Source: an uncultured Alphaproteobacteria bacterium (GTDB taxonomy: Bacteria > Pseudomonadota > Alphaproteobacteria > UBA11222). From it: a stretch of 42,715 bases of DNA. Position numbers and translations under genes: made by a program. Location of the stretch: positions 1 to 42,715 of the forward strand of contig CALAQW010000104.1 in the NCBI GenBank assembly GCA_937888955.1, read 5' to 3'. Of the stretch, positions 1-42,715 are shown one piece after another (the first letter of the stretch is position 1; each line of letters opens with the position of its first letter). A model generated the notes under the pieces. That model made no database searches. It saw only the letters and a program-made list of their open reading frames with translations, and was not told the DNA's origin.

Positions 1-1
1 C

Positions 2-358
2 GGTTGAATTTGCGAAAATTTGCCACACAATCCCCCCAAGCCACTCCGCGTGTTAATTTCTGCGAAACCCCCCCGGCGGCGGCCCGCCACTGTTGCACAC
101 AAGAATATCGGGCGCGGGACAGACGGAAAGCGCATTGGAACGACCTTCCTCGGTCGCCATATCGCCGACCGCGATTGTGACCTCCGCGCCGCCCGTTTCA
201 TCGCGAATTGCCTGCGCTGTCTGCTGCAGGGTTTCTTCTGTCCGCGCCGTTATCGTGACGATTGCGCCTTCCCGCGCCAGATGCGTCGCGCAGGCACGTC
301 CAAGTCCTTTACTTGCGGCGCAAACAAGTGCGCGCTTGCCTTCAATGCCAAGATCCAT
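2..358 (-). pseudogene. SDR-family oxidoreductase, N-terminal part with an in-frame stop, cut by the window edge
   Basis: The first ~102 residues read as a short-chain dehydrogenase: an N-terminal MDLGIEGKRALV strand, a glycine-rich nucleotide-binding turn (ASKGLG) and the VCNSGGPPPG segment that replaces the usual NNAG in one SDR subgroup. A TAA at 55-53 stops the frame after Gly-Gly-Phe-Arg-Arg-Asn. Past the stop the same frame stays open to the window edge and keeps the expected spacing to a Trp (HAEWLGG), so a single nonsense change, such as GAA to TAA, is the simplest reading. The start is the ATG at 358, preceded by a good AGGGAAGGA-type ribosome site; a GTG lies one codon upstream. Full-length relatives have about 250 residues. 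It could be a decaying gene, a sequencing error, or a genuinely short product (least likely). Confidence 0.6.
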
Positions 359-403
359 CACCGCTTCCTTCCCTGTTTTTACAACTGTGCCGCATATTCC
401 GCA

Positions 404-1078
404 CTAATCGGGGTTGTCCGCCGACAAGCTTTGCAAGACGCGCCGTGCAAGCGGCACGGTCAATGCCCGCTGTTCCCCAAGCGCCTGCGCATCCAGCGCC
501 GCGACCACATTCGCCACCGCCGCATAAGAACGCTCGATTCGGGCACAGACATAAGTGACAACGTCCTTCGGTGCCCGGATCTGCCGGTCAGCCAGCAGCT
601 TCAGCAACACAGCCGCCAGCAGCTCGTCTTCCGGCTCCAAAATCGCCACAGCCTGAATGGCACCCAGTCGTGAACGCAAATCGGCAAGCGCAACTTGCCA
701 TTGCGACGGTGCGGCCCGCGCCAGCATCAAAATCGTATGTCCTTGCTCGCGCACCAGATTCAATAAATGCAGTACCTTTTCCCAATCATCGGCAAGCTCC
801 GCATGATCAAGGATAACATGCCCTGCCGACACATTGACAATTTCGGACTCCACCAACTCAGCGGCCTCGAGCAATTGCGCATGACTGCGACGCTGCCAGA
901 TGGCCGCCAGATGGCTTTTGCCCGCCCCTTCCGGCCCGTAGAGAATGAGCGCGCGGTTAGGCCAGTCAGGCCACCGGTCAAGCCAGGAAAGCGCTTCTTC
1001 ATTGCTGTGGGCAATAAAGAAGTCCTCAACACCGCTTGCCTTCTGTATCGGCAGATCAAAGGTCAGTTGATGGCCCAT
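404..1078 (-). CDS. hdaA: DnaA-related regulatory inactivator HdaA
   Basis: A 224-residue AAA+ ATPase-like protein related to the ATPase domain of DnaA but lacking the DNA-binding domain IV. In Caulobacter and relatives HdaA works with the DnaN clamp to stimulate ATP hydrolysis by DnaA after initiation. Visible features: an N-terminal QLTFDLP segment that fits the clamp-binding motif of Hda proteins, a Walker A-like GPEGAGKSHL near residue 49, and a degenerate Walker B (VILDHAE). I chose the ATG at 1078 because it puts the clamp motif at the N-terminus. A longer frame starts at 1150, but its first 24 residues look non-coding. The gene overlaps the end of the upstream permease by 23 bp, so translation is probably coupled. 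Family assignment is secure. Confidence 0.88.
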   Translation of the reverse strand: MGHQLTFDLPIQKASGVEDFFIAHSNEEALSWLDRWPDWPNRALILYGPEGAGKSHLAAIWQRRSHAQLLEAAELVESEIVNVSAGHVILDHAELADDWEKVLHLLNLVREQGHTILMLARAAPSQWQVALADLRSRLGAIQAVAILEPEDELLAAVLLKLLADRQIRAPKDVVTYVCARIERSYAAVANVVAALDAQALGEQRALTVPLARRVLQSLSADNPD

Positions 1079-2168
1079 CGCCCCCCGCCCCGGCTGCCTG
1101 AGACGGTGGAGCCGCCTCGCCATACAAGCTGCTTTTCCGATATTGCTCAATGCCGAAACGCGCCAGCACGCCGACCATTGCCGCCATCGGCAAGGCTAAC
1201 AGCATGCCCAGGAAACCGAATATCGTTCCAAAGGCGAGCAGCGCGAATATCACCCAAAGGGGATGCAGCCCGACCTTCCGCCCGACAAGCCGGGGGGTCA
1301 GAAAATTCCCCTCAAGCACCTGACCGGCCGCGAATATCGCCGCGATGAGGGCAATATGAAGATAGTCGGGCCAGAACTGCATCACCGCGACAAGCATCGA
1401 CGCCAGCAACCCGACAAATGCCCCGACAAAAGGAATAAAACTCAACAAGCCGGCGATCAATCCAACGAGCAAGCCGAAATTCAGCCCCGCAAGCGTCAAC
1501 CCCGTCGCATAAAATACCGCCAGCAAGAGACAAACGGTGAATTGCCCGCGAACAAAGCCCGATAATGCGACATTGATTTCGGTTGCAAGCGTCCGGATCG
1601 TGCCGGCATGCCGGCGCGGCAATAGTGCGTCGACCCGGCCCACGAAATTGTCCCATTCCAACAGAAAATAAAAGGATACGACCGGCGTCAGGAATATCAG
1701 GCTTAAAATGTTGAACAGGGCGAGCCCGCTGCTGACCGCACGCTGCAAGACATTGCCGCCCCAATCAAGAACATTGCCGACCAGATCGGACATCGGCCCC
1801 TTGCCATCGGCATTCTGTGAATCGAGCAACTCACGCAGACGGCCACCACCGGCTGACTCGAAAAGCTCGCGCGCCCTTTCGATATAGCCCGGGAAGTTCT
1901 TTGCGAACGCCACAAGCTGCGTTTCAATAACCGGCATCAAAAGCATTACGCCGATAATCATGAACAGGAAAAAAGCGGCGGTGATCAGGATCGTTGCGGT
2001 GATCCGCGACAGGCCACGCTTTTCCAGCCGGTCCGCGAGCGGGTCGAGCAGAAAGGCAACAGCCATGCCCGCGACAAACGGCAACAAGACACCGCGAAGT
2101 ATGTAAAGCAACAGCCCGGTTGCAATGATTGCAGCCGACCAGATCAGGATTTGCGTACGAGGCTTCAT
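1056..2168 (-). CDS. AI-2E family (PerM/UPF0118) integral membrane transporter
   Basis: A 370-residue polytopic inner-membrane protein of the AI-2E/PerM family. Members are proposed to export small molecules, and a few act as Na+/H+ antiporters; the substrate here is unknown. The N-terminal pair of helices (about residues 7-43) is followed by another helix near 60-80, a soluble amphipathic stretch at ~85-150 and a C-terminal block of helices rich in Gly and Pro (about 150-350), including the family-typical GLLSFIPFVGAFVG segment. Length matches the family. The start ATG overlaps the stop of the phosphatidyltransferase gene by four bases (ATGA), and its own end overlaps hdaA. This permease-then-hda order is common in alphaproteobacteria, as I recall. 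Confidence 0.85.
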   Translation of the reverse strand: MKPRTQILIWSAAIIATGLLLYILRGVLLPFVAGMAVAFLLDPLADRLEKRGLSRITATILITAAFFLFMIIGVMLLMPVIETQLVAFAKNFPGYIERARELFESAGGGRLRELLDSQNADGKGPMSDLVGNVLDWGGNVLQRAVSSGLALFNILSLIFLTPVVSFYFLLEWDNFVGRVDALLPRRHAGTIRTLATEINVALSGFVRGQFTVCLLLAVFYATGLTLAGLNFGLLVGLIAGLLSFIPFVGAFVGLLASMLVAVMQFWPDYLHIALIAAIFAAGQVLEGNFLTPRLVGRKVGLHPLWVIFALLAFGTIFGFLGMLLALPMAAMVGVLARFGIEQYRKSSLYGEAAPPSQAAGAGGDGPSTDL

Positions 2169-2737
2169 TCGCCGTTATCGCCCTGCCGGTCCAAATCCGA
2201 TTCCGCGGCACTCATCGCACCGACCCAATCGACAATATAGGCACATCCTGAAATCGCTGTCGTGACGGCTGTGAGATACAGCAAGTAAAACACAATCGGT
2301 TCAAGAAAGGCGAGCGACAATCCAAGTTGCGCCAGAACAAGCCCGGCGAGCGTAATCTGCGCGACCGTATTTGCCTTGCTGATCATCAATGGTTGCATGG
2401 CAAGGCGATAACCCAGGGTGAATGACAGCAGCACGCCGCCCACGATAAGCAGGTCGCGACTGACGACAAGCATCACAAGCCAACCCGGCAAGCCGCCCGT
2501 CATTCCAAGCGTAACATAGATGCTTACAAGCAATGCCTTGTCCGCGATTGGATCGAGATAGGCGCCAAGCCGCGTCGCGCGATCGAACTGCTTGGCAATC
2601 AGCCCGTCCAGCGCGTCCGATACCCCCGCCACGACAAACAGCCAGAATGCCCAGCCGACCTGCCGCTCCAATACCAGCCAGATGATGACCGGCGTCAGGA
2701 TCAACCGGCACAGAGTGATGAAATTCGGAATACTCAC
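2165..2737 (-). CDS. CDP-alcohol phosphatidyltransferase family protein
   Basis: A 190-residue membrane enzyme of the CDP-alcohol phosphatidyltransferase superfamily, which condenses a CDP-activated lipid with an alcohol (glycerol-3-phosphate, inositol phosphate or similar). The catalytic signature DG-x2-A-[RK]-x8-G-x3-D-x3-D is visible near residues 44-66 (DGLIAK then RLGAYLDPIADK), with Lys in place of the usual Arg. About five or six hydrophobic segments follow. It is probably PgsA-like, but a second copy elsewhere in the genome could be the true phosphatidylglycerophosphate synthase, so I give no symbol. It lies 8 bp after the DUF2066 gene and overlaps the permease by 4 bp, placing all four genes in one transcription unit. 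Confidence 0.85.
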   Translation of the reverse strand: MSIPNFITLCRLILTPVIIWLVLERQVGWAFWLFVVAGVSDALDGLIAKQFDRATRLGAYLDPIADKALLVSIYVTLGMTGGLPGWLVMLVVSRDLLIVGGVLLSFTLGYRLAMQPLMISKANTVAQITLAGLVLAQLGLSLAFLEPIVFYLLYLTAVTTAISGCAYIVDWVGAMSAAESDLDRQGDNGE

Positions 2738-2745
2738 AAACCTGC

Positions 2746-3972
2746 CTATTGCTGGGGCTGGGGCTCACGCCGGCTCAGATACCAATAATTGTCATATTGT
2801 TGCAAATTCAGGTCCCGCTGCGCCAACTCAAACTGTAACTGCGCGATATCACCATGATACTGCACCGACATCTGTGCAAACTGCACAGAAAGTGCGAGCA
2901 GCTTGACCTCGCGCACCCGGTAAATCGATTCCAGCTCGCGGCGCAGCGCGTACCATTGCGCGAGAGACTGCGTTCTGACGTTCAGTGTGATACGCCCCAA
3001 TTCGCCGAACTCGATCCTGGTCCGGCGCTTCCAATCCTGTTGCAACTGATCCACAAGCTGACGCGCCGCCCTGTCAAACAGCAGGCTGATATCCTGAGTC
3101 TGTGGTGCAACAAGTTCAATTGCACCAACGATTTGCATGCCGTTTTCGCGCTGGCTGTATGGTTGCGTGACGATTTGCAGACGGGTTTCACCGCTGACTG
3201 GATCACGCGCCAGAACGGCACGTGCGATCAGCACGTCCAACCCGCCGTAATTGCCCGAAAACTCCGCCAGCCGCGCCGCATCCGGCCGCAACGCCTCTTC
3301 GATATCCAGCGCCATCTGATCGGCGGTATCGCCACGCGGCAGCCGCAGCGGGCGCAATCCGTGCAGCGCCATCGGCTCTTCAGCTATGGCTGAAATCACA
3401 GCGCGCATCCAGGGATTGCCCGGTTCCCACAGCATGCGAGTGCCGTCGATATCAGCAAACGGAACAATCAGCAGCGGCGCGGCGGCTGTTTCGCTGAAGC
3501 GCACCTTGTTCCGCCGCAACAAGGCGCGAATAGCGTCGGGATCGAACCGTACGGTGAAATCGGCGAGATACCGGGTTACGCTGCTTTTCTCATTGGCCAC
3601 CTCGAACCCCGTAACCAACTGCGCAATTTCGCGGTCTGTCAAATCATAGGGTAAATTGGCAATATCTTCATCAAGGCTCAACCGCCTCAGCAGCCGTGCA
3701 AAGGCTGTTTGCCGCGCACGAGAGATTGCACGCTGCCGCGCATCGGCGGCATTGTCGGCACGCTCGTCAATCGCGATATCGGTGATCGTATAAATCGCTG
3801 CGGTCGAAGCAATCGCTTCGGGACCACTGAAGAAGGCGCGTTGTTCGGCGTCGGAAAGCGCCCGCCCCTGCGCCGGCAATAATTGCCCTGACGCGACGCC
3901 CGCAAAAATAATCTGAGTGATGATACAGATATATACAGGCGCAATGAGGCGCGAAATTACGCGAACGGTCAC
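2746..3972 (-). CDS. DUF2066 domain-containing exported protein
   Basis: A protein of about 408 residues matching the DUF2066 family, whose function is not known. After the chosen GTG start comes a basic short stretch and a hydrophobic core (LIAPVYICIITQIIFAGVASG) that fits a signal peptide or N-terminal anchor, so the rest should lie in the periplasm. The DUF2066 region covers roughly the first 300 mature residues, with a PLLIVPFADIDG strand in the middle. The C-terminal 100 residues include an arginine-rich helix and end QPQQ. An ATG upstream at 4077 is in frame, but it would place 35 hydrophilic residues ahead of the signal and would run through an inverted repeat, so I favour 3972. The start is the weak point; the family is fairly sure. 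Confidence 0.75.
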   Translation of the reverse strand: MTVRVISRLIAPVYICIITQIIFAGVASGQLLPAQGRALSDAEQRAFFSGPEAIASTAAIYTITDIAIDERADNAADARQRAISRARQTAFARLLRRLSLDEDIANLPYDLTDREIAQLVTGFEVANEKSSVTRYLADFTVRFDPDAIRALLRRNKVRFSETAAAPLLIVPFADIDGTRMLWEPGNPWMRAVISAIAEEPMALHGLRPLRLPRGDTADQMALDIEEALRPDAARLAEFSGNYGGLDVLIARAVLARDPVSGETRLQIVTQPYSQRENGMQIVGAIELVAPQTQDISLLFDRAARQLVDQLQQDWKRRTRIEFGELGRITLNVRTQSLAQWYALRRELESIYRVREVKLLALSVQFAQMSVQYHGDIAQLQFELAQRDLNLQQYDNYWYLSRREPQPQQ

Positions 3973-4031
3973 CGAGCTAAGATCATCCCAGAAAGATACA
4001 AAGAATATGCTTGAACTATAACAGCGAATTC

Positions 4032-4070
4032 CATGCCCGGGAAACGTCACGTCGTGCTTGCCCGGGCATG
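4032..4070. repeat. 10-bp perfect inverted repeat, REP-like palindrome
   Basis: The arms CATGCCCGGG (4032-4041) and CCCGGGCATG (4061-4070) are perfect inverted copies separated by 19 bases. The element sits between the NUDIX stop and the DUF2066 start. Neither side has a T-run, so it is not a standard terminator. Extragenic palindromes with a CCCGGGCAT core are widespread in alphaproteobacterial genomes, which makes a REP-type repeat or an mRNA-stabilising hairpin the likely identity. Confidence 0.6.
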
Positions 4071-4085
4071 AAAACATAATGGCGG

Positions 4086-4883
4086 TTATGCGCCTTTCAT
4101 CTCCGACAGCAGCTGGATTGAAACATCGTAACCGGCCTCTTCAGGAATTTTCAGGAACGGCCCCTGATCCCCCTTACCCATTTCCGGAAGGACGGTAACG
4201 ATCTTGCTGCTTTGCGCTGCCGCAACTGCGTCGGCCACCGATGCGGACTTGCCAAGCTTCATCACATTCATGCGCGTCGGGAAAATGACAGTCCGGCGTC
4301 CGGCATCCGCCTCCTCAATGACTTTCGACGGTTTGATCCAGACGGAATCGACCGATTCATGGCCATCATGCACGGCAATATGATCCGCCGGCGCTTCGAT
4401 AATGAAAAAATGCGTGTCAAACCGCTTGGGCACCATGGGCGGTGTGATCCAATGCGCAAAATGCACAAGGTTATCGAGCACCAGCACGAGGTTTTCCGCC
4501 TCCAGCATATCAAGCATGCCAAGCTCATTCTTCACCAGCTTCTCGCGGTAATGCTCCAAACTCTCCAGCCGATCACCGGAAACAAGCCCCGTTCCCCCGG
4601 CATCATGCGCCAGCAGAACGCCGCATTCCTCGAATGCTTCCCGAATGCCGCCAACGCGCAGTGCAAGCGCGTCATCGTCGAGATCGCCCGCCCCTTCGCA
4701 ACGGGCGCGGATCCCTGCCGCATAGTCCGCATCGTCGACCTTGCCGCCCGGAAAAACAAGCGCGCCGGTGGCAAAGTCAATCTGGTGATGCCGTTCAACC
4801 ATGAAGACCTCAAGTCCGTCTGCGCCGTCACGGACGAGCAGGATCGTTGCAGCGGGGACCGGCGTTACGGGTTCTTTAGCCAT
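4086..4883 (-). CDS. NUDIX hydrolase (NUDT19-like long form)
   Basis: A 265-residue NUDIX-superfamily protein; these enzymes hydrolyse nucleoside diphosphates linked to other moieties, including CoA esters. The N-terminus carries the strand AATILLVRDG, then the first half of the Nudix box (ALVFPGGKVDDAD) and, after an insertion of ~30 residues, the second half REAFEECGVLL. That split box and the later HWITPPMVPKRFDTHFF segment are typical of the NUDT19/long-form group, several of which prefer CoA derivatives; the substrate here cannot be told. The ATG at 4883 has a good GAGGAA ribosome site, so the in-frame start 12 bp upstream is not needed. It is the first gene of the minus-strand run that ends with hdaA. 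Confidence 0.82.
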   Translation of the reverse strand: MAKEPVTPVPAATILLVRDGADGLEVFMVERHHQIDFATGALVFPGGKVDDADYAAGIRARCEGAGDLDDDALALRVGGIREAFEECGVLLAHDAGGTGLVSGDRLESLEHYREKLVKNELGMLDMLEAENLVLVLDNLVHFAHWITPPMVPKRFDTHFFIIEAPADHIAVHDGHESVDSVWIKPSKVIEEADAGRRTVIFPTRMNVMKLGKSASVADAVAAAQSSKIVTVLPEMGKGDQGPFLKIPEEAGYDVSIQLLSEMKGA

Positions 4884-5166
4884 GTTATTCCTCAACTTTC
4901 TTATGGATTGATTATGTTCTTAATATATGGCTTTGCGCAGTTCCACTAGCATCGCGCTTTGCCAATCATTCTGGGCCCGCACAATCACGCATATAAATTC
5001 GCTTATCAGCCTGGACAGAGACTACTGCGATCGACAGGCGCAAGTAAAACCAAGAACCAAAAAAAGGCTGGTATGGGCCCCTTGCGGTGCTTCACGCCGC
5101 CACGTAGCCTGCAATGCCGGCGATAATGGAAACTGCGCACAAGACCAGTTGTGAGGGAGGGCAAAT

Positions 5167-5994
5167 ATGACTGCAGTCGTGACCGAAGATTTGGGCGATG
5201 GGATCCTGCTTGTCCGCATGAACCGGCCCGATCACCTCAATGCGATGAATACAGCGCTTTTGTCTGGGCTTTATGACGCTCTCGCTGCGGCGGAAAAGGA
5301 TCCGGCAGTGCGTGTCGCCATCCTTACCGGCGAAGGGCGTGCCTTCTGTGCCGGGCTCGATCTGCGCGAAGGGGTCAATCCGCCCGGCACCGATGGCGGG
5401 CCAGCCGGGCTGACGGACGGGCTTGGCGGCCCGCAGCGCGGCATGCAGGTTCAGCAATTCATCGCCGATCTCATGATTCGTATCCACCGCCTGAAGCTGC
5501 CCGTCATCGCGGCGGTTAACGGCGCTGCATCGGGGGGTGGGCTGGCATTGGCGCTGGCAAGCGATATCCGCATCGCTGGCCAGTCGGCGAAATTCAATGT
5601 CGCCTTCGTGAAGATCGGCCTGTCGGGCTGTGATGTTGGCGTAAGCTGGTTCCTGCCGCGCATCCTGGGGGCCAGCCTGTCACAGGAAATGCTGCTTACC
5701 GGGCGCTTTATGCTGGCCGATGAAGCAGCCCGGACAGGGCTTGTATCGCGCACGGTTCCGGATGATCAACTCCTTGATTCCGCTATTGAAACCGCAAGAC
5801 TGATCGCTGGAAACAGCCCGTTTGGCGTATGGATGACCAAAGAAGTCTCGACAGCGAATATGGGGCCTGTCAGCCTTGAAACCGCAATCGATTTGGAAAA
5901 CCGCACGCAAATTCTCACAACCCATACAAAGGACCAGAAAGAAGCGGTCCGCGCCTTTCTTGAAAAACGTGCGCCTGTTTTCAAAAATCAGTGA
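5167..5994 (+). CDS. Enoyl-CoA hydratase/isomerase (crotonase) family protein
   Basis: A 275-residue crotonase-superfamily enzyme acting on an acyl-CoA thioester. The oxyanion-hole segments are visible: AFCAGLDLRE near residue 60 and NGAASGGGLALALASDIRIA near residue 120. At the place of the first catalytic Glu of hydratases there is Leu. The second active-site region reads KIGLSGCDVGVSWFLPRILG, with an Asp-Val-Gly like that of dienoyl-CoA isomerases. So classic hydratase chemistry is not assured; an isomerase or another crotonase reaction is possible. The start has a strong GAGGGAGG ribosome site. It stands alone, divergent from the NUDIX gene across a 283-bp intergenic region in which I see no clear promoter. 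Confidence 0.85.
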   Translation: MTAVVTEDLGDGILLVRMNRPDHLNAMNTALLSGLYDALAAAEKDPAVRVAILTGEGRAFCAGLDLREGVNPPGTDGGPAGLTDGLGGPQRGMQVQQFIADLMIRIHRLKLPVIAAVNGAASGGGLALALASDIRIAGQSAKFNVAFVKIGLSGCDVGVSWFLPRILGASLSQEMLLTGRFMLADEAARTGLVSRTVPDDQLLDSAIETARLIAGNSPFGVWMTKEVSTANMGPVSLETAIDLENRTQILTTHTKDQKEAVRAFLEKRAPVFKNQ

Positions 5995-6072
5995 TAAAAT
6001 CAACCAGTGATAAAGTTGCGGCCGCCGCCCATGCGGGCCGGACAGTCGTAAAAAAGCACCAATACACATCAA

Positions 6073-6141
6073 TCCACTTAATAAAGTGGACATTGGGCGA
6101 AGTTTTCGCTATGGCTAGCCCTCCGTCGGGCAGGAGTCCGA
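6073..6141 (+). promoter_or_regulatory. Hairpins in the region upstream of rpsU
   Basis: Two inverted repeats lie between the crotonase gene and rpsU. The first, TCCACTT/AAGTGGA (6073-6079 and 6084-6090), has a 4-base loop. The second, CGTCGG/CCGACG (6122-6127 and 6136-6141), carries the Shine-Dalgarno-like bases GGAG in its loop but ends about 40 bases before the rpsU start. The second could be a structured 5' leader of the ribosomal protein mRNA. No promoter is convincing. Confidence 0.4.
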
Positions 6142-6180
6142 CGCCATCATGTCATTGATAACAAATTGGGAACCGAATAG

Positions 6181-6387
6181 GTGCAGGTTGTTGTTCGCGA
6201 CAATAATGTCGACCAGGCGCTGAAAGCGCTCAAAAAGAAAATGCAGCGCGAAGGTGTTTTTCGTGAAATGAAATTACGTAATTTCTACGAAAAGCCATCG
6301 GAAAAACGTGCGCGCGAAAAAGCCGAAGCGATCCGCCGCGCCCGTAAGCTGGCCCGGAAACGCGCACAGCGCGAAGGAATGCTCTAA
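6181..6387 (+). CDS. rpsU: 30S ribosomal protein bS21
   Basis: A 68-residue, very basic protein that matches bS21 along its whole length: it starts [20 protein letters not shown] and continues with the [17 protein letters not shown] segment and an Arg/Lys/Ala-rich C-terminal helix. bS21 binds the 30S platform near the anti-Shine-Dalgarno end of 16S rRNA and helps initiation. The start codon is GTG, with only a weak GGGAA upstream. Unlike enterobacteria, it is not followed by dnaG and rpoD; a stand-alone rpsU is usual in alphaproteobacteria. It ends before a good intrinsic terminator at 6473-6498. Confidence 0.95.
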
Positions 6388-6399
6388 GCATATCCCGAA

Positions 6400-6431
6400 T
6401 TGCCAGCTATGCAGGAATTCTGCGCTGGCAA
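6400..6431. repeat. Long palindromic hairpin downstream of rpsU
   Basis: The arms TTGCCAGC (6400-6407) and GCTGGCAA (6424-6431) are exact inverted copies, and the loop itself is near-palindromic around GAATTC. No T-run follows. It may protect the rpsU mRNA 3' end, or be a REP-like element. Confidence 0.5.
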
Positions 6432-6472
6432 TACGCAACTGCTTCCTTATCGGCAGAATGAAAATTTGAACC

Positions 6473-6498
6473 GGGCGGTGCCAAACCGCCCCGTTTTA
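6473..6498 (+). terminator. Intrinsic terminator of rpsU
   Basis: A 7-bp GC-rich stem, GGGCGGT (6473-6479) and ACCGCCC (6485-6491), with a 5-base loop, is followed by CGTTTTA. It lies 85 bp past the rpsU stop and before the convergent amidotransferase gene. Confidence 0.7.
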
Positions 6499-6555
6499 TA
6501 TTGGGCAGACAGGTTTGCGATCTGCACCCTTGTCGCACCCACAAACCCAAACATC

Positions 6556-8349
6556 TCAGGAAGAGGCGAGCAGATCAAAGACGTCCGTCTTGGGCGACCT
6601 TCCGACGATATGCACCTGATGCCACACCGCATAAAATAGCAACAACCAGGCAGCGTTGCCTGCGCGCTTATGCGCCTGCCCCCGTGCGAAGGCGGAAAAC
6701 AGCGCGTCAACAGCCGCTGGTATACATATTTCAGCAATACCCGCCTGCGCCGCAATCAGCGGCCCGATATGCCGGGCCTCCTGCGCGATCCATTCGGCCA
6801 CCGGCACGGTAAAGCCACGTTTGGGTGCAAAAGGTTCCGCTTGCGGTAAATGTTCTTCCAGCCAGCGGCGCAGAAGATATTTACCTTTTCCCCTGCCCTT
6901 GCCCCTTTGCCGGCCGACTTTGAGGTGATCGGGCAGGCAAAATGCAAATTCAGCCACCACCGGGTCGAGCAGGGGCGTACGTCCTTCAAGCCCATGTGCC
7001 ATCAGACAACGATCCAGCTTGATCAGCAGATCATGCGGCAGCCAATCGGCGCAATCAACCGCCTGTGCCTGTTGCAGACGGCTGTAATCCGAATTCGACA
7101 CGCGTCCCTGCGCGGCGGTAATCCCGTCACGCCAGGCCGGCGTTTCGCGCCGCAGGACCCCAAGTCCGTCCATGATCCCCCGCGCCCGCATCGTCCTCCC
7201 GCCAAACAGAAGCGGGCGCAAGACACTGCGATAGCGCCCATATCCGGCGAAAAGCTCGTCGCCCCCTTCCCCGCACAGCACGACCTTGAGCTCTTTGGCG
7301 GCCTCCGCCGCCAGAACATAGGTCGGCAAAATGGCATAATCGGCAACCGGATCATCGACGAATGCAACGATTTCGGGCAGCAGATCCCACAGATGCCGGG
7401 CTGTCACCTCAACCTCAACATGTTCAGCCCCCACATAACGCGCCAATTCCCGCGCATGCGCCCTTTCGTCATGAACACCGGTGCCAGGAAACCCCGCCGT
7501 AAAGGCGCGCACCGGCTGATCGTTCAGACGCGCCATGCAGGCCAGAATCACCGACGAATCGATGCCGCCCGACAGAAACAAACCGTAAGGGACATCAGAC
7601 CGCTGATGAACCGCCACACTATCCATCAGGACCGTATCGAGACGACACAACGCCGTCATCTCATCCTGCGCGACCACACTATTTTGCGGCAGCGCGGAAC
7701 GCTGGGTTCTTTCAACGATATTACCCTCGACGACAATCACGGTTTCCCCTGGCAGCAGCCGTTTGATCCCGGTGAAAATCGTGTTTCGGCCCGTGGTAAA
7801 TTGCAGTTGCAGCAGCTCCTGCGCAACCTCCGCGCGCACTTGCGGCGCGAGCAGTCCGGTTGCGATGATTGCACCGGGTTCCGAGGCAAACAGAAAACCT
7901 TCCGGCGTCTGCGCATAATAAAGCGGTTTGATACCGAACGGATCGCGCGACAATAACAACCGGTTTTCGTTAGGGTCGAACAGCGCAATGCCATACATGC
8001 CGCGCAGATGTTCGGCATAATCGGCCCCAAAGGCGCGGTACAGATAAAGCGGCGGTTCGCAGTCGGAATGGGTTTGCAATGGTTGCCCGGGAAACTGCGC
8101 GATCAGTTCACGGTAATTATAGATTTCGCCATTGGCGACAAGTGCTGCCCCCTCAGGTTCGTAAAATGGCTGATCGCCGGTTTCAAGGTCGATAATCGCA
8201 AGCCGCGTATGCACCATCCCCAACCCGGCCGCACGATAACGCCCCTCACCGTCCGGCCCGCGATGCCCCAGCGCATTGATCAGCGCGGTGAGCACAGCCT
8301 CCGATGGCGCGCCACCATCACGTGTCATCATGCCGCCAATACCGCACAT
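6556..8349 (-). CDS. asnB: Glutamine-hydrolysing asparagine synthetase-like amidotransferase
   Basis: A 597-residue class II glutamine amidotransferase fused to an ATP-pyrophosphatase synthetase domain. Cys2 (start MCGIGGMM) is the glutaminase nucleophile. The N-terminal domain spans about residues 1-210, with the HRGPDGEG and ANGEIYN motifs. The synthetase domain follows, with the PP-loop LSGGIDSS near residue 265 and LCGEGGDELFAGYGRY near 360. The reaction is transfer of glutamine-derived ammonia to a carboxylate activated by ATP. Its place as the last gene of a glycosyltransferase cluster suggests it amidates a sugar acid of a surface polysaccharide rather than, or as well as, making free asparagine. 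The ATG shares one base with the stop of the GT4 gene (TGATG). Confidence 0.88.
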   Translation of the reverse strand: MCGIGGMMTRDGGAPSEAVLTALINALGHRGPDGEGRYRAAGLGMVHTRLAIIDLETGDQPFYEPEGAALVANGEIYNYRELIAQFPGQPLQTHSDCEPPLYLYRAFGADYAEHLRGMYGIALFDPNENRLLLSRDPFGIKPLYYAQTPEGFLFASEPGAIIATGLLAPQVRAEVAQELLQLQFTTGRNTIFTGIKRLLPGETVIVVEGNIVERTQRSALPQNSVVAQDEMTALCRLDTVLMDSVAVHQRSDVPYGLFLSGGIDSSVILACMARLNDQPVRAFTAGFPGTGVHDERAHARELARYVGAEHVEVEVTARHLWDLLPEIVAFVDDPVADYAILPTYVLAAEAAKELKVVLCGEGGDELFAGYGRYRSVLRPLLFGGRTMRARGIMDGLGVLRRETPAWRDGITAAQGRVSNSDYSRLQQAQAVDCADWLPHDLLIKLDRCLMAHGLEGRTPLLDPVVAEFAFCLPDHLKVGRQRGKGRGKGKYLLRRWLEEHLPQAEPFAPKRGFTVPVAEWIAQEARHIGPLIAAQAGIAEICIPAAVDALFSAFARGQAHKRAGNAAWLLLFYAVWHQVHIVGRSPKTDVFDLLASS

Positions 8350-9383
8350 CAGACCGCCACCTTCGCAAAAAATTGCAGATAACGATCGACAACAACATCC
8401 TCTGTAAACTGACTTACATAGGAGCCATAGCCTCGCTCGGCGATGTTTTTGGCAAATACCGGGTCATCAACCAGACGCCTGATCGCCCGCGCCAGATCAG
8501 ATGCATCCTCCAATCGCGCAAGCAGGCCATCTTCTTCATCGGTGATCAGGAATTCTGGCCCGGCGGCACGCGCGGCCACGACCGGAAGGCGCTGTGCCCA
8601 TGCTTCAATAACGACATTGCCAAGCGGTTCTATGCGCGAGGGGCAGACAAATATATCGGCTGTCGCACACAATGCCGCCCCATCCTCACGCCAGCCCAGG
8701 AAGCGGACGCGTTCTGACACCCCCAGGGAATGCGCCTGCTCCTGCAATGGCTGCTTTTCCGGTCCGTCGCCAGCCAGCCACAAAAAGCAATCGGGCAACG
8801 CTGCCAAGGCCGTCAGCAAAACATCAAATGCCTTGTTGCGGTGCAGCCGCCCCATTGCAAGCAGCAGCGGAGCCTTCTCCGGCGTTGAAAAAAGATCGCG
8901 CCTGAGCGGGGGCGCTGTCCCGGCGCTGACAAAATTCGGCAGATAATGCGCCTTATCCTCCGGCCACCCCTCATGCACGAGATAATCGACAATATCAGGC
9001 GTATTACCGATCAAATGATCGCATTTACGATAATATTTGAGCGGATAATAACCACCCAGCCGCGCGCAATAAACGGGCCGTGCGCCCGCGTCCTTACCTG
9101 GCAGTTTGTCGCTTGCCCGGCTCATCCAGCTTAATACGATATCGGGATCGAAATCCGCAATCTGCCGCCGCAATGCAAATCGCGTCCGAAAATCGAGTTT
9201 TCCGCCAAACGGTAATTCAGACACCAGAAGACCCGCATCACGCAACTTGCCCGCGCGCGCCGCATTCTCCCTGATTGCAAGTTGCTGGGCCATGCCGCGA
9301 CGCGCGAGTGCCATCGTCAAACGTTCAAAAAACAGCTCCGCCCCACCTTGTGCGCCGCCTGCCATCAGTTGAAGGATACGCAT
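8349..9383 (-). CDS. Glycosyltransferase family 4 (GT-B fold)
   Basis: A 344-residue GT-B glycosyltransferase of the GT4 type, which adds a sugar from a nucleotide donor to a growing glycan with retention of configuration. The N-terminal half begins with MRILQLMAGGAQGGAELFF, the Gly-rich acceptor-side loop. The C-terminal half has the strand LLLAMGRLHRNKAFDVLL near residue 182 and the family signature CPSRIEPLGNVVIEAWAQ near 246, where the E-x7-E pair contacts the donor. It follows the GT2 gene by 6 bp and leads directly into asnB. Donor and acceptor are unknown; the context points to lipopolysaccharide core or a similar surface glycan. Confidence 0.87.
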   Translation of the reverse strand: MRILQLMAGGAQGGAELFFERLTMALARRGMAQQLAIRENAARAGKLRDAGLLVSELPFGGKLDFRTRFALRRQIADFDPDIVLSWMSRASDKLPGKDAGARPVYCARLGGYYPLKYYRKCDHLIGNTPDIVDYLVHEGWPEDKAHYLPNFVSAGTAPPLRRDLFSTPEKAPLLLAMGRLHRNKAFDVLLTALAALPDCFLWLAGDGPEKQPLQEQAHSLGVSERVRFLGWREDGAALCATADIFVCPSRIEPLGNVVIEAWAQRLPVVAARAAGPEFLITDEEDGLLARLEDASDLARAIRRLVDDPVFAKNIAERGYGSYVSQFTEDVVVDRYLQFFAKVAV

Positions 9384-9389
9384 GCGCGG

Positions 9390-10163
9390 CTAACGCCCCT
9401 CTTCTTCGGCGATTTTTGCTTTCAGGTAGGACACCAGAGGATAGGTTGCCGAAAACAGCCCGAGCAGCAGCCCGAAATGTTTTTCGCGATAGCCTTTCCG
9501 GCTGACATAGGACTTCCAGAAACGTGAAATGATCCGGCGCAGATTATTCGCAAGCGAACCAATATCCCCCGACGCACGCAGATCGGCGGCACGTGCCGTG
9601 GTGTAGCGGTCAAAGCGGGCAATCATGTCGGAAACGTCTTTATCGACATAATGATCGATGGGCGTCTCAAGCCAGCGGCGCGGCCCCTCCAGCGTGATTT
9701 TGGGGTGAACCAGTTGCTCGCCCCACTCTTTTGAACCTTTGGTGAACAGCCGGGGTCCGGCACTTGCCCCGTTATAGGCACCCCAACCATATCGCACCAA
9801 GCGGTCGCCAATGTAATTGTCGAACTTGATCAGAAAATAGCCCGGCGTGGCGGTTGCGATCGTGCGCCGCACCTCCTGCGCCAGTTTGTCGGGCACGCGC
9901 TCATCGGCATCGACCTCAAGCACCCAAGGCCCTTCACAGGCAGCGATCCCCGCATTCCGGCGCGTCCCTTCCAGCGGCCACGCCCCTTCCAGAATCCTGG
10001 CCCCCGCAGCCTGCGCAATTTCCAGGCTTTTATCCGTACACCGATCGAGAACGACCACTATTTCATCGGCAAAGGTTAATTGTGCAAGACAGCCGGGCAA
10101 TTGCGCCTCTTCATTATGCGCCACGACAAGCGCACTTAATCCTGGCGTCCGATCCCCGCTCAT
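9390..10163 (-). CDS. Glycosyltransferase family 2 (WaaE/LgtF-like)
   Basis: A 257-residue GT-A glycosyltransferase. Residues 8-20 (LSALVVAHNEEAQ) form the first nucleotide-binding strand, VVLDRCTDKSLEIA follows, and the metal-binding acidic motif is VLEVDADERVPD near residue 90. The length and the EGTRRNAGI region fit the WaaE/LgtF branch, which adds beta-1,4-glucose to the inner-core heptose of lipopolysaccharide. Its start overlaps the stop of the heptosyltransferase gene by four bases (ATGA), so the two are translationally coupled, which fits consecutive steps of core assembly. It acts at the cytoplasmic face of the inner membrane. The exact sugar is inference. Confidence 0.87.
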   Translation of the reverse strand: MSGDRTPGLSALVVAHNEEAQLPGCLAQLTFADEIVVVLDRCTDKSLEIAQAAGARILEGAWPLEGTRRNAGIAACEGPWVLEVDADERVPDKLAQEVRRTIATATPGYFLIKFDNYIGDRLVRYGWGAYNGASAGPRLFTKGSKEWGEQLVHPKITLEGPRRWLETPIDHYVDKDVSDMIARFDRYTTARAADLRASGDIGSLANNLRRIISRFWKSYVSRKGYREKHFGLLLGLFSATYPLVSYLKAKIAEEEGR

Positions 10164-11146
10164 TGGCCAGCCCGCACGCGAAGATTTGTGGTAGCCACCG
10201 CAACCTTGCCAAGCAAATCGGACACCGCAGCTTCCACACGTTCAACCGACAGGGACGTCATATGGCACTGATCCGACAGATGATCATATCCCGGCGCACC
10301 GATAATCTCCTCAAAACTCTGTGTGCCGCGCACCGCCATGGTGTTTGCTCCCCAAGGCCCATAGTGGTTTTCGCGGCTGGGCCCGAACAAGCCGATTGTC
10401 GGCACCCCGGCGGTTGCCGCCAGATGCATCAATCCTGAGTCGTTGCCGATATAAAGCGTCGCATTCCGCAGACAGGCATAAGCAGTCAACAGATCAACTT
10501 TACCGACAAGATCAATTACCCGCCCCTCCGGCAGGGCCTTGATCAGGGGCGCGGCCATCGCTTGCTCTCCGGGCCCGCCGAATACAACAATTTGCGCGCC
10601 GGCCAGCGGCCCGGTCGCAGATGTCAGACGCGCGGCAAGTGTGGCAAACCGGTCTATCGGCCATTGTTTGCCAACCCAGTTCGCAGTCGGCCCCAATGCC
10701 AGCAAGGGAGCGCCCACTGGACACAAATGCGCAGCCCGGGCCGTTCTGTCCGCACTGCACCAGATGCGCGGCTGTGGCGGCGTATTCAGACCATAGGCCA
10801 CCCCGAGCTGCACAACTTTATGCGCCTCACTTTGTTGCGAGCGATGAACCAGCCGTCTTCTGCACCATAACAGCCACGCAATGGCCGAACCGCGCAAATC
10901 AACAATGATGTCCCAGCGATGCAGCAGACAATTCAGCCAGAGCTTCCGCCAATGCCCTGCGAGTGGACGCTTTTCAAGGACAATAATCCGTTCAAGCCGC
11001 GGCATATCCTGAAACAGCGGCGCGGCGGCGGGCCCGGCAGCCACCGTAAAGCGGGCCGTGCGATACTGATCGGCAAGCTGCGCCAACAGGCCGCTCGACA
11101 GAATCGCATCGCCTATCCGATTTGAAGTGATAAACAGAATTTTCAT
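10160..11146 (-). CDS. Glycosyltransferase family 9, heptosyltransferase-like
   Basis: A 328-residue GT-B enzyme of family 9 (WaaC/WaaF/WaaQ type), which transfers ADP-heptose to lipopolysaccharide core. It starts MKILFITSNRIGDAILSSGL, the typical N-terminal strand plus acceptor loop. The C-terminal domain carries the donor-site motif YIGNDSGLMHLAAT, followed by PTIGLFGPSRENHYGPWG. I chose the ATG at 11146; a longer frame begins at 11248, but its extra 34 residues do not resemble the family. It is the first gene of the four-gene glycan cluster and is divergent from ygfZ, so its promoter must lie in 11147-11328. Which core heptose it adds cannot be told from sequence alone. Confidence 0.87.
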   Translation of the reverse strand: MKILFITSNRIGDAILSSGLLAQLADQYRTARFTVAAGPAAAPLFQDMPRLERIIVLEKRPLAGHWRKLWLNCLLHRWDIIVDLRGSAIAWLLWCRRRLVHRSQQSEAHKVVQLGVAYGLNTPPQPRIWCSADRTARAAHLCPVGAPLLALGPTANWVGKQWPIDRFATLAARLTSATGPLAGAQIVVFGGPGEQAMAAPLIKALPEGRVIDLVGKVDLLTAYACLRNATLYIGNDSGLMHLAATAGVPTIGLFGPSRENHYGPWGANTMAVRGTQSFEEIIGAPGYDHLSDQCHMTSLSVERVEAAVSDLLGKVAVATTNLRVRAGQ

Positions 11147-11328
11147 GCCGCGCTTACATCCTGCTCTTTTGCCAGAAAGCGCAGGCTTTTGTTTGGTTGC
11201 AATCGCGCTTATCTGATAGCAAGGGATATCGGCCTGATCATAAGGCACCGATTGCTGAAACCGAATCTTGTCTGACAGTCAGTCTAACACATGCAGCTTT
11301 CCAATTGCGCGATGAACAAGGGTGGACA

Positions 11329-12270
11329 ATGATGACGGCAACAACCTTTTGCGCATTGCCAAATCGGGGTGTGCTGAAATTAACCGGCCCTGACGCCCGC
11401 GATTTTTTGCAGGGCATAATCTCCAATGATATTGACCATCTTGCCGCTGATGCCGCGCTTTACGCCGCACTGCTGACGCCGCAAGGAAAGTTCCTGTTTG
11501 ACTTCTTTCTTGTGGAAACCAGCGACGGCCTGCTGCTCGATGGGGAGCGCGACAGACTTGCCGAACTTGAGAAACGGCTCAAATTCTACAAATTACGGGC
11601 CGACGTCACGATCACGGATCGTAGCGAAGAGTTTAGTGTTTACGCCCTGTTTGGCGATCAGGCGGCCACTATTGCCTGCCTGACTGACAAACCTGCCGCC
11701 GCAATGTCAGACGAGACGGGTGTTCGCTATGTCGATCCCCGGCTTTCGGCCATGGGGGTTCGGCTCATACTTCGCCACGATGAACTTGCGAAATTGCAGG
11801 GCAAATGCCCCGAGCTGCCGCAACTTGCCCCGGCTGATGCGGGGGTGAAAGCCTATGAGGCCTGGCGTATCGGTAATGGAATTGCAGATGGCAGCCACGA
11901 CATCGCGGTTGAGAAGTATTTTCTGCTGGAGGCGAATTTCGACGCGCTCTCTGGTGTCGACTTCAAAAAAGGCTGCTATGTCGGGCAGGAGCTTGTCTCG
12001 CGGATGAAGCATCGCAATGCGGTCCGCAAACGCATTGTTCCGGTCTGCACAGAGGCGGGCCTCCTGCCTGCACCGCAAACAGCGATTACCACGCGCGAAG
12101 GGCGCGAAGCCGGCACCTTGCTTAGCCAGGCAGGCAATCGGGGCCTCGCCTATCTTCGGCTTGAAATGCTGGGTGAACCGCTTTGCGCGGGCGACAAGGC
12201 GCTTGTCGTTGATATTCCTGCCTGGCTGCGCCCGTTCATCGCCGATGACAATGCCGGTCAAAGCAAATGA
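11329..12270 (+). CDS. ygfZ: YgfZ/GcvT-family folate-binding protein
   Basis: A 313-residue tetrahydrofolate-dependent protein related to the glycine-cleavage T protein. YgfZ (human IBA57) supports the assembly or repair of certain [4Fe-4S] enzymes. The diagnostic motif KGCYVGQE, with its redox-sensitive Cys, lies near residue 216. The N-terminus shows LPNRGVLKLTGPDARDFLQG, the standard folate-domain start. I chose the ATG at 11329 (GGTGG upstream); the next codon but none further, ATG 11332, is an alternative, and an open frame extends back to 11197 without family similarity. It overlaps tag by four bases. An Fe-S maintenance factor is relevant in a genome with KorAB and a four-cluster flavoprotein, but there is no direct link. 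Confidence 0.88.
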   Translation: MMTATTFCALPNRGVLKLTGPDARDFLQGIISNDIDHLAADAALYAALLTPQGKFLFDFFLVETSDGLLLDGERDRLAELEKRLKFYKLRADVTITDRSEEFSVYALFGDQAATIACLTDKPAAAMSDETGVRYVDPRLSAMGVRLILRHDELAKLQGKCPELPQLAPADAGVKAYEAWRIGNGIADGSHDIAVEKYFLLEANFDALSGVDFKKGCYVGQELVSRMKHRNAVRKRIVPVCTEAGLLPAPQTAITTREGREAGTLLSQAGNRGLAYLRLEMLGEPLCAGDKALVVDIPAWLRPFIADDNAGQSK

Positions 12271-12866
12271 TGACGAAGATACGATGCCCATGGCCGGGTG
12301 AGGACCCGCTCTATCTCGCCTATCACGATGAAGAATGGGGTGTGCCGGAACGGGACGACCGGGCCCTGTTCGAAAAGCTGACGCTTGATGGATTTCAGGC
12401 CGGGCTGTCATGGATCACGATTTTACGCAAACGTGACGGCTTCCGGGCGGCGTTCGAGGGGTTCGATCCTGAACGCATCGCGAATTTCGATGCGGCAAAA
12501 ATCACGGCCTTGCTCGACGATGCCGCTATCGTTCGCCATCGTGGTAAAATCGAAGCCACGATCGGCAATGCGCAAGCCTATCTGACGCTGATGCAGGCAG
12601 GCGGTTTTGCGAATTATCTATGGCAATTCGTCGATCATCAACCGGTGCAGAATAGTTGGCGATCCCTGTCGGATGTTCCGGCCGCGACCGAGTTAAGCAA
12701 GACCATTTCAAAGGATCTCAAAAAGCGCGGTTTCCGCTTTGTCGGACCGACCATTATTTATGCTTTCATGCAGGCGGTCGGCATGGTCAACGATCATCTG
12801 GAAGGCTGTTATCGCCATAAAGAATGTGCGGCGCTTGGCAAAAAGCCGCACCGCACAATTGCGTAA
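12267..12866 (+). CDS. tag: DNA-3-methyladenine glycosylase I
   Basis: A 199-residue Tag-family glycosylase, which removes 3-methyladenine from alkylated DNA. The family zinc ligands are present: Cys near the N-terminus (IRCPWPG), His in AYHDEEWG, and the C-terminal His and Cys in DHLEGCYRH. The aromatic base-binding pocket is suggested by DGFQAGLSWITILRKRDGFR and by GFRFVGPTIIYAFMQA. Length is normal. Its ATG overlaps the ygfZ stop by four bases (ATGA), with a second ATG immediately after, so the pair is co-translated. It converges on motA with a 27-bp gap. Confidence 0.93.
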   Translation: MMTKIRCPWPGEDPLYLAYHDEEWGVPERDDRALFEKLTLDGFQAGLSWITILRKRDGFRAAFEGFDPERIANFDAAKITALLDDAAIVRHRGKIEATIGNAQAYLTLMQAGGFANYLWQFVDHQPVQNSWRSLSDVPAATELSKTISKDLKKRGFRFVGPTIIYAFMQAVGMVNDHLEGCYRHKECAALGKKPHRTIA

Positions 12867-12893
12867 CCCTGCCGGTATCGGAAAACAGTTTCT

Positions 12894-13769
12894 TCAGGCA
12901 GCGACTTCCGGCGGAATGGCGTCCAGCGCCTCTTCAAGCTGGGCGAAGCTTGGCTGAATATGGCTCGGCACGCTGCCACGACCGATTTCAACGGAAATCT
13001 GCGGGGCGTTGCCGTGCAGATGCGCGACCAGCATATCGCGGATGATATGGTAGAACTGCGCGTCTTCCTCTTCCACCTGGGTCAATCGCGAGGCAAACGG
13101 GCCGACAAACCCATAAGCCAGAAACACCCCCAGAAAGGTGCCAACCAGCGCACCGCCGATCATCTTGCCCAGAACCTCGACCGGTTCATTGATGCTACCC
13201 ATGGTTTTGATCACCCCAAGCACCGCGGCAACGATGCCAAGCGCGGGCAGCGCATCGGCCATATTCTGAACCGCATGGGCGGGGCCATGCGCCTCATGGT
13301 GGTGCTTTTCAATCTGCTTCTCGATCATATCCTCGACCTGATGCGGATCTTCGAGGTTCATCGTGATCATCCGCAAGGTGTCGCAGATCAGATCAAGCGC
13401 GAAATGATCCGCCATGATCTTGGGATAATGTGAAAAAATCGCACTTTCATGCGGGTTTTCAATATGTGATTCGAGCGCCATGGCGCCCTTTGTCTTCATG
13501 GTCTTGGTCAGCAGGAACAACAGACAAAGCAGATCGCGATAGTCGTCCTCGCTCCATTTCGGACCGCCGAAGATTTTTCCGAACCCGCCCAGGGTCTTTT
13601 TGATGATATCGGCGCCATTACTGATCAGAAAGGCACCGACACCGGCGCCCAGAATCATCATCAATTCAAAAGGCGCAGCCATTACAATCGGCATCAATTT
13701 GCCCCCAGCCAGCAAAAATCCGCCGAAAACCATTACAAACACGCAGACGATGCCGCCAATCGCAAGCAT
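12894..13769 (-). CDS. motA: Flagellar motor stator protein MotA
   Basis: A 291-residue MotA-type stator subunit, which with MotB forms the proton channel that drives the flagellar rotor. Transmembrane helices are visible at about residues 2-20, 30-50, 170-190 and 200-222. The conserved prolines lie in DALPALGIVAAVLGVIKTMG and GFVGPFASRL. The cytoplasmic loop has LESHIENPHES, the region whose charged residues contact FliG; the position usually held by Arg reads as part of MKTKG, so Lys may take its role. No motB or other flagellar gene is nearby, so its partner must be elsewhere. The ATG at 13769 has only a weak ribosome site. Confidence 0.92.
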   Translation of the reverse strand: MLAIGGIVCVFVMVFGGFLLAGGKLMPIVMAAPFELMMILGAGVGAFLISNGADIIKKTLGGFGKIFGGPKWSEDDYRDLLCLLFLLTKTMKTKGAMALESHIENPHESAIFSHYPKIMADHFALDLICDTLRMITMNLEDPHQVEDMIEKQIEKHHHEAHGPAHAVQNMADALPALGIVAAVLGVIKTMGSINEPVEVLGKMIGGALVGTFLGVFLAYGFVGPFASRLTQVEEEDAQFYHIIRDMLVAHLHGNAPQISVEIGRGSVPSHIQPSFAQLEEALDAIPPEVAA

Positions 13770-13808
13770 AATTCACCGCTTAAATTACCGGGCCATCAAC
13801 AGACCCAT

Positions 13809-13845
13809 CCATATGCCACCCCCGCTAGCAGGGCATGGCATATGG
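13809..13845. repeat. Large 10-bp perfect inverted repeat upstream of motA
   Basis: The arms CCATATGCCA (13809-13818) and TGGCATATGG (13836-13845) are exact inverted copies around 17 bases. It lies between the SDR gene and motA, about 40 bp before the motA start. There is no T-run on either strand. It could be an operator for motA or a REP-like palindrome. Confidence 0.55.
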
Positions 13846-13876
13846 TTAAGGGCGAATGCCTAATATTCGGCTAACA

Positions 13877-14725
13877 TCAGCTCTTGAGCAGGTCGCCAAA
13901 TTGTTTAGCCATGGATTCGCCAATCCGGCCAACACCCTGACGCTGTTCACGCCCTGCGGTCAGTGCGCCATCCACAGCAATCGCCTGACCGCTGACAAAA
14001 GTCGAATCGTCGCTTGCAAGAAACAGCGCGGTCCTGGCGATATCAGACGGTAGACCGGACCGCTTGATCGGTTGAAACTTGTCGAGCACATTCTCCATCA
14101 GCTTCGCACTCTGATCGGCAAGCTGGGTCGGCAATCCCATACCGCGCCCGAAAATTGAGGTGGCGATCCCCCCCGGGCAGATCGCATTGACCCGAATATT
14201 GTCCTTGCCAAGCTCAAGCGCGACCGTTTTCGTCAAATGCACGACAGCAGCCTTGCACGCGCTGTAGATGTGCGGACCAAAGCCCCCTTGCAGGCCGGCA
14301 ACGCTGGCAGTGCTGATAATGCTACCCGATTTCTGCTCTTTCATAATCGGGGCTGCATGCTTCATCCCAAGCACAACGCCTTTCAAAAGGACGCCGACAG
14401 TTTTGTCGAACCCGTCCATATCGATTTCCTGAATCTCACCCGAGACGCCGCCAATGCCCGCATTGTTAAAAATACAGTCCAGCCGACCAAATTTGGAAAT
14501 TGCCAGATCCACTGCCCCCTTCACCTCTTCTTCCACACTCACATCCGTGTGGTGATAGGCAAAGCTGGATCCAAGATCTGCGGCCATTTGCGCGCCTTTC
14601 TCGTCAAGAATATCGGCAACGACGACTTTCGCACCTTCTTCCAGAAAAAGTTCAACCGTACCGCGGCCCATACCACTTGTACCGCCGGTGATGACGGCCA
14701 CTTTGCCTTCCAGTCTCCCTGACAT
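13877..14725 (-). CDS. SDR-family NAD(P)-dependent oxidoreductase
   Basis: A 282-residue classical short-chain dehydrogenase. It has the cofactor motif TGGTSGMGRG near residue 13, an acidic residue after the second strand (VVVADILDE), which favours NAD+, the NNAG motif (FNNAGIGG), and a catalytic triad of Ser in STASVAG plus YSACK. The C-terminal tail beyond VSGQAIAVDGA is about 25 residues longer than usual and ends in an Arg/Gln-rich helix. The substrate is unknown. The start has a GGGAGC ribosome site. It is divergent from the DUF1491 gene. Confidence 0.88.
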   Translation of the reverse strand: MSGRLEGKVAVITGGTSGMGRGTVELFLEEGAKVVVADILDEKGAQMAADLGSSFAYHHTDVSVEEEVKGAVDLAISKFGRLDCIFNNAGIGGVSGEIQEIDMDGFDKTVGVLLKGVVLGMKHAAPIMKEQKSGSIISTASVAGLQGGFGPHIYSACKAAVVHLTKTVALELGKDNIRVNAICPGGIATSIFGRGMGLPTQLADQSAKLMENVLDKFQPIKRSGLPSDIARTALFLASDDSTFVSGQAIAVDGALTAGREQRQGVGRIGESMAKQFGDLLKS

Positions 14726-14823
14726 TTGTTCAGCTCCCTTGTGTCAAATTCAATTTGCCGTACCTTATCAGCTTGCTCAGCAAAGTAAGAGCGCAATCAA
14801 CGCCAGGGGAAATATCCGCCGTG

Positions 14824-15168
14824 ATGGGATATGATGAGCCGCAATTAACGACCGCCATGTGGGTTAGTGCCCATATCCGGCGCTGCCTGTCAGTGGGCAT
14901 TCCTGCGGTGCTTGTCCGGCATGGTGACGATCACGCGGGCACCGTGCTGATAAAATGGAACCAGTTTTCAGGCGGCTGTCAGGTATTGACGCCAACCCGC
15001 GACAGCAGCGGACGACGCATCTGGATCCGGGGTACCGGCGACAATGCGGTCGATGAACAGACAGCCGATACCTATGTGGCACGGCAGTTGAAAAATGACC
15101 CCGACCTCTGGGTGCTGGAGATCGAGGACTTCGACGGGCGTTATGAACTTGGGGAACCGATCCGATAA
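14824..15168 (+). CDS. DUF1491 family protein
   Basis: A small protein of about 114 residues matching DUF1491, a family found mainly in alphaproteobacteria, as I recall, with no known function. Visible hallmarks are AMWVSAHIRRC near the start, an AVLVRHGDDHAGTVLIK strand pair, and the C-terminal ARQLKNDPDLWVLEIED. It has no signal peptide or membrane segment. The ATG at 14824 follows a GGGGAAA stretch; a GTG immediately before it is an alternative. The open frame continues back to a TTG at 14755 without similarity. It precedes the next SDR gene by about 47 bp. Confidence 0.8.
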   Translation: MGYDEPQLTTAMWVSAHIRRCLSVGIPAVLVRHGDDHAGTVLIKWNQFSGGCQVLTPTRDSSGRRIWIRGTGDNAVDEQTADTYVARQLKNDPDLWVLEIEDFDGRYELGEPIR

Positions 15169-15215
15169 TACGAACAGCCCGCGCAAGCGGTGATCATATC
15201 TGCGGGGAAATCATC

Positions 15216-16028
15216 ATGGATTTAGGAATTTCGGGAAAAACCGTCCTTGTCACCGGCAGCAGCCGCGGCACCGGCGAGGCAATCGCGCATGGTTTTGCTG
15301 CTGAAGGCGCACATGTTCTGGTGCACGGGCTGGCATTGGATGACGCCGAACCGGTTGCTGCCGCAATTGTCGAAGCCGGCGGTAAGGCAAGCGCAATTGG
15401 CGGCGACATCACAACCGAAGCAGGATCAGAGACGGCGGCAGATGATGCACTTGCCGCAGCAGAAGGCCGGATCGATATCCTGATCAATAATTACGGCACG
15501 GGCGAGCGCGGTTTCTGGTTCGACGCAAAAACCGGCAGCGACGCCTGGATTGACGTTTATCAGAAGAACGTTCTCTCCGCGATGCGCATGATCCGCAAGC
15601 TGACACCACAGATGAAAGCGCGTGGATGGGGCCGCATCGTTCAACTGGGCACGATTGGTTCAACCATGCCAAACGCCCGGATGCCGCATTATTATGCCTC
15701 CAAAGGCGCGCTGGCGAATATGACTGTCAGCCTGATGCTGGAACTGGCAGAGACGGGCATAACCGTGAACACAGTCAGCCCCGGCCTGATCAAAACCCGC
15801 GAGGTTGAGGCCATGTACCGTAAACAAGCGGCAGAACGGGGCTGGGGCGATGACTGGTCGGAAATCGAACGGCATGTGATGCGCGAATTCATGGGCAACC
15901 CGACAGGCCGCATCGCCCTGACCTCTGAAGTCGCTGATCTGGTGATTTTTCTGGCGAGCGACCGCGCGGCGATGATCAACGGCACGAATATCCGTATTGA
16001 CGGCGGCGGCGCGCGAATGGTGAGCTAA
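15216..16028 (+). CDS. SDR-family oxidoreductase
   Basis: A 270-residue short-chain dehydrogenase. The cofactor loop is VTGSSRGTGEA (residues ~12-22), and INNYGTG replaces the usual NNAG. The active-site Tyr-Lys is in HYYASKGA. Thirteen residues before that Tyr there is Thr (LGTIGS) where most family members have Ser, so the triad may be Thr-Tyr-Lys. The end reads NGTNIRIDGGG, as in other SDRs. Its N-terminus (MDLGISGK) resembles that of the broken SDR at the left edge, so both belong to the same broad subgroup. It is followed 21 bp later by a glutathione transferase. Confidence 0.87.
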   Translation: MDLGISGKTVLVTGSSRGTGEAIAHGFAAEGAHVLVHGLALDDAEPVAAAIVEAGGKASAIGGDITTEAGSETAADDALAAAEGRIDILINNYGTGERGFWFDAKTGSDAWIDVYQKNVLSAMRMIRKLTPQMKARGWGRIVQLGTIGSTMPNARMPHYYASKGALANMTVSLMLELAETGITVNTVSPGLIKTREVEAMYRKQAAERGWGDDWSEIERHVMREFMGNPTGRIALTSEVADLVIFLASDRAAMINGTNIRIDGGGARMVS

Positions 16029-16049
16029 CCTGAAAGAATGGAGGGGACG

Positions 16050-16694
16050 ATGCTTACAATCTGGGGTCGGCGTAATTCCTACAATGTGCAAAAGGCGCTA
16101 TGGGCGGCTGACGAGCTGGCGCTCGACTATCGGCATATTGATGCCGGCGGCGATGCCGGCTTGATCGATACGGCGGAGTTTCTGGCAATGAACCCGCATG
16201 GGCGCGTGCCCGTCATTCAGGATGGCGAAAATATTGTCTGGGAGTCCCATTCGGTCGTCCGCTATCTCGCCGCAACATATGGCCGGGGCACCCTGTGGGC
16301 AGAAGATCCGGGGGAACGCGCGCGCGCCGAACAATGGATGGACTGGACGGTCGCAACCCTGGAACGCGAAGTTCTGGCTATCTTCTGGCGGCTTGTCCGT
16401 ACACCCGCAGACATGCAGGACAAAAAGGCAATCGCCATGCATGTCGCAAACAGCGCGCGATGCTATGCGCTGCTCGATGACTGGCTTGCGGAACGCGAAT
16501 GGCTCGCCGGTGAGCGCTTCACGATGGGGGATATTCCCGCCGGCACAACGCTTTATCGTTATTTCGAAATGGAAATCGACCGCCCGGCCATACCCAATGT
16601 CCGGCGCTGGTATGCCAGACTGTCCGATCGCCCAGCCTATCAGGCAAATGTCATGCGGCCATTCGATGAATTGCGCGGCAAGCTCAGTTTCTGA
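16050..16694 (+). CDS. Glutathione S-transferase
   Basis: A 214-residue soluble glutathione transferase. The thioredoxin-like N-domain holds MLTIWGRRNSYNVQKA (the catalytic Ser or Asn would be at NSYNVQ), the cis-Pro loop GRVPVI, and WESHSVVRYLA, which carries the Glu-Ser that binds the gamma-glutamyl group. The C-terminal all-helical domain contains the FTMGDIPAG capping motif. The start is fixed by a strong GGAGGGG site 5 bp before the ATG at 16050; the upstream in-frame ATG at 16038 is not needed. It is the end of a three-gene plus-strand run. A detoxification or isomerase role with the preceding SDR is possible but unproven. Confidence 0.87.
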   Translation: MLTIWGRRNSYNVQKALWAADELALDYRHIDAGGDAGLIDTAEFLAMNPHGRVPVIQDGENIVWESHSVVRYLAATYGRGTLWAEDPGERARAEQWMDWTVATLEREVLAIFWRLVRTPADMQDKKAIAMHVANSARCYALLDDWLAEREWLAGERFTMGDIPAGTTLYRYFEMEIDRPAIPNVRRWYARLSDRPAYQANVMRPFDELRGKLSF

Positions 16695-16725
16695 CCGTCA
16701 GCGGGAATTTCAGCCTGACGGTCAG
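16691..16725. repeat. 11-bp perfect inverted repeat between convergent genes
   Basis: The arms CTGACCGTCAG (16691-16701) and CTGACGGTCAG (16715-16725) form an 11-bp stem that includes the glutathione transferase stop codon. Six A follow on the plus strand, so neither strand has the T-run of a classic terminator. It may still stop or stabilise both convergent transcripts. Confidence 0.5.
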
Positions 16726-16769
16726 AAAAAACCAGTGAGTCTTCAGGGAAGACCGCTAGCAGTTACGCT

Positions 16770-17789
16770 TCAGCCTTCAATCGTCCAGGTATTGCCATCC
16801 CTGAGCAGCGCATTGAGCTGCGCACCCGGATGCCTGCTCTCTTCAGCTTCGACCTGACCGAGAATGCCGCTTTCGTAGCTTTCCACCGGATCACAATAAA
16901 GCACGCCGATCGCAACCGGGAATTCCGGCCCGCTCATCCGCGCAAGCAATCCTGCAATGATGCGGTTCTTCTCGTCATGGACAAGAATATCATCTTCGGT
17001 GACCCCATCCTGTCCCACCGTCACGACTTCGAGTGCCAGCGTTTTGGGGTCAAGGCGGATGCCCTTATCCTTTTCCTTTCCGAACAGAAGCGGCTTGCCG
17101 TCTTCCACCTCGATCTGCGTGTCGGCAGCTGTCTTCTTGGCGGTAAAATGTTCAAATGCGCCATCATTATACACGACGCAGTTCTGAATGATTTCCACCA
17201 TCGAGGTGCCCCTGTGGGCATGGGCGCGGGTCAAAACCTCGGTCAGGTGTTTTTGGGAAATATCGATCCCGCGCGCCACAAAACGCGCCCCGGCGCCCAG
17301 CGCGAACTGCAAGGCATTGGCTGGCTGGTCGACAGAGCCTTGCGGCGTCGAAGGCGACCGGGTCCCCACCCGCGATGTCGGCGAATACTGCCCCTTGGTC
17401 AGGCCGTAAATTTCGTTATTGAACAGCAGATACTGCACATCGACATTGCGGCGCAGCAAATGGAACAGGTGATTACCACCAATGCTGAGCGAATCCCCGT
17501 CACCGCCCACGACCCAGACATCAAGCGTGGGATTGGCGAGCTTAACGCCCGTCGCAATTGCCGCCGCGCGACCGTGGATCGTATGAAAGCCGTACGAATT
17601 CACATAGTAGGGAAACCGCGCGGCACAGCCGATGCCGGAGACAAACACAGTGTTATCCGGCGAGGCGCCGATATCGGCCAATGTTTTCTGAACACCTTTC
17701 AGAATGGCATAGTCGCCGCAACCAGGGCACCAGCGCACTTCCTGATCGGTTGCAAAATCGGCAGGGGTTAATTTGGTCGGGGCGTTCAT
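16770..17789 (-). CDS. korB: 2-oxoacid:ferredoxin oxidoreductase, beta subunit
   Basis: A 339-residue thiamine-diphosphate subunit of a 2-oxoacid:ferredoxin oxidoreductase, most likely 2-oxoglutarate synthase. The enzyme oxidatively decarboxylates a 2-oxoacid to acyl-CoA and reduces ferredoxin. Visible: the [4Fe-4S]-type Cys pair WCPGCGDY near residue 22, a further Cys in GIGCAARFPYY, the TPP/Mg motif GGDGDSLSIGGNH near 100, and LLFNNEIYGLTKGQ. The ATG at 17789 has GAGG upstream. It follows korA by 82 bp. A ferredoxin-linked enzyme of this kind in an alphaproteobacterium suggests ferredoxin use in the TCA cycle or microaerobic growth. No ferredoxin gene is next to it. Confidence 0.9.
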   Translation of the reverse strand: MNAPTKLTPADFATDQEVRWCPGCGDYAILKGVQKTLADIGASPDNTVFVSGIGCAARFPYYVNSYGFHTIHGRAAAIATGVKLANPTLDVWVVGGDGDSLSIGGNHLFHLLRRNVDVQYLLFNNEIYGLTKGQYSPTSRVGTRSPSTPQGSVDQPANALQFALGAGARFVARGIDISQKHLTEVLTRAHAHRGTSMVEIIQNCVVYNDGAFEHFTAKKTAADTQIEVEDGKPLLFGKEKDKGIRLDPKTLALEVVTVGQDGVTEDDILVHDEKNRIIAGLLARMSGPEFPVAIGVLYCDPVESYESGILGQVEAEESRHPGAQLNALLRDGNTWTIEG

Positions 17790-17871
17790 TTGCCTCAAGC
17801 TCCCTTATCGCACTTCTTGTAATTTCTCACTGGCCATTCGCCCCGCACAGCCGTGCCGGACATCGCACTAT

Positions 17872-19761
17872 CTATTCGGCGGCTTTCGCCTGAGACAGGC
17901 TTTCTTGAATGGCCTCTTCAATTTCAACGATCTTGAGCGGCTGCCCGGAAACCTTGTTCAACCCTTCGGCCGGGACAAGCAATTCCGCGCGCAACAATGT
18001 CCGCAGCTGACCGGTATTCATCTCCGCAACGATCACCTTGTCATAACTGTGCAAAAGCTCGCCCAGATTTCGCGGCAGCGGCCAGATATAGCGCAAATGA
18101 ATATGCGACACGTCATAGCCCTGATCGCGCATATTCGATACACCGCGATTGATCGGCCCATAGGTCGACCCCCACCCCACGACGGCAAGCTTGCCACCTG
18201 GCGCACCAAGTTCAACCTCCTGCTCGGGAATATCATCTGCGATCTGATTGATCTTTTGATGCCGCACATCGGTCATCTTCTGATGGTTGGCCGGCTCATA
18301 GGAGATATTGCCGCTGTCATAGTCACGCTCGATCCCGCCGATCCGATGCGTGAGGCCCGGCGTGCCAGGCACGGCCCACGGACGCGCCAGCGTTTCCGGA
18401 TCACGCAGGAACGGGTGGAAACCTTCGGGGTCCGTCCGTTTTTCCTTCGGGAAGGGCGTGTATGTCGTCATATCGGGGATCAGCCACGGCTCAGCCGCGT
18501 TGGCGATATAGCCATCTGACAACAACGTTACCGGCGTCATATACTTCGTCGCAATACGCACCGCTTCAATCGCCGTATCGAACGCATCACCGGGCGAGCG
18601 GACCGACAGCACCGGCATCGGCGCATCGGCATTCCGTCCGTAAACAGACAAATAAAGATCTGACTGCTCCGTCTTCGTCGGCATGCCGGTTGACGGCCCT
18701 GCGCGCTGCGTATTCACGACGATAAGCGGCAGCTCTGTTGCAATTGCAAGGCCGATCGCTTCCGTTTTCAGGGCAACGCCCGGTCCCGAACTTGCGGTAA
18801 TGCCCAACTTGCCGGCATAGGAACCGCCGATCGCCGCGCAAACCGCCGCGATTTCGTCTTCCGCCTGAAAGGTCACAACACCGAATTCCTTCAGCCCCGC
18901 CAGAATATGTAGAACCGGCGAAGACGGCGTAATCGGATAGGAGGCAAGCAGCATCTCAAGCCCGGCAAGCTGCGTTCCCGCAAGCAATCCCCAGGATAAA
19001 GCCTCACTACCCTGCACAAGCCGATATTCGCCCGGCTCAATTTCTGCCTGACCGACGGTGAATTTCGTTGCCTCACCACTGATCTCGGCGGTTTCGCCAA
19101 AAGCGTGACCCGCCTTGAGCGCGGCAATATTGGCTTCGGCAACCTCGGGCGCCTTGCCACCGAATTTGCCCTGCAGCCAATCGACAGTGGGTTGCGGATC
19201 GCGGTCATACATCCAGTAGACAAGACCAAGGGTCCACATATTCTTGCACCGAAGCGCTTCTTTCTGCGACAAGCCAAGCGGCTTCGCCACATCGAGCGTC
19301 ATGCTGGAAATATCGATTTCCATAAGCTGATACTGCGCCAACGTGCCATCTTGCCGCGGATCCGCCGCATAGCCGGCCTTGGTCAGATTACGTTCGGTAA
19401 AGCTGCCCGAATCGAGGATAACCAATCCACCCTCGCGCAAATTGGCAATGCTGACCTTCAATGCCGCCGGGTTCATGGCAACCAGCACGTCATACTGATC
19501 GCCCGATGTCTTGATAACCCGGGAGCCGAAATTGATCTGGAAGGCGGAAACGCCAAAGGTCGTGCCGACCGGCGCGCGAATTTCCGCAGGAAAGTCAGGA
19601 AATGTCGCAAGGTCGTTACCCGCAAGCGCTGTTGCCGAAGAAAACTGGCTACCAGTCAACTGCATGCCATCGCCTGAATCGCCGGCGAACCGGACAACGA
19701 CGGAGTCGATCTGCTTCCGCTGACTATCGGGGGACCCCGAACTCGCGACTGAACCTTCCAT
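17872..19761 (-). CDS. korA: 2-oxoacid:ferredoxin oxidoreductase, fused gamma-alpha subunit
   Basis: A 629-residue subunit that joins the gamma domain (about residues 20-200, starting VVRFAGDSGDGMQLTG) to the alpha (pyrimidine-binding) domain (about 240-629). The alpha domain includes SYPITPSSPVLH, an ITASSGPGVALKTEAIG loop and an RAGPSTGMPTKTEQSD segment, where the Arg-Thr motif binds CoA and substrate in this family. It pairs with KorB to form the TPP enzyme. The N-terminal ~17 residues are Ser/Gln-rich and may be an extension; the ATG at 19761 lacks a good ribosome site, so a slightly later start is possible. A long intergenic region lies upstream. Confidence 0.9.
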   Translation of the reverse strand: MEGSVASSGSPDSQRKQIDSVVVRFAGDSGDGMQLTGSQFSSATALAGNDLATFPDFPAEIRAPVGTTFGVSAFQINFGSRVIKTSGDQYDVLVAMNPAALKVSIANLREGGLVILDSGSFTERNLTKAGYAADPRQDGTLAQYQLMEIDISSMTLDVAKPLGLSQKEALRCKNMWTLGLVYWMYDRDPQPTVDWLQGKFGGKAPEVAEANIAALKAGHAFGETAEISGEATKFTVGQAEIEPGEYRLVQGSEALSWGLLAGTQLAGLEMLLASYPITPSSPVLHILAGLKEFGVVTFQAEDEIAAVCAAIGGSYAGKLGITASSGPGVALKTEAIGLAIATELPLIVVNTQRAGPSTGMPTKTEQSDLYLSVYGRNADAPMPVLSVRSPGDAFDTAIEAVRIATKYMTPVTLLSDGYIANAAEPWLIPDMTTYTPFPKEKRTDPEGFHPFLRDPETLARPWAVPGTPGLTHRIGGIERDYDSGNISYEPANHQKMTDVRHQKINQIADDIPEQEVELGAPGGKLAVVGWGSTYGPINRGVSNMRDQGYDVSHIHLRYIWPLPRNLGELLHSYDKVIVAEMNTGQLRTLLRAELLVPAEGLNKVSGQPLKIVEIEEAIQESLSQAKAAE

Positions 19762-20110
19762 TGGTTTTTATTACCCTGCGTACCGCACGTCCGGGACGTT
19801 CTATGGCCCCATGAACGAGCTGTTATCCACCACAGTACCAGATTTCCATCCTCGGAAACCGGCGCTTCCTCCGTTCCTACTATACGTGCTTTGCACGCGG
19901 ACGCCGAAACGAAATGTCCGGCATAGGGACAGATTACTAATTTATGAGCATTTTATGCCATCGCGGTGACATTTGCACATAGCTAAGGCAGCAAATAACA
20001 AGCGCGGGGCCGGTTTGCAACCAGCCGATTCGCGTAAATGCGACAAAACCGCCAGGCGCGCATCGGCGCAAGCGAGGTTGATAATATGCAAAAGACCGTC
20101 TGGATACCGT
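19762..20110. other. 349-bp intergenic region upstream of korA
   Basis: I find no gene here. It holds a small palindrome, ACGTC-CGG-GACGT, around 19788-19800, and a short hairpin, CGTGC-TTT-GCACG, around 19885-19897. On the minus strand a TATAGT hexamer next to that second hairpin could be a -10 box for korA, but there is no good -35. Confidence 0.4.
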
Positions 20111-20329
20111 TCAGGGACGCATGAAGACCTGATCGCCGTCCGGGTCAAGATTGTCGATATGAAACTGCAATTCGCTGGCGATGTCGCCCAATGGCCGGCT
20201 TTGGCGGTAAAGGTTCAGCACTTCCTCGAGAAATGCCCGGCCCAGTACATCTGCGGGAATTTTGTGCGCCTCGGCCTCGGTCAAAGCGGCGGCCATTTTC
20301 TGCCGGGCAATTTCATTCGCACTGGCCAT
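20111..20329 (-). CDS. Small conserved-looking hypothetical protein
   Basis: A 72-residue soluble protein, acidic in the middle, with no signal peptide, Cys or membrane segment. The first 30 residues form a likely helix (ANEIARQKMAAALTEAEA), then IPADVLGRAFLEEVLNLYRQ suggests a second helix, and the tail FHIDNLDPDGDQVFMRP is more extended. I do not recognise a family. Reasons to call it: a GGGAGC ribosome site 7 bp before the ATG, codon use like the neighbours, and a position 108 bp after purA on the same strand. Confidence 0.6.
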   Translation of the reverse strand: MASANEIARQKMAAALTEAEAHKIPADVLGRAFLEEVLNLYRQSRPLGDIASELQFHIDNLDPDGDQVFMRP

Positions 20330-20437
20330 GAGCCTGCTCCCTACGGTTTCGCATCAAGATCGCATTTTGCGCAAAAGCAGTCCCTCAAAGGCAATCGGGC
20401 ATTAAGCCGCAGCAGCCCCATTCACGAAACCTTTCGG

Positions 20438-21730
20438 TCAGTCAGCAAAAGGGTCGTGCACCAGAATCGTGTCGTCGCGCTCCGGACTTGTCGACAGCAA
20501 CGCGACTGGCGTTTCGATGAGTTCCTCGATCCGGCGGATATATTTCACCGCTGTCGCCGGCAAATCCGCCCAGCTTCGCGCGCCTTCGGTACTTTCGGAC
20601 CAGCCCGGCATGGATTCATAGATCGCTTCGACCCGCGCCTGATCACGCTGGGTACCCGGCAGATAATCGATCTCCTGCCCGTCGATACGGTAACCGACGC
20701 AGACTTTCAGCTCTTCCATACCGTCCAGGACATCCAACTTGGTCAATGCGATCCCGTGCACCCCACCGGTCTGCAAGGCCTGCCGCACCATGACCGCATC
20801 GAACCAGCCGCAACGACGCGACCGCCCGGTGACAGTCCCGAATTCGTGACCGCGTTCGCCAAGCCCCTTGCCGATTTCATTATCCTGTTCGGTGGGAAAC
20901 GGCCCTTCGCCGACGCGTGTTGTATAAGCCTTTGTAATTCCCAAAACATAGTCGAGCGCATCCGGGCCGATCCCCGCCCCGACTGCCGCCTGCCCCGCCG
21001 CCGTATTAGAAGACGTCACAAACGGATAGGTGCCGTGATCAACATCAAGCATTGTGCCCTGCGCACCTTCAAACAGAATGCGCTTCCCCTGACGGCGGGC
21101 ATTGCCCAACGTCCGCCAGACCGGTTTTGCAAATGGCAGTATTTTTGGTGCGATCGCAAGAAGTTCGGCAATCAACGCATTGCCATCGACCTCAGCCTCT
21201 CCCAGACCCCGGCGCAGGGCATTGTGATGCGCCAGCAGCGCCTCAACCCGGCTTTCAAGCACCTCCGGATCGGACAAATCGATGACCCGCAATCCCCGGC
21301 GACCGACCTTGTCTTCATAGGCAGGCCCGATCCCCCGCCTTGTCGTGCCGATTCTGGTGCCTGAATTGCTGTCTTCGCGGGATGTATCGAGTTCCCGGTG
21401 CACAGGCAGGATCAGTGCCGCATTCTCCGCAATCTGCAGATTCTCCGGCGTGATCGCCACACCCTGGGTGGCAATCTGCTCGATTTCCTTGAGCAATGCC
21501 CACGGATCGATCACAACGCCATTGCCCAGAACCGAAAGCTTTGACGCGCGGACGACACCCGACGGCAGCAAACTCAACTTATAGGTAACGCCATCAATCA
21601 CCAGTGTATGGCCGGCATTGTGACCGCCCTGAAAGCGCACCACGACATCGGCCCGCTCTGACAGCCAGTCCACAATCTTGCCTTTGCCCTCGTCACCCCA
21701 TTGAGAGCCGACCACCACTACATTCGCCAT
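20438..21730 (-). CDS. purA: Adenylosuccinate synthase
   Basis: A 430-residue enzyme that uses GTP to join IMP and aspartate into adenylosuccinate, the first step from IMP to AMP. The N-terminal phosphate loop [14 protein letters not shown] (residues 8-21) and GGHNAGHT (36-43) are intact. Further along are the IMP-site loop [14 protein letters not shown] (~128-141), [20 protein letters not shown] and [13 protein letters not shown]. Length is exactly that of the family. The gene lies 107 bp behind serA, and that gap contains a perfect 8-bp hairpin and a possible -10 box, so it may be transcribed both with serA and from its own promoter. Ribosome site GAGAGGA. Confidence 0.96.
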
Positions 21731-21754
21731 TTCAGTCCTCTCGCTAATCCTCAG

Positions 21755-21777
21755 GGCGCGTCACAACCCGACGCGCC
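21755..21777 (-). promoter_or_regulatory. Hairpin in the purA leader
   Basis: On the minus strand GGCGCGTC and GACGCGCC (21777-21770 and 21762-21755) pair over a 7-base loop, ending 24 bp before the purA start. Upstream, TATAGT near 21782-21787 could serve as a -10 box, with a TTGCAT 19 bp before it. No T-run follows, so it is a leader structure rather than a serA terminator. Confidence 0.4.
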
Positions 21778-21837
21778 GGCTGCACTATAGCGCCGCATTG
21801 CCGGCTCCATGCAATCCCGATTGTCTTTCTACGCGCG

Positions 21838-23415
21838 TCAGAATTCGAGCGCCTTGGCCTGCCGCACCATCGGCAACTCACGCACCTTCGCCAGAACGGC
21901 ATCGGGGATTTTCTCATCCACCTCGATCAAAGCGATCGCATCGCCATGGGGGGCGTTGCGCCCCAAATTGAAGGTCGCGATATTCAGCCCGTGATCACCC
22001 AGCACCGTCCCCAGCATGCCGATAAAGCCGGGCTTGTCCTCATTGGTGACATACAGCATATGATGGCCGAGTTCCGCCTCCATATTGATGTCTTTCACCT
22101 GGATGATCCGGGGATTGAGATCGGAGAACAAGGTGCCAGCCACGCTGCGGCGCTGCTTTTCGGTGACGACCGTCAAGCGCATATAGGTGTGATAGGCCCC
22201 CTGCTGCGGGCCCTTGGTTTCGCTGACGCGAATCCCGCGTTCCTTTGCGATATTGGGCGCGTTGACCAGATTGACACTCGACAAGAGCGGTGTCAGAAGC
22301 CCGCACAGCGCCATCGCACTCAACGCCTTTGTGTTGAGGTCCGCGACCACCCCCTCATACTCGATCTCGACTTCCTTGATGCCTGTCTCGGTCAACTGCC
22401 CGGCAAACAGGCCAAGCTGTTCGGCAAGTCGCATATAAGGCGCAAGGGCTGTGGCTTCTTCCGCGCTGACCGACGCCATATTCAATGCATTGCGCACCGC
22501 GCCTTCGACAAGGAAATCAGAAATCTGTTCAGCCACCTGCAAAGCGACATTTTCCTGCGCCTCTGACGTCGAGGCACCAAGATGCGGTGTCGCCACGACA
22601 TTTTCGTGCCCGAACAGCGGGTTGTCGGTCGCCGGCTCCTGTTCGAACACATCGAGCGCGGCTGCCGCCACCTGTCCGTTTTCCAGCGCGGCCAGCAGAT
22701 CCTTCTCAACGATCAATCCGCCACGGGCACAATTGACGATTCGGACGCCTTTCTTCATCGCGGCAATTGCGTCTGCGTCGATGATATTGCGCGTCTGATC
22801 AGTCAAGGGTGTGTGCAGCGTGATGAAATCGGCGCGTTTAAAAAGCGCCGGCAGTTCAACCCGTTCGACCCCCAATTCCCGGGCACGTTCGGGCGACAGG
22901 AACGGATCATAGGCAAGTACCTTCATCCGCAGGCCAATGGCGCGGCTTGCCACAATCGCGCCGATATTGCCGCAACCGATAAGCCCCAGCACCTTGCCGG
23001 TCAGCTCGACCCCCATGAAGCGGGATTTTTCCCATTTGCCGGCCTTGGTCGACTCGCTGGCCTGGGGGATCTGCCGGGCAACCGCAAACATCATGGCAAT
23101 TGCGTGTTCGGCGGTCGTGATCGCATTTCCGAACGGCGTATTCATGACAACGATGCCGCGTGCGGTTGCCGCAGGAATATCGACATTATCGACACCGATC
23201 CCCGCCCGACCGATCACCTTCAAATTATCGGCGGCGGCGATAATGTCCGCCGTTACATTAGTGGCGGACCGGATCGCCAGCCCGTCATATTCACCGATGA
23301 TCTCGCGCAATTCTTCGGGCGAGAGGCCTGGCTTTACATCCACCTCCACGCCGCGCTCACGAAAAATCTCGGCTGCCCGAGGGCTCATCTTGTCTGAAAT
23401 CAATACCTTTGGCAT
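21838..23415 (-). CDS. serA: D-3-phosphoglycerate dehydrogenase
   Basis: A 525-residue enzyme that oxidises 3-phosphoglycerate to 3-phosphohydroxypyruvate with NAD+, the first step of serine synthesis. The length and domain order match the long form: substrate and cofactor domains (1-~315; NAD loop GLIGCGNIGA near residue 145, catalytic Arg/Glu/His in VNCARGGLI and ATPHLGAST), an intervening domain (~320-450) and a C-terminal ACT domain (~450-525) beginning around MLYVTNEDKPGFIGMLG. The ACT domain suggests feedback by serine. The ATG at 23415 has an excellent GAGGAG site; an open frame reaching back to 23553 is not needed. It follows serC by 94 bp. Confidence 0.95.
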   Translation of the reverse strand: MPKVLISDKMSPRAAEIFRERGVEVDVKPGLSPEELREIIGEYDGLAIRSATNVTADIIAAADNLKVIGRAGIGVDNVDIPAATARGIVVMNTPFGNAITTAEHAIAMMFAVARQIPQASESTKAGKWEKSRFMGVELTGKVLGLIGCGNIGAIVASRAIGLRMKVLAYDPFLSPERARELGVERVELPALFKRADFITLHTPLTDQTRNIIDADAIAAMKKGVRIVNCARGGLIVEKDLLAALENGQVAAAALDVFEQEPATDNPLFGHENVVATPHLGASTSEAQENVALQVAEQISDFLVEGAVRNALNMASVSAEEATALAPYMRLAEQLGLFAGQLTETGIKEVEIEYEGVVADLNTKALSAMALCGLLTPLLSSVNLVNAPNIAKERGIRVSETKGPQQGAYHTYMRLTVVTEKQRRSVAGTLFSDLNPRIIQVKDINMEAELGHHMLYVTNEDKPGFIGMLGTVLGDHGLNIATFNLGRNAPHGDAIALIEVDEKIPDAVLAKVRELPMVRQAKALEF

Positions 23416-23509
23416 CGCAATGCTCCTCTGCCACGCCCACAAGATCAGGGCGTCAATAAATCTCGAAAAAGCGAATTCTGCATGGAATCTTGCACCGGTC
23501 AGGCACAAG

Positions 23510-24688
23510 CTACCCGGCGGCTGTCGCGCGGATTTCCGCCCACGCCCAGTCAAGCCACCCCGTCAAGGCAAAAAGATCCTTGGTTTCCACGGTACCGCCG
23601 CCCCACAGACGCAATCCCGGGGGTGCGTCCCGATAGGCATCGATGTCATAAGCAACATCTTCAGCTTCCAGCAACGCGCCGATCCTTTTCGCTGTCGCTG
23701 CCTGCTCAGATTCCTCAAGGCCTGTGAACCATGGATCGATTATCTGTAGACAGATTGATGTGTTGGAACGGGTCGCGGGATCAGCAGCGAGGAAATCAAC
23801 CCAGTCGCTTTGCGCCACCCACTCCGCGATCACCTGAAGATTGGCATCCGCCCGGCCGATCAGCGCCGGTAAACCACCAATCTTTTCAGCCCAGTTCAAG
23901 GCGCTCAGATAATCCTCAACCGCGAGCATCGAGGGCGTGTTAATCGTCGCCCCTTTGAACAAATCCTCGGTTAGCTTGCCGGCTTTCGTCATCCGAAACA
24001 ATTTAGGCAACGGCCAAGGTGGGGTATAATTTTCAAGCCGTTCCACAGCACGCGGCGACAAGACCAGCATGCCATGCGCCGCTTCGCCGCCCAGCACTTT
24101 CTGCCAGGAGAATGTCACAACATCGAGCTTGTGCCAGGGCAGTTCCTGCGCAAACGCGGCCGAGGTCGCATCACAGATCGTCAGCCCCTTACGGTCATCG
24201 GCTATCCAGTCCCCGTCAGGCACACGCACCCCGGACGTCGTTCCGTTCCAGGTAAACACGACATCGCGGTCCGTATCGACGGATGCGAGATCAGGCAAGC
24301 CACCATAATCCGCCTCGATCACCCGTACATCGTCGAGCCGAAGCTGTTTAGTCACATCGCTGACCCAGCCCGATCCAAATGATTCCCACGCCAGCATATC
24401 GACGCCGCGCGCACCTAGCAGCGACCAGAGCGCCATCTCGACCGCCCCGGTATCGGATGCCGGCACAATCGCCAAACGGTATTCCTCCGGCAGACGAAGC
24501 AAATCACGGCTCTGCGTGATTGCAGCAGACAATTTGGCCTTCCCCGCTTTCGAACGGTGCGAACGGCCCAAACATGCATCTTGGAGGTTTTCGAGAGACC
24601 AGCCCGGGTGCTTCGCACAGGGACCGGATGAAAAATGCGGATTTTCCGGCCGAACTGCCGGCCGGGGAGTATGACTTGTGGCAACCAT
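23510..24688 (-). CDS. serC: Phosphoserine aminotransferase
   Basis: A 392-residue PLP enzyme of fold type I that transaminates 3-phosphohydroxypyruvate with glutamate to O-phosphoserine. It belongs to the alphaproteobacterial/archaeal-like SerC group (opening [18 protein letters not shown]) rather than the E. coli type. The PLP lysine is in [11 protein letters not shown] near residue 198; [15 protein letters not shown] holds phosphate-binding residues, and CDATSAAF carries the PLP aspartate. I chose the ATG at 24688: the AGAAGG site is nine bases ahead of it but touches the alternative ATG at 24697. It heads the serC-serA transcription unit, with a promoter and a pseudoknot-like leader directly upstream. 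Confidence 0.92.
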
Positions 24689-24697
24689 TGGCGCCAT

Positions 24698-24738
24698 CCT
24701 TCTGTAAAGCTTCCCGTTGGGAGGAAGCGGCCCAACGC
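24698..24738 (-). ncRNA. serC leader RNA candidate with H-type pseudoknot potential
   Basis: On the minus strand the arms CGTTGGG (24737-24731) and CCCAACG (24721-24715) make a 7-bp stem with a 9-base loop. The loop contains GCTTCC (24728-24723), which is the exact complement of GGAAGC (24714-24709) just 3' of the stem, so an H-type pseudoknot can form. The ribosome site AGAAGG follows within ten bases. A conserved serC leader motif whose last helix abuts the ribosome site is known upstream of serC-serA in alphaproteobacteria; position and gene context fit. I have not been able to compare it with the published consensus. Confidence 0.5.
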
Positions 24739-24739
24739 C

Positions 24740-24768
24740 CGTATATGACGGCGACAACGGGCTGTCAA
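24740..24768 (-). promoter_or_regulatory. Sigma-70 type promoter of serC-serA
   Basis: A perfect TTGACA (24768-24763), a 17-base spacer and TATACG (24745-24740) on the minus strand. The predicted start, near 24733-24738, falls at the edge of the leader stem, so the exact start decides how much of the stem is transcribed. Confidence 0.65.
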
Positions 24769-24825
24769 CCACCTACATGCTGCACCGCACAAACACCGGA
24801 CGATGTAGAAAAATAGCGCTCTGGC

Positions 24826-25704
24826 TCAATTCATTCCGAGGATTTTTCGCGTTTCCTCGGGCGTTGCAACGTCACGCCCGACGGATTTCGCAACATCCAC
24901 GAACATCGCAATCAGCTCCGCATTCGTCGGCGTGCCAACTTCCTGATACGCATGATCGCCCAGCCCCACAGAAATATGTCCGCCTGCGGAAATGATCTTC
25001 TCCGCCAGATTAAGCAGATTGCCGCCATAGTTATAAACCGTCCATTCGATCGGCACATCGTCAGGCAGCAGATTAAGATAAGCATCAAGCCCTGCGGGGC
25101 TTGCCGGGTGCCCTGCTGAAATCGGCCCCTCGGTCAGGGTCAGGCCAAGATAAAGCGGTTCTTCAAGCAGCCCCATTTCATGGAAAATCAAGGTTTCGCG
25201 CAAATAGGAAATATTCCACGCCACCGCGCAGGGTTTTAACCCCGCATTCCTGATCGCCTCGGCAAAATAAAGCAGCGTCTCGGTCGTGTTGACATACATT
25301 TGATCCGTCGTCAGATATTTCTTCTGACGCGGGTCATAGATGTCGATATTCGTGCTGCCCATATCCATTGGCGCAAGGTCAGGCCGGGTGCGCGAATCCT
25401 TCGCCATTTCGAGAACATGGGCAAGCCTGCCTTCGGGCGATGCCTCCAGCGTATTCGCCCCTAAAGTGGGATGGATCAGCAGGTCGCAAACCTCATGCAC
25501 CCGCGCAACCGTTTCGGCATAGCGCACTTCATCATGGCAGGGCGCGCCATTGTCCTGACGCGCATGAAAATGCAGGATACTTGCCCCGGCTTCACGCACC
25601 GCTGCCGCATCAGCGGCAATTTCCTCTGACGTCCAGGGTACATGCGGATTGCGCTTGCGCATGGCGTATTCATTGACCCGCGCCTCGATAATCAGCTTTT
25701 CCAT
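24826..25704 (-). CDS. Beta-keto acid cleavage enzyme (BKACE/Kce family)
   Basis: A 292-residue zinc-dependent TIM-barrel enzyme of the family once called DUF849. The prototype, Kce, cleaves 3-keto-5-aminohexanoate with acetyl-CoA to acetoacetate and a new acyl-CoA in lysine fermentation; relatives accept other beta-keto acids. The Zn-binding His pair is in ILHFHARQ (residues 45 and 47), and the CoA/substrate region includes PMDMGSTNID and GGHISVGLGDHA. Length is usual. The start has a GGGAGGGAAG site. It lies upstream of the serC promoter and 75 bp after an esterase gene. The substrate is unknown; carnitine-like or amino-acid-derived keto acids are possible. Confidence 0.88.
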   Translation of the reverse strand: MEKLIIEARVNEYAMRKRNPHVPWTSEEIAADAAAVREAGASILHFHARQDNGAPCHDEVRYAETVARVHEVCDLLIHPTLGANTLEASPEGRLAHVLEMAKDSRTRPDLAPMDMGSTNIDIYDPRQKKYLTTDQMYVNTTETLLYFAEAIRNAGLKPCAVAWNISYLRETLIFHEMGLLEEPLYLGLTLTEGPISAGHPASPAGLDAYLNLLPDDVPIEWTVYNYGGNLLNLAEKIISAGGHISVGLGDHAYQEVGTPTNAELIAMFVDVAKSVGRDVATPEETRKILGMN

Positions 25705-25779
25705 TCTTCCCTCCCCTGTTTGTCCGGCTGCGCGATTGTTCGTTTTCCTGCACAGCCAGACTTTTTGTTATTCAGCTAT

Positions 25780-26694
25780 TCAGGAATGCCCGCGCACAAA
25801 TTCGCCGATCCGGTCAATCGCCTGACTGGCCTGCGGCAGATAGGGGGCAAAAAGATGCCAGACATGCGGCATGTCGTCCCAAACCTCGATCTGCGAATCG
25901 ACGCCCGCCGCTTTTGCCTTTTCATGGCAGCGCCGGCTGTCATCAAGCAGGGTTTCCGCATCCCCGACATGGAAAAGCAATGGTGGCAAACCGGAGAAAT
26001 CCCCATAAAGTGGTGAACCGAGCGGGGTCTCCTGCGGCTTGCGCCCCTGAAGATAGGCCATGACCAGCGCATCCATCGCATCGCCACCGGCGATCGGGTC
26101 GACATCTGCGCGCGTCTTCATGGTCTCGCCCGTATGGGCAAGATCGGCCCAGGCTGAAATCGGGATGGCGGCGGTCGGCAGCGGGTCCCCCGCATCACGC
26201 AGCGCCATCATCGTAGCAAGCGTGAGCCCACCGCCCGCGCTGTCACCGGATATGAACGTTCTGCGCGCCGCCGACGGCCCATTCGGCCCGTTCTCCAGCA
26301 TCCATTTGAACGCCTTGGTTGCATCCTCAACAGGGGCCGGAAAGGCATGCTCGGGCGCCAGACGATAATCGACCATCAAAACCGCACAGCCAGTTGCCTT
26401 GGCGAGACGCGAGGCAAGCGCCCCATGGCTGTACAGCCCGCCAGCCATATACCCACCGCCATGCAGGTACATGAGCCGCCGATCCTCATCGCTGTCAGGA
26501 TGGCTGTGCCAGGCACAGGGCACCCCATCCACCGAGATATTTTGAACCTTGCCCGTGACCTGCATCGTTTCCTCTGAGACTTTGGCATAATCATCAAACG
26601 AGGTCCGCAAGTTGGCGATCGGATCATCGCCACCGCCCGCGCGCATCACTTTCCGGATATGGTCGCACACTGCCTGAGTTTCCGCCGAAGGCAT
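25780..26694 (-). CDS. Alpha/beta hydrolase, hormone-sensitive-lipase family esterase
   Basis: A 304-residue serine hydrolase of the HSL group (bacterial family IV). The oxyanion-hole motif HGGGYMAGG is near residue 80, and the nucleophile elbow is GDSAGGG near residue 150. The acid (HVGDAETLLDD) and His (MPHVWHLF) follow in the expected order. There is no signal peptide, so it is cytoplasmic. The ATG at 26694 has an excellent GGGAGAGGCAGG stretch before it; the upstream start at 26739 is unlikely. It probably shares a transcript with the beta-keto acid cleavage gene, which suggests catabolism of an ester, but no substrate can be named. Confidence 0.88.
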   Translation of the reverse strand: MPSAETQAVCDHIRKVMRAGGGDDPIANLRTSFDDYAKVSEETMQVTGKVQNISVDGVPCAWHSHPDSDEDRRLMYLHGGGYMAGGLYSHGALASRLAKATGCAVLMVDYRLAPEHAFPAPVEDATKAFKWMLENGPNGPSAARRTFISGDSAGGGLTLATMMALRDAGDPLPTAAIPISAWADLAHTGETMKTRADVDPIAGGDAMDALVMAYLQGRKPQETPLGSPLYGDFSGLPPLLFHVGDAETLLDDSRRCHEKAKAAGVDSQIEVWDDMPHVWHLFAPYLPQASQAIDRIGEFVRGHS

Positions 26695-26805
26695 CCTGCC
26701 TCTCCCTGATTTGTTTTTGGATATGTTTATAGCCGCCATGTTGGCGGATCATCAGCCCCGCCTGCAATGACAAATGACGTGCAGCGCCCCATTTATACGC
26801 TGAAA

Positions 26806-26841
26806 CGAAAAAGGGTATTCCGCAAGTTCTGCGGAATACCC
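26806..26841 (-). terminator. Intrinsic terminator of the cytochrome operon
   Basis: A perfect 11-bp stem, GGGTATTCCGC (26813-26823) and GCGGAATACCC (26831-26841), with a 7-base loop. Read on the minus strand it is followed by TTTTTCG. It lies 66 bp after the stop of the 1289-residue cytochrome and closes the seven-gene operon. Confidence 0.85.
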
Positions 26842-26846
26842 TGTCC

Positions 26847-26865
26847 CGTCGGGCATAGCCCGACG
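26847..26865. repeat. Second hairpin next to the operon terminator
   Basis: CGTCGGGC (26847-26854) and GCCCGACG (26858-26865) form an 8-bp stem with an ATA loop. It precedes the true terminator on the minus strand and lacks a T-run, so it probably protects the mRNA end. Confidence 0.55.
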
Positions 26866-26906
26866 TTATCTTCAGCGCACCTTATCAGATGCGACCGCTC
26901 GCTCAA

Positions 26907-29900
26907 TCAGTTGGGCAGCGGCTGCCCCTGCAATTCCAGCGAGCCGAGCTTGCGGCGCGGCCCACTGTTTCCAGGTGCGCGCCTGTCATCCCGCCTTGCT
27001 TCGGGGCGCGATTGAAACCGCTCCTGCTCCACCTCGTCGGTCACGAAATAGGGGTTGCCGTCCGGACCGATATACAGCCGCTTCTGCTCATCAAGTGTGA
27101 AGGGGCGTGAGCCAAGCCGACCGAAAACCGCGATCTGCCCGCCGGTTTCATCCACACCACGATCCCGATCCAACCCTTTGGACAGGGATGTCGCCGGCCA
27201 GCGGGTCTTGCGCCAGGCAATCAGCTCCGGCTTGGGTTCGGGGCTGAAGCCATAGAAACGCGGCTGACTGTCAGGCGATGTCAACTGAATGACCTTCAAA
27301 CCATTCACACCATCAGCGACATAGGCGAACAGAGAGGCATTGGTTGACCCAACCACCACATCGCGTGCATCGCTGATCGCACCATCGGCGGTGTATTTCT
27401 GATACACAGTCGGCTTCTCGGCCTTTTCGATATCGATGATTGCCAGGCCTTCACTGCCCGCTGCTACATAAGCGTAGGTCCGGGCAAGATAGATCCGCTG
27501 TGCATCGGCCAGCGGCGCCAGCGCCCCGTCGATCTGCTGCGGCGCTTGCGGGTTTGTCACATCAACAACCTCAAGCCCTTTTGCCGTGCTGACAAAGAGA
27601 TAGCGGAACTGCAATGCCGTCGCACGTGGGTCCTGCATCGGAATCTGTGCCACAAGTTGCGGCTTCAGGGGATCGAACATCGACAGCACAACAATATCGC
27701 GCGGCGTCGCTATGTAGAAATAGCTGCCCGCAATCGTGATGTGCCGCGCCCCGTCAAGCACGCCATTCTCGTTCCAGGTCAGTGCCCGTTCAAAGAAGTT
27801 GTTGCGCGGCTCCCCGTCAACCAGCGTTGTCACGTCAACGACAATCAACCCTTCCTCGCGATCGGTGACGAAAGCATAACGGTAAATTTCATGCATTTTC
27901 TGTTCCTGATTGGTCTTCAGGATCAGATCGCCTGCATTGAGGTTGATATTGATATTCTGATTTGTCGGCAGGGCAACACAACTTGCATCAGGGGTCTCAA
28001 GATGGGTGTCATGTCCGGGGGCCGCGAAAGGTGCGGTGATGATGCGGTCCGAAAAGCCCTTATTGGCAATCGCATTCACATCGTAAGCCTGGAAGCCGTT
28101 CTTGCCTTCGGCGACGAAGACATATTCACCGCGCAACATCAGACATCCCACATCGCCTGCCTTCTGAGTATAGGCTTCGGGCAAATTACGCTGCCGGTCC
28201 AGATGCTGCTGATACCAGTCGGGATAGGCATATTTATGCAGATAGCTACCGAGCACCGCCTGCGGCTCATCCCACTCCGTCACGCGCACGGCTTCAAATC
28301 CGCCTTCCGCGCCGACATAAGCGTTGAAGCCGACTAAATTCACGAAATTGGTCCCGTGCAGCAACAGCTGCGCCATGATCGCATTATTGTCATTGGCTTC
28401 CGACAGATGACAATCGGTGCAGGTTTTCGTTTCCGTTTTCCGCGCGGTATGCGGGAAATGCGGAGCGAAGGCCTGACTTGAATACCCCGATGCGGCAATC
28501 GGCGGCTGCTGAACATACAGACGTTCGCGGTTGATATTGGTCGAAGACAATACCAGCGCCGAGGAGGACCGGATCGGTGCGATCGTGTTGCCCTTCACCG
28601 TCGCATTAACACCAAGCTGGAACATCTGATCGCGCACAACCTGCGGATTATAGGTCGCATAGTTACGAGTTTCCCCGCCCTCGAAGTGATTGCGTGCGGT
28701 TTTCCAGTTTGCCTCGATCGGCAGATGGCAGCCGGCGCAGCTCGTCGTCCAGGACAAGTGGCAGGTGAAGCATTCCATTTCCTCATCCTTGTGGGCGAGG
28801 TTCTCGGGCGACACACCTGGTCCCCAATCGAACGGTTCTCCTCCCGTCCCCAGTTTCGACATCAGCTTGGCACGGGCCGCCTTGGCATTGAATTCCCGGT
28901 GGTCAGGATTGACGCTGTCCTTGACCAGCGACATTTCCCATTCCAAATCGCCATCAAGCATCGAACGCTGATACAGCTTGCCATCCACCCATTGGAAACG
29001 GCGCTTGCCGAACGGGGTGTAGGTCAACGACAGATCCTTGCCCTCGCCTTTGGCGGCAGGCCCGCTCGTCCGCAAGGACGGGTAGCGTTGCGCGGTGCCA
29101 TGGCAATCATCGCAGCGGATTTCGATCGCAGCGGCCGCTTCGCCATACAAATGCCCGTCGCCATGCACATCCTGCTCGAAATGGCAGTCCACGCAATGCA
29201 TGCCCTTCTCCAGATGGATGGACTTCATATGCACCGCTTTCTGGAACTTCTCGGGATCGTCGGGATCGACAATCTTGCCTTCGGCGTCGAGCAGATTGCC
29301 CTTGCGATCCTTCTTGAAGATCGCGCGGAAATTCCAGCCATGACCGTGATAATCGGCAAACTGCGTATTCTTGAGTTGCGGATTAAGCAGCGAGACATCC
29401 TTGAGGAAATCAGGATCGGACCATTTGCCACGGATCACCGCACCTTCGGGGTTCCGTTCAAGCGCTTCATGCTGCTCGGCATTGGTGGGATAGCGCTGCT
29501 CCTCGGGCCACATGAACGGCGCATCGGATTCATAATCCCACATGGTGTAGCCAAGATAGGAATTCACGAAAATATTGGGCTGATGCATGTGGCAGTTCAT
29601 GCATTGCGCCGTCGGAATAGCGCGCGTGAATTCATGCTTGAGCGGATGTCCCGGCTCATCCTTGGGAATCGTCGGATCGACCGTCTGTGTCAGCCCTGTA
29701 TTGCCATATTGCGCGTAAGGCCCGGAATTATAGGGGTCGCGATCATTCGCATAGGGCACATGACACGCGCCGCAACCAGATGTGCGGAAATCGCCCGGAT
29801 TATCATTCGTACCCAAAAACCACATGAAGGGGTCATTGAGCCGCGTCTTATGAATATTGATGAGCGGCACAGCGATACGCAGCCCCGTGCCAGGCCCGCG

Positions 29901-30773
29901 CATCGATTGGCGCAGATCGGGCCGCCCCGGCTCTTCCAACCGCTGAATAAGACCGAGGGAATTCGGAATCGCAATTTCGGGGAACTGCGTCACGATATTG
30001 CGCCCACCCCGTTCGAACACCCGGAAAATATCAGACGGCGGTGTTACTTCCCAGGCCGGCAACGGCAGCAGGAAGGGGCGAACGCCGCGCGCTTCCATTT
30101 CCGGGGTAACGGGCCCGAGCGCGGTAATCTTCGCCGCCGTGCCGTCCATGTCATAAGCTTCGCCAAGAATATAATGCTTGAATGGCAGAATACCGTTGTT
30201 ATAGGCCGCACCGCCCCATAACAACGCACCTGTCGCCATGATGGAACGTTTCGCCTTGGCAATGATTTCCGCATGACAATTGCCGCAGGCCAGATGCGCA
30301 ATACGGTAGTCGCTGGGATTGACGAAACGGACATATTCCGACGCTTCCGCATTCAGCAGTGTAAAGCTGCCTTCCGGGTTTGCGCTATCGGGATAATGCC
30401 AGGTAAGCGGCAAGGTCGGCCGCACATGCGCGCGCTCCTGCGCCGCGAAATATTGCGTATCCCCCTGATGCGAGCCATCCGGCTTGAAGACGGTCGCATC
30501 GCCGCCATGGCAATCCGCGCAACCGATAACAACCGCAGGATTGCGGTGCATCGTCGCCGCATCGGTCGCCGTATGACAGCTTTCGCAGCCATCGCTTTTC
30601 TTGGCAGCCTCTGCCCGGTCCTGACGTGCAGGCGCAGGCGGATAATCGGGATAATCGATTTTCTGCGGCTTTTCCCCACCGGCGGCGAAGACGGGATGCC
30701 CGCCAAGCATACCAACCCCAAGCCCAACCAACAGGGTCAGAAACAGCCAATTTGTCTTTCGCAGCAAGGGCAT
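26907..30773 (-). CDS. Exported decaheme cytochrome c with C-terminal LVIVD-type beta-propeller
   Basis: About 1289 residues. An N-terminal basic-hydrophobic signal (LRKTNWLFLTLLVGLGVGML) is followed by an AxA-type cleavage site and no lipobox. Ten CxxCH heme motifs start, counting from the TTG two codons before the chosen ATG, at Cys 65, 87, 165, 336, 393, 529, 556, 670, 681 and 787. Residues ~875-1175 contain repeats of the form GLxVVDVTxPxxP and AYVAxGxEGLAIID, typical of the LVIVD propeller in surface proteins. The tail (1190-1290) is Arg/Pro-rich. Its ATG lies 2 bp after the barrel gene's stop. Inference: a periplasmic or outer-surface electron carrier paired with the barrel. It is far larger than MtrA or MtrC, and I know no characterised homologue. 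Confidence 0.85.
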   Translation of the reverse strand: MPLLRKTNWLFLTLLVGLGVGMLGGHPVFAAGGEKPQKIDYPDYPPAPARQDRAEAAKKSDGCESCHTATDAATMHRNPAVVIGCADCHGGDATVFKPDGSHQGDTQYFAAQERAHVRPTLPLTWHYPDSANPEGSFTLLNAEASEYVRFVNPSDYRIAHLACGNCHAEIIAKAKRSIMATGALLWGGAAYNNGILPFKHYILGEAYDMDGTAAKITALGPVTPEMEARGVRPFLLPLPAWEVTPPSDIFRVFERGGRNIVTQFPEIAIPNSLGLIQRLEEPGRPDLRQSMRGPGTGLRIAVPLINIHKTRLNDPFMWFLGTNDNPGDFRTSGCGACHVPYANDRDPYNSGPYAQYGNTGLTQTVDPTIPKDEPGHPLKHEFTRAIPTAQCMNCHMHQPNIFVNSYLGYTMWDYESDAPFMWPEEQRYPTNAEQHEALERNPEGAVIRGKWSDPDFLKDVSLLNPQLKNTQFADYHGHGWNFRAIFKKDRKGNLLDAEGKIVDPDDPEKFQKAVHMKSIHLEKGMHCVDCHFEQDVHGDGHLYGEAAAAIEIRCDDCHGTAQRYPSLRTSGPAAKGEGKDLSLTYTPFGKRRFQWVDGKLYQRSMLDGDLEWEMSLVKDSVNPDHREFNAKAARAKLMSKLGTGGEPFDWGPGVSPENLAHKDEEMECFTCHLSWTTSCAGCHLPIEANWKTARNHFEGGETRNYATYNPQVVRDQMFQLGVNATVKGNTIAPIRSSSALVLSSTNINRERLYVQQPPIAASGYSSQAFAPHFPHTARKTETKTCTDCHLSEANDNNAIMAQLLLHGTNFVNLVGFNAYVGAEGGFEAVRVTEWDEPQAVLGSYLHKYAYPDWYQQHLDRQRNLPEAYTQKAGDVGCLMLRGEYVFVAEGKNGFQAYDVNAIANKGFSDRIITAPFAAPGHDTHLETPDASCVALPTNQNININLNAGDLILKTNQEQKMHEIYRYAFVTDREEGLIVVDVTTLVDGEPRNNFFERALTWNENGVLDGARHITIAGSYFYIATPRDIVVLSMFDPLKPQLVAQIPMQDPRATALQFRYLFVSTAKGLEVVDVTNPQAPQQIDGALAPLADAQRIYLARTYAYVAAGSEGLAIIDIEKAEKPTVYQKYTADGAISDARDVVVGSTNASLFAYVADGVNGLKVIQLTSPDSQPRFYGFSPEPKPELIAWRKTRWPATSLSKGLDRDRGVDETGGQIAVFGRLGSRPFTLDEQKRLYIGPDGNPYFVTDEVEQERFQSRPEARRDDRRAPGNSGPRRKLGSLELQGQPLPN

Positions 30774-30775
30774 GA

Positions 30776-33061
30776 TCAATACGCCAATGTCAGGTTCGCA
30801 AGGATTGTATAGAAATGCTCATCATCGGTCTGATAGAGCGCTTTGAAGCCATCATCCGCGATCAGCCCCGCATAGGACAGGCGGAAGACGATATTCTGGC
30901 TCATCAGCGGGCGATAAATTGCCGATGCGGACAGGTCCCACCCGATTCCGGTATCGATATCGCCCTGATTGCGAACGGTTTCCAGCACGTCCGGCTCGTT
31001 GAAATCAAGCCGGTTGAAGTTGGTCGAAATCCGCAATTGCGGCAGCACGTCGAAATCGGTCCCGACACCCAGCAACCGGATGCCGGGATTGACGAAGTTG
31101 GATTGCCCATGCTCCTTCGATGATCGCAGGTCGGCAATCAACCCGTTGCGTTGCGACAGGGTCACCCCGCCGCCGCCGATCAGCGGAATATTCTGGCGGA
31201 TCCAGAAGCTCGTATCCGCCCCGGCAAATTGCGGGTTTTCGAAGATCGCCGAAAAACCTTCCGACCGATCATCGAACGGATCGTCATCGCCGCTGGCGTA
31301 AAGCGCTGAACCGCGCAGACGCACCCAGCTATAGTCGATCGAGGGCTCCGCCGCGAGGAAGTAGGCACGGATGTCGCTGTCTTCGTCGGTAAAGGTCGAG
31401 CCCCGCTCTTCACCCAAAGCGTAGTAGGCGGAGACAGACAAGTTCAGCCGGCCAAAATGGCCATCGCCATTATAACCCAGATAGGTCACGTCATATTCGC
31501 GCGGCCGTTCCAGCCCAAGTGAGGCAGGCCGTTGAATAAAGTCGTTATCGTCGAAGAAGAAGCTTTCCTCGCGATTACGGTTATAGGCAACCGTTGCCTG
31601 ACTGACGAAACCAAGAACAGGGAAATCCTGATAGTAAAGGTTGGCCAGGAAGGTATCGTCTTCACGGCTATCTTCGCCAATATCGTTCAGGCCGCTATTG
31701 GTATCTTTCTCCAACCGCCGGATCCAGGCCAGGTTGTACTGGAATATATTATTGTTCCGTGTGCCGAAAAAGCGTACGCCGAACTGATTATCCTGAAACA
31801 GAAAACCCCTGAAATCAGCATTGAACGGCTGAATCCCCACACGGATGGAATCAAAGTCATACCGATCCGACACATTGCGGATGTGGTAATCGACAAAGGC
31901 TTCCTGCAACCCGATATGCTTGTCCGACCGGTCGGTACCGCGATCAGGTGCGCGCTTGAGAATGCCGAGCTCTTCAACCTTCACGTAATTATAGTTGAAA
32001 ACAGGTGTCAGCCGGAATTCCCAATCCGGTGGCTTATAGGCGGTGTTGCCTTTGATCAGTGTCAGGTTCGTGATCAGATTCTGATTGAAAACAACCTGAT
32101 CGGGATCACCAAACAAATCATTCCGGTCGCGCCGCTTTGTCGTCGCGATACCAAGCGGTACCGGGAAAGCGCGCGGTTCGTAAATCGTGTCAGAGATAAC
32201 ATTGAGCAGCACAAACCAATCATCGAAAATCGGCTTGTCGCCCTTCAGCACGTTATTGTTATAGGGATCGTACCATTTCCCTTTGATACCCAAACCTTCG
32301 AGCAGGCGCCAACGATCGGGGATCGGCACCAGATCGACTTCCCGGTTATCGAGATACCGCATCAAATCCTGAAATGTCCGCGGCAAGCCTGATGGCGGTG
32401 CGATCCCTTCACGCGCGCGTGCATCCGCGTCATCAGGCGCAGCACCATCAAGCACATCGCCGCCGCCGTCTCCGGGCCGCCTGCGCGCCTGCGCCAATTG
32501 GTCATTAGCCCCGCCAATATAAGGATTGTAACCCGGCACGACCGTAAATGGCGGCTGATATTGCGCCACCGGCTGCCGGTTTACAGCGGGGGCCGCAGCT
32601 CCCTGCGCTTGAAGAAATGCTGGTGTCTGCGCAACCGCTGCCGGCCGCGAACCAATCGCACGTGCCCAATTGGTATTGTCCTGCGGCGCCTGCGGCGCGG
32701 TTGTAACAATCGGTGCGGGACGTGCGGCGCCGACAGGGGCCTGCGATGGCTGTACCGGAGCCGGCTGTGCGTAGCGCGGTACCGGCTGGACATATGTCGA
32801 CGGCACCTGCTGACCGTAATAATTATTCACCGCCGGCGGATAATAGGCCTGCGGCGCATAGCCACCAGGCACACCATAAGCAGGTGCCGGGGCCGCGCCT
32901 TGCGTATAGCCCTGATAACCGACAGCCTGGCTTGCGCCAGACGGTGTTCCGTTCGTCACCGGCACGCCATATTGGTTAAGCGCTTCCTTGCCGGCAAGAA
33001 CAGGCTGCACTGTGCCAGCCAGAATAGCGGCAATTCCAACTGATGCGCCGAGGGACTTCAT
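30776..33061 (-). CDS. Outer-membrane beta-barrel protein with Pro/Gln/Tyr-rich N-terminal region
   Basis: About 761 residues. From the ATG at 33061 there is a signal peptide (SLGASVGIAAILAGTVQPVLA), then ~190 residues of low complexity rich in Pro, Gln, Ala and Tyr (residues 25-215). From ~225 there are alternating aromatic/hydrophobic strands (RVGIQPFNADFRGFLF, NIFQYNLAWIRRLEKDTN, GRLNLSVSAYYALG) that end in the terminal tyrosine of an outer-membrane barrel (TILANLTLAY). A WYDPYNNNVLKGDKPI segment marks the barrel start. I recall similar uncharacterised barrels near multiheme cytochromes in other phyla, but cannot verify this. Size suits an MtrB-like conduit; the MtrB N-terminal CxxC is absent. 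The frame extends to 33244 but overlaps the upstream gene, so I reject that start. Confidence 0.8.
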   Translation of the reverse strand: MKSLGASVGIAAILAGTVQPVLAGKEALNQYGVPVTNGTPSGASQAVGYQGYTQGAAPAPAYGVPGGYAPQAYYPPAVNNYYGQQVPSTYVQPVPRYAQPAPVQPSQAPVGAARPAPIVTTAPQAPQDNTNWARAIGSRPAAVAQTPAFLQAQGAAAPAVNRQPVAQYQPPFTVVPGYNPYIGGANDQLAQARRRPGDGGGDVLDGAAPDDADARAREGIAPPSGLPRTFQDLMRYLDNREVDLVPIPDRWRLLEGLGIKGKWYDPYNNNVLKGDKPIFDDWFVLLNVISDTIYEPRAFPVPLGIATTKRRDRNDLFGDPDQVVFNQNLITNLTLIKGNTAYKPPDWEFRLTPVFNYNYVKVEELGILKRAPDRGTDRSDKHIGLQEAFVDYHIRNVSDRYDFDSIRVGIQPFNADFRGFLFQDNQFGVRFFGTRNNNIFQYNLAWIRRLEKDTNSGLNDIGEDSREDDTFLANLYYQDFPVLGFVSQATVAYNRNREESFFFDDNDFIQRPASLGLERPREYDVTYLGYNGDGHFGRLNLSVSAYYALGEERGSTFTDEDSDIRAYFLAAEPSIDYSWVRLRGSALYASGDDDPFDDRSEGFSAIFENPQFAGADTSFWIRQNIPLIGGGGVTLSQRNGLIADLRSSKEHGQSNFVNPGIRLLGVGTDFDVLPQLRISTNFNRLDFNEPDVLETVRNQGDIDTGIGWDLSASAIYRPLMSQNIVFRLSYAGLIADDGFKALYQTDDEHFYTILANLTLAY

Positions 33062-33077
33062 GAAACGATTTCCCACC

Positions 33078-35195
33078 CTATTTCCCCTCACATACATTCT
33101 GCTCACGGGAGCCAAGGAATGGCGCGAACGGACAACTGACATAACGCAGGCGAACCCCGTTGGGGCGCAAGCCGTCCGCCCTGATCGCCGAGGGCGCATT
33201 GCCGACCCCGTTGGCCAAAGCCACACCGGCATTGTGGAGGCCAAGGAACGAGATCATGTCGTCCTGATCCACACCGTCGCCCGAGACGCCAATCCCGCCG
33301 ACAAGCGCACCATTCTTGAAAATCGGAACACTGCCGGGAAAAATCTGCAACCCGTTCGCCAATGGATTAAGTCCCGACGTCACCGACCGGATCGGCGAGC
33401 AACCAAATCCGGTATCATTCACAAACCCGTCCCCGTCAGGGTCGAAGTCCGGCACGCCGTCACCGGTAATATCGATATTCAAATTCAGCACGAAGAGAAT
33501 GTGATTGAGAATATTGGGCACAACCAGATCAAGCTGCATGCCGGTTGAAAACGGGCTCCAGTTTCCGATCGGCCGGCTGAGCGGCCCCGGTCCGTTCGTA
33601 TCCACCCCGTCAGGGAAGAAAGGCCGTGACAGATTACCACCGGACCGGTCGGCAAATGCGGTTCCGTCCTGCAGCGCGTTCGGGCCGATAAATGCCTGCA
33701 CCTGCCGCACATAATTCGGGATATTGTAATTATGCCCGGGAATAAGCCCGTTCAGTGCATTGGCGGTCAATTGTATGACCGGAAAGACCTGCGGATTTTC
33801 AAGATTTGCCGCCGCATTGGGGTTGGAAATCAGAGCTGCTGTCCGCGCCTTCTGCAAGGACACATCAATACCGAATAAGGGGCCATCCGGTGTCCGCGCC
33901 TGCCCCAGCACCTGCCCTTCGGTATCCACCACAGAAACCGTGACCTGAATAGAGCTTTGCAACGGCCGCCGGATCTGCGCACGGCCGCTGAACGCCACAC
34001 GCAATGCATGACCAATGATTGTCGATACATCATTGACCGTCAGGTTCTGTCCGCCATTCGGCGCGCCTGCGATAATCGGAAAGTAGGGAACATCGGCCCC
34101 GCTGACCAACAGGAACGGGTTGAGCCCGGTAATATTGGCAACATTCGTATAGGCCGCACCATCGGTCACGGTATTGATCGCCCTGATGCCTGATGCGGAG
34201 GTGCCGTACACCTGCCCTGCGATCGGCGCGCCATCGGTGTAACCGGTGACAGCGACAAAATTCGCAGGTGTTGGCGCGGGCGCAGTTGCCGGCGTGCTTA
34301 CCAATGCGCGGGTATCCACATCGGTGTAGCGGAACGATTTACCTTCAACAAATATCCTGTCCGCGCGAATATTGCGCGGCGCGTCAAAGCCGACCGTTCC
34401 TGCCAGCGCGATGATTTCATCGGGATTGCTGTCAATATTGCTTGTAACCGTATCCAGACCATAAATGCCGTCGGCAACGATCCCGATACCCCCGACCGGC
34501 ACACCACCTTTATAGAGCGGCAAGCCGCCCGGATCGGCGGACAGCCCCAGGGGTGAACGTTTGGGCCCGCGAAACTGATCGGCGGGGACGGGCGCTGCGG
34601 CATTAATGAAACGCCGGCTCAGATCCGAACAGGGTAACTGGCTGAACTGCACCCCGAACAGCGGCCCGCTCGGCGCAAAGTCTTCACCGGGATTGAAATG
34701 TTCCTGCACAATCTGGCTCGCCGTGCGGGTTGTGAAGGCATTGCCGCCTGACGACAGATAAGCCCCGGTAATCGCTTTCGCGATCGCCCCGAGGCTTGCG
34801 GGGACAACCCCGGCCAATCCGTCGATCCCCGTGCCGATCGCCCGGCCCGACGTGACCGTTACCGTCGCCGGCGCACCGGGCATCTGATAGACGGCCAACA
34901 CATTGCCGACGCGGTCGACAACAGCAATGGTCGCGGGAAGCGCGCGCACATTCGCCTCCTGCTGCGCCTGCGCGATAATCTGGTTAACATCCGCAATGGT
35001 CAGATTTTGCGCGCTGGCCCGATCGGTCGCAGCCCAAAAGCCGCCCACCGCCGCCATGACTGCAATCATCGCAAGCGCACGGCTGGCCATGGCAGAAAGT
35101 GCACTCAACTGTTTCGCGCCACGCTTCATCCTTGCCTCGCTCGCCACCGCATCGAAACGATGCATTGCTTTCTTCGCTCCACTGACGATCTCCAT
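33078..35195 (-). CDS. Exported protein with two GlcG/HbpS-like domains
   Basis: A 705-residue protein. A long basic N-region is followed by a hydrophobic core (ALAMIAVMAAVGGFW, residues 40-54) and SAQ-type cleavage. Two GlcG/HbpS (PF03928-type) domains follow: ~64-275, with TIAVVDRVGNVLAVYQMPGA and LPLYKGGVPVGGIGIVADG; and ~384-655, with VSVVDTEGQVLGQARTPDG and VPIFKNGALVGGIGVSGDG. Each holds a Cys (189, 599) in an equivalent insertion. Within the second, residues 575-594 carry an Asp-rich loop (DPDGDG) like a calcium-binding repeat. HbpS-type proteins bind heme or sense redox, so a heme-handling or redox role beside cytochromes is plausible. Start: AGGA nine bases before the ATG and 3 bp after the previous stop. 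Confidence 0.82.
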   Translation of the reverse strand: MEIVSGAKKAMHRFDAVASEARMKRGAKQLSALSAMASRALAMIAVMAAVGGFWAATDRASAQNLTIADVNQIIAQAQQEANVRALPATIAVVDRVGNVLAVYQMPGAPATVTVTSGRAIGTGIDGLAGVVPASLGAIAKAITGAYLSSGGNAFTTRTASQIVQEHFNPGEDFAPSGPLFGVQFSQLPCSDLSRRFINAAAPVPADQFRGPKRSPLGLSADPGGLPLYKGGVPVGGIGIVADGIYGLDTVTSNIDSNPDEIIALAGTVGFDAPRNIRADRIFVEGKSFRYTDVDTRALVSTPATAPAPTPANFVAVTGYTDGAPIAGQVYGTSASGIRAINTVTDGAAYTNVANITGLNPFLLVSGADVPYFPIIAGAPNGGQNLTVNDVSTIIGHALRVAFSGRAQIRRPLQSSIQVTVSVVDTEGQVLGQARTPDGPLFGIDVSLQKARTAALISNPNAAANLENPQVFPVIQLTANALNGLIPGHNYNIPNYVRQVQAFIGPNALQDGTAFADRSGGNLSRPFFPDGVDTNGPGPLSRPIGNWSPFSTGMQLDLVVPNILNHILFVLNLNIDITGDGVPDFDPDGDGFVNDTGFGCSPIRSVTSGLNPLANGLQIFPGSVPIFKNGALVGGIGVSGDGVDQDDMISFLGLHNAGVALANGVGNAPSAIRADGLRPNGVRLRYVSCPFAPFLGSREQNVCEGK

Positions 35196-35198
35196 CGG

Positions 35199-35651
35199 CT
35201 AATTCCTGCGAAACACGTCGAAGGAACCGAACTTCAATACACTGCCCACACGATAATAGACCGTCACCTTCATCGGAAAATTACTGGCCGACAGATCCTG
35301 ATTGAGGACCTGAAACTGCAGATTGTCGCCAGCCGGCACAAAACCGTTATCGGGCAACGAGGCCAGATTCCGGTCCCAGGGCTGAAACAGCCCTGCATTA
35401 TCGCGCAGCAAAGGCTGACTGCCCGATGACTGAATGACCACATGGGTCGCGGTCGGCACATCGCCGCCCAATGCAATCGTCTTGTTCACCACGCCAAGCG
35501 TGACATTGGCAAGCACAACCGGGGTCAACACCCGCCCATCGACATTCAGGTCCGGCTCCGCCAAGGCTGGCGTTGTCCCCGCCACCAACAAGAGCAGCGT
35601 CGCCAGATTTATTCGCCGTAGCCCGGAAATGAACTGCAACATGCGCATCAT
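35199..35651 (-). CDS. Small exported protein of unknown function
   Basis: 150 residues. A signal peptide is clear (RINLATLLLLVAGTTPALA, residues 13-31). The mature part (~118 residues) has alternating polar/hydrophobic beta-strand character, no Cys and no heme motif, with strands such as THVVIQSSGS and KVTVYYRVGSVL, ending FRRN. I recognise no family; a small beta-sandwich is possible. Three Met codons occur in the first four positions, so the exact start is open. It abuts the FHA-cytochrome gene (TAG directly followed by ATG) and precedes the GlcG-type gene by 3 bp, so it is certainly part of the operon. Confidence 0.75.
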   Translation of the reverse strand: MMRMLQFISGLRRINLATLLLLVAGTTPALAEPDLNVDGRVLTPVVLANVTLGVVNKTIALGGDVPTATHVVIQSSGSQPLLRDNAGLFQPWDRNLASLPDNGFVPAGDNLQFQVLNQDLSASNFPMKVTVYYRVGSVLKFGSFDVFRRN

Positions 35652-37424
35652 CTAACTTCCATTATCCCCTGTTGCATATTCGGCATCAAGCTGCCCCGCC
35701 GGCACTTCAGGCCCTGTCCAGGCGGCGGATGCGACCGGCTTCATCATCGGCTCACCGTCAAGATGATAATCATGACAGCTCACGCAGTTCGACGGCACCT
35801 TGTCAGCCGCATTTTCGCCTGAATGACAATCCTGACAAATCTCGATCTTCGGTAACAGCACATCGGTTGCCAGATGTGATTTGTCCGCTGCATGGCAGTT
35901 CTCGCATTCGACGATCTCAAAATGCGCCTTGTGATCGTAACGCCCGCCAGGCAGCCAGCGATTGCTAACCGATGCAGGCACAACCGACCAGTTAAGCGGC
36001 CCCGCCCCTTCTCCGGTCATGACCTCATGACATGTGCCGCACATGGTACGCCCGAACGCCTGATCGGCGACTTTTCGCGCCTGCTGCTCCGCCCACTGCT
36101 TTGGGTCCGCTTTCACAATTTCCTGCTTGACCGGTTCGGAGCCTGGACGGCGACGGATGATCAGCTCTTCCTTGCCCCCCGAATCGCCCGCACCGCCGCG
36201 CAATGCAAAATCGCTGTAAAACTCGCGGATAAGCAGCTGCGCATTATCGACTTGCCCATGCGGCAGAACCCGGTCGGGCCGCCGCGGCTCGAATTTCAAC
36301 TGATGGCAGCGCTCGCACTGCGCCTCCATCTCGATGGGGAAGAAGCTCGCGCCGGATGGTTCGCTGACATGGCAGGACGCACAGACAAGCTCCTCGCGCC
36401 CTTTCGGACCGCGAATCCCGTCTTTCTTCAGATGCACGTCATGCGGAAACCGCAAACCCGATCGCTCGACCAGTTTATCGGGCTCATTCAGCGAAATCCG
36501 TTCACTGCGCTGCGCAACAGGGTCAAGCATCACAAGGGGACGGAACTCGGGATGTTCATCTTCAAAATTCGACGCATTAAGCAATTGCGTCTTTGGCGCA
36601 TCCGCCTCGATATCAGCGTGGCAATCAGCGCAGAAACTATCCTGCATGATCGAAATCGCGGCATCGCCATTATGCTCTTTATGGCAGCTTTGACAGGCGC
36701 TGCCAGCGGCATCCTGATACAGTCCGACTTCCGCAAGTTCAGGTGCCTGCGGGTCGAAATGATGCGTAATCTTTTCGTGGCAGGTAAAGCATGCCTCATC
36801 CTTCACCTGAACAAATGCCGCCTCGTGACAGACATTGCACTGCATACTGATGAAACGGTGCGCCGTCGAGATCGGGCCGCTGTCCCACGACTGGTCAAGC
36901 CGAAAGGCAATCTCGCTGCGCGGCTTGGGTTCCTCATGCAGGGTGAAGAACACAATCGGCGCGATCAGAAACAGCGCGATGATCGCCAGCGCCAAACCCC
37001 AGGACCAGACACGTTTACTGACACCGCGACCGGCAAGGCTTGTCACACTCCGCGCCGTCAGCGCCTCATAATCGTCACTCAGCGGCCGGACGAGTTCGAC
37101 GTCGATAGCGACATCCTTCCCCTCGGGCGCCTCGACAATCGTTATGTCATATGGGCCGACAGCAATGACATCGCCGATATCGACCGCACGGGATGGCACG
37201 GAAATGCCATTGACCCGAATATCCGCGCCTTCCTCCGCCTCGACAAAGATACCGCCCGGACGATGATGCAAAACCGCATGCTCCAGCCGGACGCGCGGAT
37301 CGGCCAGATAAACTTCCGCATTTGTGGCCCGGCCAAAACGCAATGTTTCGGCCTCAAGCTCCTCCGGCTTGCGCGATACGCCGCCCCGAGACAGGCGGGC
37401 GAGATATGTAACAACTGCTTCCAC
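35652..37424 (-). CDS. Inner-membrane decaheme cytochrome c with N-terminal FHA-like domain
   Basis: 590 residues. Residues ~25-100 fold as an FHA-like domain: LRFGRATNAEVYLAD (Gly-Arg), RLEHAVLHH, then DIRVNGISVP (Asn-Gly) and DIGDVIAVG. One helix (~140-161) crosses the membrane, followed by a periplasmic part with ten CxxCH motifs at Cys 196, 212, 244, 265, 348, 370, 462, 507, 530 and 547. So the FHA side should be cytoplasmic and all hemes periplasmic. FHA domains usually bind phosphothreonine, but the usual Ser before Arg-x-x-His is not obvious here, so binding is uncertain. The GTG start has an AGGGG site and lies 8 bp after the cytochrome b-like gene. Role: periplasmic electron relay from the membrane to the barrel system. 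Confidence 0.85.
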   Translation of the reverse strand: MEAVVTYLARLSRGGVSRKPEELEAETLRFGRATNAEVYLADPRVRLEHAVLHHRPGGIFVEAEEGADIRVNGISVPSRAVDIGDVIAVGPYDITIVEAPEGKDVAIDVELVRPLSDDYEALTARSVTSLAGRGVSKRVWSWGLALAIIALFLIAPIVFFTLHEEPKPRSEIAFRLDQSWDSGPISTAHRFISMQCNVCHEAAFVQVKDEACFTCHEKITHHFDPQAPELAEVGLYQDAAGSACQSCHKEHNGDAAISIMQDSFCADCHADIEADAPKTQLLNASNFEDEHPEFRPLVMLDPVAQRSERISLNEPDKLVERSGLRFPHDVHLKKDGIRGPKGREELVCASCHVSEPSGASFFPIEMEAQCERCHQLKFEPRRPDRVLPHGQVDNAQLLIREFYSDFALRGGAGDSGGKEELIIRRRPGSEPVKQEIVKADPKQWAEQQARKVADQAFGRTMCGTCHEVMTGEGAGPLNWSVVPASVSNRWLPGGRYDHKAHFEIVECENCHAADKSHLATDVLLPKIEICQDCHSGENAADKVPSNCVSCHDYHLDGEPMMKPVASAAWTGPEVPAGQLDAEYATGDNGS

Positions 37425-37432
37425 GCCAGCCC

Positions 37433-38266
37433 CTACCAGTAAAAGAAGACCGCCACGATATGCGTCGCGAGCGCCGCGAGCAGCGCAAAGGAAATCGGCA
37501 CATGAATGTATAACCAGATATCCAGCAGCGCCTTATAGCGCACGTCACGCCGCGCCCGGCGAACCAGATCCTCTTTCCGTGCCATCAAGGCAATCAGCCC
37601 ACGCAGCTGCTCACTCTGCCCGGTTGCAGCAGAGGCCGCAATTTCCTGCAACTGCCGGTTCGCGTCGATGGTCGGGCAATTTGTATCGCCGCCCGACAAT
37701 TGCTGACGAAAGCTGCCGCCGATTACGGTATCTTCCGCCGCACGCAAAACGATTTGATTGACCCTGTCACCAAGCGCCATCGCCGTATCGCGGCACTGCG
37801 CATCCAGCTCCGCGATATCCTGCAAAATCTGGTCGAGTGTCGCACCACCACGATTGCGGGTCATCAGATCAGGCACGCGCAGATAGGCAACCAATCCGAA
37901 TATGCCACTGCCGATGACAAACATCATCAATGCATAGGCAAGGGTATGCACATTCCAGCCAAACTGAAATCCGGTATGCAGCGTCGCGACGAAAATCAGC
38001 GCAAGTCCGAGATAGACATGCGCGCTCAGCCAGTCCTCCACCGACAGATTGGCCGCCCCGTAGCGACGCTTGCGAATGCCGAACCACATCAGCCAGACGA
38101 TCAGCAGCGCCCCGACCGTACCCAGCCCATAGCCAAGCCAGGTACCACCATTCGCCACGCCATAGGCCGGGTCATGCAAGAGGTACAGACCGATCGCCAC
38201 CGCAACGACCAGCAACGCCCACTTCAGATACATGTAGTTCCTGAAAACCAGGATGGATTGATGCAT
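37433..38266 (-). CDS. Diheme cytochrome b-like membrane protein
   Basis: 277 residues with hydrophobic segments near 15-31, 44-62, 82-100, 106-128 and 250-276. Two helices each carry a pair of His 14 apart: H83/H97 and H255/H269. This is the bis-His arrangement of diheme cytochromes b that exchange electrons with quinones (NarI, formate dehydrogenase gamma and similar). Between the helices lies a soluble stretch of ~110 residues (135-245) with two Cys (159, 197) and many charged residues, which is unusual for such small subunits. It sits between the FeS flavoprotein and the membrane cytochrome c, just where a quinone-level link would be expected. The ATG has an AGGGG site. Its family name is not certain. 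Confidence 0.72.
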   Translation of the reverse strand: MHQSILVFRNYMYLKWALLVVAVAIGLYLLHDPAYGVANGGTWLGYGLGTVGALLIVWLMWFGIRKRRYGAANLSVEDWLSAHVYLGLALIFVATLHTGFQFGWNVHTLAYALMMFVIGSGIFGLVAYLRVPDLMTRNRGGATLDQILQDIAELDAQCRDTAMALGDRVNQIVLRAAEDTVIGGSFRQQLSGGDTNCPTIDANRQLQEIAASAATGQSEQLRGLIALMARKEDLVRRARRDVRYKALLDIWLYIHVPISFALLAALATHIVAVFFYW

Positions 38267-38286
38267 GTCTGCCCCTTATCCAGCCG

Positions 38287-38304
38287 GGTTGAATGAATTC
38301 AACC
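38287..38304. repeat. 8-bp palindrome upstream of the cytochrome b-like gene
   Basis: GGTTGAAT-GA-ATTCAACC, a perfect inverted repeat (38287-38294 and 38297-38304), 21 bp before the ATG at 38266. It could be an operator or a leader hairpin that affects translation of the downstream genes. Confidence 0.5.
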
Positions 38305-38392
38305 TGGCAACCCCTCAACAATCCCCGTTTTACTTTCTCTCTGCCGGATGACCGCAACCAAAAGCAAGACACCAACCGACGGCTTCTTTCTT

Positions 38393-38428
38393 GCGCGATT
38401 GCCCTGCCGCCCCCGGCGGGTATCGCGC
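38393..38428 (-). promoter_or_regulatory. Intercistronic GC-rich stem-loop after the flavoprotein gene
   Basis: Nested stems: GCGCGAT/ATCGCGC (38393-38399 and 38422-38428) enclose CCGCC/GGCGG (38407-38411 and 38415-38419). The hairpin begins 6 bp after the flavoprotein stop and no T-run follows. It could be an mRNA processing or stability element separating the first gene from the six downstream. Confidence 0.5.
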
Positions 38429-38434
38429 TATAAT

Positions 38435-40828
38435 TTACCTTCCCTGCGACACGATCTTGAAAAATTCCGACGGGTTCACCCGCAATGCGGCCCCGGTCGG
38501 ACAGGCCCGCACACAAGACGCGCCCCCCTCAATATCCTTGCACATATCACATTTGACGGCCTTTTTCGCGCCACCCTTGCCTTGCGCGGCCAGCCATTCC
38601 GCATCCGGCTGCCCTGGCCCCGGTCCGCGACCGAATAACAGCCACTGCAATAGTCCGGGCTTTTTTGGCTGCGGCGCAGCCATGTGAATCACACCGTAAG
38701 GGCAGTTACGTTCGCAATTGCCGCAGCCGATGCAGGAATCGCTGACATAGACCTCACCATTCGGATTGCGCCGCAAGGCATCGGGCGGACAATCCACCAT
38801 GCAATGGGGATGCTCGCAATGCCGGCACGACGTCGGAACGTGGATCGACTCATAGGTCGGCCCGGCCTCCCGATTAAGTCGTGATTGCCCGAAATGGGTC
38901 TCCGCGCACGCCTTCTCGCAATTGTCGCAACGAACACACAGCGACTCGTCAATCAGCAAGACGTCTGTCGCCTCCCCAAGCCCCTGCTCGACCAGGAACT
39001 GGATGATGCCGCCTGCCTGCGGCTGCTTGGTGCTTTCGATATTCTCAAGCATCCGGCCGCGATACTTGTCTTCCATCAACTGACGGACAGACGGGTTGCG
39101 CGCCATCAGCTCCTGAAACTTCTCGCCATCAAGCCGCAACGCCTCAACCGGCACCGCCGCCTTGATGGTGGCCGAACGCGGGGCGTTGCTGATCAGCGCC
39201 ATCTCGCCAACGTAATTGCCGGCAGCCACATAGGAAATCACCGATTCCTTACCGCCGATCTCCCGCGATACCGTGACCGAGCCGCGCTGGATAAGATAAA
39301 GGCAATCACCCGCATCCCCTTCGCGGAAAAGCACCTCGCCCTGATCGAACTCTTCCACCTGCACTGCGTGGATAAGCTCTTCAAGCTCATCCATCGGAAT
39401 GCCCGGAGCGATATAGGTCTGGATCTGCCGACCGACCGCCACCTCGTCCATCACCCGCTTGACCGCCTCGACCGAGTTGATCAGCTTGATCATCGTCCGG
39501 CGCGGCGTCTCGATCAGCAAGGAAGGTTGCGAAGCCAATACCGTCGCCGTCCGCCGGCGCCCGGATAACAGTCCCATTTCACCGAAGAATGCGCCCTGCC
39601 CAAGCCCCACCGTGATGGAGGGATCATCCGGGTTGACCTGAATATCGACGCCGCCGTCGACAATCGAGAAAAAGCTGTTTGTATAATCGTTCCGCTCAAA
39701 CACGATATCGCCCTTGACGGGCGTATGAATATCACTGTCGATCAGAAATTCGCGTAGCTGCAACGTCGTCAACCCAGCCAGCAGCGGCACCGATTCCTGA
39801 ATATGGGCAATCACCTCATCGACCGGCGGATTGCCCGGAAGGTTACGGAATTTCTCCTCAAGCAGCGGTTCGTCGGCCGGCTTGACGTGGTTACCCTGAA
39901 TATATTCGATAACCTCATAGCCCTGATTCATCGCCTGCTTGATCAGGGGATAACCTGCCAATGCGCCAATGATGTAAAGGCCGGGCACATTGGATTCATA
40001 TTCGCCGCTCAATTCAGGCAGGGCGGCCGGATCATTGCTGGGGAATTCAATGCCGCAGCTTTCCACGAATTTGCGCGGCGGGATGGCGCCCAATCGCGCA
40101 ATCACGCGATTACAGGCAACCTTCGTCTCCCCTTGCGGGGTTTTAAGAATGATGCCGTCATCTTCGACAAGCACAGGCGACGCGCTGTAAAGACATTCCA
40201 GCTCACCTTTTTCGATCGCGGCTGTGATAAGCGAGTTATTACCCTGCTTCGCGCGGGCGAATTCGTCGCGGCGGTTGACGATGACGACATTGTTCTGTTT
40301 CGACAAGGCCACCGCATTTTCAATTGCGGCATCGCCTGCACCGACGACGACGATCGTTTCATCGGCATATTCGTCCGGATCGTCGAGCTGATACTGGATC
40401 CATTCGCGGTCCTCGCCATCCACCCCCATCTTGCGCAAATTGCCTTGCAGGCCGATCGCAAAAACAACGAACTCACAGGTCAGCGTATCGCCATTGCCTA
40501 ATGTCAGGGTGAAGTCGCCCTTGCTGCCACTGATCGCCGTAACCTCGGCCTTGTAGCGAACATTGACTTCGTGCTTCGCCGTCTCCTCATCCCAGGTCTG
40601 CAAAATATCTTCTCGGATCCCCATGGCGAAGGACATATCGCTGCGCAGCGGCAGGATATCGGGCGTCGCCATGACCAGCTTGCCCTTCTGATATTTGTAG
40701 ATCGTATCGGAAAGATGGTCGGTTTGCTCCAGAAGCACATGGGACACACCAGTAGCGGCGGCGTGACCGGCCGCACTCAAGCCGCCGGGCCCGGATCCAA
40801 CGATCGCTACCTTGTAATGCTCCCCCAC
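38435..40828 (-). CDS. NAD(P)H-type flavoprotein fused to two cyclic-nucleotide-binding domains and four [4Fe-4S] clusters
   Basis: 797 residues, soluble. Residues 1-310: a two-dinucleotide-fold flavoprotein (FAD loop GSGPGG at 11-16, NAD(P) loop GAGDAAIE at 163-170, NRRDEFARA at 185-193, resembling the NADPH motif of thioredoxin reductase) without a CxxC disulfide. Residues ~365-465 and ~490-595: two cNMP-binding domains with phosphate cassettes FGEMGLLSGRRRTATV and GEMALISNAPRSATI. Residues ~625-790: a ferredoxin-like part with 16 Cys in four sets (631/634/637/641, 668/671/676/680, 699/702/705/709, 760/763/772/776), like the beta subunits of DMSO-reductase-type complexes. First gene of the operon, GTG start with AGAGGG. 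Inference: it moves electrons between NADPH and the membrane cytochrome, gated by a cyclic nucleotide. Confidence 0.87.
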   Translation of the reverse strand: MGEHYKVAIVGSGPGGLSAAGHAAATGVSHVLLEQTDHLSDTIYKYQKGKLVMATPDILPLRSDMSFAMGIREDILQTWDEETAKHEVNVRYKAEVTAISGSKGDFTLTLGNGDTLTCEFVVFAIGLQGNLRKMGVDGEDREWIQYQLDDPDEYADETIVVVGAGDAAIENAVALSKQNNVVIVNRRDEFARAKQGNNSLITAAIEKGELECLYSASPVLVEDDGIILKTPQGETKVACNRVIARLGAIPPRKFVESCGIEFPSNDPAALPELSGEYESNVPGLYIIGALAGYPLIKQAMNQGYEVIEYIQGNHVKPADEPLLEEKFRNLPGNPPVDEVIAHIQESVPLLAGLTTLQLREFLIDSDIHTPVKGDIVFERNDYTNSFFSIVDGGVDIQVNPDDPSITVGLGQGAFFGEMGLLSGRRRTATVLASQPSLLIETPRRTMIKLINSVEAVKRVMDEVAVGRQIQTYIAPGIPMDELEELIHAVQVEEFDQGEVLFREGDAGDCLYLIQRGSVTVSREIGGKESVISYVAAGNYVGEMALISNAPRSATIKAAVPVEALRLDGEKFQELMARNPSVRQLMEDKYRGRMLENIESTKQPQAGGIIQFLVEQGLGEATDVLLIDESLCVRCDNCEKACAETHFGQSRLNREAGPTYESIHVPTSCRHCEHPHCMVDCPPDALRRNPNGEVYVSDSCIGCGNCERNCPYGVIHMAAPQPKKPGLLQWLLFGRGPGPGQPDAEWLAAQGKGGAKKAVKCDMCKDIEGGASCVRACPTGAALRVNPSEFFKIVSQGR

Positions 40829-40844
40829 ACGACCCTCTTTGTTG

Positions 40845-40871
40845 TCAGTACGCTTCTCGTTATCAGTACGC
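40845..40871. repeat. Direct repeat TCAGTACGC with 18-bp period in the operon leader
   Basis: TCAGTACGC occurs at 40845-40853 and again at 40863-40871, inside a partly conserved 18-bp unit. A perfect palindrome, GTAATATTAC, lies beside it (40885-40894). All are within 70 bp of the GTG start at 40828, so they are candidate regulator sites for the cytochrome operon. Confidence 0.5.
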
Positions 40872-40918
40872 CTATCGCGTGCCAGTAATATTACTCTACT
40901 AGTATTTCTAGCGAATCA

Positions 40919-40948
40919 ATACTATCCGCCCCAGCATGCCATGACCAA
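40919..40948 (-). promoter_or_regulatory. Possible promoter of the cytochrome operon
   Basis: On the minus strand TTGGTC (40948-40943), an 18-base spacer and TAGTAT (40924-40919). Both boxes are imperfect. The predicted leader would be about 85 bases and would contain the GTAATATTAC palindrome and the direct repeats. I saw no FNR- or CRP-type site. Confidence 0.3.
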
Positions 40949-41089
40949 TATTTCCATGAAGCGGCAAAAACATTAAGCACAACGACAAATTTGACCGGCA
41001 ATTCCAGAGATTTAAGCAAATTTGTTGCACGACCGCCACAAAATCGCCCCTATTCTCTCCATCGACCTCCCCTGGCGATTGCCATCTTG

Positions 41090-42559
41090 CTACTCAAGCC
41101 CCGCGATACTGCGCGATATCGCCTGGGATTCAATGCTGCCAGCGGGCAATAGATCGCGCAATCGCGTCCAGTAGGCACGGGCCTGCGCATTATCCCCTGC
41201 CTGTGCGGCATGCACACCCAGAAACCACAACGCCTGCCGATGATCGGGCGCAATCGCGACGATTTTCTTCAACAGCCCTGCGAAACGATCACTGACCGGC
41301 TCCGCCTCACCGGCTGCCTGCAACGCCTCCGCATAACCGCCAAGCACATCGAGATCGTCGGGCGCAGTTGCCGCCGCCCGTTCGTAAGCCGCAAGCGCCT
41401 CATCCGTCCTGCCAAGCACGTTATAGGCACGCGCCAGACGCAACCATCCTTGTGTATTGTCAGGCTCTTCATTCTCAAGACGCTCGGCAAGCTGGGCAAC
41501 CATTCCTTCGATCATCGTATTCCGATCACCCTCGGACATCTGCGCGGCCGCGGCCATATCCTCAGCAGTCGGCCCCGCGACACGCGCGCCGGGTGCCATC
41601 ATCGGCGGCTGGGTAGACTGCGCCACCTGCCCCGAAGACGCACCAGCCGCCGCTGCGGGCTGCGGGTTTTTCAGCAACGCCGCCACATCGAGCTGCAGAA
41701 TCCTCGCCGCCTCGTCAATCTGCCGCCGCACCGCACCGACCCAGGACGCATCGGGCTCAGCTTCATTCACAAGCGCAACCCAATCGTTCAACGCGCCGCG
41801 CAGGTCGCCAGACTGCGCCCGCTCGACACCGAGATAGAATCGCGCCCGCGGTTCGGAGGGCATGATCTCGCGCACGCGTTTGAATTGCGCGGATGCCGCC
41901 GGCGTGATCTCACCTTCAGCGGCAAACACCAACGCTTCGGCATATTCGGCAAGCACCATCGGCGCAGACCGCCCGTCAAGCAGGTTCACCGCCTTCTCAT
42001 AGGCTCCGACCGCGGCATTGAAATCGCCCATCGACGAATAGGACCGGCCAAGCAACATCCAGCCGGAAAGATCTTCGGGGTTTTGCTCAAGCCGGCCGGC
42101 AAGCTGCCCAACAAGGGCGCTCATATCCATATGCTCTTCATCGGCACCGCGCACCTGCGCCACGGCCGAGGCGGGCGCCAGCTTGGGACTGCCGACATTG
42201 ACATAAATCGCAAATGCCGCGCCGGGCATCAAAAACAACAAGAGCGCAGCCAGCCCCCAGCGCCGTATTGCACCCGGTGCTGACGCAGGCTCCACCTGGG
42301 CCTGATCCGCATCCGGCGCGGCATCGGCCACCGCCAGCATGCGCCGCTTGATTTCAATTTCTGCTGCGGTCGCATTTTCGGCACTGATCAGGCCGCGCGC
42401 GTGATCAGCGGCAACTTCGGCCAATTGCGCACGATAAACCTGCAAGGCATGCGCATCCCGACGCTGCCCTGCGCCCTGCCGCCGCAACAGCGGAAACAGG
42501 GTCAGAGCGACGGCCCCGAGCGACATGAATGCAGCGATAATCCAGAAAGTTATGGGCAT
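41090..42559 (-). CDS. ccmI: Cytochrome c maturation protein CcmI
   Basis: A protein of ~489 residues matching CcmI (CycH), the TPR protein that presents apocytochrome c to the CcmFH heme ligase in System I maturation. An N-terminal helix (ITFWIIAAFMSLGAVALTLF) is followed by a cytoplasmic loop with VYRAQLAEVAADHARGLIS, a second helix (GLAALLLFLMPGAAFAIYV, ~100-118) and a long periplasmic TPR region, including LSGWMLLGRSYSSMGDFNAA and QGWLRLARAYNVLGRTDEAL. A Pro/Ala/Gln linker near 305-335 separates two TPR blocks. The ATG at 42559 is chosen; a GTG 18 bp upstream is possible. The rest of the ccm cluster is not in the window. A maturation factor beside a 20-heme operon is notable. Confidence 0.87.
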   Translation of the reverse strand: MPITFWIIAAFMSLGAVALTLFPLLRRQGAGQRRDAHALQVYRAQLAEVAADHARGLISAENATAAEIEIKRRMLAVADAAPDADQAQVEPASAPGAIRRWGLAALLLFLMPGAAFAIYVNVGSPKLAPASAVAQVRGADEEHMDMSALVGQLAGRLEQNPEDLSGWMLLGRSYSSMGDFNAAVGAYEKAVNLLDGRSAPMVLAEYAEALVFAAEGEITPAASAQFKRVREIMPSEPRARFYLGVERAQSGDLRGALNDWVALVNEAEPDASWVGAVRRQIDEAARILQLDVAALLKNPQPAAAAGASSGQVAQSTQPPMMAPGARVAGPTAEDMAAAAQMSEGDRNTMIEGMVAQLAERLENEEPDNTQGWLRLARAYNVLGRTDEALAAYERAAATAPDDLDVLGGYAEALQAAGEAEPVSDRFAGLLKKIVAIAPDHRQALWFLGVHAAQAGDNAQARAYWTRLRDLLPAGSIESQAISRSIAGLE

Positions 42560-42624
42560 GGGCAGAAGCCGTAGCACAAGCCCGGCAGCTTGTTAATCCA
42601 ATCTGCCCTGCAATAACGCTTTTA

Positions 42625-42714
42625 TCACAAATTGCGCTGATTACCGGCTGGCACGCCGGTCTTGACTTGATAGCTCAGCCCCATGCGGAAGCCGCCAATG
42701 CCTGGCTGCATTGC
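42625..42714 (-). CDS. C-terminal end of an unidentified gene at the window edge
   Basis: From the window edge a minus-strand frame runs 29 codons (visible part AMQPGIGGFRMGLSYQ, then VKTGVPAGNQRNL) to a TGA at 42627-42625, 65 bp before the ccmI start. The Gly/aromatic pattern could be the end of a beta-rich protein, but there is too little to identify it and it could be chance. Confidence 0.3.
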   Translation of the reverse strand, partial: AMQPGIGGFRMGLSYQVKTGVPAGNQRNL

Positions 42715-42715
42715 G

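Follow-up and report, generated by a model that had tools for sequence, protein, structure and literature searches.

A conserved gene set for a candidate trans-envelope electron-transfer chain in an uncultured alphaproteobacterium and other proteobacteria

On its minus strand, the window (the whole stretch of 42,715 nucleotides that was analysed) carries seven genes, P1 to P7, which recur with an eighth gene, P8, in other proteobacteria, and this co-occurrence supports the view that P1 to P8 may act as one functional system. The reading we favour, with a probability of roughly 0.55, is that the system would deliver electrons from NADPH, regulated by cyclic nucleotides, along a trans-envelope chain of two modules to P7 at the outer membrane. 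The architecture named in the original prediction, a trans-envelope electron conduit with a cytoplasmic redox entry, a cytochrome b, periplasmic cytochromes and an outer-membrane barrel, was upheld as an architecture. Missing from that prediction were P8, the kinship of the inner module with the PCC4 clusters and the enzyme-like conservation of P7, together with the links to genes of type II secretion, cyclic-nucleotide synthesis and Ser/Thr phosphorylation.

Locus organization and cofactor motifs

All seven genes originally reported were found to be intact open reading frames on the minus strand in the order given, and the Pfam matches agreed with the earlier reading of their domain content. 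The features are as follows.

38435..40828, minus strand: P1, 797 aa, FAD/NADPH reductase domain (YpdA/TrxR-like), two cNMP domains and four [4Fe-4S] sites (Pfam, PDB relatives, conserved motifs)
37433..38266, minus strand: P2, 277 aa, inner-membrane protein resembling a diheme cytochrome b, with SGxxG and two WX3HX13H motifs (motif kept in 55 homologues)
35652..37424, minus strand: P3, 590 aa, FHA domain, one transmembrane helix (144-162) and cytochrome part with 10 CxxCH (Pfam, motif count)
35199..35651, minus strand: P4, small exported protein, 150 aa (open reading frame)
33078..35195, minus strand: P5, 705 aa, exported, two domains of the HbpS/GlcG type (Pfam PF03928, 1.8e-22)
30776..33061, minus strand: P6, 761 aa, signal peptide and outer-membrane barrel (AlphaFold2 model, corrected start)
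26907..30773, minus strand: P7, decaheme cytochrome with C-terminal LVIVD beta-propeller and signal peptide (Pfam, motif count, model)
26812..26842, minus strand: intrinsic terminator, 14-bp stem followed by a T-rich tail
41090..42577, minus strand: CcmI/CycH cytochrome c maturation protein, a neighbour outside the operon (Pfam PF23914, 8.6e-38)

The gaps between the ends of the open reading frames are 168 bp for P1-P2, 8 bp for P2-P3, 0 bp for P3-P4 and 3 bp for P4-P5, and they come to 16 bp for P5-P6 and 2 bp for P6-P7 once the starts of P6 and P7 are corrected; the spacing of 0 to 16 bp claimed earlier thus applies from P2 to P7 and fails between P1 and P2. P6 probably starts at the ATG at 33061 rather than at the mechanically assigned TTG at 33244, and the start of P7 is probably the ATG at 30773. 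The strong terminator that was said to close the gene set is present at 26842-26812. Directly upstream of the P1 start, at 40834-40866, GCGTACTGAyAAC occurs twice; this direct repeat was rejected as a conserved element, since the sister genome (L013) keeps one degenerate copy only. Elsewhere in the window, at 16770-19761, lie genes which resemble, as judged by eye from their translation, two 2-oxoacid:ferredoxin oxidoreductase subunits (KorAB type).

The earlier count of 20 CxxCH motifs was exact, with 10 each in P3 and P7, and these sets of ten were present in 55 of 56 P3 homologues and 89 of 90 P7 homologues. The 16 Fe-S cysteines of P1 (16/16) and the two His pairs of P2 were likewise kept across homologues at 90% or more, and both WX3HX13H motifs were retained along with SGxxG in the 55 homologues of P2. 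Such conservation places the heme, Fe-S and His motifs far above chance. In the window CcmI adjoins P1, and several further clusters have a CcmI or CcmA gene nearby, CcmA being confirmed in locus L053, which other betaproteobacterial loci resemble. Taken with the conservation of the motifs, these cytochrome c maturation neighbours support heme attachment, and the hemes are likely to be bound covalently. The ABC-transporter family to which such genes belong in 12 loci is mixed, several of its members being other ABC proteins.

The inner module

P1 matched Pyr_redox, two cNMP-binding domains and Fer4 in Pfam; it has neither a signal peptide nor a hydrophobic segment, and it would be the cytoplasmic point of electron entry. 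The PDB relatives of its flavin part were the YpdA/Bdr disulfide reductases, and its second Rossmann fold keeps, in the alignment of homologues, N-R-x-x-E-F-x-R-x-K, which we take to be a thioredoxin-reductase-like NADPH motif. An NADPH-type site of this kind, along with domain analogy, favours an outward flow of electrons; flavin/Fe-S/cytochrome b chains are able to run in reverse. Both cNMP pockets of P1 have the phosphate-binding Arg in 57 of 57 sequences, and the Glu in 56 of 57 and 50 of 57, respectively. CHASE2-adenylate/guanylate cyclases are encoded near nine clusters, which fits with these cyclic-nucleotide domains.

A profile search of the PDB with P2 gave no useful match. P3 matched FHA (weakly) and Cytochrome_C7/c3 in Pfam, and the predicted topology would place its FHA domain in the cytoplasm and its 10-heme part in the periplasm. 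The FHA domain keeps Gly-Arg in most sequences and does not keep the usual Ser of the phosphothreonine pocket, which makes its binding function uncertain. In nine loci, most of them from gammaproteobacteria, genes for PP2C and FHA proteins come after the cluster. P4 had no match in Pfam or NCBIfam, was recognisable in a profile scan of the relatives' loci among alphaproteobacterial loci only, and was undetected in locus L017.

The outer module and P8

No Pfam domain was matched by P6, and a profile search of the PDB set with it yielded no detectable homologue. Its AlphaFold2 model (pLDDT 80.6) is an 18-stranded barrel with a conserved loop of about 70 residues between strands 13 and 14, preceded by a variable, P/Q-rich N-terminal region, and the fold search returned AlgE as the nearest solved structure, followed by OprD-type channels. 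The MtrB barrel which encloses a decaheme cytochrome has 26 strands (PMC7198977). Calculated from barrel geometry with assumed shear numbers, the backbone radius is about 17 A for 18 strands versus about 23 A for 26, and the difference in strand number makes a decaheme threaded through the modelled P6 barrel doubtful. The original prediction had counted a barrel modelled as too small among the findings that would weigh against it; this concern was partly borne out, and a sheath around a decaheme in the style of MtrB is unsupported.

The fold of P7 was informative for one half only: the overall pLDDT was 58.6, with the propeller confident and the heme half poor, and the propeller resembled surface-layer propellers in the fold search. 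Pfam matches were LVIVD and a multiheme domain, and a profile search of the PDB gave nothing useful. Mean identity between the window and beta/gammaproteobacterial homologues was 63.5% for P7 in comparison to 32.5% for P3, and the share of columns at least 90% identical was 41% for P7, 11% for P3 and 13% for P8, the P7 figures being inflated by the choice of these loci through similarity to P7. In the sample of 398 genomes, which is free of this bias, matches to P7 were either near full length or distant ExtM-like or propeller fragments, with no intermediates. By these alignments P7 is by far the most conserved component. Cytochromes of external electron transfer have been reported to evolve unusually fast (PMC12977616), so that P7 resembles an enzyme or a tightly docked hub more than it does a wire.

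P8 was recovered by clustering of the flanking open reading frames as a c554-like cytochrome with four CxxCH and one CX4CH. It was present in 63 of the 90 loci examined, usually right after P7 in beta- and gammaproteobacteria and before P5 in sphingomonads, and the window's own genome carries it on another contig (C28). All 21 tested genomes with the outer module had P8, several of them far from the cluster, and none of the three tested genomes with P1-P2-P3 only had it; the distribution of P5 was the same (21/21 and 0/3). P8 is a further core component of the system.

On contig C28, P8 stands head-to-head with gspE (MshEN domain) and gspF (L106:10769-15275), and similar P8-gspE-gspF blocks are present in one betaproteobacterial and several alphaproteobacterial loci. 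P8 adjoins gspE and gspF in L175 as well, and gspE/gspF were found near the cluster or P8 in L021, L029, L033, L038, L041, L044, L047 and L070. As MtrC of Shewanella is exported by type II secretion (PMC9048795), this linkage makes it worth proposing that P7 may take the same route, by analogy, and the linkage may also be mere synteny. About 8 kb from P8 on contig C28 lies a gene for a PP2C phosphatase-Ser/Thr kinase fusion (L106:1325-3085), P3 being the component with an FHA domain. A two-partner secretion pair, made up of a ShlB/FhaC-type protein and an exoprotein of 2092 aa (L107:1521-9674), directly precedes P8-P5-P6-P7 in Sphingobium herbicidovorans, and similar genes occur in some Phenylobacterium-type loci.

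Distribution and co-occurrence

A search of 142 relatives with P7 returned 12 genomes with strong matches at 59-100% identity, the window's own included, and the fetched regions were collinear as P1-P2-P3-(P4)-P5-P6-P7 as far as the contigs reach. At least 593 P7 relatives came out of a profile scan of the GTDB species genomes; the best 80 show 60-80% identity along almost their whole length and belong mostly to the alpha-, beta- and gammaproteobacteria. Loci from several alphaproteobacterial families, and many beta- and gammaproteobacterial ones, have the same gene order; P1 follows P7 in the betaproteobacterial loci, and in the sphingomonad and caulobacter types P1-P2-P3 form a separate unit, often on the opposite strand. 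An annotated example is on plasmid pMSHV of Sphingobium herbicidovorans.

In the phylum sample of 398 genomes, close relatives of P2 were present in 15 genomes, P6 in 12 and full-length P7 in 11. All 12 P6 genomes were among the 15 with P2 (hypergeometric 1.6e-20, a value that ignores phylogeny, seven of the 12 genomes being of one family), and 11 of the 12 also had full-length P7. In the remaining one (G285) a contig end interrupts the cluster, and P7 was found nowhere else in the genome. In three genomes (G343, G476 and G521) P2 is encoded either on a different contig from P6-P7 or hundreds of kb from them, and both modules are present, which argues that the association is not mere linkage. 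The co-occurrence in other genomes on which the original prediction depended thus holds, and a purely lineage-specific or chance cluster was ruled out by conservation across classes. In two loci, L151:7344-10703 and L152:3046-6420, P1 and P2 are fused into one protein of about 1120 aa followed by a 9-heme P3, and the genomes concerned (G169, G284) are without P5-P8, indicating that the inner module can exist alone.

Comparison with known systems

He et al. (2017, PMC5566968) described PCC4 as putative porin-cytochrome clusters with three multiheme cytochromes of 4, 5 and 10 hemes, in which a pfam13247 Fe-S protein is encoded upstream of the inner-membrane protein, and linked them to Fe(II) oxidisers with a proposed inward direction. 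In their account the inner-membrane proteins of PCC3 and PCC4 share the same motif as P2, two WX3HX13H and SGxxG, and are of a cytochrome b type which may react with quinone. For comparison, 13 PCC4/PCC3-like loci (L138-L150) were obtained through distant P2 matches and assigned by the published definition. Most of them encode a cNMP and 4x[4Fe-4S] protein, an inner-membrane protein, a 10-heme P3-like cytochrome and a c554-like cytochrome with 3-4 CxxCH, some also a 5-heme cytochrome, and the loci gone through in full (L138, L143, L145) an NAD(P)H/FAD/2Fe-2S protein, a set of components which fits the definition of PCC4 (PMC5566968).

The present system has in common with PCC4 the P2 motif protein, the cNMP and 4x[4Fe-4S] protein, and two cytochromes, one with 10 hemes that resembles P3 and one of the c554-like type with 4 hemes that resembles P8. 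The Fe-S protein is of family PF13247 in both (P1 scored 29.6 bits against Fer4_11, cut-off 26.2), here fused to the FAD and cNMP domains in P1. PCC4 differs in having a separate NAD(P)H/FAD and 2Fe-2S protein, whereas the flavin domain fused in P1 belongs to another fold family, and in having a 5-heme cytochrome and another porin; its heme set of 4/5/10 is not matched by the 10 CxxCH of P3, the 10 of P7 and the four CxxCH plus one CX4CH of P8. Profiles of P5, P6 and P7 found no match in the 13 loci, and the whole PCC4/PCC3-like genomes tested contained neither P5 nor P7. By sequence, the inner module (P1, P2, P3 and P8) is homologous to that of PCC4 and the outer module (P5, P6, P7) is different, which makes this a sister system of PCC4 and not a member; PCC4 proper was rejected on its porin family and its cytochrome heme set. 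The same study also names a cluster of Leptothrix cholodnii in which a porin described as having a "24 transmembrane region" is combined with a redox protein, an inner-membrane protein and a multiheme cytochrome (PMC5566968); it may be the present system.

PCC3 shares the inner-membrane protein motif and a large multiheme partner cytochrome. Its cytochromes have medians of 34 and 21 hemes (PMC5566968), and it was rejected because about 20-30 or more hemes would be expected where we count 10, 10 and 5. An alphaproteobacterial PCC3-type locus (L142:9616-14839) has the inner-membrane protein followed by cytochromes of 24 and 27 hemes.

MtrCAB, MtoAB and PioAB are alike in outline, with a barrel and multiheme cytochromes reaching the outer membrane. 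Against the DmsE/MtrA model P3 scored 22 bits and P7 14.7 bits, far from the cut-off of 192.2, and the sheath barrel of MtrCAB/MtoAB has about 26 strands versus 18 in the AlphaFold2 model of P6; membership in MtrCAB was rejected on both counts, and the distinctness claimed in the original prediction is supported.

With the Geobacter ExtHIJKLMNOPQS cluster (selenite/tellurite) the system shares a homologous N-terminal part of P7 (80 bits to ExtM) and the presence of a barrel protein and a cytochrome b in the same cluster. ExtM has 12 hemes, and its model of 599 positions is too short to hold a propeller as well; the same cluster encodes a Rieske protein, ExtO, and another cytochrome b, ExtP. 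The 80 bits of P7 against an equivalog cut-off of 800 led us to reject membership. Two loci (L023:8703-11057 and L024:2792-6680) encode 12-heme ExtM-like cytochromes without a propeller, the one in L024 adjoining a TorC-like pentaheme membrane cytochrome. No description of an LVIVD/FHA/GlcG/cNMP gene cluster was found in the open-access literature.

Proposed mechanism and alternatives

In the favoured reading, P1 would take electrons from NAD(P)H, its motif being of the NADPH type, and pass them through FAD and the four [4Fe-4S] clusters to the diheme cytochrome b P2. Having crossed the inner membrane through P2, they would reach the hemes of P3 in the periplasm and then P8, the c554-like cytochrome of the periplasm. 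From P8 or P3 they would go to P7, which would be held at or in the outer membrane alongside P5, the GlcG protein, and P6, the 18-stranded barrel, and would reduce an acceptor at or near the cell surface. The flow would be regulated by the two cyclic-nucleotide domains of P1 and possibly also by the FHA domain of P3. A barrel of 18 strands does not obviously accommodate a decaheme, which leaves the crossing of the outer membrane, if there is any, unexplained.

The same components could serve without any extracellular transfer if P7 is an ExtM-related multiheme reductase, periplasmic or at the outer membrane, that acts on a soluble substrate entering through P6 as a specific, AlgE/OprD-like channel, with P5 binding heme or substrate. 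The strong conservation of P7 relative to P3 and P8, so different from the fast evolution of external-transfer cytochromes (PMC12977616), would be explained, as would a barrel fold that is that of narrow channels, and ExtM-like relatives do occur alone or beside a pentaheme TorC-like gene. The propeller and the gsp linkage suggest instead that P7 is at the surface, and the conservation is inflated by the P7-based choice of loci, even if the 398-genome sample shows no intermediate homologues; we consider this reading unlikely. Uptake of electrons appears quite unlikely: P7 would oxidise an extracellular or outer-membrane donor (metal, humic, mineral or electrode), and the inward path of the electrons would lead by way of P8, P3 and P2 either to quinone or, with proton motive force as the drive, via P1 to NAD(P)+. 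The NADPH-type reductase motif of P1 argues against it, and many of the named carriers come from genera known as aerobic heterotrophs. In its favour are a Haliea MAG from a biocathode that carries the system (L083), the homologous inner module in PCC4-type clusters, which their authors linked to Fe(II) oxidisers, and a type of cytochrome b which may react with quinone (PMC5566968); the inward direction of PCC4 is itself a proposal only. That P5, a double HbpS-like protein, and P6 import or degrade heme with electrons from P1-P3 seems highly improbable. P5 belongs to PF03928, named "haem degrading protein HbpS-like", yet HbpS/GlcG domains serve many uses, a TonB-dependent receptor and a heme oxygenase are absent from the cluster, and the 25 conserved covalent heme motifs of P3, P7 and P8 would be an odd investment.

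Significance

A more specific reading, which we put forward tentatively as possible rather than probable, is that many aerobic proteobacteria possess here a surface reductase driven by NADPH and gated by cyclic nucleotides. P7 would then be a multiheme enzyme that leaves the cell folded, by type II secretion, and receives its electrons from a dedicated relay of cytochrome b, decaheme and c554-like cytochromes, and the barrel would not be a sheath. The system would then be a class of trans-envelope redox chain tied neither to anaerobic respiration nor to iron oxidation. If the favoured trans-envelope reading is true, very common soil and aquatic proteobacteria, many of them in genera known as aerobic heterotrophs, would spend more than 20 covalent hemes per set to send electrons to or from the cell surface under second-messenger control, for a purpose without description in the open-access literature searched. 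Since many carriers are in culture (Sphingobium, Phenylobacterium, Steroidobacter, Parahaliea, Duganella and Limnobacter), knock-outs would be feasible, and because the inner module is PCC4-like and separate from the outer one, the system offers a route to the function of PCC4 too.
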